Shown: piece by piece, positions 1-47,785 of the stretch
Layout of the letters: each line of letters starts with the position of its first letter
Position numbering within the stretch: position 1 is the stretch's first letter
Source of the DNA: Collinsella tanakaei
Lineage (GTDB): Bacteria > Actinomycetota > Coriobacteriia > Coriobacteriales > Coriobacteriaceae
Direction of reading: 5' to 3'
Assembly (NCBI RefSeq): GCF_016902615.1
Contig: NZ_JACJMB010000017.1
Coordinates: forward strand, 1-47,785
DNA: 47,785 nt
Notes under the pieces: model-generated
The model's input: the letters and a program-made list of their open reading frames with translations, nothing else
The model's database searches: none
Told to the model about the DNA's origin: nothing
Program-made: the position numbers and the translations under genes

Positions 1-78
1 CATCGGGGACGGGGTAGTTCGGTGCCACCCTGCGCCCGGCCGGGCGCAGGGTGGCACCGAACTACCCCGTCCCCGATG
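1..78. repeat. 78-bp perfect palindrome, first mfd-flanking copy
   Basis: Bases 1-39 are the exact reverse complement of 40-78, with no loop. The outer ends read CATCGGGGACGG and the centre is GCCCGGCCGGGC. A diverged copy lies at 3811-3870 just after mfd, so the gene is bracketed by the pair. No T tract follows, so this is not a simple terminator. It resembles REP-type or dispersed palindromic elements, and may continue left of the window. Confidence 0.85.
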
Positions 79-128
79 AGGACACCGCGAAAGTGCGGTA
101 CGATGTCGCGAGAAGATTGATTCGTTGA

Positions 129-157
129 CCCGCCCGGGAAGATCCCGGGCGGGTTTT
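129..157 (+). terminator. Rho-independent terminator-like hairpin before mfd
   Basis: An 11-bp perfect GC stem (129-139 with 143-153) has a 3-nt loop and is followed by TTTT. It either ends a gene lying left of the window or acts as an attenuator, since a TACGAT hexamer with a TG-like extension sits just upstream at about 98-103. The mfd start lies 32 bases downstream. Confidence 0.7.
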
Positions 158-188
158 CGGCGTGACCCAGGGATACGGGAGACCGAAC

Positions 189-3100
189 ATGCTGATTCAC
201 CGGATAGCCGCCCAGCTTTATACCGCAGACGCGCTCCAGACCATCGAGGCCGCGCTGGCCGACGGTCAGGACGCCACGCTTGCCGTGTCGCAGTCGGGCC
301 GCACCCTCATGCTCGCCGCGCAGTTCGCCCGCACCCCGCGGCCCATGGTCTACATCGTCTCCGGCGAGGAGGCGGCCGATCGCGCCGCCCGTTCGCTGGC
401 CGCCTATCTGGGCCTCGAGCGCGTGGCGCGGTTCCCCGAGCGCACCGACTATCCCTGGAAGGACACCCAGCCCGACGATGCGGTCGTGGCCGCCCGCTGC
501 GCCGCCATCGGACGCATCGCCAACGGCGAGGCCTGCATCATGGTCGCCTCTGCCCGCGCGCTGCTGCGCTGCGTGCCGCCGCGCGAGAGCCGCTATTGGG
601 CCTCGACCACGTTCACGGTAGGGGAGGAGCTACCTTATGAGGAGGTGCCGGCGCGCCTCGTGGGCATGGGTTACACGAGTTCCGAGGCGGCCGATGTGCC
701 AGGTCTCTTCCGCGTGCACGGCGACACGGTCGACGTCTTTCCCGCTCAGGCGGCCGCGCCCGTGCGCATCGAGTTCTTCGGCGACGAGATTGACCGCATC
801 CGCCGCATGGTGAGCTCCACCGGGCAGACCATCGGCGACGAGGAGTCCGTCGGGATCTTCCCGGTGCGCGAGCTCGCCCTGACCGATGACGCCGTCTCGC
901 GCATCTCCGCCGCGCTCTATGCGCCGGCGAAAAACGACACCGAGCTTGCCGCGCTGCTCGAGATGGTGAACGCCCGCATCGTCACGCCCGAGCTCGATCG
1001 CTTCATGCCGCTCATGTACGAGTCGACGGCAAGCCCGCTTGCGCACGTGAGCGACGACACCCTCGTGGTGCTCTCCGAGCCGCGCAGCCTGTTCGACGAT
1101 TGCACGCGCGCCTACGAGGACCTGGAGCGCCGGGCGGGTGAGGCGAAGGTGAGCCACCTGGACGGCCTCTATGTGCGTCCGCAGCAGCTCGATTTCGGCC
1201 GCCAGCAGCGCCTGCAGTACGTGTCCATCATCCGCGCGGGCGGCGCGGTCACCGCCGAGCTCAAGATCGAGCAGCCGGCACTGGCCGGTTCCGACAACCG
1301 CTTCATCTCGCGTATCCAAGAGGTCGTGAACAACCGTTTCGCGGTGGCGTTCGCCATCCCCGACCGCGGCGCACGCGAGTCGGTGGAGCTCTCGTTTACC
1401 GACGAGTCGATTCCCTTCGAGGAATCGCTGCAGGCCGCACCGGAGAACAGTGGCGCGGTGGCGGGCGACACGCAGGTGAAGGTGACCCTGCTCAAGCGCG
1501 ATGCGGACCGGCTCAACGCTGCGGACCTCTCGGGTGCACCCGCCATCACGGTGCCGACGCTCACGCGCGGGCGCGTGACGTTCGTGGATGCGCCCATCCC
1601 CTCCGGCGTGGTGGTTCCCGATGCCCACCTGGCGGTGTTTTCCATCTCTGACCTGAACGCGCGCATGGACGCCCGCCGCGGACGCGCCCCGCGCCGCCGC
1701 GTTGACATCACCGAGGTGACGTTTCCCTTCAAGCCGGGCGATTACGTCGTGCACGCCACGCACGGCATCGCGTTGTTCTCCGAGATCGTGCGCCAGGAGG
1801 TCGCCGGCCGCGAACGCGACTACTTCCTGCTGGAGTACGCCGGCGGCGACAAGCTCTACGTGCCGCTCGAGCAGGTCGACCGCATCACGCGCTACGTGGG
1901 CCCCGACGGGGCGAACCCGCGCCTTACGCGCCTCAACACGGCCGATTGGAGCCGGGCGACGAACAAGGCGCGCAAAAGCGCCAAGAAGCTCGCGTTCGAC
2001 CTCGTCGACCTCTATACGCGCCGCAGCTCCATCACCGGCTTCGCCTTCGGGCCCGATACGCCCGAGCAGATCGAGATGGAGGAGAGCTTCCCCTACGAGC
2101 CCACGCGCGACCAGCTCGAGGCCATCGCCGACATCAAGGCCGACATGGAGAGCACGAAGCCCATGGACCGCCTGCTGTGCGGCGACGTCGGCTTCGGCAA
2201 GACGGAGGTCGCCCTGCGCGCGGCGTTCAAGTGCGTTGACGGCGGGCGGCAGGTGATGGTGCTTTGCCCCACGACGATTCTGGCGCAACAGCACTACGAG
2301 ACGTTCTTCGAGCGCTTCGCGCCCTTCGGCGTGGAGGTGGAGGTGCTCTCGCGTTTCCGCACGCCAGCGCAGCAGAAGCGCGCCCTCGCTGCGTTCGCGG
2401 AAGGCAAGGTCGACGTGCTCGTGGGTACGCACCGGCTGCTGTCGGCAGACGTCAACCCGCATGATCTGGGCCTCGTGATTATCGACGAGGAGCAGCGCTT
2501 CGGCGTGCAGCACAAAGAGCAGCTGAAGAACCTGCGCGAGCAGATCGACGTGCTCACGCTGTCGGCGACTCCCATCCCGCGCACCATGCAGATGGCCATC
2601 TCGGGCGTGCGCGACATGAGCCTCATCACGACGCCGCCGACCGGGCGCCGCCCCGTCATCGTGCACGTGGGCGAGTACGACCCCGACACGGTGAGCGCGG
2701 CGATTCGCTTGGAGCTCGATCGCGGCGGGCAGGTGTACTACGTGTCCAACCGCGTGAAGACCATTGACGATGCGGTCGATCGCGTGCACGAGGTCGTGCC
2801 CGAGGCGCGCGTCGCCGTGGCGCACGGCAAGATGAGCGCGCGCGAGGTGGAGGATGTCATGGTCCAGTTCGCGACCGGTGCGGTCGATGTGCTCGTGGCC
2901 ACGACGATCATCGAGAGCGGTATCGACAACCCGCGCACGAACACGCTCATCATCGAGGACTCGCAGCGTCTCGGCTTGGCGCAGCTCTACCAGCTCAAGG
3001 GTCGCGTGGGCCGCTCCGCCACGCAGGCGTACGCCTACTTCATGTTCCCCGGCGAAATGCCGCTCACCGAGGAGGCGACCGAGCGCCTGACCGCGCTGTC

Positions 3101-3776
3101 GGAGTTCCAGGATCTGGGCAGCGGCATGCGCATCGCCATGCGCGACCTGGAGATCCGCGGTGCGGGCTCGCTTGTGGGCGCCGAGCAGCACGGCAACCTG
3201 TCGAGCGTGGGCTTCGATCTGTTCACGCAGATGCTGGGCCAGGCAGTGGCCGAGGCGCGCGGCGAGGGCGGTGCCGACCTGGAGCAGGCGGGTGTTGCCA
3301 TCAACCTGCCGGCTGACTTCTATCTGGACGAGGAGTACCTGCCGGCGGTGGACCAGCGTGTGCTCATCTACCGCAAGCTCGCGGCGGCGAGCCTTCTGTC
3401 GGAAGTGGACGAGCTGCAGCACGATACCGAGGAGCGCTTCGGGGAGTTGCCGCTCGCCGCGCGAAACCTGTTCGACCGCGCGCGCATCCGTATCCGCGCG
3501 GAGCACCTTGGGCTCGAGAGCGTTTCGCTCACGCAGGGCCGTCTCGTCTACCAGGGTATCGATGTGCCGAAGACCGTCGCCTTCGAGCTCAAGGGAGCGC
3601 TTGGCGCCATCAACTACCCCAAGTCGCGCAAGTTCACGGTGCCGGCGCGCGCGGGCGCCGGTGCGGGGTCCGGGGTTGGCCGCGGCGTTGACACCGGTGA
3701 GAATGGCTCCGGTGTGGTTGCCGCCGCGCTCGCGATCCTGATTCGGCTCGGCGCCTCGGGCGATGACGACCTGTAG
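189..3776 (+). CDS. mfd: Transcription-repair coupling factor Mfd
   Basis: Mfd is a DNA translocase that removes RNA polymerase stalled at lesions and recruits UvrA. The 1195-aa length is normal for the family. Visible in order: an N-terminal UvrB-homology region; the CarD-like RNA polymerase interaction domain at about 513-575 (FKPGDYVVHATHGIALF); a helicase core with Walker A GFGKT (Lys671) and the DEEQ box (Asp766); a second RecA lobe with the GRVGRS motif; and a C-terminal TRCF domain. The ATG at 189 is preferred over an in-frame GTG at 162 because GGGAGA lies just upstream and the product then begins with the usual LIHRIA-type N-terminus. The C-terminus carries a Gly/Ala/Val-rich tail after the TRCF domain. 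The gene appears monocistronic, with palindromes on both sides. Confidence 0.97.
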   Translation: MLIHRIAAQLYTADALQTIEAALADGQDATLAVSQSGRTLMLAAQFARTPRPMVYIVSGEEAADRAARSLAAYLGLERVARFPERTDYPWKDTQPDDAVVAARCAAIGRIANGEACIMVASARALLRCVPPRESRYWASTTFTVGEELPYEEVPARLVGMGYTSSEAADVPGLFRVHGDTVDVFPAQAAAPVRIEFFGDEIDRIRRMVSSTGQTIGDEESVGIFPVRELALTDDAVSRISAALYAPAKNDTELAALLEMVNARIVTPELDRFMPLMYESTASPLAHVSDDTLVVLSEPRSLFDDCTRAYEDLERRAGEAKVSHLDGLYVRPQQLDFGRQQRLQYVSIIRAGGAVTAELKIEQPALAGSDNRFISRIQEVVNNRFAVAFAIPDRGARESVELSFTDESIPFEESLQAAPENSGAVAGDTQVKVTLLKRDADRLNAADLSGAPAITVPTLTRGRVTFVDAPIPSGVVVPDAHLAVFSISDLNARMDARRGRAPRRRVDITEVTFPFKPGDYVVHATHGIALFSEIVRQEVAGRERDYFLLEYAGGDKLYVPLEQVDRITRYVGPDGANPRLTRLNTADWSRATNKARKSAKKLAFDLVDLYTRRSSITGFAFGPDTPEQIEMEESFPYEPTRDQLEAIADIKADMESTKPMDRLLCGDVGFGKTEVALRAAFKCVDGGRQVMVLCPTTILAQQHYETFFERFAPFGVEVEVLSRFRTPAQQKRALAAFAEGKVDVLVGTHRLLSADVNPHDLGLVIIDEEQRFGVQHKEQLKNLREQIDVLTLSATPIPRTMQMAISGVRDMSLITTPPTGRRPVIVHVGEYDPDTVSAAIRLELDRGGQVYYVSNRVKTIDDAVDRVHEVVPEARVAVAHGKMSAREVEDVMVQFATGAVDVLVATTIIESGIDNPRTNTLIIEDSQRLGLAQLYQLKGRVGRSATQAYAYFMFPGEMPLTEEATERLTALSEFQDLGSGMRIAMRDLEIRGAGSLVGAEQHGNLSSVGFDLFTQMLGQAVAEARGEGGADLEQAGVAINLPADFYLDEEYLPAVDQRVLIYRKLAAASLLSEVDELQHDTEERFGELPLAARNLFDRARIRIRAEHLGLESVSLTQGRLVYQGIDVPKTVAFELKGALGAINYPKSRKFTVPARAGAGAGSGVGRGVDTGENGSGVVAAALAILIRLGASGDDDL

Positions 3777-3810
3777 GGCACCTGGCGAGTCGGCCTGTCC
3801 TCATCGGGGA

Positions 3811-3870
3811 CGGGGCAGTTCGGTGCCACCCTGCGCCCAGTCGGGCGCAGGGTGGCACCGAACTGCCCCG
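3811..3870. repeat. Second copy of the mfd-flanking palindrome
   Basis: Two 28-bp arms (3811-3838 and 3843-3870) pair perfectly around AGTC. The arms match the copy at 1-78 except for a T-to-C change that is compensated in both arms. The left flank also keeps CATCGGGGA, but the right outer end is lost (GAAGGG instead of GTCCCC). It lies between the convergent ends of mfd and the minus-strand YitT gene, where it could also end transcription. Confidence 0.85.
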
Positions 3871-3878
3871 AAGGGAGC

Positions 3879-4997
3879 CTACTTGCGATGCTCGAGGTGC
3901 TCGATGGCGGTCTCGGCGGCTTGGCGGACCTCGCTCGGCGCCTGAAGCAGGCTGTGCTCAGCGCGCTTGGCCTTGCTCGCGGAATATTCGGCGCCGGTGC
4001 GGATGGCGCCTGCCAGGTTGTCGGCGAGGGAGTCGGCAAGCCCGATCACGGGGTCGACGTCCGGCGTGTCGTCAACCTCGGTCGGCAGGGGTTCGTCGGC
4101 CGGCGCACGGTGGAAGTTGCCGATGAAGTCCTCGGATTTCGTGACGTTGATCACGGCGTGCGGGTCGATGTGGCGGATCAGGCGGATGGCGTCGTCGCAT
4201 TCATACGATGAGATCACGCTTACGATGAAGGTCATGGGGTTGCCGCTGTACCCGCCGTAGGCGTCGAAGCATGTCGAGCCGTGGTGAAACGTCTTGTTGT
4301 AGACCTCGAGGATCTCTGCGGGGTGCGCCGTCGTGATCTGGAGGGTCACGCGCTCGTAGCGACGGTAGAACGAGTCGATGGTCTTCGTGGACAGGAACTG
4401 GAAGATGATGGAGTAGGCGGCGTGCTCCCAGCCGAAGATGGTGCCGAAGATGCACAGGATGATGCAGTTGAACACGAACACCTGCTGCCAGATCGTGCGC
4501 CCCGTCTTGTTGGACACCATGAGGGCGATAAAGTCGGTTCCGGCGGTCGACGCGCCGCTCTTCAGCGCGACGGAGATGGCGATGCCGTTCAGCACCCCGC
4601 CGAACAGCACGCACAGGATGGTGTTGTTCAGCAGCGGCTCGAAGGGGCAGAACTGGAGGAAGGCGCTCGCGAGGAATACCTGCAGCATCGAGAAGATGAC
4701 GAAGCGCCTGCTGATGCTGCGCCATACGAGCAGGGCGACGGGCACGTTCAGCGCGATCATGCCGAGCGAGGTGGGGAAGCTCACGCCGAACAGCTGCGTG
4801 ATGCGGTCGATGAGGATGGCGAGGCCGGTGAACCCGCCCGACAGCAGGTTCGCGGGGTTCACGAACACGCGGATGACGAACGCCTGCAACAGCGCCGACA
4901 TGAAAACACAGCAGAGCGTGACGAATCGGCGGACAAACACGTAGCGCCCCAGCCGCTTGATCTGCTCGATTCCACGATCTTGTTCGCGGGCACCCAT
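3879..4997 (-). CDS. YitT family membrane protein (DUF161 plus DUF2179)
   Basis: The 372-aa protein has about five hydrophobic segments in its first 210 residues (for example FVIRVFVNPANLLSGGFTG), then the soluble DUF2179-type domain containing YERVTLQITT and IDPHAVINVT. This is the usual two-part YitT architecture. The transport substrate of the family is unknown. A C-terminal tail of about 75 residues, acidic then Ala/Glu-rich, goes beyond the usual end. The open frame continues upstream to 5843, but the ATG at 4997 has an AGGAAGGACAGG ribosome site and a strong promoter at 5035-5063. It is a clear paralogue of the gene at 14136-15131: both share the VNPA-LL-SGFTG and GASTxGTDFIAL blocks. 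Confidence 0.9.
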   Translation of the reverse strand: MGAREQDRGIEQIKRLGRYVFVRRFVTLCCVFMSALLQAFVIRVFVNPANLLSGGFTGLAILIDRITQLFGVSFPTSLGMIALNVPVALLVWRSISRRFVIFSMLQVFLASAFLQFCPFEPLLNNTILCVLFGGVLNGIAISVALKSGASTAGTDFIALMVSNKTGRTIWQQVFVFNCIILCIFGTIFGWEHAAYSIIFQFLSTKTIDSFYRRYERVTLQITTAHPAEILEVYNKTFHHGSTCFDAYGGYSGNPMTFIVSVISSYECDDAIRLIRHIDPHAVINVTKSEDFIGNFHRAPADEPLPTEVDDTPDVDPVIGLADSLADNLAGAIRTGAEYSASKAKRAEHSLLQAPSEVRQAAETAIEHLEHRK

Positions 4998-5034
4998 TTC
5001 CTGTCCTTCCTCGGTGGCTTGTGTTCGACGCCGC

Positions 5035-5063
5035 AGTATAGCGAGCGCTGCCGCCGATGTCAT
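5035..5063 (-). promoter_or_regulatory. Sigma-70-type promoter of the YitT gene
   Basis: Read on the minus strand: ATGACA (5058-5063), a 17-base spacer, then TATACT (5035-5040). It lies 38 bases upstream of the YitT ATG and downstream of the GntR stop, so YitT need not depend on gntR transcription. Confidence 0.6.
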
Positions 5064-5092
5064 CGGATGCGGTGGATCGGTGGCGATGCACC

Positions 5093-5815
5093 CTATCCGA
5101 TCGGTTCGATGTACTTCGCGCGATCGGTTCTCATGACGCGCTTCGAGACGTAGAGCGGCTGCGCGTCCGCGTTGCATACGTAATCGGTGACGAGCATGAG
5201 CGGGGCGCCCTTCTCCACATCGAGCAGAAACGCCTCGTTTTGCGTGGCGAGACAGACCTCGAACGTCTTGTGGCCGCGCGCGGGCTCGCGCCGGTACGCC
5301 TCGCGCAGGATGGCGTGAAGAGAGCGGGAGAGGTCCATCTCGACGATGTCGGAAAACGAAGCGGGGAGATAGGTGGATTCGAGGCTGAACGGCTCGCCGT
5401 CCACGTAGCGCAGGCGCATGATCTTGATGAGCGTGCCCTGGTCGTCCGTCCCGAGAAACGAGGCGACGGCGTGCGGGGCGGCGGCGGGGCCGGCATCCAC
5501 GGTACGCGTCGTGACCGCGTTCCCGCGCTTTTCCATCTCGGCGGTGAAGCTCGTGAATGCCGGGCTGGCCGTGTCGATGGCGGGGGTGTCGGGCACAAAG
5601 GCGCCCTGGCCCTGCTTCTTGGTGAGAAGCCCCTCGTCGACCAGCACGTCGAGCGCGTGGCGTACCGTGCTGCGGGAAAGGCCGGTGTCCTCCATGAGCT
5701 GGGACTCGGAGGGAATCTTCGAGCCGGGCGGATAGGTTCCCGTCAGGATCCGCTCGCGCAGGATATGCGCGAGCTCGTCGTAGAGGGGCTGTGTTGTCGA
5801 TGTCCGTACATTCAT
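5093..5815 (-). CDS. GntR/UTRA (HutC-type) transcriptional regulator
   Basis: This 240-aa regulator has an N-terminal winged helix (about 10-75, with PLYDELAHILRERI, PSESQLMEDTGLSRSTVRHAL and the wing KKQGQGAFV) and a C-terminal UTRA ligand-binding domain (about 90-235). HutC-type members usually sense a sugar phosphate or related metabolite and repress a neighbouring catabolic operon. The start at 5815 drops a poorly conserved 17-residue extension and puts the protein in line with the family. It is divergent from the SIS enzyme at 6030. Repeats ACTTATATC in the shared intergenic region are candidate operators for both genes. Its ligand is unknown; a phosphorylated Amadori product is my inference from context. 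Confidence 0.93.
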   Translation of the reverse strand: MNVRTSTTQPLYDELAHILRERILTGTYPPGSKIPSESQLMEDTGLSRSTVRHALDVLVDEGLLTKKQGQGAFVPDTPAIDTASPAFTSFTAEMEKRGNAVTTRTVDAGPAAAPHAVASFLGTDDQGTLIKIMRLRYVDGEPFSLESTYLPASFSDIVEMDLSRSLHAILREAYRREPARGHKTFEVCLATQNEAFLLDVEKGAPLMLVTDYVCNADAQPLYVSKRVMRTDRAKYIEPIG

Positions 5816-5950
5816 GCTGTCTTGATCCAAACTTATATCGCACTTGGCTGCATCTATTGTAGCCAAGGGAGGGCGGGTGCGCGCAGTATCGCCGATATCT
5901 GAGAACGGCTACCGTTTACTGGATAAAACAAACCGTTCATCCATACGGAT

Positions 5951-5992
5951 TTGCACATATGTGTGAAACAACTTATATCTAACTTATATCTA
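5951..5992 (+). promoter_or_regulatory. Promoter of first SIS gene with tandem 11-bp operator-like repeats
   Basis: TTGCAC (5951-5956), a 17-base spacer, then TATATC (5974-5979). The -10 lies inside the first of two exact tandem copies of ACTTATATCTA (5971-5981 and 5982-5992), a spacing of one helical turn. A third partial copy, ACTTATATC, sits at 5831-5839 close to the gntR start on the other side. The layout suits a repressor acting on both divergent genes, most simply the GntR protein at 5093. The rest of the 214-base gap is AT-rich with no other gene seen. Confidence 0.6.
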
Positions 5993-6029
5993 ATCGAGCG
6001 AGTCAATCGCAAATAGACTGGGAGATACA

Positions 6030-7022
6030 ATGACAACTAAGGAACAAGTTCGCGACATCATCAGCCAGATTCTTGAGACCAAGCAGGAGACGGGCGGCAT
6101 CGAGCGCGTCGTCTGGATCGGTGCGGGCGGCTCGAACGGCGGCAACTATCCTGCCCAGTACTTCATGGAGCACGAGGCGCACGCCGTCGCCTCGGCGGCC
6201 TACACGAGCAACGAGTTCGTGTTCGCCATGCCCTCCTATGTGGGTGCGCGCACCCTTGCCGTCGTGGTGTCGATGCGCGGCACGGCCGAGACCATCGAGG
6301 CGGCGCGCGTGGCCAAGGCGCACGGCGCGACGACGATCGCGGTGTATGTGGACGAGTCGGATCTGACCGAGGTGTGCGACTACCGCGTGCGCTACGACAG
6401 CCTCGCGGTGGACGAGAGCGACATGGGCATCACCAACTCCGCCGTGGTGACCATGATCGCCATGGAACTCGTCCAGCAGACCGAGGGCTACGCGCACTAC
6501 GAGGAGGCCATGGCCGCCTTCGACCTTATTGATCCCATCTACCGCCGAGCCTTCGACTACTGCCAGCCGCTTGCCGACACGTGGGCGCAGCGCAATGCCG
6601 ACCGCCCCACCATCAACGTCATGGCGAGCGGTCCCGTGTTCGGTGCGGCCTACGTCTTTTCGATCTGCAACATCCAGGAGATGCTCCAGATCGATGCGGT
6701 GACGACGAACAGTTGCGACTTTTTCCACGGTCCCTTCGAGATCCTCGATCGCCGCACGTCGGTGTTCATCCTCATGGGTGTCGGCCGTTGCCGCCCGGCC
6801 GACGAGCGCGCGCTGAACTTTTTGGAGCAGTACGGCGGCGAGCGCGTCTACGTGCTCGACGGCAAGGAGCTCGGCCTTAACGACCTGCCGGATAGCGTCT
6901 CGGAGTACTTCAACCACTTGATCTTCTCGCCCATCCTGAACAACGTCTACATGCGCGCGCTGTCCCATGTGACGCACAAGGACTATATGACGCGCCGCTA
7001 CATGTGGAAGGTCGCCTACTAA
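6030..7022 (+). CDS. SIS-domain sugar-phosphate deglycase, FrlB/FraB-like (first copy)
   Basis: This 330-aa protein has tandem SIS domains of the kind found in the isomerase half of GlmS. Its best family match by eye is the Amadori deglycase group (FrlB, FraB, GfrE/F), which splits a 6-phosphorylated fructosyl- or glucosyl-amino acid into glucose 6-phosphate and the amino acid. Support: WIGAGGSNGGNYPAQ near the N-terminus, the FFHGPFEIL block, and the C-terminal RRYMWK ending. Glu217 and His233 lie 16 residues apart, like the catalytic Glu/His pair described for FraB. The usual SGE(F/Y) before the HGP is SCDF here, so the substrate may differ from that of the second copy at 11317. The start is fixed by a GGGAGA ribosome site. 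It is separated from the PTS genes by the DMT exporter. Confidence 0.85.
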   Translation: MTTKEQVRDIISQILETKQETGGIERVVWIGAGGSNGGNYPAQYFMEHEAHAVASAAYTSNEFVFAMPSYVGARTLAVVVSMRGTAETIEAARVAKAHGATTIAVYVDESDLTEVCDYRVRYDSLAVDESDMGITNSAVVTMIAMELVQQTEGYAHYEEAMAAFDLIDPIYRRAFDYCQPLADTWAQRNADRPTINVMASGPVFGAAYVFSICNIQEMLQIDAVTTNSCDFFHGPFEILDRRTSVFILMGVGRCRPADERALNFLEQYGGERVYVLDGKELGLNDLPDSVSEYFNHLIFSPILNNVYMRALSHVTHKDYMTRRYMWKVAY

Positions 7023-7033
7023 GGCGGAGTTTC

Positions 7034-7084
7034 GAGAGGACGGGCCTCTCAGTCCCAGGTGCGCGCGGGCCGGGGTGCCCGCGC
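7034..7084 (+). terminator. Two consecutive hairpins after the first SIS gene
   Basis: GAGAGG pairs with CCTCTC (7034-7050), and GCGCGGGC pairs with GCCCGCGC (7063-7070 with 7077-7084) around a 6-base loop. No T tract follows, so factor-independent termination is uncertain. They separate the SIS unit from the promoter at 7131. Confidence 0.4.
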
Positions 7085-7130
7085 CGCATGCTCCAAAGTC
7101 CCCGCGCCGTGCGCATCGTACACGAAGGTG

Positions 7131-7178
7131 TTGTTCACGCCTCATAAAAGGTATATAACGACTATAACGATACATACC
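7131..7178 (+). promoter_or_regulatory. Promoter of the DMT exporter with overlapping inverted repeat
   Basis: TTGTTC (7131-7136), a 17-base spacer, then TATAAC (7154-7159). An interrupted dyad GGTAT (7150-7154) to ATACC (7174-7178) overlaps the -10, and an ACGACTATAACGA segment lies between the arms. A related AACGACTT stretch occurs just ahead of the PTS gene (8481-8488), hinting at shared control. Confidence 0.5.
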
Positions 7179-7197
7179 TAAAGGAGGGGTGAATCAG

Positions 7198-8238
7198 ATG
7201 GGGGCGAACAAGGGTTACCTCATGGTCCTGGCAGCGGCGCTCATGTGGGGCTGCATCGGCATCTTCGTCAACGAGCTGTCTGCGGCGGGGATGACGTCGG
7301 TGAGCATCGCGGCGCTGCGCTTGCTCGCGGGCGCGGTGTGTATGGTGCCGGTGCTGCTTGTGCGCGGGGCGCGCGGCCCCAAGGGCGATCCGCTTGCGGC
7401 CTTTCGCATCGATGGGAAGTCGCTTGCGTGCTGTGTGCTGGTGGGTGTCTTCGGTCTGGCGTGTGCGAACTGCGCGTACTACGAGTCGATGCGCTGCGTG
7501 GGCATGTCCACGGCGTCGGTGCTGCTCTACACCTCTCCGGTCTTCGGCTGTCTGCTGGGGCGCGTGCTCTACCGCGAGCGCATCGTGGCGAACAAGGTCG
7601 CCGCGGTGATGTTCAACGTGGCCGGATGCGTGTTCGTGGCCACGGAGGGAGACCTGTCGCGCCTTGGTTTCAACGCGTACGGCATCGCAGTCGGCGTGGT
7701 GGCGGGCCTGCTCGGGGCGCTGCTGGCGGTCTTCAGCAAGATGGCGACCGAACGGGCGGACTCCCTTGCGGTCACGCTGTACGGCTTCATCTTCGGTGGG
7801 GTGGCCATGGGCGTCCTTGCGTACCCCTGGGGCGATATCGCTGCATCCGCAAGCCCGCATGCCCTGCTCGTGCTCGCGGGGTTCGGTCTCATCCCGACGG
7901 CGCTCGCCTACATCCTGTATATGGGCGGTCTCGCACTCGGCCTCGAGGCGTCGAAGGTGCCGGTCGTCGCGTCGTTCGAGACCGTCGCGACCGTGCTGGT
8001 CGGTATCTGCGTCTACGCGGAGCCCATGGGTCCCATCAAGGCGGTGGGCATCTGCCTGGTGCTGCTCTCGATCGCGGTCATGAACGTCGATGTGCGCGCC
8101 CTGCGTTCCTCGGTGGTCGTGCGCCGTCTGTCCGAGGCGATGAGCTTCAACGCGAGCGCGTGGCGAGCCGAGAAGGCCTGCGCCTACAGCCGCCTGCTCG
8201 ACGACGCCGATTGGCAGGCGTGGCTCGCGCCGCGCTAG
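7198..8238 (+). CDS. EamA/DMT-family transporter
   Basis: A 346-aa protein with about ten hydrophobic segments in two EamA repeats: LAAALMWGCIGIFVNEL opens the first and VAGLLGALLAVFSKM the second. Members usually export amino acids or other small metabolites from the cytoplasm. The ATG at 7198 follows AAGGAGG by 10 bases; a GTG at 7189 is too close to it. A soluble tail of about 45 residues follows the last membrane segment. It lies between two deglycase-like genes and ahead of the PTS, so discharge of the amino acid freed from an Amadori substrate is a reasonable inference, but nothing in the sequence fixes the substrate. Confidence 0.87.
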   Translation: MGANKGYLMVLAAALMWGCIGIFVNELSAAGMTSVSIAALRLLAGAVCMVPVLLVRGARGPKGDPLAAFRIDGKSLACCVLVGVFGLACANCAYYESMRCVGMSTASVLLYTSPVFGCLLGRVLYRERIVANKVAAVMFNVAGCVFVATEGDLSRLGFNAYGIAVGVVAGLLGALLAVFSKMATERADSLAVTLYGFIFGGVAMGVLAYPWGDIAASASPHALLVLAGFGLIPTALAYILYMGGLALGLEASKVPVVASFETVATVLVGICVYAEPMGPIKAVGICLVLLSIAVMNVDVRALRSSVVVRRLSEAMSFNASAWRAEKACAYSRLLDDADWQAWLAPR

Positions 8239-8444
8239 GCCGCGGTGCGCATCACGCCGAGCGTGGCGGATCCGAGCCCTCGCCTAGCCGATCCCGTTGG
8301 ATGCATACGCGTCTCGGCATGTTTGTTACCGGTCCGATATGACCTCTTTATGCGTCTGAAATATTCCCTCATCGGCGGTAAACGGTTGGTTACGAGCCGT
8401 GAACGGAGAAAAATGCCAGCAAACACTTTGGTAGGCTAACACAC

Positions 8445-8474
8445 TATAGACGTGACGACTAAGACGTCTATAAT
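8445..8474 (+). promoter_or_regulatory. PTS operon promoter buried in a 9-10-9 inverted repeat
   Basis: TATAGACGT (8445-8453) and ACGTCTATA (8464-8472) are perfect complements around 10 bases. TATAAT (8469-8474) overlaps the right arm, and a weak -35 (TAGACG, 8447-8452) lies in the left arm at a 16-base spacing. A repressor bound here would cover both promoter boxes. TATAGAC resembles half of the GTxTAxAC sites of HutC-type GntR proteins. The 262-base gap before the gene holds nothing else I recognise. Confidence 0.65.
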
Positions 8475-8500
8475 GACCGTAACGACTTAAAGGAGGCGTG

Positions 8501-9436
8501 ATGAATCAGATTATTCTGGCATCGCACGGCGGGCTGGCAGCGGGAGCCCGCGACACGCTCGAGATGGTTCTCGGCAACGTGTCCAACGTCCACGTGGTTT
8601 CCTTGGCCCGCGACGACAAGGAGCCCATCACCAACGACGTGGAGAAGCTGATCGCCGGCTTCGCGCCCGACGATGCGGTGTACGTGTGCACCGACATGCT
8701 GGGCAGCAGCGTCAACAACTCGATGGTCGAGCTCATGAAGAAGAACGGGCGCATCACCGTCATCAGCGGTATGAACATGCCGCTCGTGCTCTCGCTCGCC
8801 ATCAGCCCCGAGCCCGTCACGGGCGCCGCGCTTCAGTCCCTCATCGCCGAGGCGCGCTCCGGTATGCGCAATTGCGCCTTGTCCGAGGAGCAGGAGCGCG
8901 CGCTCGCCGCGCCGGCGAAGAAGGGCAAGAAGGCCGCCGCGACGGCTGGCGCCGGCCCCGCGAACATCGTGCTTGTGCGCCTCGACTACCGCCTGCTGCA
9001 CGGCCAGGTCGTGTTCTCGTGGGTGAACTCCGTGGGCGCCCAACGCATCATCGTCGTCGATAACGCCGCTGCCACCGACGAGGTCAAGAAGGGCGCCCTC
9101 AGGCTCGCAAAGCCCTCCGGTGTGCGCCTGAACGTGTTCACGGTCGAGCGCGCGCTCGCCAAGATGGACAAGCTCAACACGCTCGGCGAGAACGTCATGT
9201 TCATCTTCGGCAACGTCCACGAGATGCTCGAGTTCTGCCAGTCCTACAAGTTCCCGACCATCAACTTCGGCGCCGCCGCGAACCATGACGGGGCGCACGC
9301 CGTGGGCGGCAAGGACTCCTCGGTCTTCCTGGATGCCGCCGAGTGCGCCGACGCGCAGAAGCTCCTCGACATGGGCATCACGATCTACGAGCAGCAGACC
9401 CCCACGCAGGCTCGTACGGATATCACCTCGTTCTAG
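8501..9436 (+). CDS. PTS mannose-family EIIAB component
   Basis: This cytoplasmic phosphotransfer protein of 311 aa is a ManX-like fusion. The EIIA domain (about 1-130) carries the phospho-accepting His in LASHGGLA (His9). An Ala/Lys-rich linker (about 141-156) leads to the EIIB domain, whose RLLHGQV supplies the second phospho-His (His167). Phosphate passes from HPr to IIA, to IIB, and then to the sugar entering through IIC/IID. The start follows AAAGGAGG closely. It is the first gene of the operon IIAB-IIC-IID-SIS behind the dyad promoter at 8445. The mannose family includes permeases for mannose, amino sugars and Amadori compounds (Gfr type), so family alone does not set the sugar. Confidence 0.95.
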   Translation: MNQIILASHGGLAAGARDTLEMVLGNVSNVHVVSLARDDKEPITNDVEKLIAGFAPDDAVYVCTDMLGSSVNNSMVELMKKNGRITVISGMNMPLVLSLAISPEPVTGAALQSLIAEARSGMRNCALSEEQERALAAPAKKGKKAAATAGAGPANIVLVRLDYRLLHGQVVFSWVNSVGAQRIIVVDNAAATDEVKKGALRLAKPSGVRLNVFTVERALAKMDKLNTLGENVMFIFGNVHEMLEFCQSYKFPTINFGAAANHDGAHAVGGKDSSVFLDAAECADAQKLLDMGITIYEQQTPTQARTDITSF

Positions 9437-9459
9437 TTTTGGCACGTCCCGTGCGGGCG

Positions 9460-9475
9460 GCGGCGACTTCGCCGC
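9460..9475 (+). other. Intercistronic hairpin between IIAB and IIC
   Basis: GCGGCG pairs with CGCCGC around ACTT. A wider arm pair GCGGGC (9453-9458) with GCCCGC (9497-9502) can enclose it. There is no T tract. Such a structure in the 102-base gap could protect or process the mRNA and set the IIAB to membrane-component ratio. Confidence 0.45.
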
Positions 9476-9538
9476 GCGGCCATTCCGCCGCATCTTGCCC
9501 GCAGGGTGCAGAGCATCCAACCAATGAAAGGAGAAGGT

Positions 9539-10339
9539 ATGGATACGCTCGTAAGCGCAGTCCTCGTCGGCCTCGTCGGCGTGTTCTGCATGCTCGATTC
9601 GCGCCTGCTCGGTCGTCTGAACTTCGAGCAGCCCCTGATCGGCGCCACGCTCGTCGGCGTGGTTCTGGGCGATGTGCCCACCGGCCTTGCGGTCGGCGCC
9701 GCGGTCGAGCTCGTCAGCATGGGTCTGGTGAGCGTCGGCGCGGCCGTGCCGCCCGACATGGTGCTCGGCGGCATCGTTGCCTCCGCGTTTGCCTGCCTGA
9801 CCGGCGCCTCCGCCGAGACGGCCATGACGATCGCCATCCCGGTCGCCGTCCTGGGCCAGCTCCTCGGCGTCGTGTTCCGCTCCATCATCGTGTTCTTGGG
9901 TCACATCGCCGATAGCGCGATCGAGGCGGGCCAGTTCAAGCGCGCCTACCACATGCACATCGTGTGGGGCACCGTCCTCTACTCGCTCATGTACTTCATC
10001 CCGATCTTCGTCGCCGTCTTCGCCGGTACCGACGTGGTTCAGGCGGTCGTCGATATGATCCCCGACTGGCTCACCAACGGCCTGAACGTCGCCTCCAAGA
10101 TCCTTACCGCCTACGGCTTGGCCCTGCTGCTGTCCATGATGATCAACAAGGGTATGACGGTCTTCCTCATCCTGGGCTTCATGCTCGCCTCCTACCTGGG
10201 GCTCTCCGTCATCGCGGTCTCCATCTTCGGCGTGATCCTGGCGGTCATCCTCATGGGCTTCAAGTTCGGTGGCGGCCAGCTTGCCGCGGCGGGTGCCGTC
10301 GACCCTGATTACGATCCGCTCGAAGACGACGATGAGTAA
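9539..10339 (+). CDS. PTS mannose-family EIIC component
   Basis: A 266-aa integral membrane component that forms the sugar pathway with IID. It is hydrophobic nearly throughout, and LGDVPTGLAVGAAVELVSMG matches the conserved ManY-type loop. The ATG at 9539 has AAAGGAGAAGG upstream; an earlier in-frame ATG at 9506 lacks a site. It ends in an acidic tail (DPLEDDDE), after which the IID ribosome site begins within the stop codon region, so the two are probably translationally coupled. Confidence 0.94.
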   Translation: MDTLVSAVLVGLVGVFCMLDSRLLGRLNFEQPLIGATLVGVVLGDVPTGLAVGAAVELVSMGLVSVGAAVPPDMVLGGIVASAFACLTGASAETAMTIAIPVAVLGQLLGVVFRSIIVFLGHIADSAIEAGQFKRAYHMHIVWGTVLYSLMYFIPIFVAVFAGTDVVQAVVDMIPDWLTNGLNVASKILTAYGLALLLSMMINKGMTVFLILGFMLASYLGLSVIAVSIFGVILAVILMGFKFGGGQLAAAGAVDPDYDPLEDDDE

Positions 10340-10352
10340 GGAGGAGATACCT

Positions 10353-11186
10353 GTGGCAACCACGAAGAAAGACGTTTCACTTCGTAAGAAGATCTGGCAG
10401 TTCTTCTGGCGCTCCTGGGCCATTCAGGATTCCTGGAACTACGAACGCCAGATGAACATGGGCTTCCTCTACGGCCTCGTGCCCACGCTCGACCGCTGCT
10501 ATCCGGATGAGTCCGACCCCAAGCAGCTTGAGCGCAAGAAGGAAGCGTACCGCCGCCATATGGCGTTCTACAACTGCACCCCGCAGACGAGCGCCTTCGT
10601 CCTCGGCCTTTCGGCCTCCATGGAGGAGAACTACGCTGAGGATCCCACGAGCATGGATCCCGATTCCATCAACGCGGTCAAGACCTCCCTCATGGGCCCG
10701 CTGTCCGGCGTCGGCGACTCGTTCTTCCAGGGCACCATCCGCGTCATCGCCTTCGGCCTGGGCGTCCAGCTCGCCCAGCAGGGCTCGGTGCTCGGCCCGG
10801 TGCTCGCGATGGTCATCTCCATCATCCCGTCGGTCCTCATCACCTGGTTCGCGGCCAAGCTCGGCTACCAGGGCGGCCATCAGTACCTGCAGAAGCTCCA
10901 GAGCGGCAACATGATGGACAAGGTCATGTACGTCTGCGGTATCGTCGGCCTCATGGCCGTGGGCGGCATGATCGCCACCCTGATCGGCGCCACGACCCCG
11001 GCCACCTTCTCCGACGGCACCCTCGTCATCCAGGACATCCTCGACTCCATCATGCCCCAGATGATCCCGCTGGCGCTTACCGGCATCATGTACTGGCTCA
11101 TCAAGCGCGGCGTCAAGACCGGTTGGCTGCTCGTCATCGCCATCGTCGGCGGCGTCATCCTCTCCGCGCTCGGCATCCTGGCCTAA
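10353..11186 (+). CDS. PTS mannose-family EIID component
   Basis: A 277-aa partner of IIC. The N-terminus has the family block RSWAIQDSWNYERQMNMGFLY; the middle holds SLMGPLSGVGDSFFQGTIR and the C-terminus is membrane-spanning. I chose the GTG at 10353 because AAGGAGG lies 8 bases before it. An ATG at 10332 overlapping the IIC stop is the alternative and would add seven residues. A GC-rich hairpin with a short T run follows before the SIS gene. Confidence 0.93.
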   Translation: MATTKKDVSLRKKIWQFFWRSWAIQDSWNYERQMNMGFLYGLVPTLDRCYPDESDPKQLERKKEAYRRHMAFYNCTPQTSAFVLGLSASMEENYAEDPTSMDPDSINAVKTSLMGPLSGVGDSFFQGTIRVIAFGLGVQLAQQGSVLGPVLAMVISIIPSVLITWFAAKLGYQGGHQYLQKLQSGNMMDKVMYVCGIVGLMAVGGMIATLIGATTPATFSDGTLVIQDILDSIMPQMIPLALTGIMYWLIKRGVKTGWLLVIAIVGGVILSALGILA

Positions 11187-11208
11187 AGCGAGACCCCCAC
11201 TTCCTGTT

Positions 11209-11251
11209 GCGCGGCGGCACGCCTGCACGCCGACGTCCGCCGCGCCCTTTT
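11209..11251 (+). terminator. Terminator or attenuator hairpin between IID and second SIS gene
   Basis: GCGCGGCGG (11209-11217) pairs perfectly with CCGCCGCGC (11237-11245), followed by CCTTTTC. No new promoter is evident before the SIS gene, so partial readthrough is likely and would lower deglycase expression relative to the transporter. Confidence 0.6.
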
Positions 11252-11316
11252 CACCCGTTGTTCGTGCGCCAGTCCGGCAATGTGACGGGCGCTCACAAAA
11301 GAAAGGAATGTTTTCC

Positions 11317-12300
11317 ATGTACGAGATCGACATGAACCTGCCCAAGGAGATCGTCGCCGACGTTCTCTCCAAGCACGACATCGACAGCGTCGCCTTCGTG
11401 GGCTGCGGTGCCTCCATGTCCGAGCTGTATCCTGCGAAGTACTTCCTCGCCAACAACACCCACAAGCTGAACGTGCAGATCTTCACCGCCAACGAGTTCA
11501 ACTACGACACCCCGAGCTGGCTCGGCCCCAACACGTTCGTGATCACCTGCTCGCTCGGCGGCAGCACGCCTGAGACGGTCGAGGCCAACAAGACCGCCAA
11601 GGCCGCCGGCGCCCCCGTGGTCGCCATCACCCACGCTGCCGGCTCCGCGCTCACCAAGGGCGTCGACCATGTGATCGTCCACGGCTTCGAGGCCAACTAC
11701 GCCGCCAAGACCGAGAAGATGGGCTACGCCATCGCCGTCGCGCTCGAGATCCTGCAGCAGACCGAGGGCTATGAGCACTACGACGAGATGCTCGAGGGCT
11801 TTGCGCACGTGTTCGAGTGCGCCGAGAACGCCGCCCAGTCGGTGGGCAAGGACGCAGAGGCTTGGGCCCAGGCTCACAAGGACGACGACTGCATCCACTT
11901 CCTCGCCTCCGGCGCGAGCGAGAAGGTCGCCTACTCCACCTCCCTGTTCCTCATGATGGAGATGCAGTGGATTAACTCCGGTAACTTCAACTCCGGCGAG
12001 TACTTCCACGGCCCGTTCGAGCTGACCGACGACAAGCACAACTTCGTGCTGTTCATGGCCGATGGCGCCACCCGTTCCATGGACGCCCGCGCCCTCACCT
12101 TCCTGCAGCGCTTCGACGCTCGCTACCTGGTGATCGACGCCAAGGACTTCGGTCTGTCCGGCTGCGTGCCCGCAAGCGTCGCCACCTACTTCAACCCGAT
12201 CGTGCACACCGCCGTCATGCGCGTGTACGCCGAGCACCTGGCCGACGCCCGCCAGCACCCGCTGACCAAGCGTCGCTACATGTGGAAGCTCACCTACTAA
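11317..12300 (+). CDS. SIS-domain sugar-phosphate deglycase, FrlB/FraB-like (second copy)
   Basis: The 327-aa protein is a diverged paralogue of the one at 6030, sharing the LQQTEGY-HYxEM segment, the FHGPFEL block and the RRYMWK ending. Glu215 and His231 are spaced 16 residues apart like the FraB/FrlB catalytic pair, and here the full NSGEYFHGP motif is kept. It is the last gene of the PTS operon, so it is the better candidate for acting on the compound the PTS phosphorylates, giving glucose 6-phosphate plus an amine. The ATG at 11317 is preferred over the one at 11308, which abuts the AAAGGA ribosome site. Classification among FrlB, GfrE/F and FraB needs phylogeny. Confidence 0.87.
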   Translation: MYEIDMNLPKEIVADVLSKHDIDSVAFVGCGASMSELYPAKYFLANNTHKLNVQIFTANEFNYDTPSWLGPNTFVITCSLGGSTPETVEANKTAKAAGAPVVAITHAAGSALTKGVDHVIVHGFEANYAAKTEKMGYAIAVALEILQQTEGYEHYDEMLEGFAHVFECAENAAQSVGKDAEAWAQAHKDDDCIHFLASGASEKVAYSTSLFLMMEMQWINSGNFNSGEYFHGPFELTDDKHNFVLFMADGATRSMDARALTFLQRFDARYLVIDAKDFGLSGCVPASVATYFNPIVHTAVMRVYAEHLADARQHPLTKRRYMWKLTY

Positions 12301-12344
12301 GGTATCGGGCAGATGCCTGCACAGCGACTCGACAGCTAGTGAGA

Positions 12345-12377
12345 GGGGGACGGGCCCGATCGGCCCGCCCCCTTTTT
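12345..12377 (+). terminator. Rho-independent terminator after the PTS/SIS operon
   Basis: A GGGGG-A-CGGGCC stem with one bulged A pairs with GGCCCGCCCCC, followed by TTTTT. It separates the operon from the HAD gene 17 bases downstream, which may be read by leakage. Confidence 0.85.
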
Positions 12378-12393
12378 CGATTGAGGAGGAACG

Positions 12394-13047
12394 ATGATCC
12401 GCGCGGTTCTCTTTGATATGGACGGGGTGCTCGTCGACACGGAATGGTTCTACAACCGTCGGCGCGTGGCATACCTCGAGACGAAGGGATTTACATTCGA
12501 CGAGATCCCCGACCTGTCGGGATCGAACGAGAAGGCCATCTGGGAGTATTTCGTGCCCGACGACCCGGTGCGGCGCGAGGAGCTTCGCCTGGGGTATTCC
12601 GCCTACCAGAAGGACCATCCCGTGCCCTACGAGGAGCTTTTGAACCGCGACGCCGCCCCGGTGATGCGCGCGCTGCACGAGCGGGGCGTGAAGCTCGCCA
12701 TCGCGAGCTCGTCGTACCGCGAGCTTATCGACGAGCTTGTGGACATCGCGGGCTTGGGCGACGTGCTCGACTTCACGATCAGCGGGCACGAATGCTCGGC
12801 GTTCAAGCCCGACCCGGAGATCTACGTGCGTGCGATGGAGGCGCTCGGCGTCGCGCCGGAGGAATCGCTGGTCATCGAGGACTCGCCGCTCGGTATCGAG
12901 GCGGGGCGCCGGGCGGGCGCGCGGGTGCTTGCGCTGCGGCCGCACGAGGGCGTGGTGCTCGATCAATCCGGTGCTGACCGAATAATCGGTTCGTTGACGG
13001 AGATTCTGGATGAGACCGAGGGGGCCCGGCTTTCGGAATACCGGTAA
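12394..13047 (+). CDS. HAD superfamily hydrolase, beta-phosphoglucomutase-like
   Basis: The 217-aa protein starts with the HAD nucleophile motif LFDMDGVLVD (Asp8 and Asp10) and a small helical cap. Later blocks are ASSS (motif II), FKPDPEIY (motif III lysine) and VIEDSPLGIEAG (motif IV). Such enzymes are small sugar-phosphate phosphatases or beta-phosphoglucomutases in the cytoplasm. The ribosome site is GAGGAGG. It sits between the PTS operon terminator and a GntR gene in the same direction, so a role in clearing a phosphorylated sugar from the same pathway is likely but unproven. Confidence 0.88.
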   Translation: MIRAVLFDMDGVLVDTEWFYNRRRVAYLETKGFTFDEIPDLSGSNEKAIWEYFVPDDPVRREELRLGYSAYQKDHPVPYEELLNRDAAPVMRALHERGVKLAIASSSYRELIDELVDIAGLGDVLDFTISGHECSAFKPDPEIYVRAMEALGVAPEESLVIEDSPLGIEAGRRAGARVLALRPHEGVVLDQSGADRIIGSLTEILDETEGARLSEYR

Positions 13048-13104
13048 CAGGGTATGATTAAAAATGCAATACACAGTTTTGTTCGATAGGATAGGACAAC
13101 CGCG

Positions 13105-13824
13105 TTGGCTGAACGAGTGACCCCGCTATACCAGCAGATCTTCGGGGAGATTAAAGCCGAGATCGACCGTGGCGACTACGCGCCGAAGGAGAAGATTCCG
13201 TCGGAGCCCGAGCTGTCGCAGAAATACGGCGTGAGCCGCATCACGGTCCGGCGCGCCATCGAGGAACTGTGTGCCGCGGGCTATCTCGTGAAACATCAAG
13301 GGCGCGGGACGTTCGTGAGCACGCCGCACATCAACCGGCACCTGCTGCAGACGGGTGTCGCGCAGAGCTTCACCCGGGTATGCGCCGAGGGCGGTATGCG
13401 CGCAGGCGCGCACGTGATCGACCGGCAGATCGTGCCGGCGCGCCCCGACGAGGCGGAGTTCTTCAGGCTCGACGCCGACGCGCTGCTGCTCTATATCCAG
13501 CGCGTGCGCACGGCCGACGGCCAGCCGATTTTCGAGGAGAACGTGTTTTTGCCCTACGAGGGCTACCAGGAGCTGCTGACGCGCTCGCTCGAGGACGTTT
13601 CGCTGTTCGAAACGATCACCGAGGTGGGCGGTAAGCGTCCGGTCCAGACGTCGTTTCGCACCGTGGAGGCCGTGCGCGCCACCTCCGAGCAGGCGAGCCG
13701 CCTGGCGATCACGACGAACGACCCGCTGCTGTTTTTGAACGTCGGGTTTGCCGATGAGCACGGCGATCCGGTGTGCTTCGGCCGCCAGTACTACGTGGGC
13801 AGCCGCTACCGGTTCGTGCTGTAG
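13105..13824 (+). CDS. GntR/UTRA transcriptional regulator (second)
   Basis: The 239-aa regulator has a winged helix at about 5-75 (PLYQQIFGEIKAEI, PSEPELSQKYGVSRITVRRAI, KHQGRGTFV) and a UTRA domain (about 90-235). The start is a TTG at 13105 after GGATAGGAC; a GTG five codons later is an alternative. It follows the HAD gene by 57 bases, a gap with AT-rich sequence and a TATGAT box. With another GntR/UTRA protein at the far end of the island, there are two candidate repressors for three operator-bearing promoters. Which controls which cannot be told from sequence. Confidence 0.92.
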   Translation: MAERVTPLYQQIFGEIKAEIDRGDYAPKEKIPSEPELSQKYGVSRITVRRAIEELCAAGYLVKHQGRGTFVSTPHINRHLLQTGVAQSFTRVCAEGGMRAGAHVIDRQIVPARPDEAEFFRLDADALLLYIQRVRTADGQPIFEENVFLPYEGYQELLTRSLEDVSLFETITEVGGKRPVQTSFRTVEAVRATSEQASRLAITTNDPLLFLNVGFADEHGDPVCFGRQYYVGSRYRFVL

Positions 13825-13925
13825 GCACCTTTTCTGGCGCGATCGATCGCTTTTGTTTGCGACATGGGGGACGTGCCGGGCAGGCGCCTGGTCGGGCGGC
13901 TGCCCGGCGGCGCTGCGCTGCCATG

Positions 13926-14062
13926 TATTTGCGGTATTGGGTTAGCAGCCGGGTGGGGCAGGCTCCCCACCCGGCTGACGAAGCGCGAAAGCCCTGATGG
14001 GAAAGCGCATCGCTGGCAGCTTTGATGCGCGATGCCGCAGCAGCCGCCTAATACTGGAAATG
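13926..14062 (+). repeat. About 136-bp inverted-repeat element, copy A
   Basis: Ends are imperfect inverses: the left end reads ATTTGCGGTATTGGG and the right end CCTAATACTGGAAAT. Internally a perfect 12-bp hairpin (13947-13958 with 13965-13976) is followed by GCGAAAGCCC and a GCGCATC/GATGCGC hairpin. Related copies are at 20074-20208 (same orientation) and 32878-33013 (inverted). The 311-base gap between the convergent gntR and YitT genes holds this element and nothing else recognised. Confidence 0.7.
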
Positions 14063-14135
14063 GGGAGCAGAGGTCGGTCGGGCAGCCTCCTCGGCGTGTT
14101 GGCCGTCCGGGGCGCGCGGGTCCGAACGGCGGGTT

Positions 14136-15131
14136 TTAACGCCCGTCGTCCTGCAGCAGTGCGCCGCGTTGGCGCATGGCCGAGGAGCGCGGCGACAGCT
14201 TGTCCGGGTCGGGCACGGCGGTGGGGACCGGCTCGTCCACGTGCCCGTGCCACCAGCCGCCGATGAAGTTGTCGGTATGGAAGATATTCACCACGACGTC
14301 GGGATCGATCGTGCGCATGAGGCGGATAACGTCTTCCGCCTCATAGGTCGAGACGACGGCGTGCAGCAGGTACATCTTTTCGCGGCTGTAGCCGCCGATG
14401 ATCTCGGCGCAGCTGATGCCGTGCTGGAAACTCTGGACGTAGGCGGTCATGATCTCGTCGGCATGGCGCGTCGTGACCTGCAGCGTCACGCGCTCGTAGC
14501 GGTGGTAGAAGCTGTCGATCGACTTGGTCGAGATGAACTGGAACACGATGGCGTAGGCGGCGTTGTCCCAGCCGAACATGGCGCCGAAGATCACGAGGAT
14601 CGCGCAGTTGCCGGCGAACACGAATCCCCAGATGGTCTTGCCGGTCCGGTTCGACACCAATAGCGCGATGAAGTCGGTGCCGCCGGTGGACGCGCCCGCC
14701 TTGAGCGCGAGCGCGATGGAGATGCCCGACAGGAAGCCGCCGAAGATCACGAGCATGATCTTGTCGTCGAGCAGGGGCTCGAAGTGGAAGATCTGCAGGA
14801 AGAGCGACGAGAGGACGACCTGCAGCATCGAGAAGACGACGAAGCGGTGGCTGATGGTTTTCCAGCACAGAAGCGCCACCGGGATGTTGAGCGCGAGCAT
14901 GCCGAGCGAGGTGTCGATGCGCACGCCTGCAAGCGACGTGATGCGGTCGACGAGCACGGCGATGCCCGTGAAGCCGCTGGGCAGCAGGTCGGCGGGGTTG
15001 ACGAACGCCTGGATGACAAAGGTCTGCAGCAGCGCCGACGCCGTGACGGCGACGGCGGTGATGATGCGGCGCACGACGGTGAGCCGCGCGAGCTCGAGCG
15101 CGCGATCTGAAAGGGTTCCGGTGGGATCCAC
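14136..15131 (-). CDS. YitT family membrane protein (second paralogue)
   Basis: This 331-aa protein has the same architecture as the gene at 3879: a five-segment membrane domain (FVIQAFVNPADLLPSGFTG, LALKAGASTGGTDFIALLVS) and a DUF2179 domain (YERVTLQVTT, TIDPDVVVNIFHTDNFIGG). Its polar C-terminal tail is shorter. AAGGAGG lies 10 bases before the ATG. It is divergent from recQ. The function of the family is unknown. Having two diverged copies about 10 kb apart suggests duplication followed by specialisation. Confidence 0.9.
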   Translation of the reverse strand: MDPTGTLSDRALELARLTVVRRIITAVAVTASALLQTFVIQAFVNPADLLPSGFTGIAVLVDRITSLAGVRIDTSLGMLALNIPVALLCWKTISHRFVVFSMLQVVLSSLFLQIFHFEPLLDDKIMLVIFGGFLSGISIALALKAGASTGGTDFIALLVSNRTGKTIWGFVFAGNCAILVIFGAMFGWDNAAYAIVFQFISTKSIDSFYHRYERVTLQVTTRHADEIMTAYVQSFQHGISCAEIIGGYSREKMYLLHAVVSTYEAEDVIRLMRTIDPDVVVNIFHTDNFIGGWWHGHVDEPVPTAVPDPDKLSPRSSAMRQRGALLQDDGR

Positions 15132-15167
15132 GGGGAGCCTCCTTGCCTGCAGGCGGGTGTTGCGCCG

Positions 15168-15278
15168 ATTCTAGCATGGGGCGCATCCGCTTCGAGAGCG
15201 GCTGCTCGCAGCCGATGCGCACCTGATGGGATTGTACCCACCGGACAATCGGGGCCTGTTGGGACAAAGGCGTATAAT
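15168..15278. promoter_or_regulatory. Divergent promoter region of YitT and recQ
   Basis: On the minus strand TGC-TAGAAT (extended -10, box at 15168-15173) would serve the YitT gene. On the plus strand TATAAT at 15273-15278 would serve recQ. Neither has a convincing -35, so the exact starts are uncertain. Confidence 0.4.
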
Positions 15279-15337
15279 CTGCCGCGATAACGGGGCCGAC
15301 GGACAGCGCGGCCATGCATGTGGGATGGGGGCGAGCG

Positions 15338-17356
15338 ATGGAGCAGGCGGATACGTTCGAGCGCACGATGGACGGCGCGCGCGAGGCGCTCTCGCGCTAT
15401 TTCGGCTACGATTCGTTCCGACCGGGGCAGGAGCGCCTCGTGCAGGCGATCATCTCGGGCCGCGATGCGCTCGGCGTCATGCCCACCGGCGCGGGCAAGT
15501 CGATCTGCTACCAGGTGCCCGCGCTCATGCTGCCGGGCATCACCTTCGTGGTGAGCCCGCTCGTCTCGCTGATGGGCGACCAGGTTCGCGCGCTCAAGGC
15601 AGCCGGCGCCCGCCCGAGCTATCTCAACTCGTCGCTGACCCCCGCCCAGCAGAACACTGTGCTCAAGCGTGCGCGCGAGGGTTGGTACCAGATCATGTAC
15701 GTGGCGCCCGAGCGCCTGCTCGAGCCGCGGTTTTTGAGCTTTGCGCAGGCAGCGGCGGCCGAGGGCGGCATCGGCGTGCCGCTCGTGGCGGTCGACGAGG
15801 CGCACTGCATCTCCCAGTGGGGCCAGGATTTCAGGCCCTCCTACCTCGATATCGCCGCCTTCATCGAGGCGCTGCCCTGCCGCCCCGTGGTCGCGGCCTT
15901 CACCGCGACGGCGACCGAGCGCGTGCGCGCCGATATCGTGCGCGCGCTGGGCCTGCGGCGGCCCGAGACCGTCGTGACCGGTTTCGACCGCGAGAACCTC
16001 TTTTTCAGTGTGGAGGAGATGGGTGATACGGCGAAGGCGGCCTGGATTCGCGATTACGCCCTCACGCATGCCGACGAGAGCGGCATCGTGTACTGCTCGA
16101 CGCGCAAGGCGGTCGACGAACTCTACCTCAAGCTTGCACACGCGCTCGAGCCGGTGGGCATCCACGTGGCGCGCTACCACGCGGGCATGTCGCAGCCCGA
16201 CCGCACCGAGAACCAGGTGGCCTTCATCAACGACGCGGCGCCCGTCATCGTCGCCACGAACGCGTTCGGCATGGGTATCGACAAGCCGAACGTGCGCTAT
16301 GTCATCCACAACAACGTGCCCGAGAGCATCGAGGCCTACTACCAGGAGGCGGGGCGCGCCGGCCGCGACGGCGACCCGGCTGCGTGCTATCTGCTCTGGA
16401 ACGGCAACGACTTCCGCCTGCGTCGCTATCTGATCGACCGCGAGTTCGAGGGGGCCGCGCGCGACCCCGAGGCGGCGGAGTTCGCCCGGCAGAACCGCTA
16501 TCGGCTGCTCAACGCCATGGAGGGCTACTGCCAGACGACGGGCTGCCTGCGCGGCTACATCCTGCGCTATTTCGGCGACGAGGGCGCGCTCGGCGTGGAG
16601 CGCGTGCCCGGCGAGGACGCCGAGGGCGGATGCGGCCGGTGCTCAAACTGCACGACGCCCTACGAGACCGAGGACGTCACCGACATCGCGCGCGCGGCGG
16701 TGCTGTTCGTGCGCGATTCCGGCGGCCGGTTCGGCCGGGCACTCGTGGCCGAGGCGCTTCACGGCGCGAACAACGAGCGCATCCGGAACTACCATCTGGA
16801 CGACGTGGCGGGTTACGGCTCGCTTTCCCACGAGCCGACCGGGCGCATCAAGGACGTGATCGGCCAGCTGATCGGCCGCGGGTACCTTGTCCAGTCGCAG
16901 GGGCAGTACCCGGTGGTGGGGCTCGGCCCGCATGCGGTCGAGGCGATTGCTGAGGCGCCCGACAGCCCGTTCGGGTTCACGATGAAGCGGCGGGCGTCGA
17001 AGGCGAGAGGCCGGGCGCGCGTCCAGCGAGCGGTCGATCTTCTGCGCGACGAGGCGGCGGGGATCGCACCGGCCCAGGCGGGCATGCCGACGACGCGCCG
17101 TCCGCATGTGGGCGACGATGCCGACCTGTTCGAGCGGCTGCGCGAGCTGCGTCGTGAGTTTGCGCTCGAGCGCCAGTGGGCGCCCTACATGATCTGCTCG
17201 GACAAGGCGCTGCGCGGCATGTGCCGTCAGCGGCCGGCGACGCGCGAGGAGCTGCTCGAGGTACCGGGCATCGGCGAGAAGAAGGTCGAGGACTTCGGCG
17301 ACGCATTCATCGCCGAGATCGCCCGCTTCGAGGAGGAGCGCGCGCCGGAGGCGTGA
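15338..17356 (+). CDS. recQ: ATP-dependent DNA helicase RecQ
   Basis: RecQ is a 3'-5' helicase acting in recombination and fork repair. In this 672-aa protein: the RecQ motif 0 FRPGQE; Walker A TGAGKS (Lys54); the DEAH box (Asp153) in [16 protein letters not shown]; motif [12 protein letters not shown]; a zinc subdomain with four cysteines ending CGRCSNC; a winged helix; and a C-terminal HRDC domain with [17 protein letters not shown]. The start at 15338 follows GGGGGCG; the open frame begins eight codons earlier. The family is normally 590-700 aa, so it is complete. Confidence 0.96.
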
Positions 17357-17369
17357 TGCCTCCTTCCGG

Positions 17370-17400
17370 TTGCGCTCGCTACGTCGCATCACGCTACAAT
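17370..17400 (+). promoter_or_regulatory. Promoter of metAA
   Basis: TTGCGC (17370-17375) and TACAAT (17395-17400) are 19 bases apart. The box begins only 14 bases after the recQ stop. The -10 context CACGCTACAATG is shared with the glmM promoter at 28451. Confidence 0.5.
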
Positions 17401-17436
17401 GGATGGGCATCTGCCACCGTGCGAGGAGGGAAAGCC

Positions 17437-18363
17437 GTGCCCATCCGCATACCCGATGCCCTGCCTGCCACCGAGACGCTCAAGGGCGAAAACATCTTCG
17501 TGATGACCGAGTTCCGCGCCATCCACCAGGACATCCGTCCGCTGCATGTGCTGATCTTGAACCTCATGCCCACCAAGATCGCCACGGAGACGCAGATCAT
17601 GCGCAAGCTCTCGAACACCCCGCTGCAGATCGAGGTCGAGCTGATGCGCACGAAGAGCCACGAGGCGACGCACGTGGCGGCAAGCCACCTCGAGACGTTC
17701 TACCGCACGTTCGACGAGGTGCGCGACCGGCACTACGACGGCCTGATCATCACCGGGGCTCCGGTCGAGCAGATGCCCTTCGAGCAGGTCGACTACTGGC
17801 CCGAGCTCTGCGACATCATGGCGTGGTCCACGACCCACGTGCACTCCACGTTGCACATCTGCTGGGGCGCGCAGGCGGGCCTGTACTTCCATTACGGCAT
17901 CGATAAGCACGATTTGCCCAAGAAGGCGTCCGGCGTGTTCGAGCATAGGCTCGTGAAGCCGTCGAGCCCGCTGGTCCGCGGCCTGGACGACCGGTTCTTC
18001 GCCGTCCACTCGCGCAACACCGAGGTGCGCCGCGAGGACGTGGAGGCCGTGCCCGAGCTCGAGGTCATCGCGGTCTCCGACGAGGTGGGCCTCTATATCG
18101 TGAAGTCGACGGACAGCCGGCGCTTCTTCGTGTTCGGGCATCCCGAGTACGATGCGGACACGCTCAAGCTCGAGTATGAGCGCGACGTGAAGCGCGGTAT
18201 CGACCCGGAGATCCCCGAGAACTACTTCCCGGATGACGACCCCGCCCGCGAGCCGCTCAACACCTGGCGCGCGCAGGCCCAGCTGCTCTACACCAACTGG
18301 CTGAACTACTACGTCTACCAGACCACGCCCTACGACATCCGCCAGGCTGGCGGCACGAAATAG
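17437..18363 (+). CDS. metAA: Homoserine O-acetyltransferase, MetA type
   Basis: MetA activates homoserine with an acyl group for methionine synthesis. The 308-aa length and numbering match the family: nucleophile Cys142 in HICWGAQAG, and His235 and Glu237 in GHPEYD. Residue 111 is Glu. In work on the Bacillus cereus enzyme, Glu111 marks acetyl-CoA use and Gly111 succinyl-CoA use, so acetylation is predicted. The start is GTG at 17437 with GAGGAGGG six bases ahead. Methionine and one-carbon genes follow: the 5-formyl-THF cyclo-ligase on the other strand and a MetE-like gene at 20374. Confidence 0.95.
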
Positions 18364-18396
18364 GCGCGACGCGCCCGGTCGCGGCGCCCCGCGCCC

Positions 18397-18999
18397 CTAC
18401 GCGCTGATGATGCGCGGCAGCGGGTGGTCGTGCGGCTCGGTGGGCACCCGGTCGACCTGCTGCGCGGCGAAGGCGACGCCGACGATCTCGCTTTCAGGGG
18501 ATATCTGCGGCAGGTAGCGGTCGTAGTTGCCGCCCCCATACCCCAAGCGCTGACCGCGCGCGTCGAATGCCACGAGCGGCACGACGATAAGGCCGATATC
18601 TGCGGGGGCGACGACGGGGTAGCGCGCGTCGAGCGCGGCGGTAGGTTCAAGGGCCGCTACCGGATGGTTGATAAACGGCACCGTCTTGCTGCGATACTCC
18701 TGCTCGGAGACCGCGCGCATGCGCATGGCGTGACGGGCGCCTGACACCTGCATGCAGGGGAAGGCAACCCGGCAGCCGCAGTTAAAGGCGGCGAGAATGA
18801 ACGTATCGAGGTCGACCTCCGAGCGCATCGCGGCATACACCGCGACGGTGTGACGCGCCGCCGAGGGAAGGTCCGCCAGAACCTGCATCAGCTGCGTGCA
18901 GATGCGCTGTGAGGCCGCTTGCCGGCAGGCGAACGGCAGCGCGTCGCGCGCCTGCAGCACGCGTGCGCGCATGGTCGCTTTGTCGTGCGCCGTCATCAT
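18397..18999 (-). CDS. 5-formyltetrahydrofolate cyclo-ligase
   Basis: The enzyme converts 5-formyl-THF to 5,10-methenyl-THF using ATP, returning a storage folate to the one-carbon pool. The 200-aa protein has a basic N-terminal nucleotide region (KATMRARVLQARDAL) and the diagnostic LGYGGGNYDRYL motif near residue 165. Its ATG overlaps the stop of the upstream DNA glycosylase in an ATGA arrangement, so the two genes are translationally coupled. Folate salvage fits the nearby methionine genes. Confidence 0.93.
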   Translation of the reverse strand: MMTAHDKATMRARVLQARDALPFACRQAASQRICTQLMQVLADLPSAARHTVAVYAAMRSEVDLDTFILAAFNCGCRVAFPCMQVSGARHAMRMRAVSEQEYRSKTVPFINHPVAALEPTAALDARYPVVAPADIGLIVVPLVAFDARGQRLGYGGGNYDRYLPQISPESEIVGVAFAAQQVDRVPTEPHDHPLPRIISA

Positions 19000-19523
19000 C
19001 GGCCCCCATCCTCATGGAGTGCGTCGTAGAGCGGCCGGTAGGCGGCTACCAGGTCATCGAGGCGCATGCGGGCATTGGCGGCGCTCGTCGAGGGCAGGGC
19101 GATGTGCTCGATGCCGCGCTCGCGCAGCAGCGCGCCGTCGAAGCGGCGGCAGAGCTTGGCGGCCGTGCCGCCGGTGGTGAACACGCGCTTGATCGGCGCG
19201 GCGTCGAGGATGCGCGTGAGGTCGTTGGGTGCCGGGTCGGCGATGCTCGCATCCGAGGCGCCCTCGATGGAGCAGGATGCCAGCACATCCCAGAGCGCGA
19301 TGCGCTCGCTCAACAGGAAGGCGATGCGGTCGTCGTTATCCTGCAGCGTGTGGTCGGCACGGCCGAACAGGCGCTCCATCACGCGCCAGAAGCGGTTCTG
19401 CGGATGTCCGTAGTAGAAGCCGACCTGCCGGGAGGCGGGGGAGGGCATGGTGCCCAGGACGAGCACGTGCGAGCGCCCGTCGAAGACCGGATCGATGGTG
19501 TGAATCACCCGCTGAGCTTCCAT
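18996..19523 (-). CDS. DNA-deoxyinosine / mismatch-type uracil-DNA glycosylase
   Basis: This 175-aa base-excision repair enzyme belongs to the UDG superfamily (COG3663 type, often annotated DNA-deoxyinosine glycosylase). Visible: LVLGTMPSPASRQVGFYYG with the active-site loop; HPQNRFWRVM; ALWDVLASCSIEGASDASI; and LPSTSAANAR at the C-terminus. The upstream ribosome site is GGCAGG. It is the first gene of a two-gene unit with the cyclo-ligase, with no functional link that I can see. Confidence 0.9.
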   Translation of the reverse strand: MEAQRVIHTIDPVFDGRSHVLVLGTMPSPASRQVGFYYGHPQNRFWRVMERLFGRADHTLQDNDDRIAFLLSERIALWDVLASCSIEGASDASIADPAPNDLTRILDAAPIKRVFTTGGTAAKLCRRFDGALLRERGIEHIALPSTSAANARMRLDDLVAAYRPLYDALHEDGGR

Positions 19524-19761
19524 GTGCCTGCCTTTCTGTGCTTGCCTGCCGCCTGCCGTCGTCTCATTCTCTCACGCTCCGGCAACGGGCGTGCAACATG
19601 TTCGAAACGAAAAAACTGGTTCAGAGGGCGTCCCGCCTCGCCGCGCTCGCTCGTGCCGGCGTCTCTCTTTGCGCAGGTCACAGGCACATGCGTATCCGGA
19701 GCGCCGCGGTCGCGGTGTGCGCTCAGGGGGATTTCGGTCCAACAAGTATTCGGCATTCCGG

Positions 19762-19790
19762 TTGACCGATCTTTCGGCCATCGCTATGAT
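19762..19790 (+). promoter_or_regulatory. Strong promoter of the MetE-like leader
   Basis: TTGACC (19762-19767), exactly 17 bases, then TATGAT (19785-19790). It is one of the best sigma-70 matches in the window and lies 584 bases upstream of the MetE-like ATG, so it implies a long 5' leader unless it serves only the small ORF at 19853. Confidence 0.75.
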
Positions 19791-19852
19791 GCAATCCAAC
19801 CTACCCAGTAGGCAGATTTCAAGGATGCGATACGCGGAGAGGGGGAGCTTCC

Positions 19853-19951
19853 ATGCAGACGGCGATTCGGGCTGCTATGAGCATGATGCCGATGCGAATG
19901 CCCAGCTCCCGGCCGCTACATGGGGGTAGGGTCCCGCTGCGCTGCGCATAG
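19853..19951 (+). CDS. Putative Met-rich leader peptide (32 aa)
   Basis: A short ORF with a strong GGAGAGGGGGAG ribosome site begins 63 bases after the -10 of the promoter at 19762. Six of its first 16 residues are methionine (AAMSMMPMRMP), then it turns Arg/Pro-rich and stops. A cluster of codons for one amino acid ahead of a gene making that amino acid is the hallmark of ribosome-mediated attenuation, and the next gene is a MetE-like methionine synthase. No SAM riboswitch was recognised in this leader, although Bacillus homologues of the target gene use one. The coding call rests on ribosome site, promoter and composition only; the peptide has no known homologue to me. Confidence 0.5.
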   Translation: MQTAIRAAMSMMPMRMPSSRPLHGGRVPLRCA

Positions 19952-20073
19952 TCGTGCGACCGGGCGCATCGGGCTGGCCGCCCCGCGTCCGGGAGAACTG
20001 CACCCCGCCGCGCCGTGCGCCGGGGATGTGCTCGATGTGCGAGCGGTCGCTTCATGGCGTCGCGTTGCTCCGT

Positions 20074-20208
20074 ATTTTCACTATTAGGTTTGCTGCAGCA
20101 TGAGCCCGGCTTGTCGGTGGCTCATCGATGTGAAAAAGCCCAGGTGGCGCGCTTCGGACGGAGGCGTCTTTTAGCGGGGCGCCATATCGGGGACCTAATA
20201 CCGGAAAG
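20074..20208 (+). repeat. About 136-bp inverted-repeat element, copy B
   Basis: The left end has TATTTTCACTATTAGGT and the right end ACCTAATACCGGAAAG, which are imperfect inverses. An internal hairpin ATGAGCC/GGCTCAT occupies the place of the strong hairpin in copy A, then GATGTGAAAAAGCCCAGG aligns with copies A and C. It lies inside the long leader of the MetE-like gene. The rest of the 850-base gap holds the promoter, the small ORF and a possible terminator hairpin. Confidence 0.7.
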
Positions 20209-20218
20209 AGTGAGCACC

Positions 20219-20309
20219 TGATGTGCGCTGAGCCTCCTCGATACAAGGGCCATCCGCCGGCGACAGCTGAGCGCGCGCGTCGCATCGCTGCACATCACAT
20301 CTTTTCATT
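20219..20309 (+). promoter_or_regulatory. Candidate attenuator hairpin before the MetE-like gene
   Basis: TGATGTGC (20219-20226) pairs perfectly with GCACATCA (20290-20297), and CATCTTTTC follows, a weak terminator-like layout. GCGCTGAGC and GCTGAGCGC inside can lengthen the stem with one mismatch. If the small ORF at 19853 governs attenuation, this is the most likely terminator. The distance of about 270 bases from the ORF makes a direct ribosome effect uncertain. Confidence 0.3.
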
Positions 20310-20373
20310 TCGCGCTGTCGCGCCTCGCGGCGCGTTCGACGCCGTATTTGTTTCCATATCGATAGGAGTCACC

Positions 20374-21510
20374 ATGTCCAGCTTCACCACCCGCACCAAC
20401 GCCCCGTTTCGCGCCGACATCGTCGGCAGCTTCCTGCGGCCCGAGGCGCTCAAGCGCGCCCGCGCCGACTTCGAGGCGGGTACGATCGACGCCGCGGCGC
20501 TCTGCGTCGTCGAGGACGAGGCGATCCGCGACCTCGTCGCCAAGCAGACCGCGCACGGTCTCAAGGTCGTGACCGATGGCGAGTTCCGCCGCAGCTACTG
20601 GCATCTCGACTTCATGTGGGGGCTGCAGGGCATCGAGCGCGCAAGCGCACGCGAGGGCTACCAGTTCCACGATGAGGAGACCCGTGCAGATACCGCGGTC
20701 GTGTGCGGTCCGATCTCGGGCGAGAACCATCCGTTCGTCGAGCATTTCAAGTTCGTCGCGGCGCTCGCAGGCGCTGGGCAGGTGGCGCGCCAGACGATCC
20801 CGGCGCCCATCCAGACGTTCTCGGAGGTCACGCTCGGGCGCGTCGACGGCGGCATCGAGAGCCTGCGGGCGGTGTACGCCACCGACGAGGAGCTGGCGGA
20901 TGCCCTGGCGGCGGCCTATCGTACGGTGCTGCTCGACCTGTACGATGCCGGCTGCCGCAACGTCCAGTTCGACGACTGCACCTGGGGCATCTACTGCGAC
21001 CGCACCTTCATCGAGAAGGCGGGGCTGACCGAGGACGACCTCGCACGCACCGGACGTCTGGGCGTGGAGCTCAACAACGCGGCCATCGAAGGGCTTCCTG
21101 CCGACCTCGTCGTGACGACGCACGTGTGCCGCGGCAACTACCATTCCACCTACGCGTTCTCGGGCGGCTACGAGCCGGTGGCGCCCTATTTGTTCGCGCA
21201 CGAGAACGTGAGCGCGTTCTACCTCGAGTTCGACACGCCGCGCGCCGGCGGGTTCGAGCCGCTTGCTCATGTGCATCCCGAGGCGTACGTGGTGCTGGGC
21301 CTTGTCACCTCGAAGGAGCCGGGGCTCGAGGACGAGGAGCTGCTGCGTCGCCGCATCGAGGAGGCGTCCCGCTTCGTGCCGCTCGACCGTCTGTGCCTCT
21401 CGCCGCAGTGCGGTTTCGCCTCGACGGAGGAGGGCAACAAGCTGACGGAGGACGAGCAGTGGGAAAAGATCGACCTCGTTCAGCGGGTGGCGGCTGAGGT
21501 CTGGGGGTAG
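20374..21510 (+). CDS. MetE-like cobalamin-independent methionine synthase, short YxjG/YxjH type
   Basis: This 378-aa protein corresponds to the C-terminal catalytic half of MetE and transfers a methyl group to homocysteine. Zinc ligands are recognisable: His and Cys in THVCRGNYHS, Glu in FYLEFDTPRAG and Cys in LSPQCGFAS. The N-terminal IVGSFLRPE and DGEFRRSYWHLDF are typical of the short form. It lacks the N-terminal folate-binding half of full MetE, so the methyl donor may be a folate or another compound. The ribosome site is AGGAG. The long upstream leader with a Met-rich ORF suggests regulation by methionine. A very strong terminator follows at 21553. Confidence 0.9.
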   Translation: MSSFTTRTNAPFRADIVGSFLRPEALKRARADFEAGTIDAAALCVVEDEAIRDLVAKQTAHGLKVVTDGEFRRSYWHLDFMWGLQGIERASAREGYQFHDEETRADTAVVCGPISGENHPFVEHFKFVAALAGAGQVARQTIPAPIQTFSEVTLGRVDGGIESLRAVYATDEELADALAAAYRTVLLDLYDAGCRNVQFDDCTWGIYCDRTFIEKAGLTEDDLARTGRLGVELNNAAIEGLPADLVVTTHVCRGNYHSTYAFSGGYEPVAPYLFAHENVSAFYLEFDTPRAGGFEPLAHVHPEAYVVLGLVTSKEPGLEDEELLRRRIEEASRFVPLDRLCLSPQCGFASTEEGNKLTEDEQWEKIDLVQRVAAEVWG

Positions 21511-21552
21511 CGGACCTGCCTGTCGCCGGGCGCCGGCAAACATATATATGAG

Positions 21553-21598
21553 AGCGGCGGCCGCCCCGGGAGCGCATCCCGGGGCGGCCGCCGCTTTG
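21553..21598. terminator. Strong bidirectional terminator
   Basis: A 19-bp perfect GC-rich stem (21553-21571 with 21577-21595) around GCGCA is followed by TTT on the plus strand. It lies between the convergent ends of the MetE-like gene and the M16C protease and can serve both. Confidence 0.8.
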
Positions 21599-21617
21599 GC
21601 TTGTCGTGTGCGTCGTG

Positions 21618-24600
21618 CTAGCCCAGCAAATCCACCGGCTTCAGTCCGGCGTTGCTGCGCTCGATGACCTCGCGTCCGCCGAAGACGCACAGGGGCGCCT
21701 CCTCGGCGACGCGTCCGATGGTCTCGCCGAGCGCCCGCAGCTTCTCGGGCGTGGTGGCAAGCATCTCCTCGCGCAGCTGCTCGCGCCAATGGACGGGACG
21801 CTTCGTGAAGTACTCGATGTTCTGCCGGCGCGTGAGCGCATAGGGCTTCACAGGTGCATCGTGGCCGGCGACGCACGACACGATGAATCCCTCGAACGAC
21901 TGCGGGTCGGGATCGAAGCCGGCAAGCCACGCGCCCGCCTCGGCGATGCGCTCGATGGAGGGGTCGATCGCCGGGTCGCGGTAGGTGTAGAAGGCGAGCT
22001 GGCGGTTGTTGGCGGCGCGGAACCCGCATCCGTAGGCACCGCCCTTCACGCGGATCTCGTTCCAGAGGAAGTCGAAGGAGAGCACCGTCGACGCGACGCT
22101 CCACGTGCCGTCCATGGAGATGCCCATGGCGCGCGGGTCGGCGGTCTTGGCGACGTAGCAGATGTCGCTCGGGATGATGAAGGCCTCGCGCTTGGGTTCG
22201 GGCATGGGCACGTAGAGCTCCTTGGCGGGTGCGGTCCGGGGCCCGAGTCCCATGGTGCCCGCGGCCGCCCAGAAGCGCTCGTAGTCCTCGGCGCTACCGG
22301 TGAAGCTCGCGACGGTTCCCGTGGAGGTGAAGATGCGCTGCTGCAGCTCACCGAGCTTCGCCACGAGCTCGTCTGCGCGCTCGTCGAAGTGCTCGAGCAG
22401 CTCGCGCAGGAAGCGGTAGAAGTCCACGCCCGAGAGGTTCTCGGACACCACGCCCGCCGGGGAGACGTAGGACCAGGAGCGCTTGAGTGCCGCCTGATGG
22501 CCGGCCGTGATGAAGTCCTGCTCCATGCCGATACGCATCTGGGTGAGCACGTCGCGGATGCGCTCGGTGTCGTCGAAGACGGTCTTGCCCCACACCTCGG
22601 CCGGAATGGATGCGAGCTCGTCGAGCTTCTCGGAGAGGGCGCCGGCCGCCACGGTGAGGACGGGGCGCGCGAGCTTCCAGTTGGGCTGGGCCATCACCTC
22701 GGGCGAGAAGGCAAGAAAACCGAGGTTCGAGGTGATGAGGCTATCGAGTTCCGCCGCACTGTGCTCGGTGGTGCCCAGCTGCTTCATGAGGCGGGCGAGG
22801 ATGGACACGTAGGGCAGCTCGGTATAGCTCACGTGCGTGAGGTCGAAGTAGACCAGCAGGTAGGCGAGGCGGTGCGTCGGGATATCGTGGGCAAGGCACG
22901 GCAGCGGGGTCCGCGTGTCGAGGGTGAGCGGCGGCTCGGGGCGTGCCGGGCCGATGTCGGACACGTGCAGGCGCGGCAGGGTCGCTTTGGCCTCGGGCGC
23001 GTCCTCGGCCTCCTGGGCGGCGCGTAGGGCGGCCACCTCGGCGCGCACCGCGGCCAGGTCGTCATCGGACATGCGTGCGCGCAGACGGGCGAGCTCGATC
23101 GTCTCGGGGTCCTCGGAGGCGTTTTCCGCCTCGGGAATCAGCTCCACGAGGGCGCTGTGATGGCTGTCGAGCACAAGCTCGCGCAGCAGGTCCTCAAAGT
23201 ACGTGCCGGAAAGCTCGCGGCGCAGTTCGGCGTAGACGGGCTCGTAGAAGAGGGCATCCGTTGCGGCATCGTCGTCGTAGAGCCAGGTGGAGAGCAAATC
23301 GCAGGCGATGGCCACGCCGTCGGCGATGCCGTAGTCGCGCTGGCGCAGCGCGTACTCCTCGCTCGAGATCACCGCTTCGAGCCGGTCGCGCGGGATGCCC
23401 TCCTCAACGAGATGGCGGCACTCGTCCTCGATTACCTGGCGCAGCGCCCGGGCGCTCTCGGGGGCTGCTCCCTGCAGGATGATGAGCTCATAGGGCTGAA
23501 GGCAGGCGGCCTCGGTGTAGCTCAGCACGTTGCCGCCGAGACCCGCGGCGAGGATGGCCTTCTTGACCGGTGCCTCGTTGGAGCCGAGCAGCGCGTCGAA
23601 CAGGATGTCCGCGGCGAGCACCCGCTTGCGGTCTGCCGCGGTGCCGATGACGTAGGCCATGCCCACCTGTGCGTTCTCGGGCGTCGTCGCCATGCGCACG
23701 CTCTCGTACTCGCAGCGCACGGGCGCCTGCAGGCGCAGGGGGTTCGGCGCGCCCGGGCGCTCCACGAACGTGCCGGCGGCTCGCTTGGCCGCGTCGGCCT
23801 CGGCGCGGGCGGCATCGGAGAGGTAGCGCTCGTCCAGAAAGCCGAGCACGCGGTCGGCGTCGAGGTCGCCGTACAGCACGATGTAGCTGTTCGCCAGGTT
23901 GTAGTGGCGCGCATGGGTGTCGAGGAAGTGCTCGTAGGTGAGCGTGGGGATGGCGCGGGGGTTGCCGCCCGACTCGAACGCGTAGGCGGTGTCGGGGAAC
24001 AGCGCGCGCATGACGGCGTTGTTCAAGACGTCGCTCGGATCGGAGAGGGCACCTTTCATCTCGTTGAAGACGACGCCGTTGTAATGGAGCGTCGCCGCCT
24101 CGTCGTCGTCGACCTCGAGGTGCCAGCCCTCCTGCTCGAAGATGGCCTTCTTGCGGTAGATGGCGGGGTTCAGCACGGCGTCCATGTAGACGTCCATGAG
24201 GTTCAAAAGATCCTGCCCGTTGGTCGTGGCTACGGGGTAGACCGTCTTGTCAGGATAGGTCATGGCGTTCAGAAACGTCTGCATGGAGCTCTTGATGAGG
24301 TCGACGAACGGCTCCTTCAACGGGAAGCGCGCCGAGCCGCAGAGCACCGAGTGCTCGAGGATGTGGAACACGCCGGTGTCGTCGGCCGGGGGCGTCTTGA
24401 AGCCGATGGAGAAGGCCTTGTTCTCGTCCTCGCAGGCGAGGTAGAGCAGGCGGGCGCCGGATGCGGTGTGGCGCATCACGTAGGCGTCGGCGTCGAGCTC
24501 GGCGACCGCATCGGTGCGCTCGAGGACAAAGCCGTGCAGCTGAGGCTGGGCGGAGATGAGCGCGCGTGCGCGCGAGCGGGCGGAGGACGCGGCCGCGGGT

Positions 24601-24629
24601 GCGGGGGAGGCCCCGGTGGGTTCGGACAT
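21618..24629 (-). CDS. M16C zinc metallopeptidase, presequence-protease (PreP/Cym1) type
   Basis: The 1003-aa protein has the inverted zinc motif HILEH (His89, Glu92, His93) within HILEHSVLCGS, and the third zinc ligand in the downstream NEMKGALSD. This is the M16C layout of two homologous halves joined by a long linker that closes over the peptide. Members degrade short unstructured peptides in the cytoplasm. The first 25 residues are Ala/Ser/Pro-rich and not a signal peptide. The open frame runs on to 25112, but the ATG at 24629 has AAGGAG seven bases upstream and starts just before the conserved FVLERTD. It is transcribed divergently from the DMT gene at 24937. Confidence 0.94.
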   Translation of the reverse strand: MSEPTGASPAPAAASSARSRARALISAQPQLHGFVLERTDAVAELDADAYVMRHTASGARLLYLACEDENKAFSIGFKTPPADDTGVFHILEHSVLCGSARFPLKEPFVDLIKSSMQTFLNAMTYPDKTVYPVATTNGQDLLNLMDVYMDAVLNPAIYRKKAIFEQEGWHLEVDDDEAATLHYNGVVFNEMKGALSDPSDVLNNAVMRALFPDTAYAFESGGNPRAIPTLTYEHFLDTHARHYNLANSYIVLYGDLDADRVLGFLDERYLSDAARAEADAAKRAAGTFVERPGAPNPLRLQAPVRCEYESVRMATTPENAQVGMAYVIGTAADRKRVLAADILFDALLGSNEAPVKKAILAAGLGGNVLSYTEAACLQPYELIILQGAAPESARALRQVIEDECRHLVEEGIPRDRLEAVISSEEYALRQRDYGIADGVAIACDLLSTWLYDDDAATDALFYEPVYAELRRELSGTYFEDLLRELVLDSHHSALVELIPEAENASEDPETIELARLRARMSDDDLAAVRAEVAALRAAQEAEDAPEAKATLPRLHVSDIGPARPEPPLTLDTRTPLPCLAHDIPTHRLAYLLVYFDLTHVSYTELPYVSILARLMKQLGTTEHSAAELDSLITSNLGFLAFSPEVMAQPNWKLARPVLTVAAGALSEKLDELASIPAEVWGKTVFDDTERIRDVLTQMRIGMEQDFITAGHQAALKRSWSYVSPAGVVSENLSGVDFYRFLRELLEHFDERADELVAKLGELQQRIFTSTGTVASFTGSAEDYERFWAAAGTMGLGPRTAPAKELYVPMPEPKREAFIIPSDICYVAKTADPRAMGISMDGTWSVASTVLSFDFLWNEIRVKGGAYGCGFRAANNRQLAFYTYRDPAIDPSIERIAEAGAWLAGFDPDPQSFEGFIVSCVAGHDAPVKPYALTRRQNIEYFTKRPVHWREQLREEMLATTPEKLRALGETIGRVAEEAPLCVFGGREVIERSNAGLKPVDLLG

Positions 24630-24936
24630 AGGTGACTCCTTGCGATGGATCAGACGGCGCGCAGGCGCCTGTGGCGTACAACTCTGTATCTTACCCGCAT
24701 GGCCGCCGTCTCGATATGAGTTGTGGCGGCCGGCGCTTGTGTTCAGTTTATCGAGGCGCAGTGGTCCTCCCGGTTCGCGCAAGGCTGTTTGCCGAGGGGA
24801 CGCTACAGCGGGCCGCAGTGGTGCGCACACCGCTGCCGAATTATGCCGAATGTGCCTATCGAGCTGCGAACTTCTTCGATAAGGTAGACGGGTCGGGACG
24901 CTGTCCGGCGGAAAGGTCGACGCGAAGGGGGAGTGT
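24630..24936. other. Divergent intergenic region, 307 bases
   Basis: It holds the ribosome sites of both flanking genes and a minus-strand TAAGAT box (24688-24693) that may be the protease promoter, without a clear -35. I see no RNA gene or repeat. Open frames on both strands here are extensions of flanking frames and not convincing genes. Confidence 0.5.
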
Positions 24937-25920
24937 ATGGCGGAGGAGCGCACGGTGCAGAGGGAAAGCACGGTACCCACCGGTGCGGACGCCGCCTCGC
25001 GTGCCACCCGCCGCGCATGGCGCGAGCGCCTGAACAGCCAGGCGTCGCGGCGCATGATCATCGGCGTGCTCTGCGCCCTGTTCGGCGGATCGTTCTGGGG
25101 CTTTTCCGGCACCGCCGCGAGCGCGCTGTTCGACGTCTACCACGTTGACACCATGTGGCTCATGTCCACGCGCCAGCTGCTTGCCGGCGGCCTGTTCATG
25201 ATCATCATTCTGCTGTTCGACCGCAAGCGCTTCATCAAGCTGTGGACCACCCCGTCGCACCGGCGCCAACAGCTCGTCTTCACGTTCTGCGGCCTGCTCG
25301 CCAACCAGTTCTTCTACCTGAACTCCGTCCGCCTCACGAACGCGGGCACGGCCACGGTGCTGCAGTGCCTGCAGCTCGTGTTCATCATGGCCTACACCTG
25401 CGTGAGCGCTCGCCGCCGCCCGCGCAAGCGCGAGATCGCGGGCCTGCTGCTCGCCCTTGCCGGCACGCTGCTCATCTCCACGGGCGGCGACCTCACCCGC
25501 CTGTCCATCCCGCCGCTGGGGCTTGCCATGGGCCTGCTCACCGCGCTCGGCGCCGCGCTCATCACGATTCTGCCCGTCAAGATCCTGCCCGTGTACGGCT
25601 CCACGATCGTTACCGGGTCGGCGATGTTTCTCTCGGGCATCGTGACCTCGCTGTTCGTGCAGCCGTGGCGCAACATCCCGCCGCTCGATCTGGGCGGTGT
25701 CGAGATGCTCGCCGTCTTCGTGCTCATCGGGTCGTTTTTGGCGTATCTGCTCTACATGCAGGGCGTGAAGAACATCGGCAGCATGCGCGCCGGCCTCATC
25801 GGCACGACCGAGCCGGTCTCCGCAACGGTGACGAGCGCCCTCATGCTCGGCACCGCCTTCTCGGGCACCGACATCGTGGGCTTCGTGCTCATCATCGCCA
25901 TGATGTTCCTGACGGTGTAG
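24937..25920 (+). CDS. EamA/DMT-family transporter (second)
   Basis: A 327-aa protein with a polar N-terminus of about 38 residues and then about ten membrane segments in two EamA repeats: VLCALFGGSFWGFSGTAAS starts the first and AMGLLTALGAALITILPVK the second. The block NAGTATVLQCLQ is typical of the family. It ends abruptly after the last helix (MMFLTV). The substrate is unknown. AAGGGGGAG lies upstream. It is not a close copy of the transporter at 7198 and is not in an evident operon. Confidence 0.88.
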   Translation: MAEERTVQRESTVPTGADAASRATRRAWRERLNSQASRRMIIGVLCALFGGSFWGFSGTAASALFDVYHVDTMWLMSTRQLLAGGLFMIIILLFDRKRFIKLWTTPSHRRQQLVFTFCGLLANQFFYLNSVRLTNAGTATVLQCLQLVFIMAYTCVSARRRPRKREIAGLLLALAGTLLISTGGDLTRLSIPPLGLAMGLLTALGAALITILPVKILPVYGSTIVTGSAMFLSGIVTSLFVQPWRNIPPLDLGGVEMLAVFVLIGSFLAYLLYMQGVKNIGSMRAGLIGTTEPVSATVTSALMLGTAFSGTDIVGFVLIIAMMFLTV

Positions 25921-26000
25921 CGCGCCGGCGCCCCGCCGAGTGCGCGCCGCGCCGCCCGCTCCCGTTTCGACCGCGTTTCGCGGCGGTTTCGCCTTCTTGA

Positions 26001-26036
26001 CGGGCGGCCGTGCGCCGGATGGTGCCCGGCCGCCCG
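26001..26036 (+). terminator. Hairpin after the second DMT gene
   Basis: CGGGCGGCCG (26001-26010) pairs exactly with CGGCCGCCCG (26027-26036). No T tract follows, so it may act as a weak terminator or in mRNA protection. Confidence 0.45.
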
Positions 26037-26078
26037 CCGTATCCTCAGCTCGCATGACGTCGAGTAGAGGGGGATAGT

Positions 26079-27815
26079 ATGCACGCGACCGCCTGCACCT
26101 GCACAAACGATATCGATTCGCCACGGCGACGCGAGGATGCGGCCGCCGGGGGCGCGCACGAGGTGCCGCCTGCGGGCCCGCACGAGAAGACGTGCGCCGA
26201 GGTGCTTGTCGAATGCCTGGTCGCCGAGGGGGTCGATACCGTGTTCGGCATCCCGGGCGAGGAGAACCTCGACTTCATGTTTGCCCTCAAGAAGAGCGGC
26301 ATCCGCGTGATCGTGACCCGCCATGAGCAGGGGGCGGCCTTCATGGCCGACGCCTACGGACGGCTGACCGGCAAGCCGGGCGTGTGCTTTGCGACGCTCG
26401 GACCTGGCGCCACGAACCTCGTGACCGGGGTCGCCGACGCGTTTTTGGACGGCGCGCCGCTCGTGGCCATCACCGGTCAGGTCTCCAGCGAGCTCATGCA
26501 GTTCACGAGCCACCAGTATCTGGACCTCTCCGCCATGTTCAGCCCCATCACCAAGCGCAGCAAGATCGTCATGCGTCCCGACACGGTGGCCGAGGTCTGC
26601 CGGCTGGCGTTCAAGTACGCCGAGGCCGAGAAGCCGGGTGCCACCCATATCGACCTGCCGAAGAACGTGGCGCACATGCCCAGCCCCTCGCGCCCCATGC
26701 GCCGCCAGCAGGAACCCGAGACCTTTGCGAGCCCCGCGTCGGTGGCTATGGCGGCCCGTCTCATCTCCGAGGCGCGCTCCCCGCTGATCTTGGCGGGCGC
26801 GTCGGCGGTGCGCGCGATGGCCTCGCAGGCCATCACGTTCATGGCGGAGCGCTTGCGCATCCCCGTGGCGCAGACCATGATGGGAAAGGGGCTGGTGAGC
26901 GCCGATTGCCCCTATCGGCTGGGCGTGGTGGGCATTCCGCAGCGCGATATCATCATCGACGCCTTCGATCGCGCCGACCTGGTTATCGGCATCGGCTACG
27001 ACCTGATCGAGTGCGTGCCGACCAAGTGGAACACGCATCCCATGAAGATCGTGAACATCGACGTCACGCCCGCCGACGTCAACCAGTTCTATGACCCCGA
27101 TGTCGAGGTCATAGGCGACATCACCGACAGCATCTACCAGATCATGCGCGCAGCGCACCGCACGACGGTGCCGCATGAGATGCTCTCGATCGGCGAGCGG
27201 CTCCGCCGGGAGTTCGACGACATGGCGGCAAGCGACGCCTATCCCGTGAAGCCGGCGCGCATCGTGCGCGACATCCGGCGGGTTCTGGGCCACTCGGACA
27301 TCCTCGTGTCGGACGTGGGCGCGCACAAGATCTGGATCGGGCGCGACTACCCCTGCTTCGAGCCGAAGACGTGTCTGATCTCCAACGGGTTCGCCTCCAT
27401 GGGCTTTGCGGTGCCGGCCGCCTTCACGGCGAAGCTCCTGCATCCCGAGCGCCGCGTGCTCGCGGTGTGCGGCGACGGCGGCTTCATGATGAACAGCCAG
27501 GAGCTCGAGACCGCGGTGCGCGAGCACGTGCCGTTCGTGACGCTTATCTGGGAGGACGAGCACTACGGGCTCATCCGCTGGAAGGAAGAGGAGCAGTTCG
27601 GCGACACGTACGGCGTGTCGTTCACCAACCCCGACTTCAAGGCGTACGCCGAGGCGATGGGGTGCCGCGGGTTTCGCGTCGAGAGCACCGAGGCGCTCAT
27701 CCCGACGCTCGAGGAGGCGTTCGCCTGCGGCGAGCCCGCGGTCGTGACCGTGCCGGTCGACTATTCCGAGAACATGGCGCTGACCGAGCGCCTGCGCGCC
27801 CATGCCGGCCGGTAG
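26079..27815 (+). CDS. Thiamine-diphosphate enzyme, acetolactate synthase-like (large subunit)
   Basis: The 578-aa protein has the full order of a pyruvate-type ThDP enzyme: N-terminal PYR domain with catalytic Glu61 in GIPGEEN, central domain, and C-terminal PP domain with GDG at 465-467. No small regulatory subunit gene is adjacent, so it may be a catabolic AlsS-type enzyme making acetolactate from pyruvate. The position of the usual Mg-binding Asn of the ThDP motif (26 residues after Asp466) is Glu492 in IWEDEHYGLI. This may mark a subclade or a different reaction. An N-terminal extension of about 37 residues, Cys/Thr-rich then Ala/Gly-rich, is unusual. The ribosome site is GAGGGGGA. It seems to be a single-gene unit. 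Confidence 0.85.
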   Translation: MHATACTCTNDIDSPRRREDAAAGGAHEVPPAGPHEKTCAEVLVECLVAEGVDTVFGIPGEENLDFMFALKKSGIRVIVTRHEQGAAFMADAYGRLTGKPGVCFATLGPGATNLVTGVADAFLDGAPLVAITGQVSSELMQFTSHQYLDLSAMFSPITKRSKIVMRPDTVAEVCRLAFKYAEAEKPGATHIDLPKNVAHMPSPSRPMRRQQEPETFASPASVAMAARLISEARSPLILAGASAVRAMASQAITFMAERLRIPVAQTMMGKGLVSADCPYRLGVVGIPQRDIIIDAFDRADLVIGIGYDLIECVPTKWNTHPMKIVNIDVTPADVNQFYDPDVEVIGDITDSIYQIMRAAHRTTVPHEMLSIGERLRREFDDMAASDAYPVKPARIVRDIRRVLGHSDILVSDVGAHKIWIGRDYPCFEPKTCLISNGFASMGFAVPAAFTAKLLHPERRVLAVCGDGGFMMNSQELETAVREHVPFVTLIWEDEHYGLIRWKEEEQFGDTYGVSFTNPDFKAYAEAMGCRGFRVESTEALIPTLEEAFACGEPAVVTVPVDYSENMALTERLRAHAGR

Positions 27816-27905
27816 GGCATCCGGCGGGGGCTGAGCTGCATGATGGTTCGCCCCGCTCGCACCGCCCCGGCGCGGCGCGTGCGCAGGTCGTCGTGGTAGC
27901 TGGTA

Positions 27906-27978
27906 AAACATAAAGCCCGGTGCCCGGTCGGAAGCGGTGCGAACCGCCATTTCCGCCCAGGCTCCGGGCTTTATGTTT
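27906..27978. terminator. Long-armed inverted repeat with terminator character
   Basis: AAACATAAAGCCCGG (27906-27920) is the exact inverse of 27964-27978, with 43 bases between, including a small hairpin GCGGT/ACCGC. A T-rich arm (TTTATGTTT) occurs on both strands, so it can end transcription of the ThDP gene and of the ABC remnant. It is unusual in its perfect AT-rich outer arms. Confidence 0.65.
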
Positions 27979-28018
27979 CGGGATGCTCCCGGGCATCTTC
28001 CGAGCGTGTGTTGGATGC

Positions 28019-28291
28019 TTACGCGCGATCGTCCAGGTAGCGGGAGAGGAAGGCGCGCGTGCGGTCGTGCACGGGGTGGCTGAACAGCTGGCGCGGGGAG
28101 CCTTCCTCCAAGATCACGCCGTCATCCATGAAGATGGCGCGATCCGAAACGCCCTTCGCGAAGGCCATCTCGTGCGTGACGACCACCATGGTCATGCCGC
28201 TTTGCGCGAGGTCGTGCATGACGTTCAGCAACGCCCCGCCTGGCCGCATAGGCCCGTCCAAGAAAATGTCCGGGCCCCCTTTCGGGTCCAA
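28019..28291 (-). pseudogene. 3' remnant of a polar amino-acid ABC transporter ATPase
   Basis: Only about 90 codons remain. The segment [40 protein letters not shown] is the region after Walker B of a GlnQ/HisP-type ATPase, including the switch His in VVTHEM, and the C-terminus [10 protein letters not shown] is intact. Upstream, Walker A, the Q-loop and the signature are missing. [11 protein letters not shown] stands where a FDEPTSALDPE-like Walker B is expected, and the frame breaks before that. No permease or binding-protein gene is next to it. It is a decayed fragment rather than a working gene. Confidence 0.8.
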
Positions 28292-28429
28292 GGCGTTCAG
28301 GCAAAACGGACAGCGAATTGCGCCCCCAGGGAGGACTTCAGGGTGTATCGGTCAAGAACGGTGCCGCACCGCTGACGGGCTAAATCGCTGCCGGGACCGC
28401 ACATTCCGTGTCGAGTGCGGTACGGGGTG

Positions 28430-28456
28430 TTGCGGGCGGTGGGCGCACGCTACAAT
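28430..28456 (+). promoter_or_regulatory. Probable glmM promoter
   Basis: TTGCGG (28430-28435) and TACAAT (28451-28456), spacer 15, or 16 if the -35 is read one base earlier. CACGCTACAATG is shared with the metAA promoter. It lies 92 bases before the glmM ATG. Confidence 0.45.
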
Positions 28457-28547
28457 GATGCCGCTGGCGTAGTCCAGTTTATCGACGATATGATGCATCC
28501 CGCGCGCACGCGGGCGATGCGCACGAACAGGTCGGAAGGGAACGACT

Positions 28548-29888
28548 ATGAAATACTTCGGCACCGACGGCTTTCGCGGTGAGGCCAACCTCGGTCTGAC
28601 TGTCGACCACGCCTTCAAGATCGGCCGCTATGTCGGCTGGTATTACGGAGCGCGCCAGGAGCGCAAGGCGCGCATCGTGGTCGGCAAGGACACGCGCCGC
28701 TCGAGCTACATGTTCGAGTCCGCGCTCGTGGCGGGCCTCGTGGCGTCAGGTGCCGATGCGTACCTGCTGCACGTCATCCCCACGCCCGGCGTGGCCTACG
28801 AGACGGTCGACGGGCGCTTCGACTGCGGCATCATGATCTCCGCCTCCCACAACCCCTACACCGACAACGGCATCAAGCTCGTGAACGGCGAGGGCTATAA
28901 GATGGACGAGGACGTCCTCGAGCTCATCGAGTCCTATATCGACGGCGAGTGCGAGGTGCCGCTCGCCACCGGCGACGCCATCGGCGCGACGGTCGACTAC
29001 ATGCAGGGGCGCAACCGCTACATCGCCCACCTGATCGCGAGCGCGAACTTCTCGCTGCAGGGCGTGAAGATCGGCCTGGACTGCGCGAACGGCTCCGCCT
29101 CCTCGGTGGCCAAGCCCGTCTTCGACGCCCTGGGCGCCGACGTGCGCGTGATCAACAACGCGCCGGACGGCTTCAACATCAACGTCGACTGCGGCTCCAC
29201 CCATATCGACCGCCTGCGCCGTCACGTCGTCGAGCAGGGGCTCGACGTGGGTTTCGCCTACGACGGCGACGCCGACCGCTGCCTTGCGGTCGACGAGCGC
29301 GGCAACGTGGTCGACGGCGATCTCATCCTCTACGTGTGCGGCGTGTACCTGAACAAGCATGGGCGTCTGACCGGCGGCACCGTCGTGCCCACCGTCATGA
29401 GCAACTACGGCCTGTTCAAGGCCTTCGACGAGGCGCACCTCTCCTACGAGACGACCGCCGTGGGCGACAAGAACGTCTACGCCTGCATGCGCGCGAACGG
29501 CTACAGCCTGGGCGGCGAGCAGTCCGGCCACATCATCTTCGGCGACATCGAGTGCACGGGCGATGGCATCATGACGAGCCTGCGCGTGATGGAGGTGCTG
29601 CGCGCCGAGCGCGAGACGCTCTCGCAGCTGTGCGCGCCGGTGAAGCTCTATCCGCAGCTGCTCACGAACGTGCGCGTGAGCGACAAGGACGCCGCCATGA
29701 ACGACGAGGCCGTGCTCGCATCGGTGAAGCAGGCCGAGGAGTTCCTGGGCGACCGCGGCCGCGTGCTCGTGCGCGCGAGCGGTACCGAGCCGCTGGTGCG
29801 CGTGCTCGCCGAGGCGCCGACGAGCGACCTGTGCCGCGAGGCGAGCGCCTTCACGCTGAATGCCCTCGAGCCCTTCCGGGTGGAGTAG
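28548..29888 (+). CDS. glmM: Phosphoglucosamine mutase
   Basis: GlmM interconverts glucosamine 6-phosphate and 1-phosphate on the way to UDP-GlcNAc for the cell wall. The 446-aa protein has the phosphoserine motif ISASHNPYTDNGIK (Ser100), the Mg loop DGDADRC, the sugar-binding GGEQSGHII and the phosphate-binding RASGTEPLVRV. It begins MKYFGTDGFRG as is standard. The start is supported by GAAGGG. It is transcribed alone, with a promoter and a terminator of its own. Confidence 0.96.
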   Translation: MKYFGTDGFRGEANLGLTVDHAFKIGRYVGWYYGARQERKARIVVGKDTRRSSYMFESALVAGLVASGADAYLLHVIPTPGVAYETVDGRFDCGIMISASHNPYTDNGIKLVNGEGYKMDEDVLELIESYIDGECEVPLATGDAIGATVDYMQGRNRYIAHLIASANFSLQGVKIGLDCANGSASSVAKPVFDALGADVRVINNAPDGFNINVDCGSTHIDRLRRHVVEQGLDVGFAYDGDADRCLAVDERGNVVDGDLILYVCGVYLNKHGRLTGGTVVPTVMSNYGLFKAFDEAHLSYETTAVGDKNVYACMRANGYSLGGEQSGHIIFGDIECTGDGIMTSLRVMEVLRAERETLSQLCAPVKLYPQLLTNVRVSDKDAAMNDEAVLASVKQAEEFLGDRGRVLVRASGTEPLVRVLAEAPTSDLCREASAFTLNALEPFRVE

Positions 29889-29920
29889 GCGCGATCCGAT
29901 ATTCAACGACCGTCAACAGG

Positions 29921-29957
29921 CTGCGGGCGCACCCGGATGATCCGGATGCGCCCGCAG
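29921..29957 (+). terminator. Terminator after glmM
   Basis: CTGCGGGCGCA pairs with TGCGCCCGCAG; an inner CCGG pair is separated by one mismatch and the loop is ATGAT. GCGTTT follows. It lies between the convergent glmM and SPFH genes. Confidence 0.65.
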
Positions 29958-30011
29958 CGCGTTTGCATATGTCGCCGTGCGCTTCCGGCCTGTCCCCGGA
30001 AGGCCGCTTTC

Positions 30012-30959
30012 CTAGTGCACAGGCGGTACGGGCGGCACGTTGCCGGCCTCGTTCGCCTCGCCGGCGGCGATCATCTGCTCGAACATGCTCGCGGAGGCGC
30101 GGAAGTCGGTCGGCAGCACCACGGTGGAGCTCTTGCCGCTCTTGGCGAACTCGTTCATCATCTCGGTCCACTGCGTGAACATGAACAGCAGGTTCGCCTC
30201 GTCGTTGCCCACGCCGGTCTCTTGGATGATCTCCAGCGAGTCCTTGATGCCGAGCGCGATGGCCTTGCGCTGGTTGGCGATACCCTCGCCGGCCTGCTCC
30301 ATCGCTTCCGCCTCGGCCTTCGCCTCGGTGACGCGGCGGATGCGGTCGGCCTCGGCCAGATCTTGCGCGGCGGCCTTCGTGCGCTGGGCGGCGTTGATCT
30401 GGTTCATGGAGTTCTCGACCTCAGCGGGCAGCGCGATCTTGGTGATGAGGGTCGAGACGAGCGTGAAGCCGTAGGCGGCCATCTGCTCGGAGACGGTGGC
30501 GTTCACGTCCTTGGCGATGTCGTCCTTTTTGGCGAACACCTCGTCGAGCGTGTAGACCGGAATCGAGCTGCGCAGGGCGTCGGTGATGAAGTCGCGCATC
30601 TGCGCCACGGGCTGCTGGAGCATGTAGTAGCTCTTGTACACGCCGGACTCCTGCGGGGCGTTGCCGAGCTCGTAGCTCACGTGGTACTGCGCGGACACCT
30701 CGAGGCCGATGGTGACGTTGTCTTCGGTCTTCACGTCGATATCGAAGCCGTTTTTCATCGTGCGCAGGCTGACGGTCGCGGCCTTGCGGTCGATGAAGGG
30801 GATCTTGGCGTGGAAGCCGGCGCCGACGATGCGGTTAAACTTGCCGAGCCGCTCGATGATGACGGCGTGCTGCTGCTTGACCACGAAGAACAGATTGCCG
30901 GCCACGATGCTCACGACGAGCAGGATGAGGACGATGAGCACGATCGTGAAGAGGAACAT
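30012..30959 (-). CDS. SPFH/Band 7 membrane protein, stomatin/QmcA-like
   Basis: The 315-aa protein has one N-terminal membrane helix (about 3-27), then the Band 7 domain (VVKQQHAVIIERLGKFNRIV, IPFIDRKAATVSLRT, DVKTEDNVTIGLEVSAQYHV). A coiled-coil region rich in Ala, Glu and Lys (RTKAAAQDLAEADRIRRVTEAKAEAEA) follows. Such proteins oligomerise in membrane microdomains and often partner with membrane proteases. No NfeD-type partner gene is adjacent. AAGGA lies upstream of the ATG, and the C-terminus is Pro-rich. Confidence 0.93.
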   Translation of the reverse strand: MFLFTIVLIVLILLVVSIVAGNLFFVVKQQHAVIIERLGKFNRIVGAGFHAKIPFIDRKAATVSLRTMKNGFDIDVKTEDNVTIGLEVSAQYHVSYELGNAPQESGVYKSYYMLQQPVAQMRDFITDALRSSIPVYTLDEVFAKKDDIAKDVNATVSEQMAAYGFTLVSTLITKIALPAEVENSMNQINAAQRTKAAAQDLAEADRIRRVTEAKAEAEAMEQAGEGIANQRKAIALGIKDSLEIIQETGVGNDEANLLFMFTQWTEMMNEFAKSGKSSTVVLPTDFRASASMFEQMIAAGEANEAGNVPPVPPVH

Positions 30960-31034
30960 GACGCATCCTTAGAACGAAGGGACGTGATGCCAACAGGTGC
31001 AGGGTACTCACATACTAGCAGGAATGCATAAGGG

Positions 31035-31063
31035 GAGGGCCGCCGAGCAGCTCGGCGGCCCTC
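31035..31063 (-). terminator. Terminator hairpin after the M32 carboxypeptidase
   Basis: A perfect 13-bp stem GAGGGCCGCCGAG pairs with its inverse around CAG. No good T tract follows on the minus strand. A second, looser pair GGCCGGGG/CCCCGGCC lies between it and the stop codon. Confidence 0.55.
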
Positions 31064-31159
31064 CTGAGAGGTACGGTGTGCAACTACTGGCCGGGGATGC
31101 GGTGGTCACAACAGCGCGCACCAGGTGCCCCGGCCGTGAAAACCTCGGATGCTGCTGCC

Positions 31160-32692
31160 CTAGAGCGCGTAGAGCGCGCCGAACTTCTTGGCGAGGTAGT
31201 CACAGTAGTACGTCGCGTTAAACGGCGCGCCGCAGGCGAGCTCGATGAGCTCGGGCGCGTCCTTGCTGCGACCCCAGCGCCAGATCTTGCGCTCGAGCCA
31301 GTCGCGCACGGGTGTCAGGTCGCCCGCCGCGCACGCCGCGCCCAGATCGACGCCGTCGGCCACCATGGCGCTCACGTACTGCGCGCCGTAGGCGCTGCCC
31401 AAAGCGTAGGTGGGGAAGTAGCCGAAGTCGCCGCCCGACCAGTGCGTATCCTGCAGGCAGCCGTGGGCGTCGTCGGGCACCTCGATGCCCAGGTAGCTCT
31501 TCGTGAGATCCGCCCAGAGCCCCGGGATGTCCGCCGCGGTCGCCTCTCCTGAGAACAAAAGCCGCTCGATCTCGTAGCGGATCATGATGTGCAGGGGATA
31601 GGTGAGCTCGTCGGCCTCGATGCGGATGAGCGAGGGCTGGGCGATGTTGACTGCGCGGTAGAGGTCGTCTTCGGACACGCTGCCGAACACGGCGGGTACG
31701 CGGCGGCGCAGCACCTCGAGCAGGGGTCCCATGAACGGGCGGCTGCGGCCGATGATGTTCTCGAAGAAGCGCGACTGACTCTCGTGGATGCCCATCGACG
31801 TTCCGCCGGCCAGGCACGTATAGCTGTAGGCGGGGTCGACGCCCAGCTCGTAGGCGGCATGCCCCGCCTCGTGGATGACGGAGTAGACGTTCGAGATGAG
31901 GTTGTCCTCGTAGATATGGGTGGCGATGCGCGCGTCACCCGCGGCGAAGCCCTCCGAGAACGGATGCTCGGTAAAGGCGAGGGCCGTGTCGGCGCGGTCG
32001 ATGCCCATAAGGTCGATGAGGTCGAACGAGATCTGCTCTTGCAGCGCTGCGGGCACGCGGGCGGCGAAAAAGCTCGCGTTGGGCTGGCGGCCGTGCTCGA
32101 CGATGGCGTGCACGAGCGGCACGACCGTGGCGCGCACCTGGTTGCAAAACGCGTCGAACGCCTTGGAGGTGAGGCCGCGCTCGTACTGGTCGAGCAGCAC
32201 GTCATAGGGGTCCTTCGAGCTGTCGAGATAGCCGGCGTGACGCTTGGCGGTCTCGACGATACGGTCGACGTACGGCTCGAACGACGCCCAGTCGTTCGCG
32301 AGCTTCGCCTTGTGCCACACGGCGTCCGCCTCGCAGGTGAGGCGCGTCCAGGCCTCTTCCTCCTTGGTGGGGATGGCGCTGGCTTCGCGCTGGTCGCGCG
32401 CGAGCACGCGGACCTCGTCGGCGAGCTGGCCGGTGACGTTGCCGCGCGCCACAGCCTTCGCAAGGTCGTGGACGAGCGCGCGCGAGCTGTCGCTCGTGAG
32501 CAGCGCATGGTGGGCGCCGGACAGCGCCGCGAGGGCTTCGCCGCGCGCGGCGGCGCCGTGCTCGGGCGCAATGGTGGCGCCGTCGAACTGCGTGACCTTC
32601 ATCAGGTACTCGTAGTTCCACAGCTTGCGCTCGAGCTTCCTGAACTTCTTGCCCAGTTTCTTCACGTCGTGCTTGCCCTTGCTGTTGCCCAT
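31160..32692 (-). CDS. M32 metallocarboxypeptidase (Taq carboxypeptidase family)
   Basis: The 510-aa cytoplasmic enzyme trims C-terminal residues from peptides. The zinc motif HEAGH (His274 to His278) is in SVIHEAGHAAYELG. Further M32 blocks are MGIHESQSRFFEN, which follows it as in the family, and LTYPLHIMIRYEIE and DTHWSGGDFGYFPTYALG. Length matches the usual 500 aa. The Lys-rich start (GNSKGKHDVKKLGKKFRKLERKL) is a little longer than typical. GGAGGAG precedes the ATG. With the M16C protease it adds to peptide turnover capacity. Confidence 0.95.
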   Translation of the reverse strand: MGNSKGKHDVKKLGKKFRKLERKLWNYEYLMKVTQFDGATIAPEHGAAARGEALAALSGAHHALLTSDSSRALVHDLAKAVARGNVTGQLADEVRVLARDQREASAIPTKEEEAWTRLTCEADAVWHKAKLANDWASFEPYVDRIVETAKRHAGYLDSSKDPYDVLLDQYERGLTSKAFDAFCNQVRATVVPLVHAIVEHGRQPNASFFAARVPAALQEQISFDLIDLMGIDRADTALAFTEHPFSEGFAAGDARIATHIYEDNLISNVYSVIHEAGHAAYELGVDPAYSYTCLAGGTSMGIHESQSRFFENIIGRSRPFMGPLLEVLRRRVPAVFGSVSEDDLYRAVNIAQPSLIRIEADELTYPLHIMIRYEIERLLFSGEATAADIPGLWADLTKSYLGIEVPDDAHGCLQDTHWSGGDFGYFPTYALGSAYGAQYVSAMVADGVDLGAACAAGDLTPVRDWLERKIWRWGRSKDAPELIELACGAPFNATYYCDYLAKKFGALYAL

Positions 32693-32877
32693 GGCGGTCT
32701 CCTCCCAAAAGCGTCGCTTCGCCTTCCAGTGTAGCCGGTTTGGGTGCGTGCGGCGGGCACGCGCGTCCGGTCGGTGGCGCCCTGTTCCTATCGGGGATGC
32801 CGAGGGGCGCCCATTCGGGGCGTTCGTGTTCTGTCTCAGCTTCTGCTGCGGTCGGTTGTAGCTCGCCGGCTACAACG

Positions 32878-33013
32878 TATATCCGCTTTTAGGCTCCGGG
32901 ATGTGGCCGCGCAGCGGGAACGCCGGAGTCGGCCAGTGCCCAACTGGGCCTTTCGCATCGAATCTTCGAGGCGAGGCGGGGACCGTCCGGTGGCGAACCT
33001 AATACCGGAAATA
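32878..33013 (-). repeat. About 136-bp inverted-repeat element, copy C (inverted)
   Basis: The left end reads TATATCCGCTTTTAGGCT and the right end AACCTAATACCGGAAATA, imperfect inverses. Its reverse complement aligns with copy B through CGATGCGAAAGGCCCAG. A perfect 8-bp hairpin GTTGTAGC/GCTACAAC (32855-32876) abuts its left side. It lies between the divergent M32 and pheS genes. The remaining bases of this 780-base gap are the T-box leader and sequence in which I see nothing. Confidence 0.7.
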
Positions 33014-33149
33014 GATAGCAGCGCGACCTTGACGTGCAACCAATCGGGGTGGGAGGCCCCGTACGGGGCTTCGATCGGTACGCCTCAGAGATTCGAAGGG
33101 TGTCTGCGCTTTCATGCGGGCACCCGTTTTCGCCCTGCGAGCGGGGCGG

Positions 33150-33454
33150 CCTTGTGCTATCCTTGCCCCCAACGCGATGACGGAGAGGGTTGCGCCCGCC
33201 GCGTTCCGCATAAGAGAGGGAAGGTCACCGGCTGCAAGCCTTCCTTGCGAGGACAAGGGCGCAGCGTTCACTCCCGAGCAGCGACCTGAACGGACGTGCC
33301 GCAGCGCACCGTCTGAGTAGGGAAGCCGCCCGCCCGGGCGATATCGGGTTCAAGAGGGCATGCCGGGCAGACAACCGGCAGCCTAGCAAGGTGGTACCGC
33401 GGTTTCAGCCGTCCTTGCGCGAGGGATGATCCTTCGCGCAAGGACGGCTTTTTG
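33150..33454 (+). promoter_or_regulatory. T-box riboswitch (Phe) controlling pheST
   Basis: The conserved T-box AAGGTGGTACCGCGG is at 33388-33402. It is followed by a terminator with a 16-bp stem (33407-33449) and TTTTT. Upstream, AGAGAGGG (33213-33220) and a GGCTGCAAGCC loop look like Stem I elements. TTC at 33267-33269 in GCGTTCACTCC is the likely Phe specifier codon. Uncharged tRNA-Phe would favour the antiterminator and pheST expression. An extended -10, TGC-TATCCT (33158-33163), is the probable promoter. Confidence 0.93.
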
Positions 33455-33472
33455 TGTAGGAAGGGAAGAGTT

Positions 33473-34549
33473 ATGAGTCTGATCGAAGACCTTGACCAGC
33501 TTGAAGCCAAGGCCAAGGAGATGATCGAGGGCGCGCAGAGCCCCGAGGCGCTCGAGCAGGCGCGCGTGGCGCTGCTCGGCCGCAAAGGCGAGATCACCTC
33601 GGTGATGCATATGATGGGCAAGGTCGCCCCCGAGGAGCGTCCGGTGCTCGGCAAGCGCGCCAACGAGCTGCGCCGTCTTGCCGAGGGCCTGCTCGAGCGT
33701 CGCGGCGGCGCTCTCAAGAGCGAGGCGATGGCTGCCCTGATGGCCACCGAGGCCGTCGACGTCACCCTGCCGGGCGCCCGCCCCACCATCGGTCATCAGC
33801 ATCTCATCAACCAGATCATCGAGGAGATCGAGGACGTCTTCTGCGGCATCGGCTACACCGTCGAGGACGGTCCGCACGTGGAGACGACCTACTACAACTT
33901 CACCGCGCTGAACGCCCCGATGGACCATCCGAGCCGCAGCGCGCGCGACACGTTCTACGTCGTGGACAACGCGCCGGGCACCTGCGCCCACGCCGAGGCC
34001 CACGCCCATGGCGAGTCCGACGTGCTGCTGCGCACCCAGACCTCCGGCGTGCAGGTGCACACCATGGAGAGCCAAAAGCCGCCCATCTACATGATCGCGC
34101 CGGGCACGGTCTACCGCCCCGATACGCCCGATGCGTGCCACCTGCCCCAGTTCAACCAGGTCGAGGGCCTCGTCGTCGACGAGGGCATCACGTTCGGCGA
34201 CCTCAAGGGCACGCTCGACTACTTCGTGAAGTGCATGTTCGGCTCCGAGCGCAAGACCCGCTACCGCCCGCACTTCTTCCCCTTCACCGAGCCGTCCTGC
34301 GAGGTGGACGTGAGCTGTGGCGTGTGCCACGGCGAGGGCTGCAGCTTCTGCAAGCACTCCGGCTGGATCGAGATTCTGGGCTGCGGCATGGTCGACCCGA
34401 ACGTGCTCGTGAACTGCGGTATCGACCCGGAGCGCTACTCCGGTTTCGCCTTCGGCATTGGCGTCGAGCGCGTCGCGGCGCTCCGTTACGACCTGCCTGA
34501 CCTGAGGACCCTGATGGCGGGAGACATGCGCTTCCTCAATCAGTTCTAG
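33473..34549 (+). CDS. pheS: Phenylalanyl-tRNA synthetase alpha subunit
   Basis: This is the catalytic subunit of the (alpha-beta)2 enzyme charging tRNA-Phe. The 358-aa protein has an N-terminal coiled coil (about 1-90), then a class II core with motif 2 near HFFPFTEPSCEVDV and motif 3 GFAFGIGVERVAALRY. A four-cysteine insertion CGVCHGEGCSFC in the core is found in a subset of bacterial PheS. The start at 33473 follows GGAAGGGAAG, 19 bases after the T-box terminator tract. Confidence 0.97.
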   Translation: MSLIEDLDQLEAKAKEMIEGAQSPEALEQARVALLGRKGEITSVMHMMGKVAPEERPVLGKRANELRRLAEGLLERRGGALKSEAMAALMATEAVDVTLPGARPTIGHQHLINQIIEEIEDVFCGIGYTVEDGPHVETTYYNFTALNAPMDHPSRSARDTFYVVDNAPGTCAHAEAHAHGESDVLLRTQTSGVQVHTMESQKPPIYMIAPGTVYRPDTPDACHLPQFNQVEGLVVDEGITFGDLKGTLDYFVKCMFGSERKTRYRPHFFPFTEPSCEVDVSCGVCHGEGCSFCKHSGWIEILGCGMVDPNVLVNCGIDPERYSGFAFGIGVERVAALRYDLPDLRTLMAGDMRFLNQF

Positions 34550-34678
34550 GTTGGCTGTCTGCCGCGGCGCGGGCGCGAGCACGCTTCTGCTCTGCTGCCC
34601 CCGCGGGATCGAAGACGCCGGTTCGCGGCGCGGCCGGGGGTGTGGCCTCCAGGCGTGTCAAGAGCAAGACCGTTTGGC

Positions 34679-34695
34679 GACAGGTGGAACCTGTC
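34679..34695 (+). other. Small hairpin ahead of pheT
   Basis: GACAGGT pairs with ACCTGTC around GGA, 25 bases before the pheT ATG. The 171-base gap between pheS and pheT is longer than usual for this pair, and the hairpin may influence processing or translation of pheT. Confidence 0.45.
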
Positions 34696-34720
34696 TGTTA
34701 GTCATTAAGGAGAAATCGCA

Positions 34721-37186
34721 ATGCGCGTTCCCTATAGCTGGCTCAACGAGATGATCGAGCTGCCGGAGGACCCGGCTGATCTCGTTGCCGAATTCATCCG
34801 CACGGGCACCGAGGTGGAGTCCGTCGACACCGTGGGCGAGTCGTTCGACCACGTGGTCACGGCCCAGATCGTATCCAAGGAGCCCCATCCCGACTCGGAT
34901 CACATGTGGGTCACGAAGGTCGACGTGGGCTCGTACAACCTCGGCGAGGACGGCAAGCCCGAGCCGCTGCAGATCGTATGCGGCGCCCAGAACTTCAACG
35001 AGGGCGACCACATCGTCACGGCCCTGATCGGCGCCGAGCTGCCCGGTGGCGTCAAGATCAAGAAGTCCAAGCTGCGCGGCGTCGTGTCCTTCGGCATGAA
35101 CTGCTCGGCGCGCGAGCTCGGCCTGTCCGGCGACCACTCCGGCATCATGATCCTGCCGCCCGACGCGCCGGTGGGCGTGCCGTTCGCGCAGTACCAGGGT
35201 ACCTCGGAGACCGTGCTCGACTGCGAGATCACGCCGAACCGTCCCGACTGCCTGTCGATGGTCGGCATGGCCCGCGAGGTCGGCGCCATCTACGACCGCG
35301 ACTATCACGTGGAGTACCCCCAGATTAAGCAGGAGGTGGGCGTCCCGACCGCCGACGAGCTGTCCGTCACGATCGACGGCGAGGGCATGTGCGACCGCTA
35401 CGTGGCCCGCATCGTCCGCAACGTGAAGGTCGGCCCCAGCCCCGACTGGATGGTCCAGCGCCTGAACGCGCTGGGTATCCGCACGCACAACAACATCGTG
35501 GACATCACGAACTACGTCATGATGCTCACCGGCCAGCCGCTGCACGCCTTCGACCTCTCGACGTTCGCCGCCCGCGACGGGCACCGCTCCGTGGTCGTGC
35601 GCGCCGCGCGCGAGGGGGAGACCTTCACCACGCTCGACGGCGTCGAGCGCACGCTATCCGCGGGCATGTCGCTCATCACCGACGGCGAGCGTCCCGTGGC
35701 CCTCGCTGGCGTCATGGGCGGCATGGATTCCGAGATCGAGGATGACACCGTCGACGTCATGGTCGAGAGCGCCTGCTTCGACGCCGGCCGCACCTCGCAC
35801 ACGAGCCGTGACCTCTCGCTCATCTCTGACGCCTCCATCCGCTTCGAGCGTCAGGTCGACGAGACCGGCTGCGTCGACGTGGCGAACATCACCTGCGCAC
35901 TCATCGAGGAGCTCGCCGGCGGCGAGGTTGCGCCCGGCTACGTGGACGTGTACCCGGCGCCCAAGCAGCAGCCCGAGCTCACGCTGCGCCTTGCGCGCGT
36001 GCACGCCATCTGCGGCGCCGACATCGAGGCCGATTTCGTCGAGCGCGCCCTCACGCGCCTCGGCTGCACGGTGACGCGCTCCTCCAAGGACGGCGAGACC
36101 GTGTTCGCTGTGGTGCCCCCGAGCTTCCGCCCCGATCTGCCGCGCGAGATCGACCTGATCGAGGAGGTTCTGCGCCTGTGGGGCATGGACCGCGTCGAGG
36201 CGACTATCCCTGCCGCGAAAAACCACATCGGCGGACTCACGCGCGAGCAGCACCTGACGCGCAAGGTCGGCCAGATCCTGCGCGCCTGCGGGCTGAACGA
36301 GACGACGACGTTCGCCTTCGCCGCCGCCGACGACCTCAAGAAGATCGGCATGTCCGAGGAGGGGCGCGGCTGTCCCGTTGTCCTCATGGATCCGCTCGTC
36401 GCCGACCAGACCGAGATGCGCCGCTCGCTTATCCCGGGCCTTCTGCGCTCGGTCGCCTATAACGAGGCGCACGGCACTCCCAACGTGCAGCTCTATGAGA
36501 TCGGCCGCCTGTTCCACGGCCGCGAGAACGCGAGCAAGCCGAAGGAGCGCATGAGCGTGGCGGGCGTGCTGTCCGGCGCCATGGGCGACGTGACCTGGAA
36601 CCAGAAGTTCAAGCCGCTGCGCTTCTTCGACGGCAAGGGCGTCGTGGAGGAGCTGCTCGCCCAGCTGCGCATCGAGAAGGTGCGCTTCCGTCCCGCCGAG
36701 GGGGAGGCCTATTCCTTCCTGCAGCCCGGTCGCGGTGCCGAGGTGCTCTCGGGTGGCGCCGTGCTCGGCTGGGTCGGCGAGATCCACCCCAAGGCGCGCG
36801 AGGCCATGGACATCGCCCTGCCGGTCGTCGCGTTCGAGCTCAACTTCGACGCGCTCATCGCCGGCGCGCGCAACCAGGATGCCTACCACGAGTTCTCGAG
36901 CTTCCCGAGCGTGGAGCACGACCTGGCGATTGTGGTCGACGAGTCGGTGACCTGCGAGGACCTCGAGCGTCGCATCGTGAGCGCCGGCGGCAAGCTGCTT
37001 TCCGGCGTGCGCCTGTTCGACGTCTATCGCGATCCCGTCCGCGTGGGCGAGGGCAAGAAGTCGATGGCGTTCGCGCTCACGTATCGCTCCGATGATCACA
37101 CGCTCACCTCGGAGGAGGTCGAACGCGCCCACACCAAGCTCGTGACCAAGGTGTGCAAGGCCACCGGCGGCGAGGTCCGCTCCTAA
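34721..37186 (+). CDS. pheT: Phenylalanyl-tRNA synthetase beta subunit
   Basis: The 821-aa subunit is involved in tRNA binding and editing. Domains in order: N-terminal start MRVPYSWLNE; an EMAP/OB tRNA-binding domain at about 40-155; B3/B4 editing domain (about 200-380, with NNIVDITNYVMM); B5 domain (about 410-480); the catalytic-like core; and the C-terminal FDX-ACB domain (about 725-821, with FSSFPSVEHDLAIVV). Length is typical. AAGGAG sits ahead of the ATG. It is co-transcribed with pheS under the T-box. Confidence 0.97.
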   Translation: MRVPYSWLNEMIELPEDPADLVAEFIRTGTEVESVDTVGESFDHVVTAQIVSKEPHPDSDHMWVTKVDVGSYNLGEDGKPEPLQIVCGAQNFNEGDHIVTALIGAELPGGVKIKKSKLRGVVSFGMNCSARELGLSGDHSGIMILPPDAPVGVPFAQYQGTSETVLDCEITPNRPDCLSMVGMAREVGAIYDRDYHVEYPQIKQEVGVPTADELSVTIDGEGMCDRYVARIVRNVKVGPSPDWMVQRLNALGIRTHNNIVDITNYVMMLTGQPLHAFDLSTFAARDGHRSVVVRAAREGETFTTLDGVERTLSAGMSLITDGERPVALAGVMGGMDSEIEDDTVDVMVESACFDAGRTSHTSRDLSLISDASIRFERQVDETGCVDVANITCALIEELAGGEVAPGYVDVYPAPKQQPELTLRLARVHAICGADIEADFVERALTRLGCTVTRSSKDGETVFAVVPPSFRPDLPREIDLIEEVLRLWGMDRVEATIPAAKNHIGGLTREQHLTRKVGQILRACGLNETTTFAFAAADDLKKIGMSEEGRGCPVVLMDPLVADQTEMRRSLIPGLLRSVAYNEAHGTPNVQLYEIGRLFHGRENASKPKERMSVAGVLSGAMGDVTWNQKFKPLRFFDGKGVVEELLAQLRIEKVRFRPAEGEAYSFLQPGRGAEVLSGGAVLGWVGEIHPKAREAMDIALPVVAFELNFDALIAGARNQDAYHEFSSFPSVEHDLAIVVDESVTCEDLERRIVSAGGKLLSGVRLFDVYRDPVRVGEGKKSMAFALTYRSDDHTLTSEEVERAHTKLVTKVCKATGGEVRS

Positions 37187-37270
37187 GGCAGGCTCTTTTT
37201 CGTCGCTGATGGAGCCCGCGGCGCCCCGGTGGCGACCCGCCGGCGCCGCAAAGGCTTGAGATACGTTAAT

Positions 37271-37296
37271 CGGGGGCCTGCATGTGCGGGCCCCCG
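37271..37296 (+). terminator. Hairpin between pheT and the phospholipase-like gene
   Basis: CGGGGGCC pairs with GGCCCCCG around 10 bases. No T tract follows. It may weakly end pheST transcription, 24 bases before the next ATG. Confidence 0.45.
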
Positions 37297-37319
37297 CCGC
37301 ATGAAGGGATCGGTGCGCG

Positions 37320-38132
37320 ATGCCGAGCTGGAACATCCATATCGCCCAGGCCGAGCGGCTGCTCGAGCGCGGCGGCGCGGTGGCGCGCACGGTGCGCGAT
37401 GCGAACGCGTTTCTGTTCGGTAACCTCGTGCCCGATATCATGGTGGGGTACATGGTTCCCGGCATCACCGATCCCATTCCCTACCGCACGACCCATTTCG
37501 CAGCGCCGGAGTTCATCCCGAAACCGCGCGAGCGGGAGTTCTGGGACACCTATGTCATGCCGCTTTTCGAGCAGCTCGGCGAGGCGGATTCCCGCTGCGT
37601 TACGGTTGTGCCCACGAGCATCGTCGAGGAACGCGCGGCCATCGACCGAATTCATTTCCCGCAGCGCTTCGAGTCCGATGACGCCGCTGCTCCGGTGACT
37701 GAGGCGGGGGAGACCGCGCTGCCGAGCGCCGCGCGGACCCTGTTCGATCTCGTGCTGGGCACCTGGGCCCATCTCGTTGCCGACAACCTGTGGAATACCC
37801 GGGTCAATCAATTTCTCGACGAGCACGGCGGCAAGCCCTCCGAGCAGTTCCGCATCAAGAAGCAGGGCGATTTTGACGGGTTCGGCAAGATGCTTCCCAT
37901 CACGTCCATCCCGCGTGAAACGCCTGAACTGGTGGCTGCCGCCGCGGCGTTTCCCCAGTATCCGATCGCAAGCGACCATGTGCACGACGCCATCGTGGTC
38001 ACCCACGAGATCGTGCGCACGAACGGCGCCCCCGCGCATGCTCCGTATCAGCTGCTGACCGAGGATTTCTTCGAGATCACGTTTGCCGAGGTGCTCGACA
38101 CCACCGACCGTGCCCTCGAGGAACGGCTGTAG
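37320..38132 (+). CDS. Zinc-dependent phospholipase C family protein
   Basis: The 270-aa protein opens with PSWNIHIAQAERLLE and FLFGNLVPDI. The pattern of an N-terminal His followed by an Asp in a GNLVPD-type loop, then a later His in TWAHLVADNLWNTR, is that of the PF00882 zinc phospholipase C-like fold. There is no signal peptide, so a cytoplasmic role is likely and phospholipid as substrate is doubtful. The ATG follows GAAGGGATC. It is downstream of pheST in the same direction with a 133-base gap. The true reaction is unknown. Confidence 0.8.
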   Translation: MPSWNIHIAQAERLLERGGAVARTVRDANAFLFGNLVPDIMVGYMVPGITDPIPYRTTHFAAPEFIPKPREREFWDTYVMPLFEQLGEADSRCVTVVPTSIVEERAAIDRIHFPQRFESDDAAAPVTEAGETALPSAARTLFDLVLGTWAHLVADNLWNTRVNQFLDEHGGKPSEQFRIKKQGDFDGFGKMLPITSIPRETPELVAAAAAFPQYPIASDHVHDAIVVTHEIVRTNGAPAHAPYQLLTEDFFEITFAEVLDTTDRALEERL

Positions 38133-38287
38133 GCGCACCGAGGGCGTATTCCTCTCCGCTCGGCTGCGGGTTTTCACATGGTGCTCCGGAGGCGATGCCG
38201 GTGTGCGAAAGCGTCCGGTATGCCGGCGGTCTCCATGGCCTCATCCTTCTGCTAGTGCAGGCCTGAAAAAGTATGAATACATATAAA

Positions 38288-38430
38288 ATATTGTGATTGG
38301 TACGTTTTTTCGGTGCGATTGCTCCACCGTTCGCAAAGGCGCTGCGTTTCCGCAGGAAAAAACTGGACAAATGATGAAGGTCTTCCGCCGATGGGGAAAA
38401 GGCACCCAAAAATCGTACCCCTCACAATAT
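38288..38430. repeat. 143-bp element with 29-bp terminal inverted repeats
   Basis: The left arm 38288-38316 (starting ATATTGTGATTGG) and the right arm 38402-38430 (ending CTCACAATAT) are inverse over 25 of 29 bases. The 85-base middle contains AAAAACTGGACAAATG and has no ORF. The flanks are AT-rich, unlike neighbouring genes. Size and ends suit a MITE or a structured regulatory repeat. The rest of the 374-base gap holds nothing recognised. Confidence 0.75.
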
Positions 38431-38506
38431 CTTGTGATAAGTGCTGTTTTTGAGCCTCCGCTACTCAGAGTTTTTTATACAGTAACTGACCGCTGCTTGC
38501 TGAATC

Positions 38507-39490
38507 TTATACATTCCACGATGCGGGTAGCAGCAATCGCCGAAGTGACCGCTTCTCCGGCGTCAGTCCCAGGGGGACGCATGCCGGCGCAAGGCCAAGA
38601 TGGTGGGCGATTCGCTGCACAATGCCCTCGAAGCAATCGAAATCCTGCAGACGCTCGGGCGTGATGAACATCACGGTATAGCCCATGGCCTCGATATCGT
38701 CACGACGGTCTTCATCGGCGTGCTTAGAGCCCGGTTCATCATGGTAGAGGAGGCTTTGGTATTCCAAAACGAGCTGCGCTTCCCGGTAGACAAGGTCTCC
38801 GTAGCGCGTTTTCTCATCATGCTGTTGCCCTAGGTAGGCAATGATCGGCAGGTCGGCATTACGTTCGGGAATCGGCAAGCCGTACTCACCCTCGGCAGGT
38901 GGCAGGCACAGCAGGAGCAACAGGGCCGATTCCATGGGGGAGGCCGATTTGTTTTGCACATAGTGCAGTGCCTGACGGGCGGCTATGCTGTCCGGCTCTC
39001 TGACAAACCGTTCGAGTGCAGCCGTGATAGAAGAGACGTTCGTGAGAGGCTCGGGATCGTACTGCGTTGCCATCTCAGGGTAGTGTTCGGGCGCCGTGGC
39101 ATAGGTTCCGCACAGCTCGAGGCCGAGCTGTGCTCGCAGAGCGAGCGGCTTAGCTCGGCAGAACAGGATATATGTCATCTCAGGGCTCAAGCCCTTGCAG
39201 CATTCATCGAGCTCAATGAAGTCAACGCCACCGCGGACCGGGGGAATTACCTGGCAGTTTACAAGTTTGGAGGGACGTCGATCCGCCTTCGCGGGAACGA
39301 AGATGCGATAGGGGAGGGGAAGTAGTGGCAGTATCGACGAGACCCGAAGAAGCGGGCGGATATCGCGAACGCCGCGCGCACGACAGGCGAGCTCGCCTAT
39401 GGCGAGCGTAGAGGGTGCGCTCGGGCGCGGGTAGGCTCCGAGGCGCATCAGCTCAAGCGAAGGGTTCTCAGTCAAATACACGGTCTTCAT
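38507..39490 (-). CDS. Hypothetical protein with C-terminal PD-(D/E)XK/DUF559-like nuclease fold
   Basis: The 327-aa protein is not recognised over its first 200 residues. The C-terminal part has GDLVYREAQLVLEYQS, placing Asp232, then ten residues, then Glu243-Tyr-Gln245. These are followed by H250, a D/R-rich helix (HADEDRRDDIEAMGY) and a VMFI strand, the order seen in VSR/DUF559-type nuclease domains. The N-terminal part loosely recalls viral-defence or AbiE-like regulators, but I cannot establish that. GC content is lower than in neighbours and the flanks are AT-rich, so it was probably acquired. No ribosome site is obvious. A TGTA-GTAT-TACA dyad lies just upstream of the start and may be an operator. 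Confidence 0.65.
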   Translation of the reverse strand: MKTVYLTENPSLELMRLGAYPRPSAPSTLAIGELACRARGVRDIRPLLRVSSILPLLPLPYRIFVPAKADRRPSKLVNCQVIPPVRGGVDFIELDECCKGLSPEMTYILFCRAKPLALRAQLGLELCGTYATAPEHYPEMATQYDPEPLTNVSSITAALERFVREPDSIAARQALHYVQNKSASPMESALLLLLCLPPAEGEYGLPIPERNADLPIIAYLGQQHDEKTRYGDLVYREAQLVLEYQSLLYHDEPGSKHADEDRRDDIEAMGYTVMFITPERLQDFDCFEGIVQRIAHHLGLAPACVPLGLTPEKRSLRRLLLPASWNV

Positions 39491-39589
39491 GTATGTAATA
39501 CTACATGCAAAACATTAATACACAAAAGAAATTATTACAGATAACCTAGAGAATATAAAACTCATCTTTATGAGTACACAGAGTCGCAA

Positions 39590-39622
39590 AAAGAAAAAAG
39601 CCCCTGTCCGAAGACAGGGGCT
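39590..39622 (-). terminator. Rho-independent terminator of pyk
   Basis: AGCCCCTGTC pairs with GACAGGGGCT around CGAA, followed on the minus strand by TTTTTTC and more T. It lies 40 bases past the pyk stop. The 171-base gap also holds the AT-rich upstream region of the hypothetical gene. Confidence 0.93.
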
Positions 39623-39661
39623 GGCATGCAGTGTGCGCGGTGCGTGTATCAGGCGCGGCGT

Positions 39662-41122
39662 TTAGCGGACCTGGGCGACGTACGCGACGTTCGTGGAGGT
39701 CGCCTTGCCATCGAGGTGGATGGACATGCGCGGATCGCCGGCGGTAGCGACGGTCAGGTCGCCTTCCTTGACGTAGCCGAGCTCCTTGGCGGTCTCGATC
39801 GCCTTGATGATCGTGCCGTTGACGGTGCCCTGGGTGATAGCGGCCAAGTGCGGGTCGACGCCCCAGTACATGATCATCTGCTGAACGGCCCACTCATGAC
39901 GGGAGAAGGCGCAGATGGGCACGTTCGGGCGGAAGTGCGAGATCAGGCGGGCGGTGCGGCCGGTCGTGGTCGGCACGGTGATGCACTTGGCGCCGACGAC
40001 GGTGGCCATGTTCACGGCGGACATACCCACGACGTTGTTGATGACGCGGGTGCCGTGAGCGTTCTCGGGGGCCTTGAGCGGCGCGTGGACCGGGAGGTGC
40101 TTCTCGGTCTCGTGCGCGATGTGGGCCTGCATCTTCACGGCCTCGACCGGATACTGGCCGGCAGCGGTCTCGCCGGAGAGCATGACGGCGTCGGTGCCGT
40201 CGTAGATGGCGTTCGCGACGTCGGCAACCTCAGCGCGGGTCGGGCGCGGGTTGTGCTGCATGGAGTCGAGCATCTGGGTCGCGGTGATGACGGGCTTGTA
40301 GGCCGCGTTGCACTTGGCGATGATCTCCTTCTGGATGTGCGGCACGAGCTCGGGCGCGATCTCGATGCCCAGGTCGCCACGGGCGACCATGATGCCGTCG
40401 GAGGCCTCGAGGATGGCGTCGAAGTTCTGGACGCCGAGGGCGCACTCGATCTTCGGGAAGATCGTGATGTGCTCGCCACCGTTCAGGCGGCAGAGGTGAC
40501 GGATCTCCTCGACGGCCTGGGCGTTGCGGATGAAGGAGGCAGCGATGTAGTCGATGTTCTCCTTGATGCCGAACAGGATGTCCTCGCGGTCGCGGTCGGT
40601 GATGGCGGGCAGGCCGATCTCGACGTTGGGGATGTTCACGCCCTTGCGCTCGCCGATGACGCCGGTGTTCTTGACGATGCAGTGCATGTCCTGGCCGTCG
40701 ATGCTCTCGACCTCGAGGGCGACCAGGCCGTCATCGATCAGGATGAGGGAGCCGGGCTCGGCCTCGGAGGGGAGCTCGAGGTAGTCGAGGGAGATGTGGG
40801 TCTCGTCGCCGAGCCAGTCCTCGGAGGTGGGCTGAGCGGTGACGATGATCTTGTCGCCCTCGTTGACGGTGATCTTGGCGTGGTCCTTCAGAAGACCGGT
40901 GCGGACCTCGGGGCCCTTGGTGTCGAGCAGGATACCCACGGGGATACCGAGCTCGCGGGAGATGCGGCGGACACGCTCGATGCGCTCGTGGTGCTCCTCA
41001 TAGGAGCCGTGCGAGAAGTTGAAGCGGGCGACGTTCATGCCGCTCTTGATCATCTCGCGAAGCGTCTCGTCGTTGTCGCAGGCGGGACCCATGGTGCATA
41101 CGATCTTGGTGCGCTTGTACAT
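39662..41122 (-). CDS. pyk: Pyruvate kinase
   Basis: Pyk converts PEP and ADP to pyruvate and ATP, the last step of glycolysis. It also competes with the PTS for PEP. The 486-aa protein starts MYKRTKIVCTMGPA and includes NFSHGSYEEH, the lysine-containing IFPKIE of the active site, GDLGIE and the MLDSM region, then a C-terminal allosteric domain with VPTTTGRTARLISHFRP. The ATG at 41122 has GGAGGT upstream; the open frame begins four codons earlier. A 9-8-9 dyad overlaps its promoter. Confidence 0.97.
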   Translation of the reverse strand: MYKRTKIVCTMGPACDNDETLREMIKSGMNVARFNFSHGSYEEHHERIERVRRISRELGIPVGILLDTKGPEVRTGLLKDHAKITVNEGDKIIVTAQPTSEDWLGDETHISLDYLELPSEAEPGSLILIDDGLVALEVESIDGQDMHCIVKNTGVIGERKGVNIPNVEIGLPAITDRDREDILFGIKENIDYIAASFIRNAQAVEEIRHLCRLNGGEHITIFPKIECALGVQNFDAILEASDGIMVARGDLGIEIAPELVPHIQKEIIAKCNAAYKPVITATQMLDSMQHNPRPTRAEVADVANAIYDGTDAVMLSGETAAGQYPVEAVKMQAHIAHETEKHLPVHAPLKAPENAHGTRVINNVVGMSAVNMATVVGAKCITVPTTTGRTARLISHFRPNVPICAFSRHEWAVQQMIMYWGVDPHLAAITQGTVNGTIIKAIETAKELGYVKEGDLTVATAGDPRMSIHLDGKATSTNVAYVAQVR

Positions 41123-41177
41123 GCAGACCTCCAACTGACAGTGTCTTTGCGCTGATAAAACGAATTATCGCTGGCAT

Positions 41178-41226
41178 ATTATAGGCGAAATGCCCGCGTT
41201 CGTCAGTAAAGGTTGCGTTACTGACG
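41178..41226 (-). promoter_or_regulatory. pyk promoter with 9-8-9 operator
   Basis: Minus strand: CTGACG (41201-41206), a 17-base spacer, then TATAAT (41178-41183). CGTCAGTAA (41201-41209) and TTACTGACG (41218-41226) are perfect inverses around 8 bases, so the -35 lies within one arm. The rest of the gap to the MFS gene, about 400 bases, holds only a second promoter (41523). Confidence 0.75.
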
Positions 41227-41522
41227 AGATGCCACACACCCTCTACGAGAACCATCCCATACTACGAGATACGGTGACGGGAACGGGTAAAGCAGTTTAT
41301 ATGCTTCAGGTTTTCCACATTATTGCGCGGGCTGCACCGGGGGCGGCGCTTTGCGCGCGCCGGACGAGAGCATAGGCGTGATGGCGCCACTTCATGCGCC
41401 GCGCGACGGTCGGATGCGCTGCGGTATGCCGCAAACGTTGCGGGCGCTCGCCACCCCTTTGACCTGCGGTTTGCAAAAAGCTGCAGAAATGCTCCGGTCG
41501 AACATTTCAAACGTCTGGAGCG

Positions 41523-41551
41523 TTGAAGTGAGAGTTAGACGTGGCTACACT
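41523..41551 (+). promoter_or_regulatory. Promoter of the MFS gene
   Basis: TTGAAG (41523-41528), a 17-base spacer, TACACT (41546-41551), 81 bases before the chosen ATG. Confidence 0.5.
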
Positions 41552-41631
41552 GGGCCCGAAATCAGATGGTGAGGTGCCTTGCGGTCGATCGATGGCAGCG
41601 GGCGCCTGGTAGATGAGGGCTGGTGGTGGCT

Positions 41632-42816
41632 ATGGCGGACGGCAGGACGGGTCGCGGGCTTTCTCGGGATGCCCGCGTGATGCTCGCGGCGAGCTTTTTC
41701 TATCTGAGCAGCACGATGCTCGTGACCCCCGTGATCTCGGGGTTCGCCGGATCGTTGGGCGCCACGGCTGCGTTCATGGGCGTCATCGGCGGCCTCATGA
41801 ACGTCTGCTCGCTCGTGATGCGCCCCATCGCCGGTAACCTTTCCGACATCATGCGCAAGCGCCGCATCGCCACGATCGGTTCCATCGTGCTCGCCACCTC
41901 GACGACGCTCTACGCCTTCGTGACCGACCCCATGCAGGTGGCGGTGCTGCGACTCATCAGCGGGGCGGGCTACGCCTTCTGCTCTGTGTGCATGTCGACC
42001 TGGTTCGCCTCGCTGCTGCCGCCCGAGCACGTCGGCAGCGGCATGGGCATGTTCGGCATGATGAATGCGCTCGGCATGGCGGTCGGTCCGGCCATCGCCC
42101 TGGCGATCAGCGACGCGTTCGGGTATCGCCCGGCGCTCGTCTTCGGCGGTGCCATGGCGGCCATGACGATGGTGCTCGTACAGTTCGTGAGCAACCCCGG
42201 AGAGCCCGTGGGCGCGAGTGCGCAGCAGGGCGACGCATCTGAGCACCCCGCCCGCAAGCTCGCGATCGTCGACGTCCGCGTCGTACCGGCCGCGCTCATC
42301 ATCGCGCTGTTCACGATTCCCTATATGGCTACGCAGTCGTTTCTCGTGAGTTTCGTCGCGGCGCGCGGGCTCGACGTCGCCGTCAGCATGTTCTTCCCGG
42401 TCTACGCTATCGTGCTGCTCGCCATGCGCTATCTGCTCAAGCGCCAGTTCGACACCGTGAAGTTCGGCCCGTTCCTGTTCGCGGCGTCCGCCTCGGCCAT
42501 CGCGTCGCTGGCGCTGCTCACCCTCATGCGCGGCAACGTCGCGATGTTTGTCGCCGCCGCGTGCATGGCGGGCGGCTACGGCATCATGTGTTCGGTCTGC
42601 CAGTCGACGGCCGTGCGCCTCGTGGGCCCCGAGCACGCCGGCATGGCGAACAGCACCTACTATATGGGGCTCGATATCGGCATGGCGGTCGGCCCCATGA
42701 TCGGCGGCGTGCTGTTCGGCTCGGTCGACCTCAACCTGTTCTATCCGATTCTTGCCATCACGGTTCCCGCGGCGCTCGCGGTCTACGCGTGCTCGAAGGG
42801 CCTGCGCCGCATGTAG
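41632..42816 (+). CDS. MFS transporter
   Basis: The protein is about 394 aa with 12 predicted membrane segments. A polar loop after segment 6 (NPGEPVGASAQQGDASEHPARK) divides the halves. After segment 2 the loop NLSDIMRKRR is the conserved MFS motif A region. The family exports drugs or imports sugars and organic acids; the substrate is not evident. Start choice is uncertain: GTG codons at 41623 and 41626 lie nearer to the GAGGG site than the ATG at 41632. It is convergent with the LacI gene, with a shared terminator. Confidence 0.87.
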   Translation: MADGRTGRGLSRDARVMLAASFFYLSSTMLVTPVISGFAGSLGATAAFMGVIGGLMNVCSLVMRPIAGNLSDIMRKRRIATIGSIVLATSTTLYAFVTDPMQVAVLRLISGAGYAFCSVCMSTWFASLLPPEHVGSGMGMFGMMNALGMAVGPAIALAISDAFGYRPALVFGGAMAAMTMVLVQFVSNPGEPVGASAQQGDASEHPARKLAIVDVRVVPAALIIALFTIPYMATQSFLVSFVAARGLDVAVSMFFPVYAIVLLAMRYLLKRQFDTVKFGPFLFAASASAIASLALLTLMRGNVAMFVAAACMAGGYGIMCSVCQSTAVRLVGPEHAGMANSTYYMGLDIGMAVGPMIGGVLFGSVDLNLFYPILAITVPAALAVYACSKGLRRM

Positions 42817-42821
42817 CGCGC

Positions 42822-42857
42822 GGGGCGCTGTCCCCGATGGGGACAGCCGGGCGCCCC
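42822..42857. terminator. Bidirectional terminator between MFS and LacI genes
   Basis: An outer stem GGGGCGC (42822-42828) with GCGCCCC (42851-42857) encloses an inner stem CTGTCCCC/GGGGACAG around GAT. The inner sequence recalls the outer part of the mfd-flanking palindrome (CCCCGATGGGG). Confidence 0.65.
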
Positions 42858-43859
42858 TTACGCGCTCTCGCGCACGACGAGGGTGGGGGAGAACACGAGG
42901 TGCTGACGGGCGGCTGCCGCACCGCCTTGCGCCTCGATGGCCTCCACCGCCATGCGCGCGGCCTTCTGGCCCATCTCGATGGCGGGGATCTCCATGGCGG
43001 TCATGGTCGTTTCGAGCATCCGTCCGATGGCGTGTCCCGTGAGGCAGATGACGCGGATGTCGTCGGGGCACTTGAGACCGCGCTCGTGCAGGACGCGCAT
43101 CGCGCCGAGCCCCTGGATGTCCACGGCGGCCGCGATGGCGTCGAGGTTCGGGTGCTCGTCGAGCAGGCGCGCCGCGCAGCGATAGCCGTACTCGAAGTTG
43201 TTGGGTTCCAGGTTGCTCGACGGCGTGACGCAGATGCTCTCGAGTCCGTGCTCGCGGATCGCGTCGCGGTAGCCGTCGTAGCGGCGCTTGTAGGGGGAGA
43301 TGGAGCGGGGGCTGTTGATGAGGCCGATCTCGCGGCAACCCTTCTCCATCAGGTAGTGGATCGCCTCGTAGCTGCAGGCGTAGTAGTCTGCCACGACGCT
43401 GCTCAGGCTCTGCTCCTGCATGCGGACGACCTGTACGACGGGCGTGCCCTCCGTCTGGATGTCGCGCATGAGACGGCCGTTTTTGCCCGTGCCTGCGATG
43501 ATGATCGCGTCGACGAAGCCGCTGCGCATGCGGTTCAGGCTTTCGGCCTCGAGCTTGGGGTCGTCGTTGCTGTTGGCGAAGATAATGGAGTACCCGAGCT
43601 TCTGGGCCTCCTCTTCCACACCCTGCGCGATCTCGGCGAAAATCGTGAGCTGCAGACGGGGGACCACGATGCCGATCGTATGCTGCCGTCCGCGGCGCAG
43701 CCCCTGGGCGATGGGGTTGGGGCGGTAGCCCAGCTCCTTTGCCGCCTTGAGGATGCGCGCCTTGGTGGCGGGATGCACGTGAGCGGTGTTGTTGAGTGCG
43801 CGCGAGACGGTGCTCACGTCGACGTTTGCCAGCTGGGCAACGTCTTTCAGGGTCGGCAT
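42858..43859 (-). CDS. LacI-family transcriptional regulator
   Basis: The 333-aa protein has an N-terminal LacI helix-turn-helix (TLKDVAQLANVDVSTVSRALN) with hinge helix PNPIAQGLRRG, then a periplasmic-binding-type effector domain (about 60-330). Such proteins repress catabolic operons at AACGTT-centred palindromes. Its start has GAAGGGAGG upstream. It is divergent from the lyase/transporter operon at 44280, and the intergenic region has several GCAA/TTGC dyads. The effector is unknown. Confidence 0.95.
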   Translation of the reverse strand: MPTLKDVAQLANVDVSTVSRALNNTAHVHPATKARILKAAKELGYRPNPIAQGLRRGRQHTIGIVVPRLQLTIFAEIAQGVEEEAQKLGYSIIFANSNDDPKLEAESLNRMRSGFVDAIIIAGTGKNGRLMRDIQTEGTPVVQVVRMQEQSLSSVVADYYACSYEAIHYLMEKGCREIGLINSPRSISPYKRRYDGYRDAIREHGLESICVTPSSNLEPNNFEYGYRCAARLLDEHPNLDAIAAAVDIQGLGAMRVLHERGLKCPDDIRVICLTGHAIGRMLETTMTAMEIPAIEMGQKAARMAVEAIEAQGGAAAARQHLVFSPTLVVRESA

Positions 43860-43989
43860 GGCGCCTCCCTTCTATATATGTAGACCGTCGGGCAAAACGG
43901 TGTCCGGGAGTTTCCTCATAAATATGGCCCCGCACGTGCCAGTTGTGCAAGTCCAAAGCCGAATAGTTCATAGATTATATTGTGATAAT

Positions 43990-44215
43990 ACAAACGATTG
44001 CACAAATATGTCTGCAAATGATGAACTTCAATATCGAAGTGGAATCCTGCAGTACAAAAAGCACTAAATCATAGGTTACCTTGTGTTTTGAGGATGAACG
44101 GTAGGTATTTGAGGGCGAGCGTACCGTCCGTGCAATTTGTTGCAAGGCTTGCATAATTCATTGAATTGGTCCGAAGAACAGGCTTTAATACAGGTCAAGC
44201 AAAGCAAACGTTTGC
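43990..44215 (+). promoter_or_regulatory. LacI operator cluster and promoter of the lyase/transporter operon
   Basis: GCAAACGTTTGC (44204-44215) is a perfect LacI-type operator just downstream of the presumed start site. A near copy, ACAAACGATTGCA, is at 43990-44002. Further dyads are TGCAATTTGTTGCA (44131-44144) and GCAAGGCTTGC (44142-44152). The likely promoter is TTGAAT (44161-44166), 17 bases, TTTAAT (44184-44189). Two well-separated operators suggest looping. The gap between the divergent genes is 420 bases and otherwise AT-rich. Confidence 0.75.
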
Positions 44216-44279
44216 ATTACTTGCTACGCGGGAGCAGCTACCCCGCACAAGTCAAAAGCGTGAGAAGGGATTTTCGACC

Positions 44280-45251
44280 ATGGCTAAGACCGTTACCTTC
44301 AAGACCATCTTCCCGGCCGTCTCCGTGCCTCTGAACGAGGACTACTCCATCAACGAGCCCGAGTTCCGCGCCTACCTGCGCTGGATCAAGTCCTTCTACG
44401 GCAAGGGCATCGAGGGCCTGGTCTGCAACGGCCACACCGGCGAGATCACCAGCCTGACCCAGCCCGAGCGCAAGCGCGTCACCGAGATCTGCGCTGAGGA
44501 GTGCGGCGACTGCATGACCATCATCTCCGGTGTCAACTGCGAGCACACCGCGGGCGCCATCGAGATGGCTCGCGAGGCCAAGGAGGCCGGCGCTGACGGC
44601 ATCCTGCTCATGCCGCCTCACATGTGGCTCCGCTTCGGCATGAACCCGGATGCCCCGTTCGAGTACGTCAAGGACGTTGCCGAGGGCGCCGACATCGACA
44701 TCATCATCCACCTGTATCCCGCGACCTCCAAGGCCTTCTATCCCGTCGAGACCCTCGTCAAGATGTGCAAGGAGATCGACCACGTCAAGTGCATCAAGAT
44801 GGGCACCCGCGTTACCTCCATCTACGAGCACGACGTCCGCGTCCTGCGTGAGGAGTGCCCGGACATCTCGCTGATCACCTGCCACGACGAGACCCTCTGC
44901 CCCTCCTGGTTCACCGGCATGGACGGCGCCCTCATCGGCTTCGCCGGCTGCGTGCCCGAGCTCATCTGCCCGGCGTGGGATGTCTTCAAGAACCCCGCCG
45001 AGCACACGCTCAAGGAGGCCCAGGACTGGTCCGACCGCATCTATCACATCGCTCAGGCCATCTACGGCGGCGGCCAGCCCTCTGGTGAGGCTCACGCTCG
45101 CCTCAAGGAGACCCTGTACCAGCGCGGCATCTTCACCAACGCCATCATGCGCAAGCCCGTTCTCCCGCTCAACCAGGAAGAGAAGGACTGGGTTGCCGAG
45201 GGCATCAAGAAGTCTGGCCTCGACAAGGTCGATATGACCCAGTTCGCGTAA
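44280..45251 (+). CDS. DapA/NanA-family lyase or aldolase
   Basis: The 323-aa TIM-barrel enzyme forms a Schiff base with a 2-oxo acid. The catalytic Lys is Lys173 in KCIKMGT and the partner Tyr is Tyr146 in HLYPATS. The carboxylate-binding loop is NGHTGE. DapA itself carries a GTTGE loop and differs, and this gene has LacI control and a transporter partner, so a catabolic 2-oxo acid aldolase or lyase is more likely than lysine synthesis. The ATG at 44280 follows AGAAGGGA. It is the first gene of an operon with the Nramp-like gene at 45363. The substrate is unknown; sugar acids, sialic-acid-like compounds and hydroxyproline-derived oxo acids are candidates. Confidence 0.85.
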   Translation: MAKTVTFKTIFPAVSVPLNEDYSINEPEFRAYLRWIKSFYGKGIEGLVCNGHTGEITSLTQPERKRVTEICAEECGDCMTIISGVNCEHTAGAIEMAREAKEAGADGILLMPPHMWLRFGMNPDAPFEYVKDVAEGADIDIIIHLYPATSKAFYPVETLVKMCKEIDHVKCIKMGTRVTSIYEHDVRVLREECPDISLITCHDETLCPSWFTGMDGALIGFAGCVPELICPAWDVFKNPAEHTLKEAQDWSDRIYHIAQAIYGGGQPSGEAHARLKETLYQRGIFTNAIMRKPVLPLNQEEKDWVAEGIKKSGLDKVDMTQFA

Positions 45252-45287
45252 GGGTTCATATCTCCCATACGCCCTGCGTGTGATTAC

Positions 45288-45345
45288 GGGCGGCCATCGC
45301 GAACCCAAATAGCTCCTAATGGGTCGCGTGGCCGCCCCTCTTTTA
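45288..45345 (+). terminator. Internal terminator/attenuator between lyase and transporter
   Basis: GGGCGGCC (45288-45295) pairs with GGCCGCCC (45330-45337), and a CGCGA/TCGCG plus CCCA/TGGG extension with small bulges lengthens the stem. CTCTTTTAT follows. The transporter ATG is only 18 bases past it, so readthrough must supply transporter mRNA. Confidence 0.75.
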
Positions 45346-45362
45346 TAGAGAGGAGCTTCTCA

Positions 45363-46673
45363 ATGGCAGACACCACCGCTGTCGATGAGGGCCTCGCCCC
45401 TGCCGATAACGTCTTCGGTTTCGAACCCTCAAGCGTCAAGCGCCTACCGATCACCGAGTTGCTGAAGCGCATGGGTCCCGGCTTCGTGCTTGCCGGCATC
45501 CAGCTCGGCCCCGGTTCCCTGACCACCTCCGCTATGCTGGGCGGCGACTACGCCTACCAGCTCCTTTGGGTCCTTCTGCCCGTCATCTTCATGGGCACGA
45601 CCTTCATCTTAGTCGCCTATCGCCTCGGCATGGCAACGGGCAAGCCGACCATCGACGCCATCCGCGAGTACTACGGCAACGCCGCGGCGACATTCGTCGG
45701 CCTCGTCACCTTCTTCGCCTGCGTCTGCTTCAACATCGGCAACGTCGCCGGTATCGGCGCGGGCATGAGCCTGATCTTCGGCATAGACTGGAAGATAGGC
45801 GCGGCCATCGTCATGGTCTTCGTGTTTTTGTGCTACTTCCTGAAGGGCGTGTACGGCAAGATTGAGAAGGCCGTCACCGTCTGCATCGCCGTCATGGCGA
45901 TCGCCTTCATTGTCGTGCTCGTCATGACCGGCGGTCCCGACTGGGCAGCAGCCGGATCCGGTCTCGTGCAGTGGCAGTTCCCTGAGGGCAGCCTCGTGAC
46001 CGTGCTCGGCTTCCTCGGCTCCTCCGCCTCCGTGCTTGCCGGTATGTACGGCACGTACCTGGGCGTCGAGAAGGAGTGGAAGAAGCAGGACCTCTTCAAC
46101 GGCGTCATGGTTTCCGACGCGCTGGCCCAGGTTCTCGGTACCGTCGTCATCTCCGGCGTGGTCATCATGGTCGGCGCCATCGTGCTGAACCCGACCGGTC
46201 AGGAGATCAAGAACATCGGCAACCTCGCGGTCATGCTTGAGCCCGCTTTCGGTCAGTTCGCGAACCTCGTCATGGGCGTCGCCTTCCTCGCTGCGGCCTT
46301 CGCCGCCATCATGGGCAACACCGGCCGCTGCTCGGTGTTTTTGAACGCGGGCCTGAACCTGCCGACGGGCCTCGACTCCAAGAACATCAAGATCACCGCC
46401 GCGTGCATCCTGGTCGGAGCCATGGCCATCGCGTTCGCCTACGGCAGCTCGCCCATCCAGCTGACCTACTTCTCCAACGTTCTGACGAGCATCGGTACGC
46501 CGACCGCCGGCTTCTTCATCACGCGCATGATCTGGCGCAAGGATGTCAGCCGTGGTCTGAAGGCGCCGCGTGCCCTGCAGATCTGCATGACGGTGAGCTA
46601 CATCTTCTACACCGCGCTCATGCTCTTCGCGCTCTATCGTGCCGTTCCCAACTTCCTGGGCTCGATCATGTAG
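45363..46673 (+). CDS. Nramp-fold transporter lacking the metal-binding motifs
   Basis: The 436-aa protein has about 11 membrane segments and an overall Nramp pattern (RMGPGFVLAGIQLGPGSLTT, DYAYQLLWVLLP, GNTGRCSVFLNAG). The first-helix DPGN motif of metal transporters reads GPGS (Gly49 to Ser52), and the sixth-helix MPH position aligns to Gly-Met-Tyr (about 227-229). The Asp, Asn and Met that bind Mn or Fe are therefore absent. Non-metal Nramp relatives occur next to organic-acid genes in other bacteria. Here the partner is a DapA/NanA-like lyase under LacI control, so an organic substrate is inferred. The N-terminal 30 residues are polar. GAGGAG precedes the ATG. Confidence 0.85.
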   Translation: MADTTAVDEGLAPADNVFGFEPSSVKRLPITELLKRMGPGFVLAGIQLGPGSLTTSAMLGGDYAYQLLWVLLPVIFMGTTFILVAYRLGMATGKPTIDAIREYYGNAAATFVGLVTFFACVCFNIGNVAGIGAGMSLIFGIDWKIGAAIVMVFVFLCYFLKGVYGKIEKAVTVCIAVMAIAFIVVLVMTGGPDWAAAGSGLVQWQFPEGSLVTVLGFLGSSASVLAGMYGTYLGVEKEWKKQDLFNGVMVSDALAQVLGTVVISGVVIMVGAIVLNPTGQEIKNIGNLAVMLEPAFGQFANLVMGVAFLAAAFAAIMGNTGRCSVFLNAGLNLPTGLDSKNIKITAACILVGAMAIAFAYGSSPIQLTYFSNVLTSIGTPTAGFFITRMIWRKDVSRGLKAPRALQICMTVSYIFYTALMLFALYRAVPNFLGSIM

Positions 46674-46681
46674 CGCACACG

Positions 46682-46775
46682 CGTAAGGACCTGTTGGCGC
46701 ACGTCCTTACGTCGGAAAAACTTGTCTCCCCCTTTCCGTGTGTACGGGGGCTCGCTTTGCAAGGCGGGCCCCCGT
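46682..46775 (+). terminator. Two hairpins after the Nramp-like gene
   Basis: CGTAAGGAC (46682-46690) pairs with GTCCTTACG (46703-46711). ACGGGGGC (46744-46751) pairs with GCCCCCGT (46768-46775). Neither has a T tract. The first is close to the stop codon and is the likelier end of the operon. Confidence 0.5.
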
Positions 46776-47208
46776 GCGCGTATCTGCGGGCACGCGACGC
46801 CTCGCTACTCTACCCCATGCGAGGCGCGCATCGGATTGCCGAAACGTTGCTGCAACATGCGGGCGGCGCGCCGCCGCTTGCCTGGCCGGTGCGCGGGTGG
46901 GAGGGGCGCCCGTACCGTTCACCGATGGATAGGTGCCGCTCGGCTGCACCAGACGGGCAGGTAGGCGCGTTGTCCCAGCAAGCCAAGAGGGGAGAAACGA
47001 GCGCGCTGCCTTCGGTTTTCCGGCGTGCGGCGCATGCATGCGGCGGCGGGACCTTTGTGGAACCTGTGGAGATTTGAGGTACTATTTCAACTATTGCAAG
47101 CCGCCGACCGGTTAGCAGCCTCTAGAGGCCCTTGCCCTTCTTCGAGGGAATTAAGATCGGGCAAATTCTGCTGGTCGGCACGTTGTTCCCAAGAGGGGGA
47201 AGCAAGGT
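46776..47208 (+). promoter_or_regulatory. Leader of the P-type ATPase gene
   Basis: A possible promoter is TTGTGG (about 47055) with TACTAT 19 bases on. The leader then carries a 12-bp palindrome GCCTCTAGAGGC (47118-47129) and TTGCCC/GGGCAA arms spaced about 30 bases apart. I could not match it to the Mn, Mg or NiCo riboswitch classes. The upstream part of this gap shows no gene. Confidence 0.3.
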
Positions 47209-47785
47209 ATGCAGAAGGAATACTTGGCTTCGGCCGAGGAGGTGCTCGAGGAGCAATCCTCGAATGCCGAAACCGGCCTTACCGCCAGTGTGGCGCAACA
47301 GCGTCTGGCGGAAGTCGGCCCGAACAAGCTGGATGAGGAAGAGAAGACCCCGCTGTGGATCCGCTTCTTCCAGCAGATGGCCGACCCGATGGTCATCATG
47401 CTCATCGTCGCCGCCGTGATCTCCGCGGTGACCGGCATGATCCAGGGTGAGTCCGAATGGGCAGACGTCGTCATCATCATGGCCGTCGTCATCATCAACT
47501 CCGCCCTCGGCGTCATCCAGGAGGCGAAGTCCGAGGAGGCGCTGGCTGCCCTGCAGGAGATGAGCGCCGCCCAGTCCAAGGTCATCCGCGACGGCAAACT
47601 CGTCATGCTGCACTCGTCCGAGCTCGTGCCTGGCGACATCATCCTGCTCGAGGCGGGCGACTCGGTTCCCGCCGATTGCCGCGTGCTCGAGAGCGCCTCG
47701 ATGAAGATCGAGGAGGCAGCCCTGACCGGCGAGTCCGTGCCGGTCGAGAAGCACACCGATGCCATCGAGCTCGCCGCTGATTCCG
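47209..47785 (+). CDS. P-type cation-transporting ATPase, P2 type (N-terminal part, runs off window)
   Basis: Only the first 192 residues are present. They show the cation-ATPase N-terminal region (LTASVAQQRLAEVGPNKLDEEEKTPLWIRFFQQMADPMVIMLI), the first two membrane segments, LGVIQEAKSEEALAAL, and the actuator domain with PGDIILLEAGDSVPADCRV and the TGES motif (about 173-176). This is the pattern of Ca-transporting SERCA/PMCA-like bacterial pumps (PacL, YloB). The phosphorylation site lies beyond the window. GAGGGGGA is 8 bases ahead of the ATG. The exact ion cannot be set from this part. Confidence 0.92.
   Translation, partial: MQKEYLASAEEVLEEQSSNAETGLTASVAQQRLAEVGPNKLDEEEKTPLWIRFFQQMADPMVIMLIVAAVISAVTGMIQGESEWADVVIIMAVVIINSALGVIQEAKSEEALAALQEMSAAQSKVIRDGKLVMLHSSELVPGDIILLEAGDSVPADCRVLESASMKIEEAALTGESVPVEKHTDAIELAADS

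Follow-up and report, generated by a model that had tools for sequence, protein, structure and literature searches.

PxpT, an Nramp-family protein of C. glutamicum, has been described as necessary for growth on 5-oxoproline, with the GntR-type PxpR as repressor (PMC13274462). In B. subtilis, overexpression of YcsG raised intracellular Mn, a ycsG triple mutant with mntH and mntA was unobtainable without an extra copy, and the protein was reported to be a Mn importer (PMC10448178). The same protein, as MntG, was assigned to the 'G-motif 3' group in a 2026 preprint, where most Nramp-related groups are given as uncharacterised and one as a hypothesised Mn importer (PMC12873925). For the NRMT family, the motif DxxG-TxxA/T (PMC8806188) and, in part of the family, an upstream M-box riboswitch (PMC4072509) have been reported.

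In this study, we analysed a Collinsella locus within a window of 47.8 kb (the whole stretch of DNA examined). Judged from its sequence, the locus is best read as a catabolic operon of two genes that a LacI-family repressor controls; these quite probably encode an Nramp-fold organic-acid importer and a lyase.

Organisation and regulatory region of the locus

The initial annotation described a lyase gene paired with an Nramp-fold gene and a divergent LacI gene, and all of these elements were borne out by the ends of the open reading frames and by Pfam assignments. The pair extends from the start ATG at 44280 to the last stop at 46673, exactly as first delimited. The DHDPS-family class I lyase gene occupies 44280..45251 on the plus strand (Pfam DHDPS, E 3e-29), and the gene of the Nramp-fold protein, a proposed organic-acid importer placed by its tree in a GPG-motif subclade, lies at 45363..46673 on the same strand (Pfam Nramp, E 3.2e-53). 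The LacI-family repressor gene (Pfam LacI and Peripla_BP_1/3) is found on the minus strand at 42858..43859, divergent from the pair, and has an orthologue at the equivalent place in Collinsella loci L033, L034, and L035. Both genes of the pair are under purifying selection (dN/dS 0.05-0.16), and a pseudogene was ruled out by the open frame of the transporter gene and its dN/dS of ~0.15. The neighbours at the locus are the LacI, DHDPS lyase, MFS, and P-type ATPase genes, with neither pxpABC nor hydantoinase/oxoprolinase genes beside the transporter. The upstream MFS gene (41623-42816), which runs towards lacI, was not counted as an operon member, although it is a conserved neighbour of lacI in L033-L035.

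GCAA/TTGC dyads had been noted between lacI and the lyase gene, and these proved to be real. A perfect 12-bp palindrome, GCAAACGTTTGC, is located at 44204..44215, 64 bp 5' of the lyase ATG; with its central CG, we take it to be a LacI-family-type operator. A second operator-like site, ACAAACGATTGC, lies at 43990..44001, 214 bp away centre to centre. These two sites were the sole matches with at most two mismatches in the window, where their number was ordinary (1.44 expected; at least two sites in 45 of 100 shuffles). However, both fall inside the 420-bp divergent region and are invariant across four aligned Collinsella loci, and chance dyads were rejected on these grounds. In the 2.45-Mb genome, GCAAACGTTTGC occurs at two places; the second copy, on contig 13, is flanked by two ORFs, one for a membrane protein and the other for a phosphoglycerate-mutase-like product (assigned by eye), and no connection with the locus was found. 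A simple promoter scan returned no sigma-70-like promoter 5' of the lyase gene, which was counted against the operon reading. An Rfam scan of 41500-47785 gave no match at the gathering threshold, and an M-box or other riboswitch was rejected accordingly.

Between the two genes, 45288..45337 on the plus strand can form a strong stem-loop, after which comes a short run of T residues; the element resembles a terminator or processing site. The fold of 45252-45362 reached -52.2 kcal/mol (z -5.4). In the alignment, the hairpin was similar in L033 and L035 but not in L034, and a simple terminator scan did not flag it. With this hairpin between them, lyase and transporter may or may not be cotranscribed.

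Active-site and metal-ligand positions

The lyase carries the subfamily signature GHxGE / PxHxWLRFG / YP / KxGxR / CHDE. It had been annotated as a Schiff-base lyase relying on Lys173 and Tyr146. For comparison with E. coli DapA, we take Lys161 of that enzyme to be the Schiff-base lysine and Tyr133 the catalytic tyrosine. Lys173 (codon 44796-44798, plus strand) aligns with DapA Lys161 and sits on strand 6 (169-174 in an AF2 model), so that this half of the assignment stood. The Tyr133 column, however, holds His144 (Phe in the rhizobial branch), and Tyr146, though invariant across the lyase subfamily, is two residues further on and aligns with DapA Val135; it was therefore not retained as the catalytic tyrosine. 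The AF2 model, derived from five sequences (mean pLDDT 67) and used solely for fold and strand limits, matched DHDPS/NAL structures. E. coli DapA and its compatriot YagE are 18-20% identical to the lyase; E. coli nanA, incomplete in its stretch, was left out of the comparison. The lyase scored below the cut-offs of all listed NCBIfam models (dapA, 85 versus 206 bits; nanA, 78 versus 281 and 67 versus 382 bits), and NCBIfam, Pfam, and PDB searches yielded no specific function. Identities as N-acetylneuraminate (sialic acid) lyase or DapA were rejected on the basis of these sub-cut-off scores and the altered catalytic residues. DHDPS-family lyases are not known to require a metal.

In TM1 of the transporter, alignment with E. 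coli MntH confirmed that GPGS (residues 49-52; codons 45507..45518, plus strand) replaces the metal motif DPGN. The TM6 region at the MPH position reads SASVLAG (residues 221-227; codons 46023..46043, plus strand). The MPH columns held Ser223-Val224-Leu225 in one multiple alignment and Val224-Leu225-Ala226 in another, and the phmmer alignment to DraNramp also placed Ser223-Val224 there. Neither Met, Pro, nor His occurs at these columns; thus, the loss of MPH was upheld, but its proposed replacement by Gly-Met-Tyr (227-229) was not. Asn127 occupies the column of the MntH TM3 Glu. The protein scored 181.5 bits against Pfam PF01566 (Nramp; cut-off 29.8) and passed the NCBIfam equivalog NF037982, 'Nramp family divalent metal transporter' (65 versus 50 bits), but fell far below the cut-offs of NCBIfam MntH (91 versus 430 bits) and TIGR01197 nramp (55 versus 272.5). 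Its best solved relative by sequence was entry 7qia, presumably the Mg transporter EleNRMT; the NRMT DxxG motif of TM1 is absent, GPGS being found there. The other Nramp of the genome is a separate NRMT-type protein with DAGG in TM1. Because an AF2 model from four close Collinsella sequences reached a mean pLDDT of only 35 and was discarded, the Nramp fold was deduced from sequence.

Distribution of the pair and carrier exchange

Orthologues of lyase and transporter were found in the identical 4 of 43 Collinsella genomes, a co-occurrence with a chance of 1 in 123,410 if the genes were independent and shared descent is ignored. The transporter search of genome contigs returned three Collinsella loci; viral contigs contained no transporter relative and one lyase relative. 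When 396 Actinomycetota genomes were searched with the subclade profile, nothing exceeded 230 bits below two Collinsella matches (612-620 bits), and sampling of the subclade outside Collinsella therefore came from plasmid records only. In the lyase search of 396 Actinomycetota genomes, five had matches with E up to 1e-25: the two from Collinsella, plus three that were 26-29% identical. None of these last three loci carried the complete subfamily signature when checked for its motifs. The closest lyase relatives found outside Collinsella were on Bacillota plasmids.

The initial annotation had staked its reading on linkage of the transporter clade to the lyase in other genomes, and such linkage was present in Neorhizobium. 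A plasmid of Neorhizobium petrolearium carries divergent LacI, DHDPS, and Nramp genes in the same order as Collinsella, the two Nramps being about 25-28% identical. In the tree, the Collinsella, Neorhizobium, and five haloarchaeal Nramps formed a separate 10-row clade with support 100/100 and long branches; a clade of Collinsella and Neorhizobium was neither favoured nor rejected (p-AU 0.36). This was the second tree computed, without the odd ORF of L072 and two Rhizobium Pop5 proteins, and the sequences of C. glutamicum PxpT and B. subtilis YcsG were absent from tree and comparisons. The five haloarchaeal loci contained Gfo/Idh/MocA dehydrogenase genes, without a DHDPS lyase of the Collinsella type.

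In A. fabrum C58 and R. leguminosarum, the LacI type of N. petrolearium recurs (75 and 78% identical, respectively) together with its DHDPS (87 and 91%), and the operator palindrome GGGAACGTTCCC 5' of the DHDPS gene is common to all three; where N. petrolearium has Nramp, however, the other two have an MFS carrier. Among the best 30 plasmid records for the N. petrolearium DHDPS, all of the other 29 had MFS downstream on the same strand, with gaps between DHDPS match and MFS gene of 183-244 bp in 27 records and of 357 and 673 bp in two with one partial match. This MFS scored best with the aromatic acid/H+ symport model but did not reach that model's cut-off. In the exchange of Nramp and MFS, the single case of N. 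petrolearium carries much weight. Because repressor type, operator, and lyase are common to the MFS-bearing operons of Rhizobium/Agrobacterium and the Nramp-bearing one of Neorhizobium, growth on one shared substrate would be predicted to need either carrier. If this prediction held, the organic acids carried by the Nramp family would extend past 5-oxoproline, annotations as metal transporters in gut bacteria would need correction, and the result would bear on whether the family's ancestor carried organic substrates.

Elsewhere in the lyase subfamily, the carrier was SSS in L. plantarum (lyase 65% identical) and Novosphingobium, TAXI-TRAP in Paenisporosarcina, and MFS in Priestia, Acinetobacter, Azoarcus, Rahnella, and Burkholderia. 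In each of the 15 subfamily neighbourhoods examined (3 Collinsella and 12 others), a carrier gene either adjoined the lyase gene or was no more than a few genes away. Porin genes were found near the lyase operons of Azoarcus (OprD-family) and Burkholderia. Among the papers listed for DHDPS-family/LacI/MFS operons, no identified pathway emerged.

That Nramp occupies the slot of an MFS, SSS, or TRAP carrier in relatives supports the importer reading. Together with the Neorhizobium linkage, this upholds the core of the proposed LacI-regulated catabolic route, the residue details aside. In the mechanism that we envisage, the repressor would probably sit on both conserved operators when substrate is absent, and lyase and transporter would be made when the substrate or its product is present. 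The Nramp-fold protein would then import a small organic acid, either sugar-acid-like or aryl and bearing a hydroxy or 2-oxo group, with H+ or Na+ as the conceivable coupling ion. Through a Schiff base at Lys173, the lyase would split or dehydrate this acid, the likely products being pyruvate and an aldehyde.

The GPG motif was also considered across Actinomycetota Nramps. Pxp (5-oxoprolinase) or Hyu (hydantoinase) genes lay within ~5 kb in 23 of 32 GPG-motif neighbourhoods, compared with 0 of 26 D-motif ones (Fisher p 3e-9); the remaining 9 of 32 had neither. The neighbourhoods were hand-picked from ranked similarity lists with neighbours unseen, not every entry being taken, and those cut by contig ends were retained. 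Excluded from the count were the second ORF of L072 (GAGD, likely not Nramp), a GASG protein (L171), and the GPGT locus L136 (frame broken by TAG); loci from plasmids, from the Collinsella operon, and from Neorhizobium were likewise not counted. In the plasmid records examined, GPG-motif proteins carry the label 'Nramp family divalent metal transporter'. We give about even odds to a broader reading in which the GPG-motif half of the Nramp superfamily would be organic-acid transporters without a metal role. Substrate and partner enzyme would then differ from one subclade to the next (5-oxoprolinase, hydantoinase, haloarchaeal sugar-acid dehydrogenases, or DHDPS lyase), and the Collinsella-Neorhizobium subclade would be a carboxylate importer able to replace an MFS symporter within the same regulon.

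Alternative readings and comparison with known systems

The Nramp-fold protein could instead be a divalent-metal importer (Mn, Fe, or Mg) that drifted into a catabolic operon. Its family membership, the passed NF037982 equivalog, and the presumed EleNRMT as nearest solved structure are in keeping with this, as is what has been claimed for YcsG/MntG from overexpression and triple-mutant failure (PMC10448178). On the other hand, TM1 has neither of its ligands (D, N), the MPH motif is missing, Asn127 replaces the TM3 Glu, the genome already has its NRMT-type Nramp, there is no M-box, and the regulator is LacI rather than a metal regulator. Moreover, the Neorhizobium relative stands in for a carboxylate-type MFS carrier, the operons being closely similar in other respects. 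Taken together, these data make a metal importer unlikely.

Slightly less probable still, the protein could export or exchange organic acids, ridding the cell of a lyase product or toxic intermediate instead of importing the lyase substrate. Transport direction is not readable from sequence, and the lyase would yield a small product, for example an aldehyde or 2-oxo acid; yet the same slot in related operons holds importer-type families (SSS, TRAP-TAXI, and AAHS-type MFS), and porin genes neighbour the operons of Azoarcus and Burkholderia. The relative PxpT is, in addition, needed for growth on its substrate (PMC13274462). It is very improbable that lyase and transporter are functionally unrelated and adjoin merely through joint horizontal transfer into Collinsella. 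Such a history would suit the patchy distribution, the plasmid-borne Bacillota lyases, and the intergenic hairpin, but Neorhizobium keeps the gene order although its transporter, a member of the same subclade, is only distantly related, both genes are under purifying selection, and a carrier gene recurs near the lyase throughout the 15 neighbourhoods. An importer and lyase acting in one catabolic operon thus remains our preferred reading.

Like LacI(or LysR)-DHDPS-MFS operons of rhizobia, Agrobacterium, Acinetobacter, Azoarcus, Burkholderia, Rahnella, and Priestia, the Collinsella operon combines the lyase signature with an enzyme-plus-carrier logic, and its divergent LacI is shared with the rhizobial and Agrobacterium operons; unlike it, those operons use an MFS carrier resembling aromatic acid/H+ symporters. 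With N-acetylneuraminate lyase, DapA, and KDG aldolase (YagE), the lyase shares the DHDPS-family barrel and the Schiff-base Lys, but it differs from DapA in having His in place of both T44 and Tyr133. The transporter has its Pfam family in common with canonical Nramp/MntH (DraNramp and E. coli MntH) and with NRMT (EleNRMT), but lacks DPGN/MPH of the former and DxxG-TxxA/T of the latter. As in PxpT (C. glutamicum), YcsG (B. subtilis), and PxpG (C. difficile), an Nramp-family protein with Gly for the TM1 metal Asp (GPGT in Pxp-linked proteins of the Eggerthellaceae type) belongs to an operon for organic-acid catabolism that has its own repressor. However, Pxp/Hyu-linked proteins have V[PGT]YNLFLH in TM6, where the Collinsella transporter has SxxA without Pro or His; identity to them is 21-28%, and the clades are separate (100/100). 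The partner likewise differs, being a class I lyase with LacI in Collinsella and an ATP-dependent 5-oxoprolinase in PxpT-type operons. The initial claim that no such system had been described is thus tempered by PxpT, which is the precedent for an Nramp-family protein needed for growth on an organic acid; what is new is a separate Nramp subclade, another enzyme partner, and a carrier swap.

Organization and control region of the locus

The host genome (2.45 Mb) is that of a Collinsella, as are the close loci that bear names. ORF and Pfam analyses placed an MFS gene (41623-42816, + strand) convergent with a LacI-family gene (42858-43859, - strand), which is separated by 420 bp from a divergent DHDPS-family lyase gene (44280-45251, + strand); a gene for an Nramp-family protein (45363-46673, + strand) lies downstream. 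Within the lacI-lyase divergent region, an operator-like perfect palindrome, GCAAACGTTTGC, starts at 44204, and a second operator-like site, ACAAACGATTGC, starts at 43990. These were the sole sites in the window with no more than 2 mismatches from the palindrome; two such sites are unremarkable in a window of this size, and it is their location that is unusual. Both sites were unchanged in the four aligned Collinsella loci, though much of the surrounding region varies, and the perfect palindrome was found at 2 places in the 2.45-Mb genome. We infer that both are targets of the LacI protein encoded alongside. A simple scan upstream of the lyase gene found no sigma-70-like promoter. Between the lyase and transporter genes, a hairpin (45288-45337) showed folding much stronger than that of shuffled sequences (z -5.4), and a like form was present in 2 of the 3 other Collinsella loci (L034 differs). 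This hairpin may reduce expression of the transporter relative to the lyase and could set the ratio of the two.

Elsewhere in the window, ORF translations at 6030-13824 read like a cluster for amino-sugar or Amadori-product (fructoselysine/glucoselysine) utilisation, comprising what we take to be two SIS-domain-like proteins, PTS mannose-family-like components, a HAD-like protein and a GntR-like regulator. A 327-aa ORF at 38507-39490 (- strand) had no Pfam match at E 0.001.

The lyase subfamily and its changing carriers

The initial annotation had assigned Lys173 and Tyr146 to a Schiff-base lyase. Lys173 indeed aligned with the Schiff-base Lys of DapA, but the residue in the DapA Tyr133 column is His, or Phe in the rhizobial type, and not Tyr146; His also occupies the DapA Thr44 column. 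GHxGE, PxHxWLRFG, YP, KxGxR and CHDE were common to 11 aligned subfamily members; neither DapA nor YagE of E. coli, aligned alongside them, has the full set. The closest relatives found beyond Collinsella were on L. plantarum plasmids (65% identity). Matches at E up to 1e-25 occurred in 5 of 396 Actinomycetota genomes, exceeding 29% identity in the 2 Collinsella only, and the subfamily signature was not found in the 3 non-Collinsella matching loci. The Collinsella lyase was likely acquired from Bacillota. A DHDPS gene of this subfamily was also found in IMG/VR, terminally on a contig (L103, 5356-6267) with ORFs that, judged by eye, are DNA-methylase-like and terminase-like; it perhaps marks a prophage border.

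Orthologues of the lyase and transporter occurred in an identical set of 4 of 43 Collinsella genomes. The same order of divergent LacI, same-subfamily DHDPS and same-subclade Nramp was found in N. petrolearium. Its LacI and DHDPS are, respectively, 75% and 87% identical to those of A. fabrum C58, and 78% and 91% identical to those of R. leguminosarum; all three carry the palindrome GGGAACGTTCCC upstream of the DHDPS gene, and the latter two operons have an MFS carrier where N. petrolearium has the Nramp. Among the best 30 plasmid records for this DHDPS, N. petrolearium had the Nramp and the other 29 a same-strand downstream MFS. Beside more distant subfamily members, the slot was occupied by an SSS carrier (L. 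plantarum, Novosphingobium), a TRAP-TAXI carrier (Paenisporosarcina) or an MFS carrier (Priestia, Acinetobacter, Azoarcus, Rahnella, Burkholderia). For the C58 and Priestia MFS proteins, the top model was aromatic acid/H+ symport, with a score under the cut-off. The common denominator of these carriers is a predicted organic-acid importer.

The DHDPS-MFS pair is widespread (loci L176, L177, L178 and L179, and Agrobacterium/Rhizobium records), with LacI or LysR adjoining and, in Azoarcus, also an OprD-family porin. The literature searched identified no substrate for it.

Motifs, phylogeny and neighbourhoods of the transporter

The transporter is an unmistakable Nramp-family member by Pfam and also passed the general NCBIfam divalent-metal Nramp model. 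Alignments bore out GPGS in TM1 where canonical Nramps have DPGN; the MPH columns, previously read as Gly-Met-Tyr, hold Ser-Val-Leu or Val-Leu-Ala, depending on the alignment, and Asn127 replaces the TM3 Glu of MntH. The other Nramp in this genome has the NRMT motif DAGG. Maximum-likelihood analysis of 62 Nramp-related proteins grouped 4 Collinsella, 1 Neorhizobium and 5 haloarchaeal proteins into a single clade (100/100 support), separate from canonical Nramps, NRMT-like and Pxp/Hyu-linked proteins, in a tree with long branches; an exclusive Collinsella-Neorhizobium clade was neither favoured nor rejected (p-AU 0.36). A GPGT Nramp in another locus (L136, G027:C7) has its reading frame broken by one TAG, possibly reflecting a pseudogene, a sequencing error or a draft artefact.

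Actinomycetota neighbourhoods were hand-picked, blind to neighbouring genes, out of similarity rankings that took the Collinsella protein or its subclade as reference. Genes for 5-oxoprolinase (PxpA/B/C) or hydantoinase-oxoprolinase (HyuA/B) lay within ~5 kb of 23 of 32 Nramps with GPG in TM1, as against 0 of 26 with the D motif (Fisher p 3e-9, related genomes not being independent). The Pxp cluster of one locus (L082) was fully confirmed by Pfam. GPG-motif Nramps also adjoin HyuA or HyuA-HyuB in L045 (Haloarcula hispanica pHH406), L098 (Halorussus), L069, L071-L075, L138 and L143, and a D-glutamate-cyclase-like gene is often also present in the Actinomycetota Hyu-linked loci. The Hyu-linked proteins likely constitute a second uptake system for 5-oxoproline or hydantoin.

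The proposed lyase linkage of the window's subclade, seen again in N. petrolearium, did not extend to the five haloarchaeal members examined (L042, L043, L044, L046, L095; all annotated as metal transporters), where no lyase was seen. All five had at least one Gfo/Idh/MocA dehydrogenase gene nearby, some also sulfatase, heparinase (II/III), FAH-family or amidohydrolase genes; these neighbours point to sugar-acid-like substrates.

Comparison with known Nramp-family proteins

Growth of C. glutamicum on 5-oxoproline is reported to need the Nramp-family PxpT, the loss of which was complemented; the authors do not rule out metal transport by PxpT (PMC13274462). B. subtilis YcsG has been reported to import Mn and was given the name MntG (PMC10448178). 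A 2026 preprint sorts Nramp-related proteins without DPGN/MPH into groups, with MntG in 'G-motif 3', and terms the remaining groups, NRMT-like excepted, uncharacterised (PMC12873925). Apart from the 5-oxoproline papers, titles and abstracts of open-licence literature yielded no Nramp paired with DHDPS or hydantoinase, or with sugar or organic substrates.

The initial idea of an Nramp-fold organic-acid importer stands, with its residue details corrected and with PxpT as a precedent that it had not named. That an Nramp-family protein can be needed for growth on an organic acid was already known; we class the Collinsella transporter as a putative importer of this kind, which would work in the same way as PxpT but belongs to a separate clade and has a different enzyme partner, the lyase.
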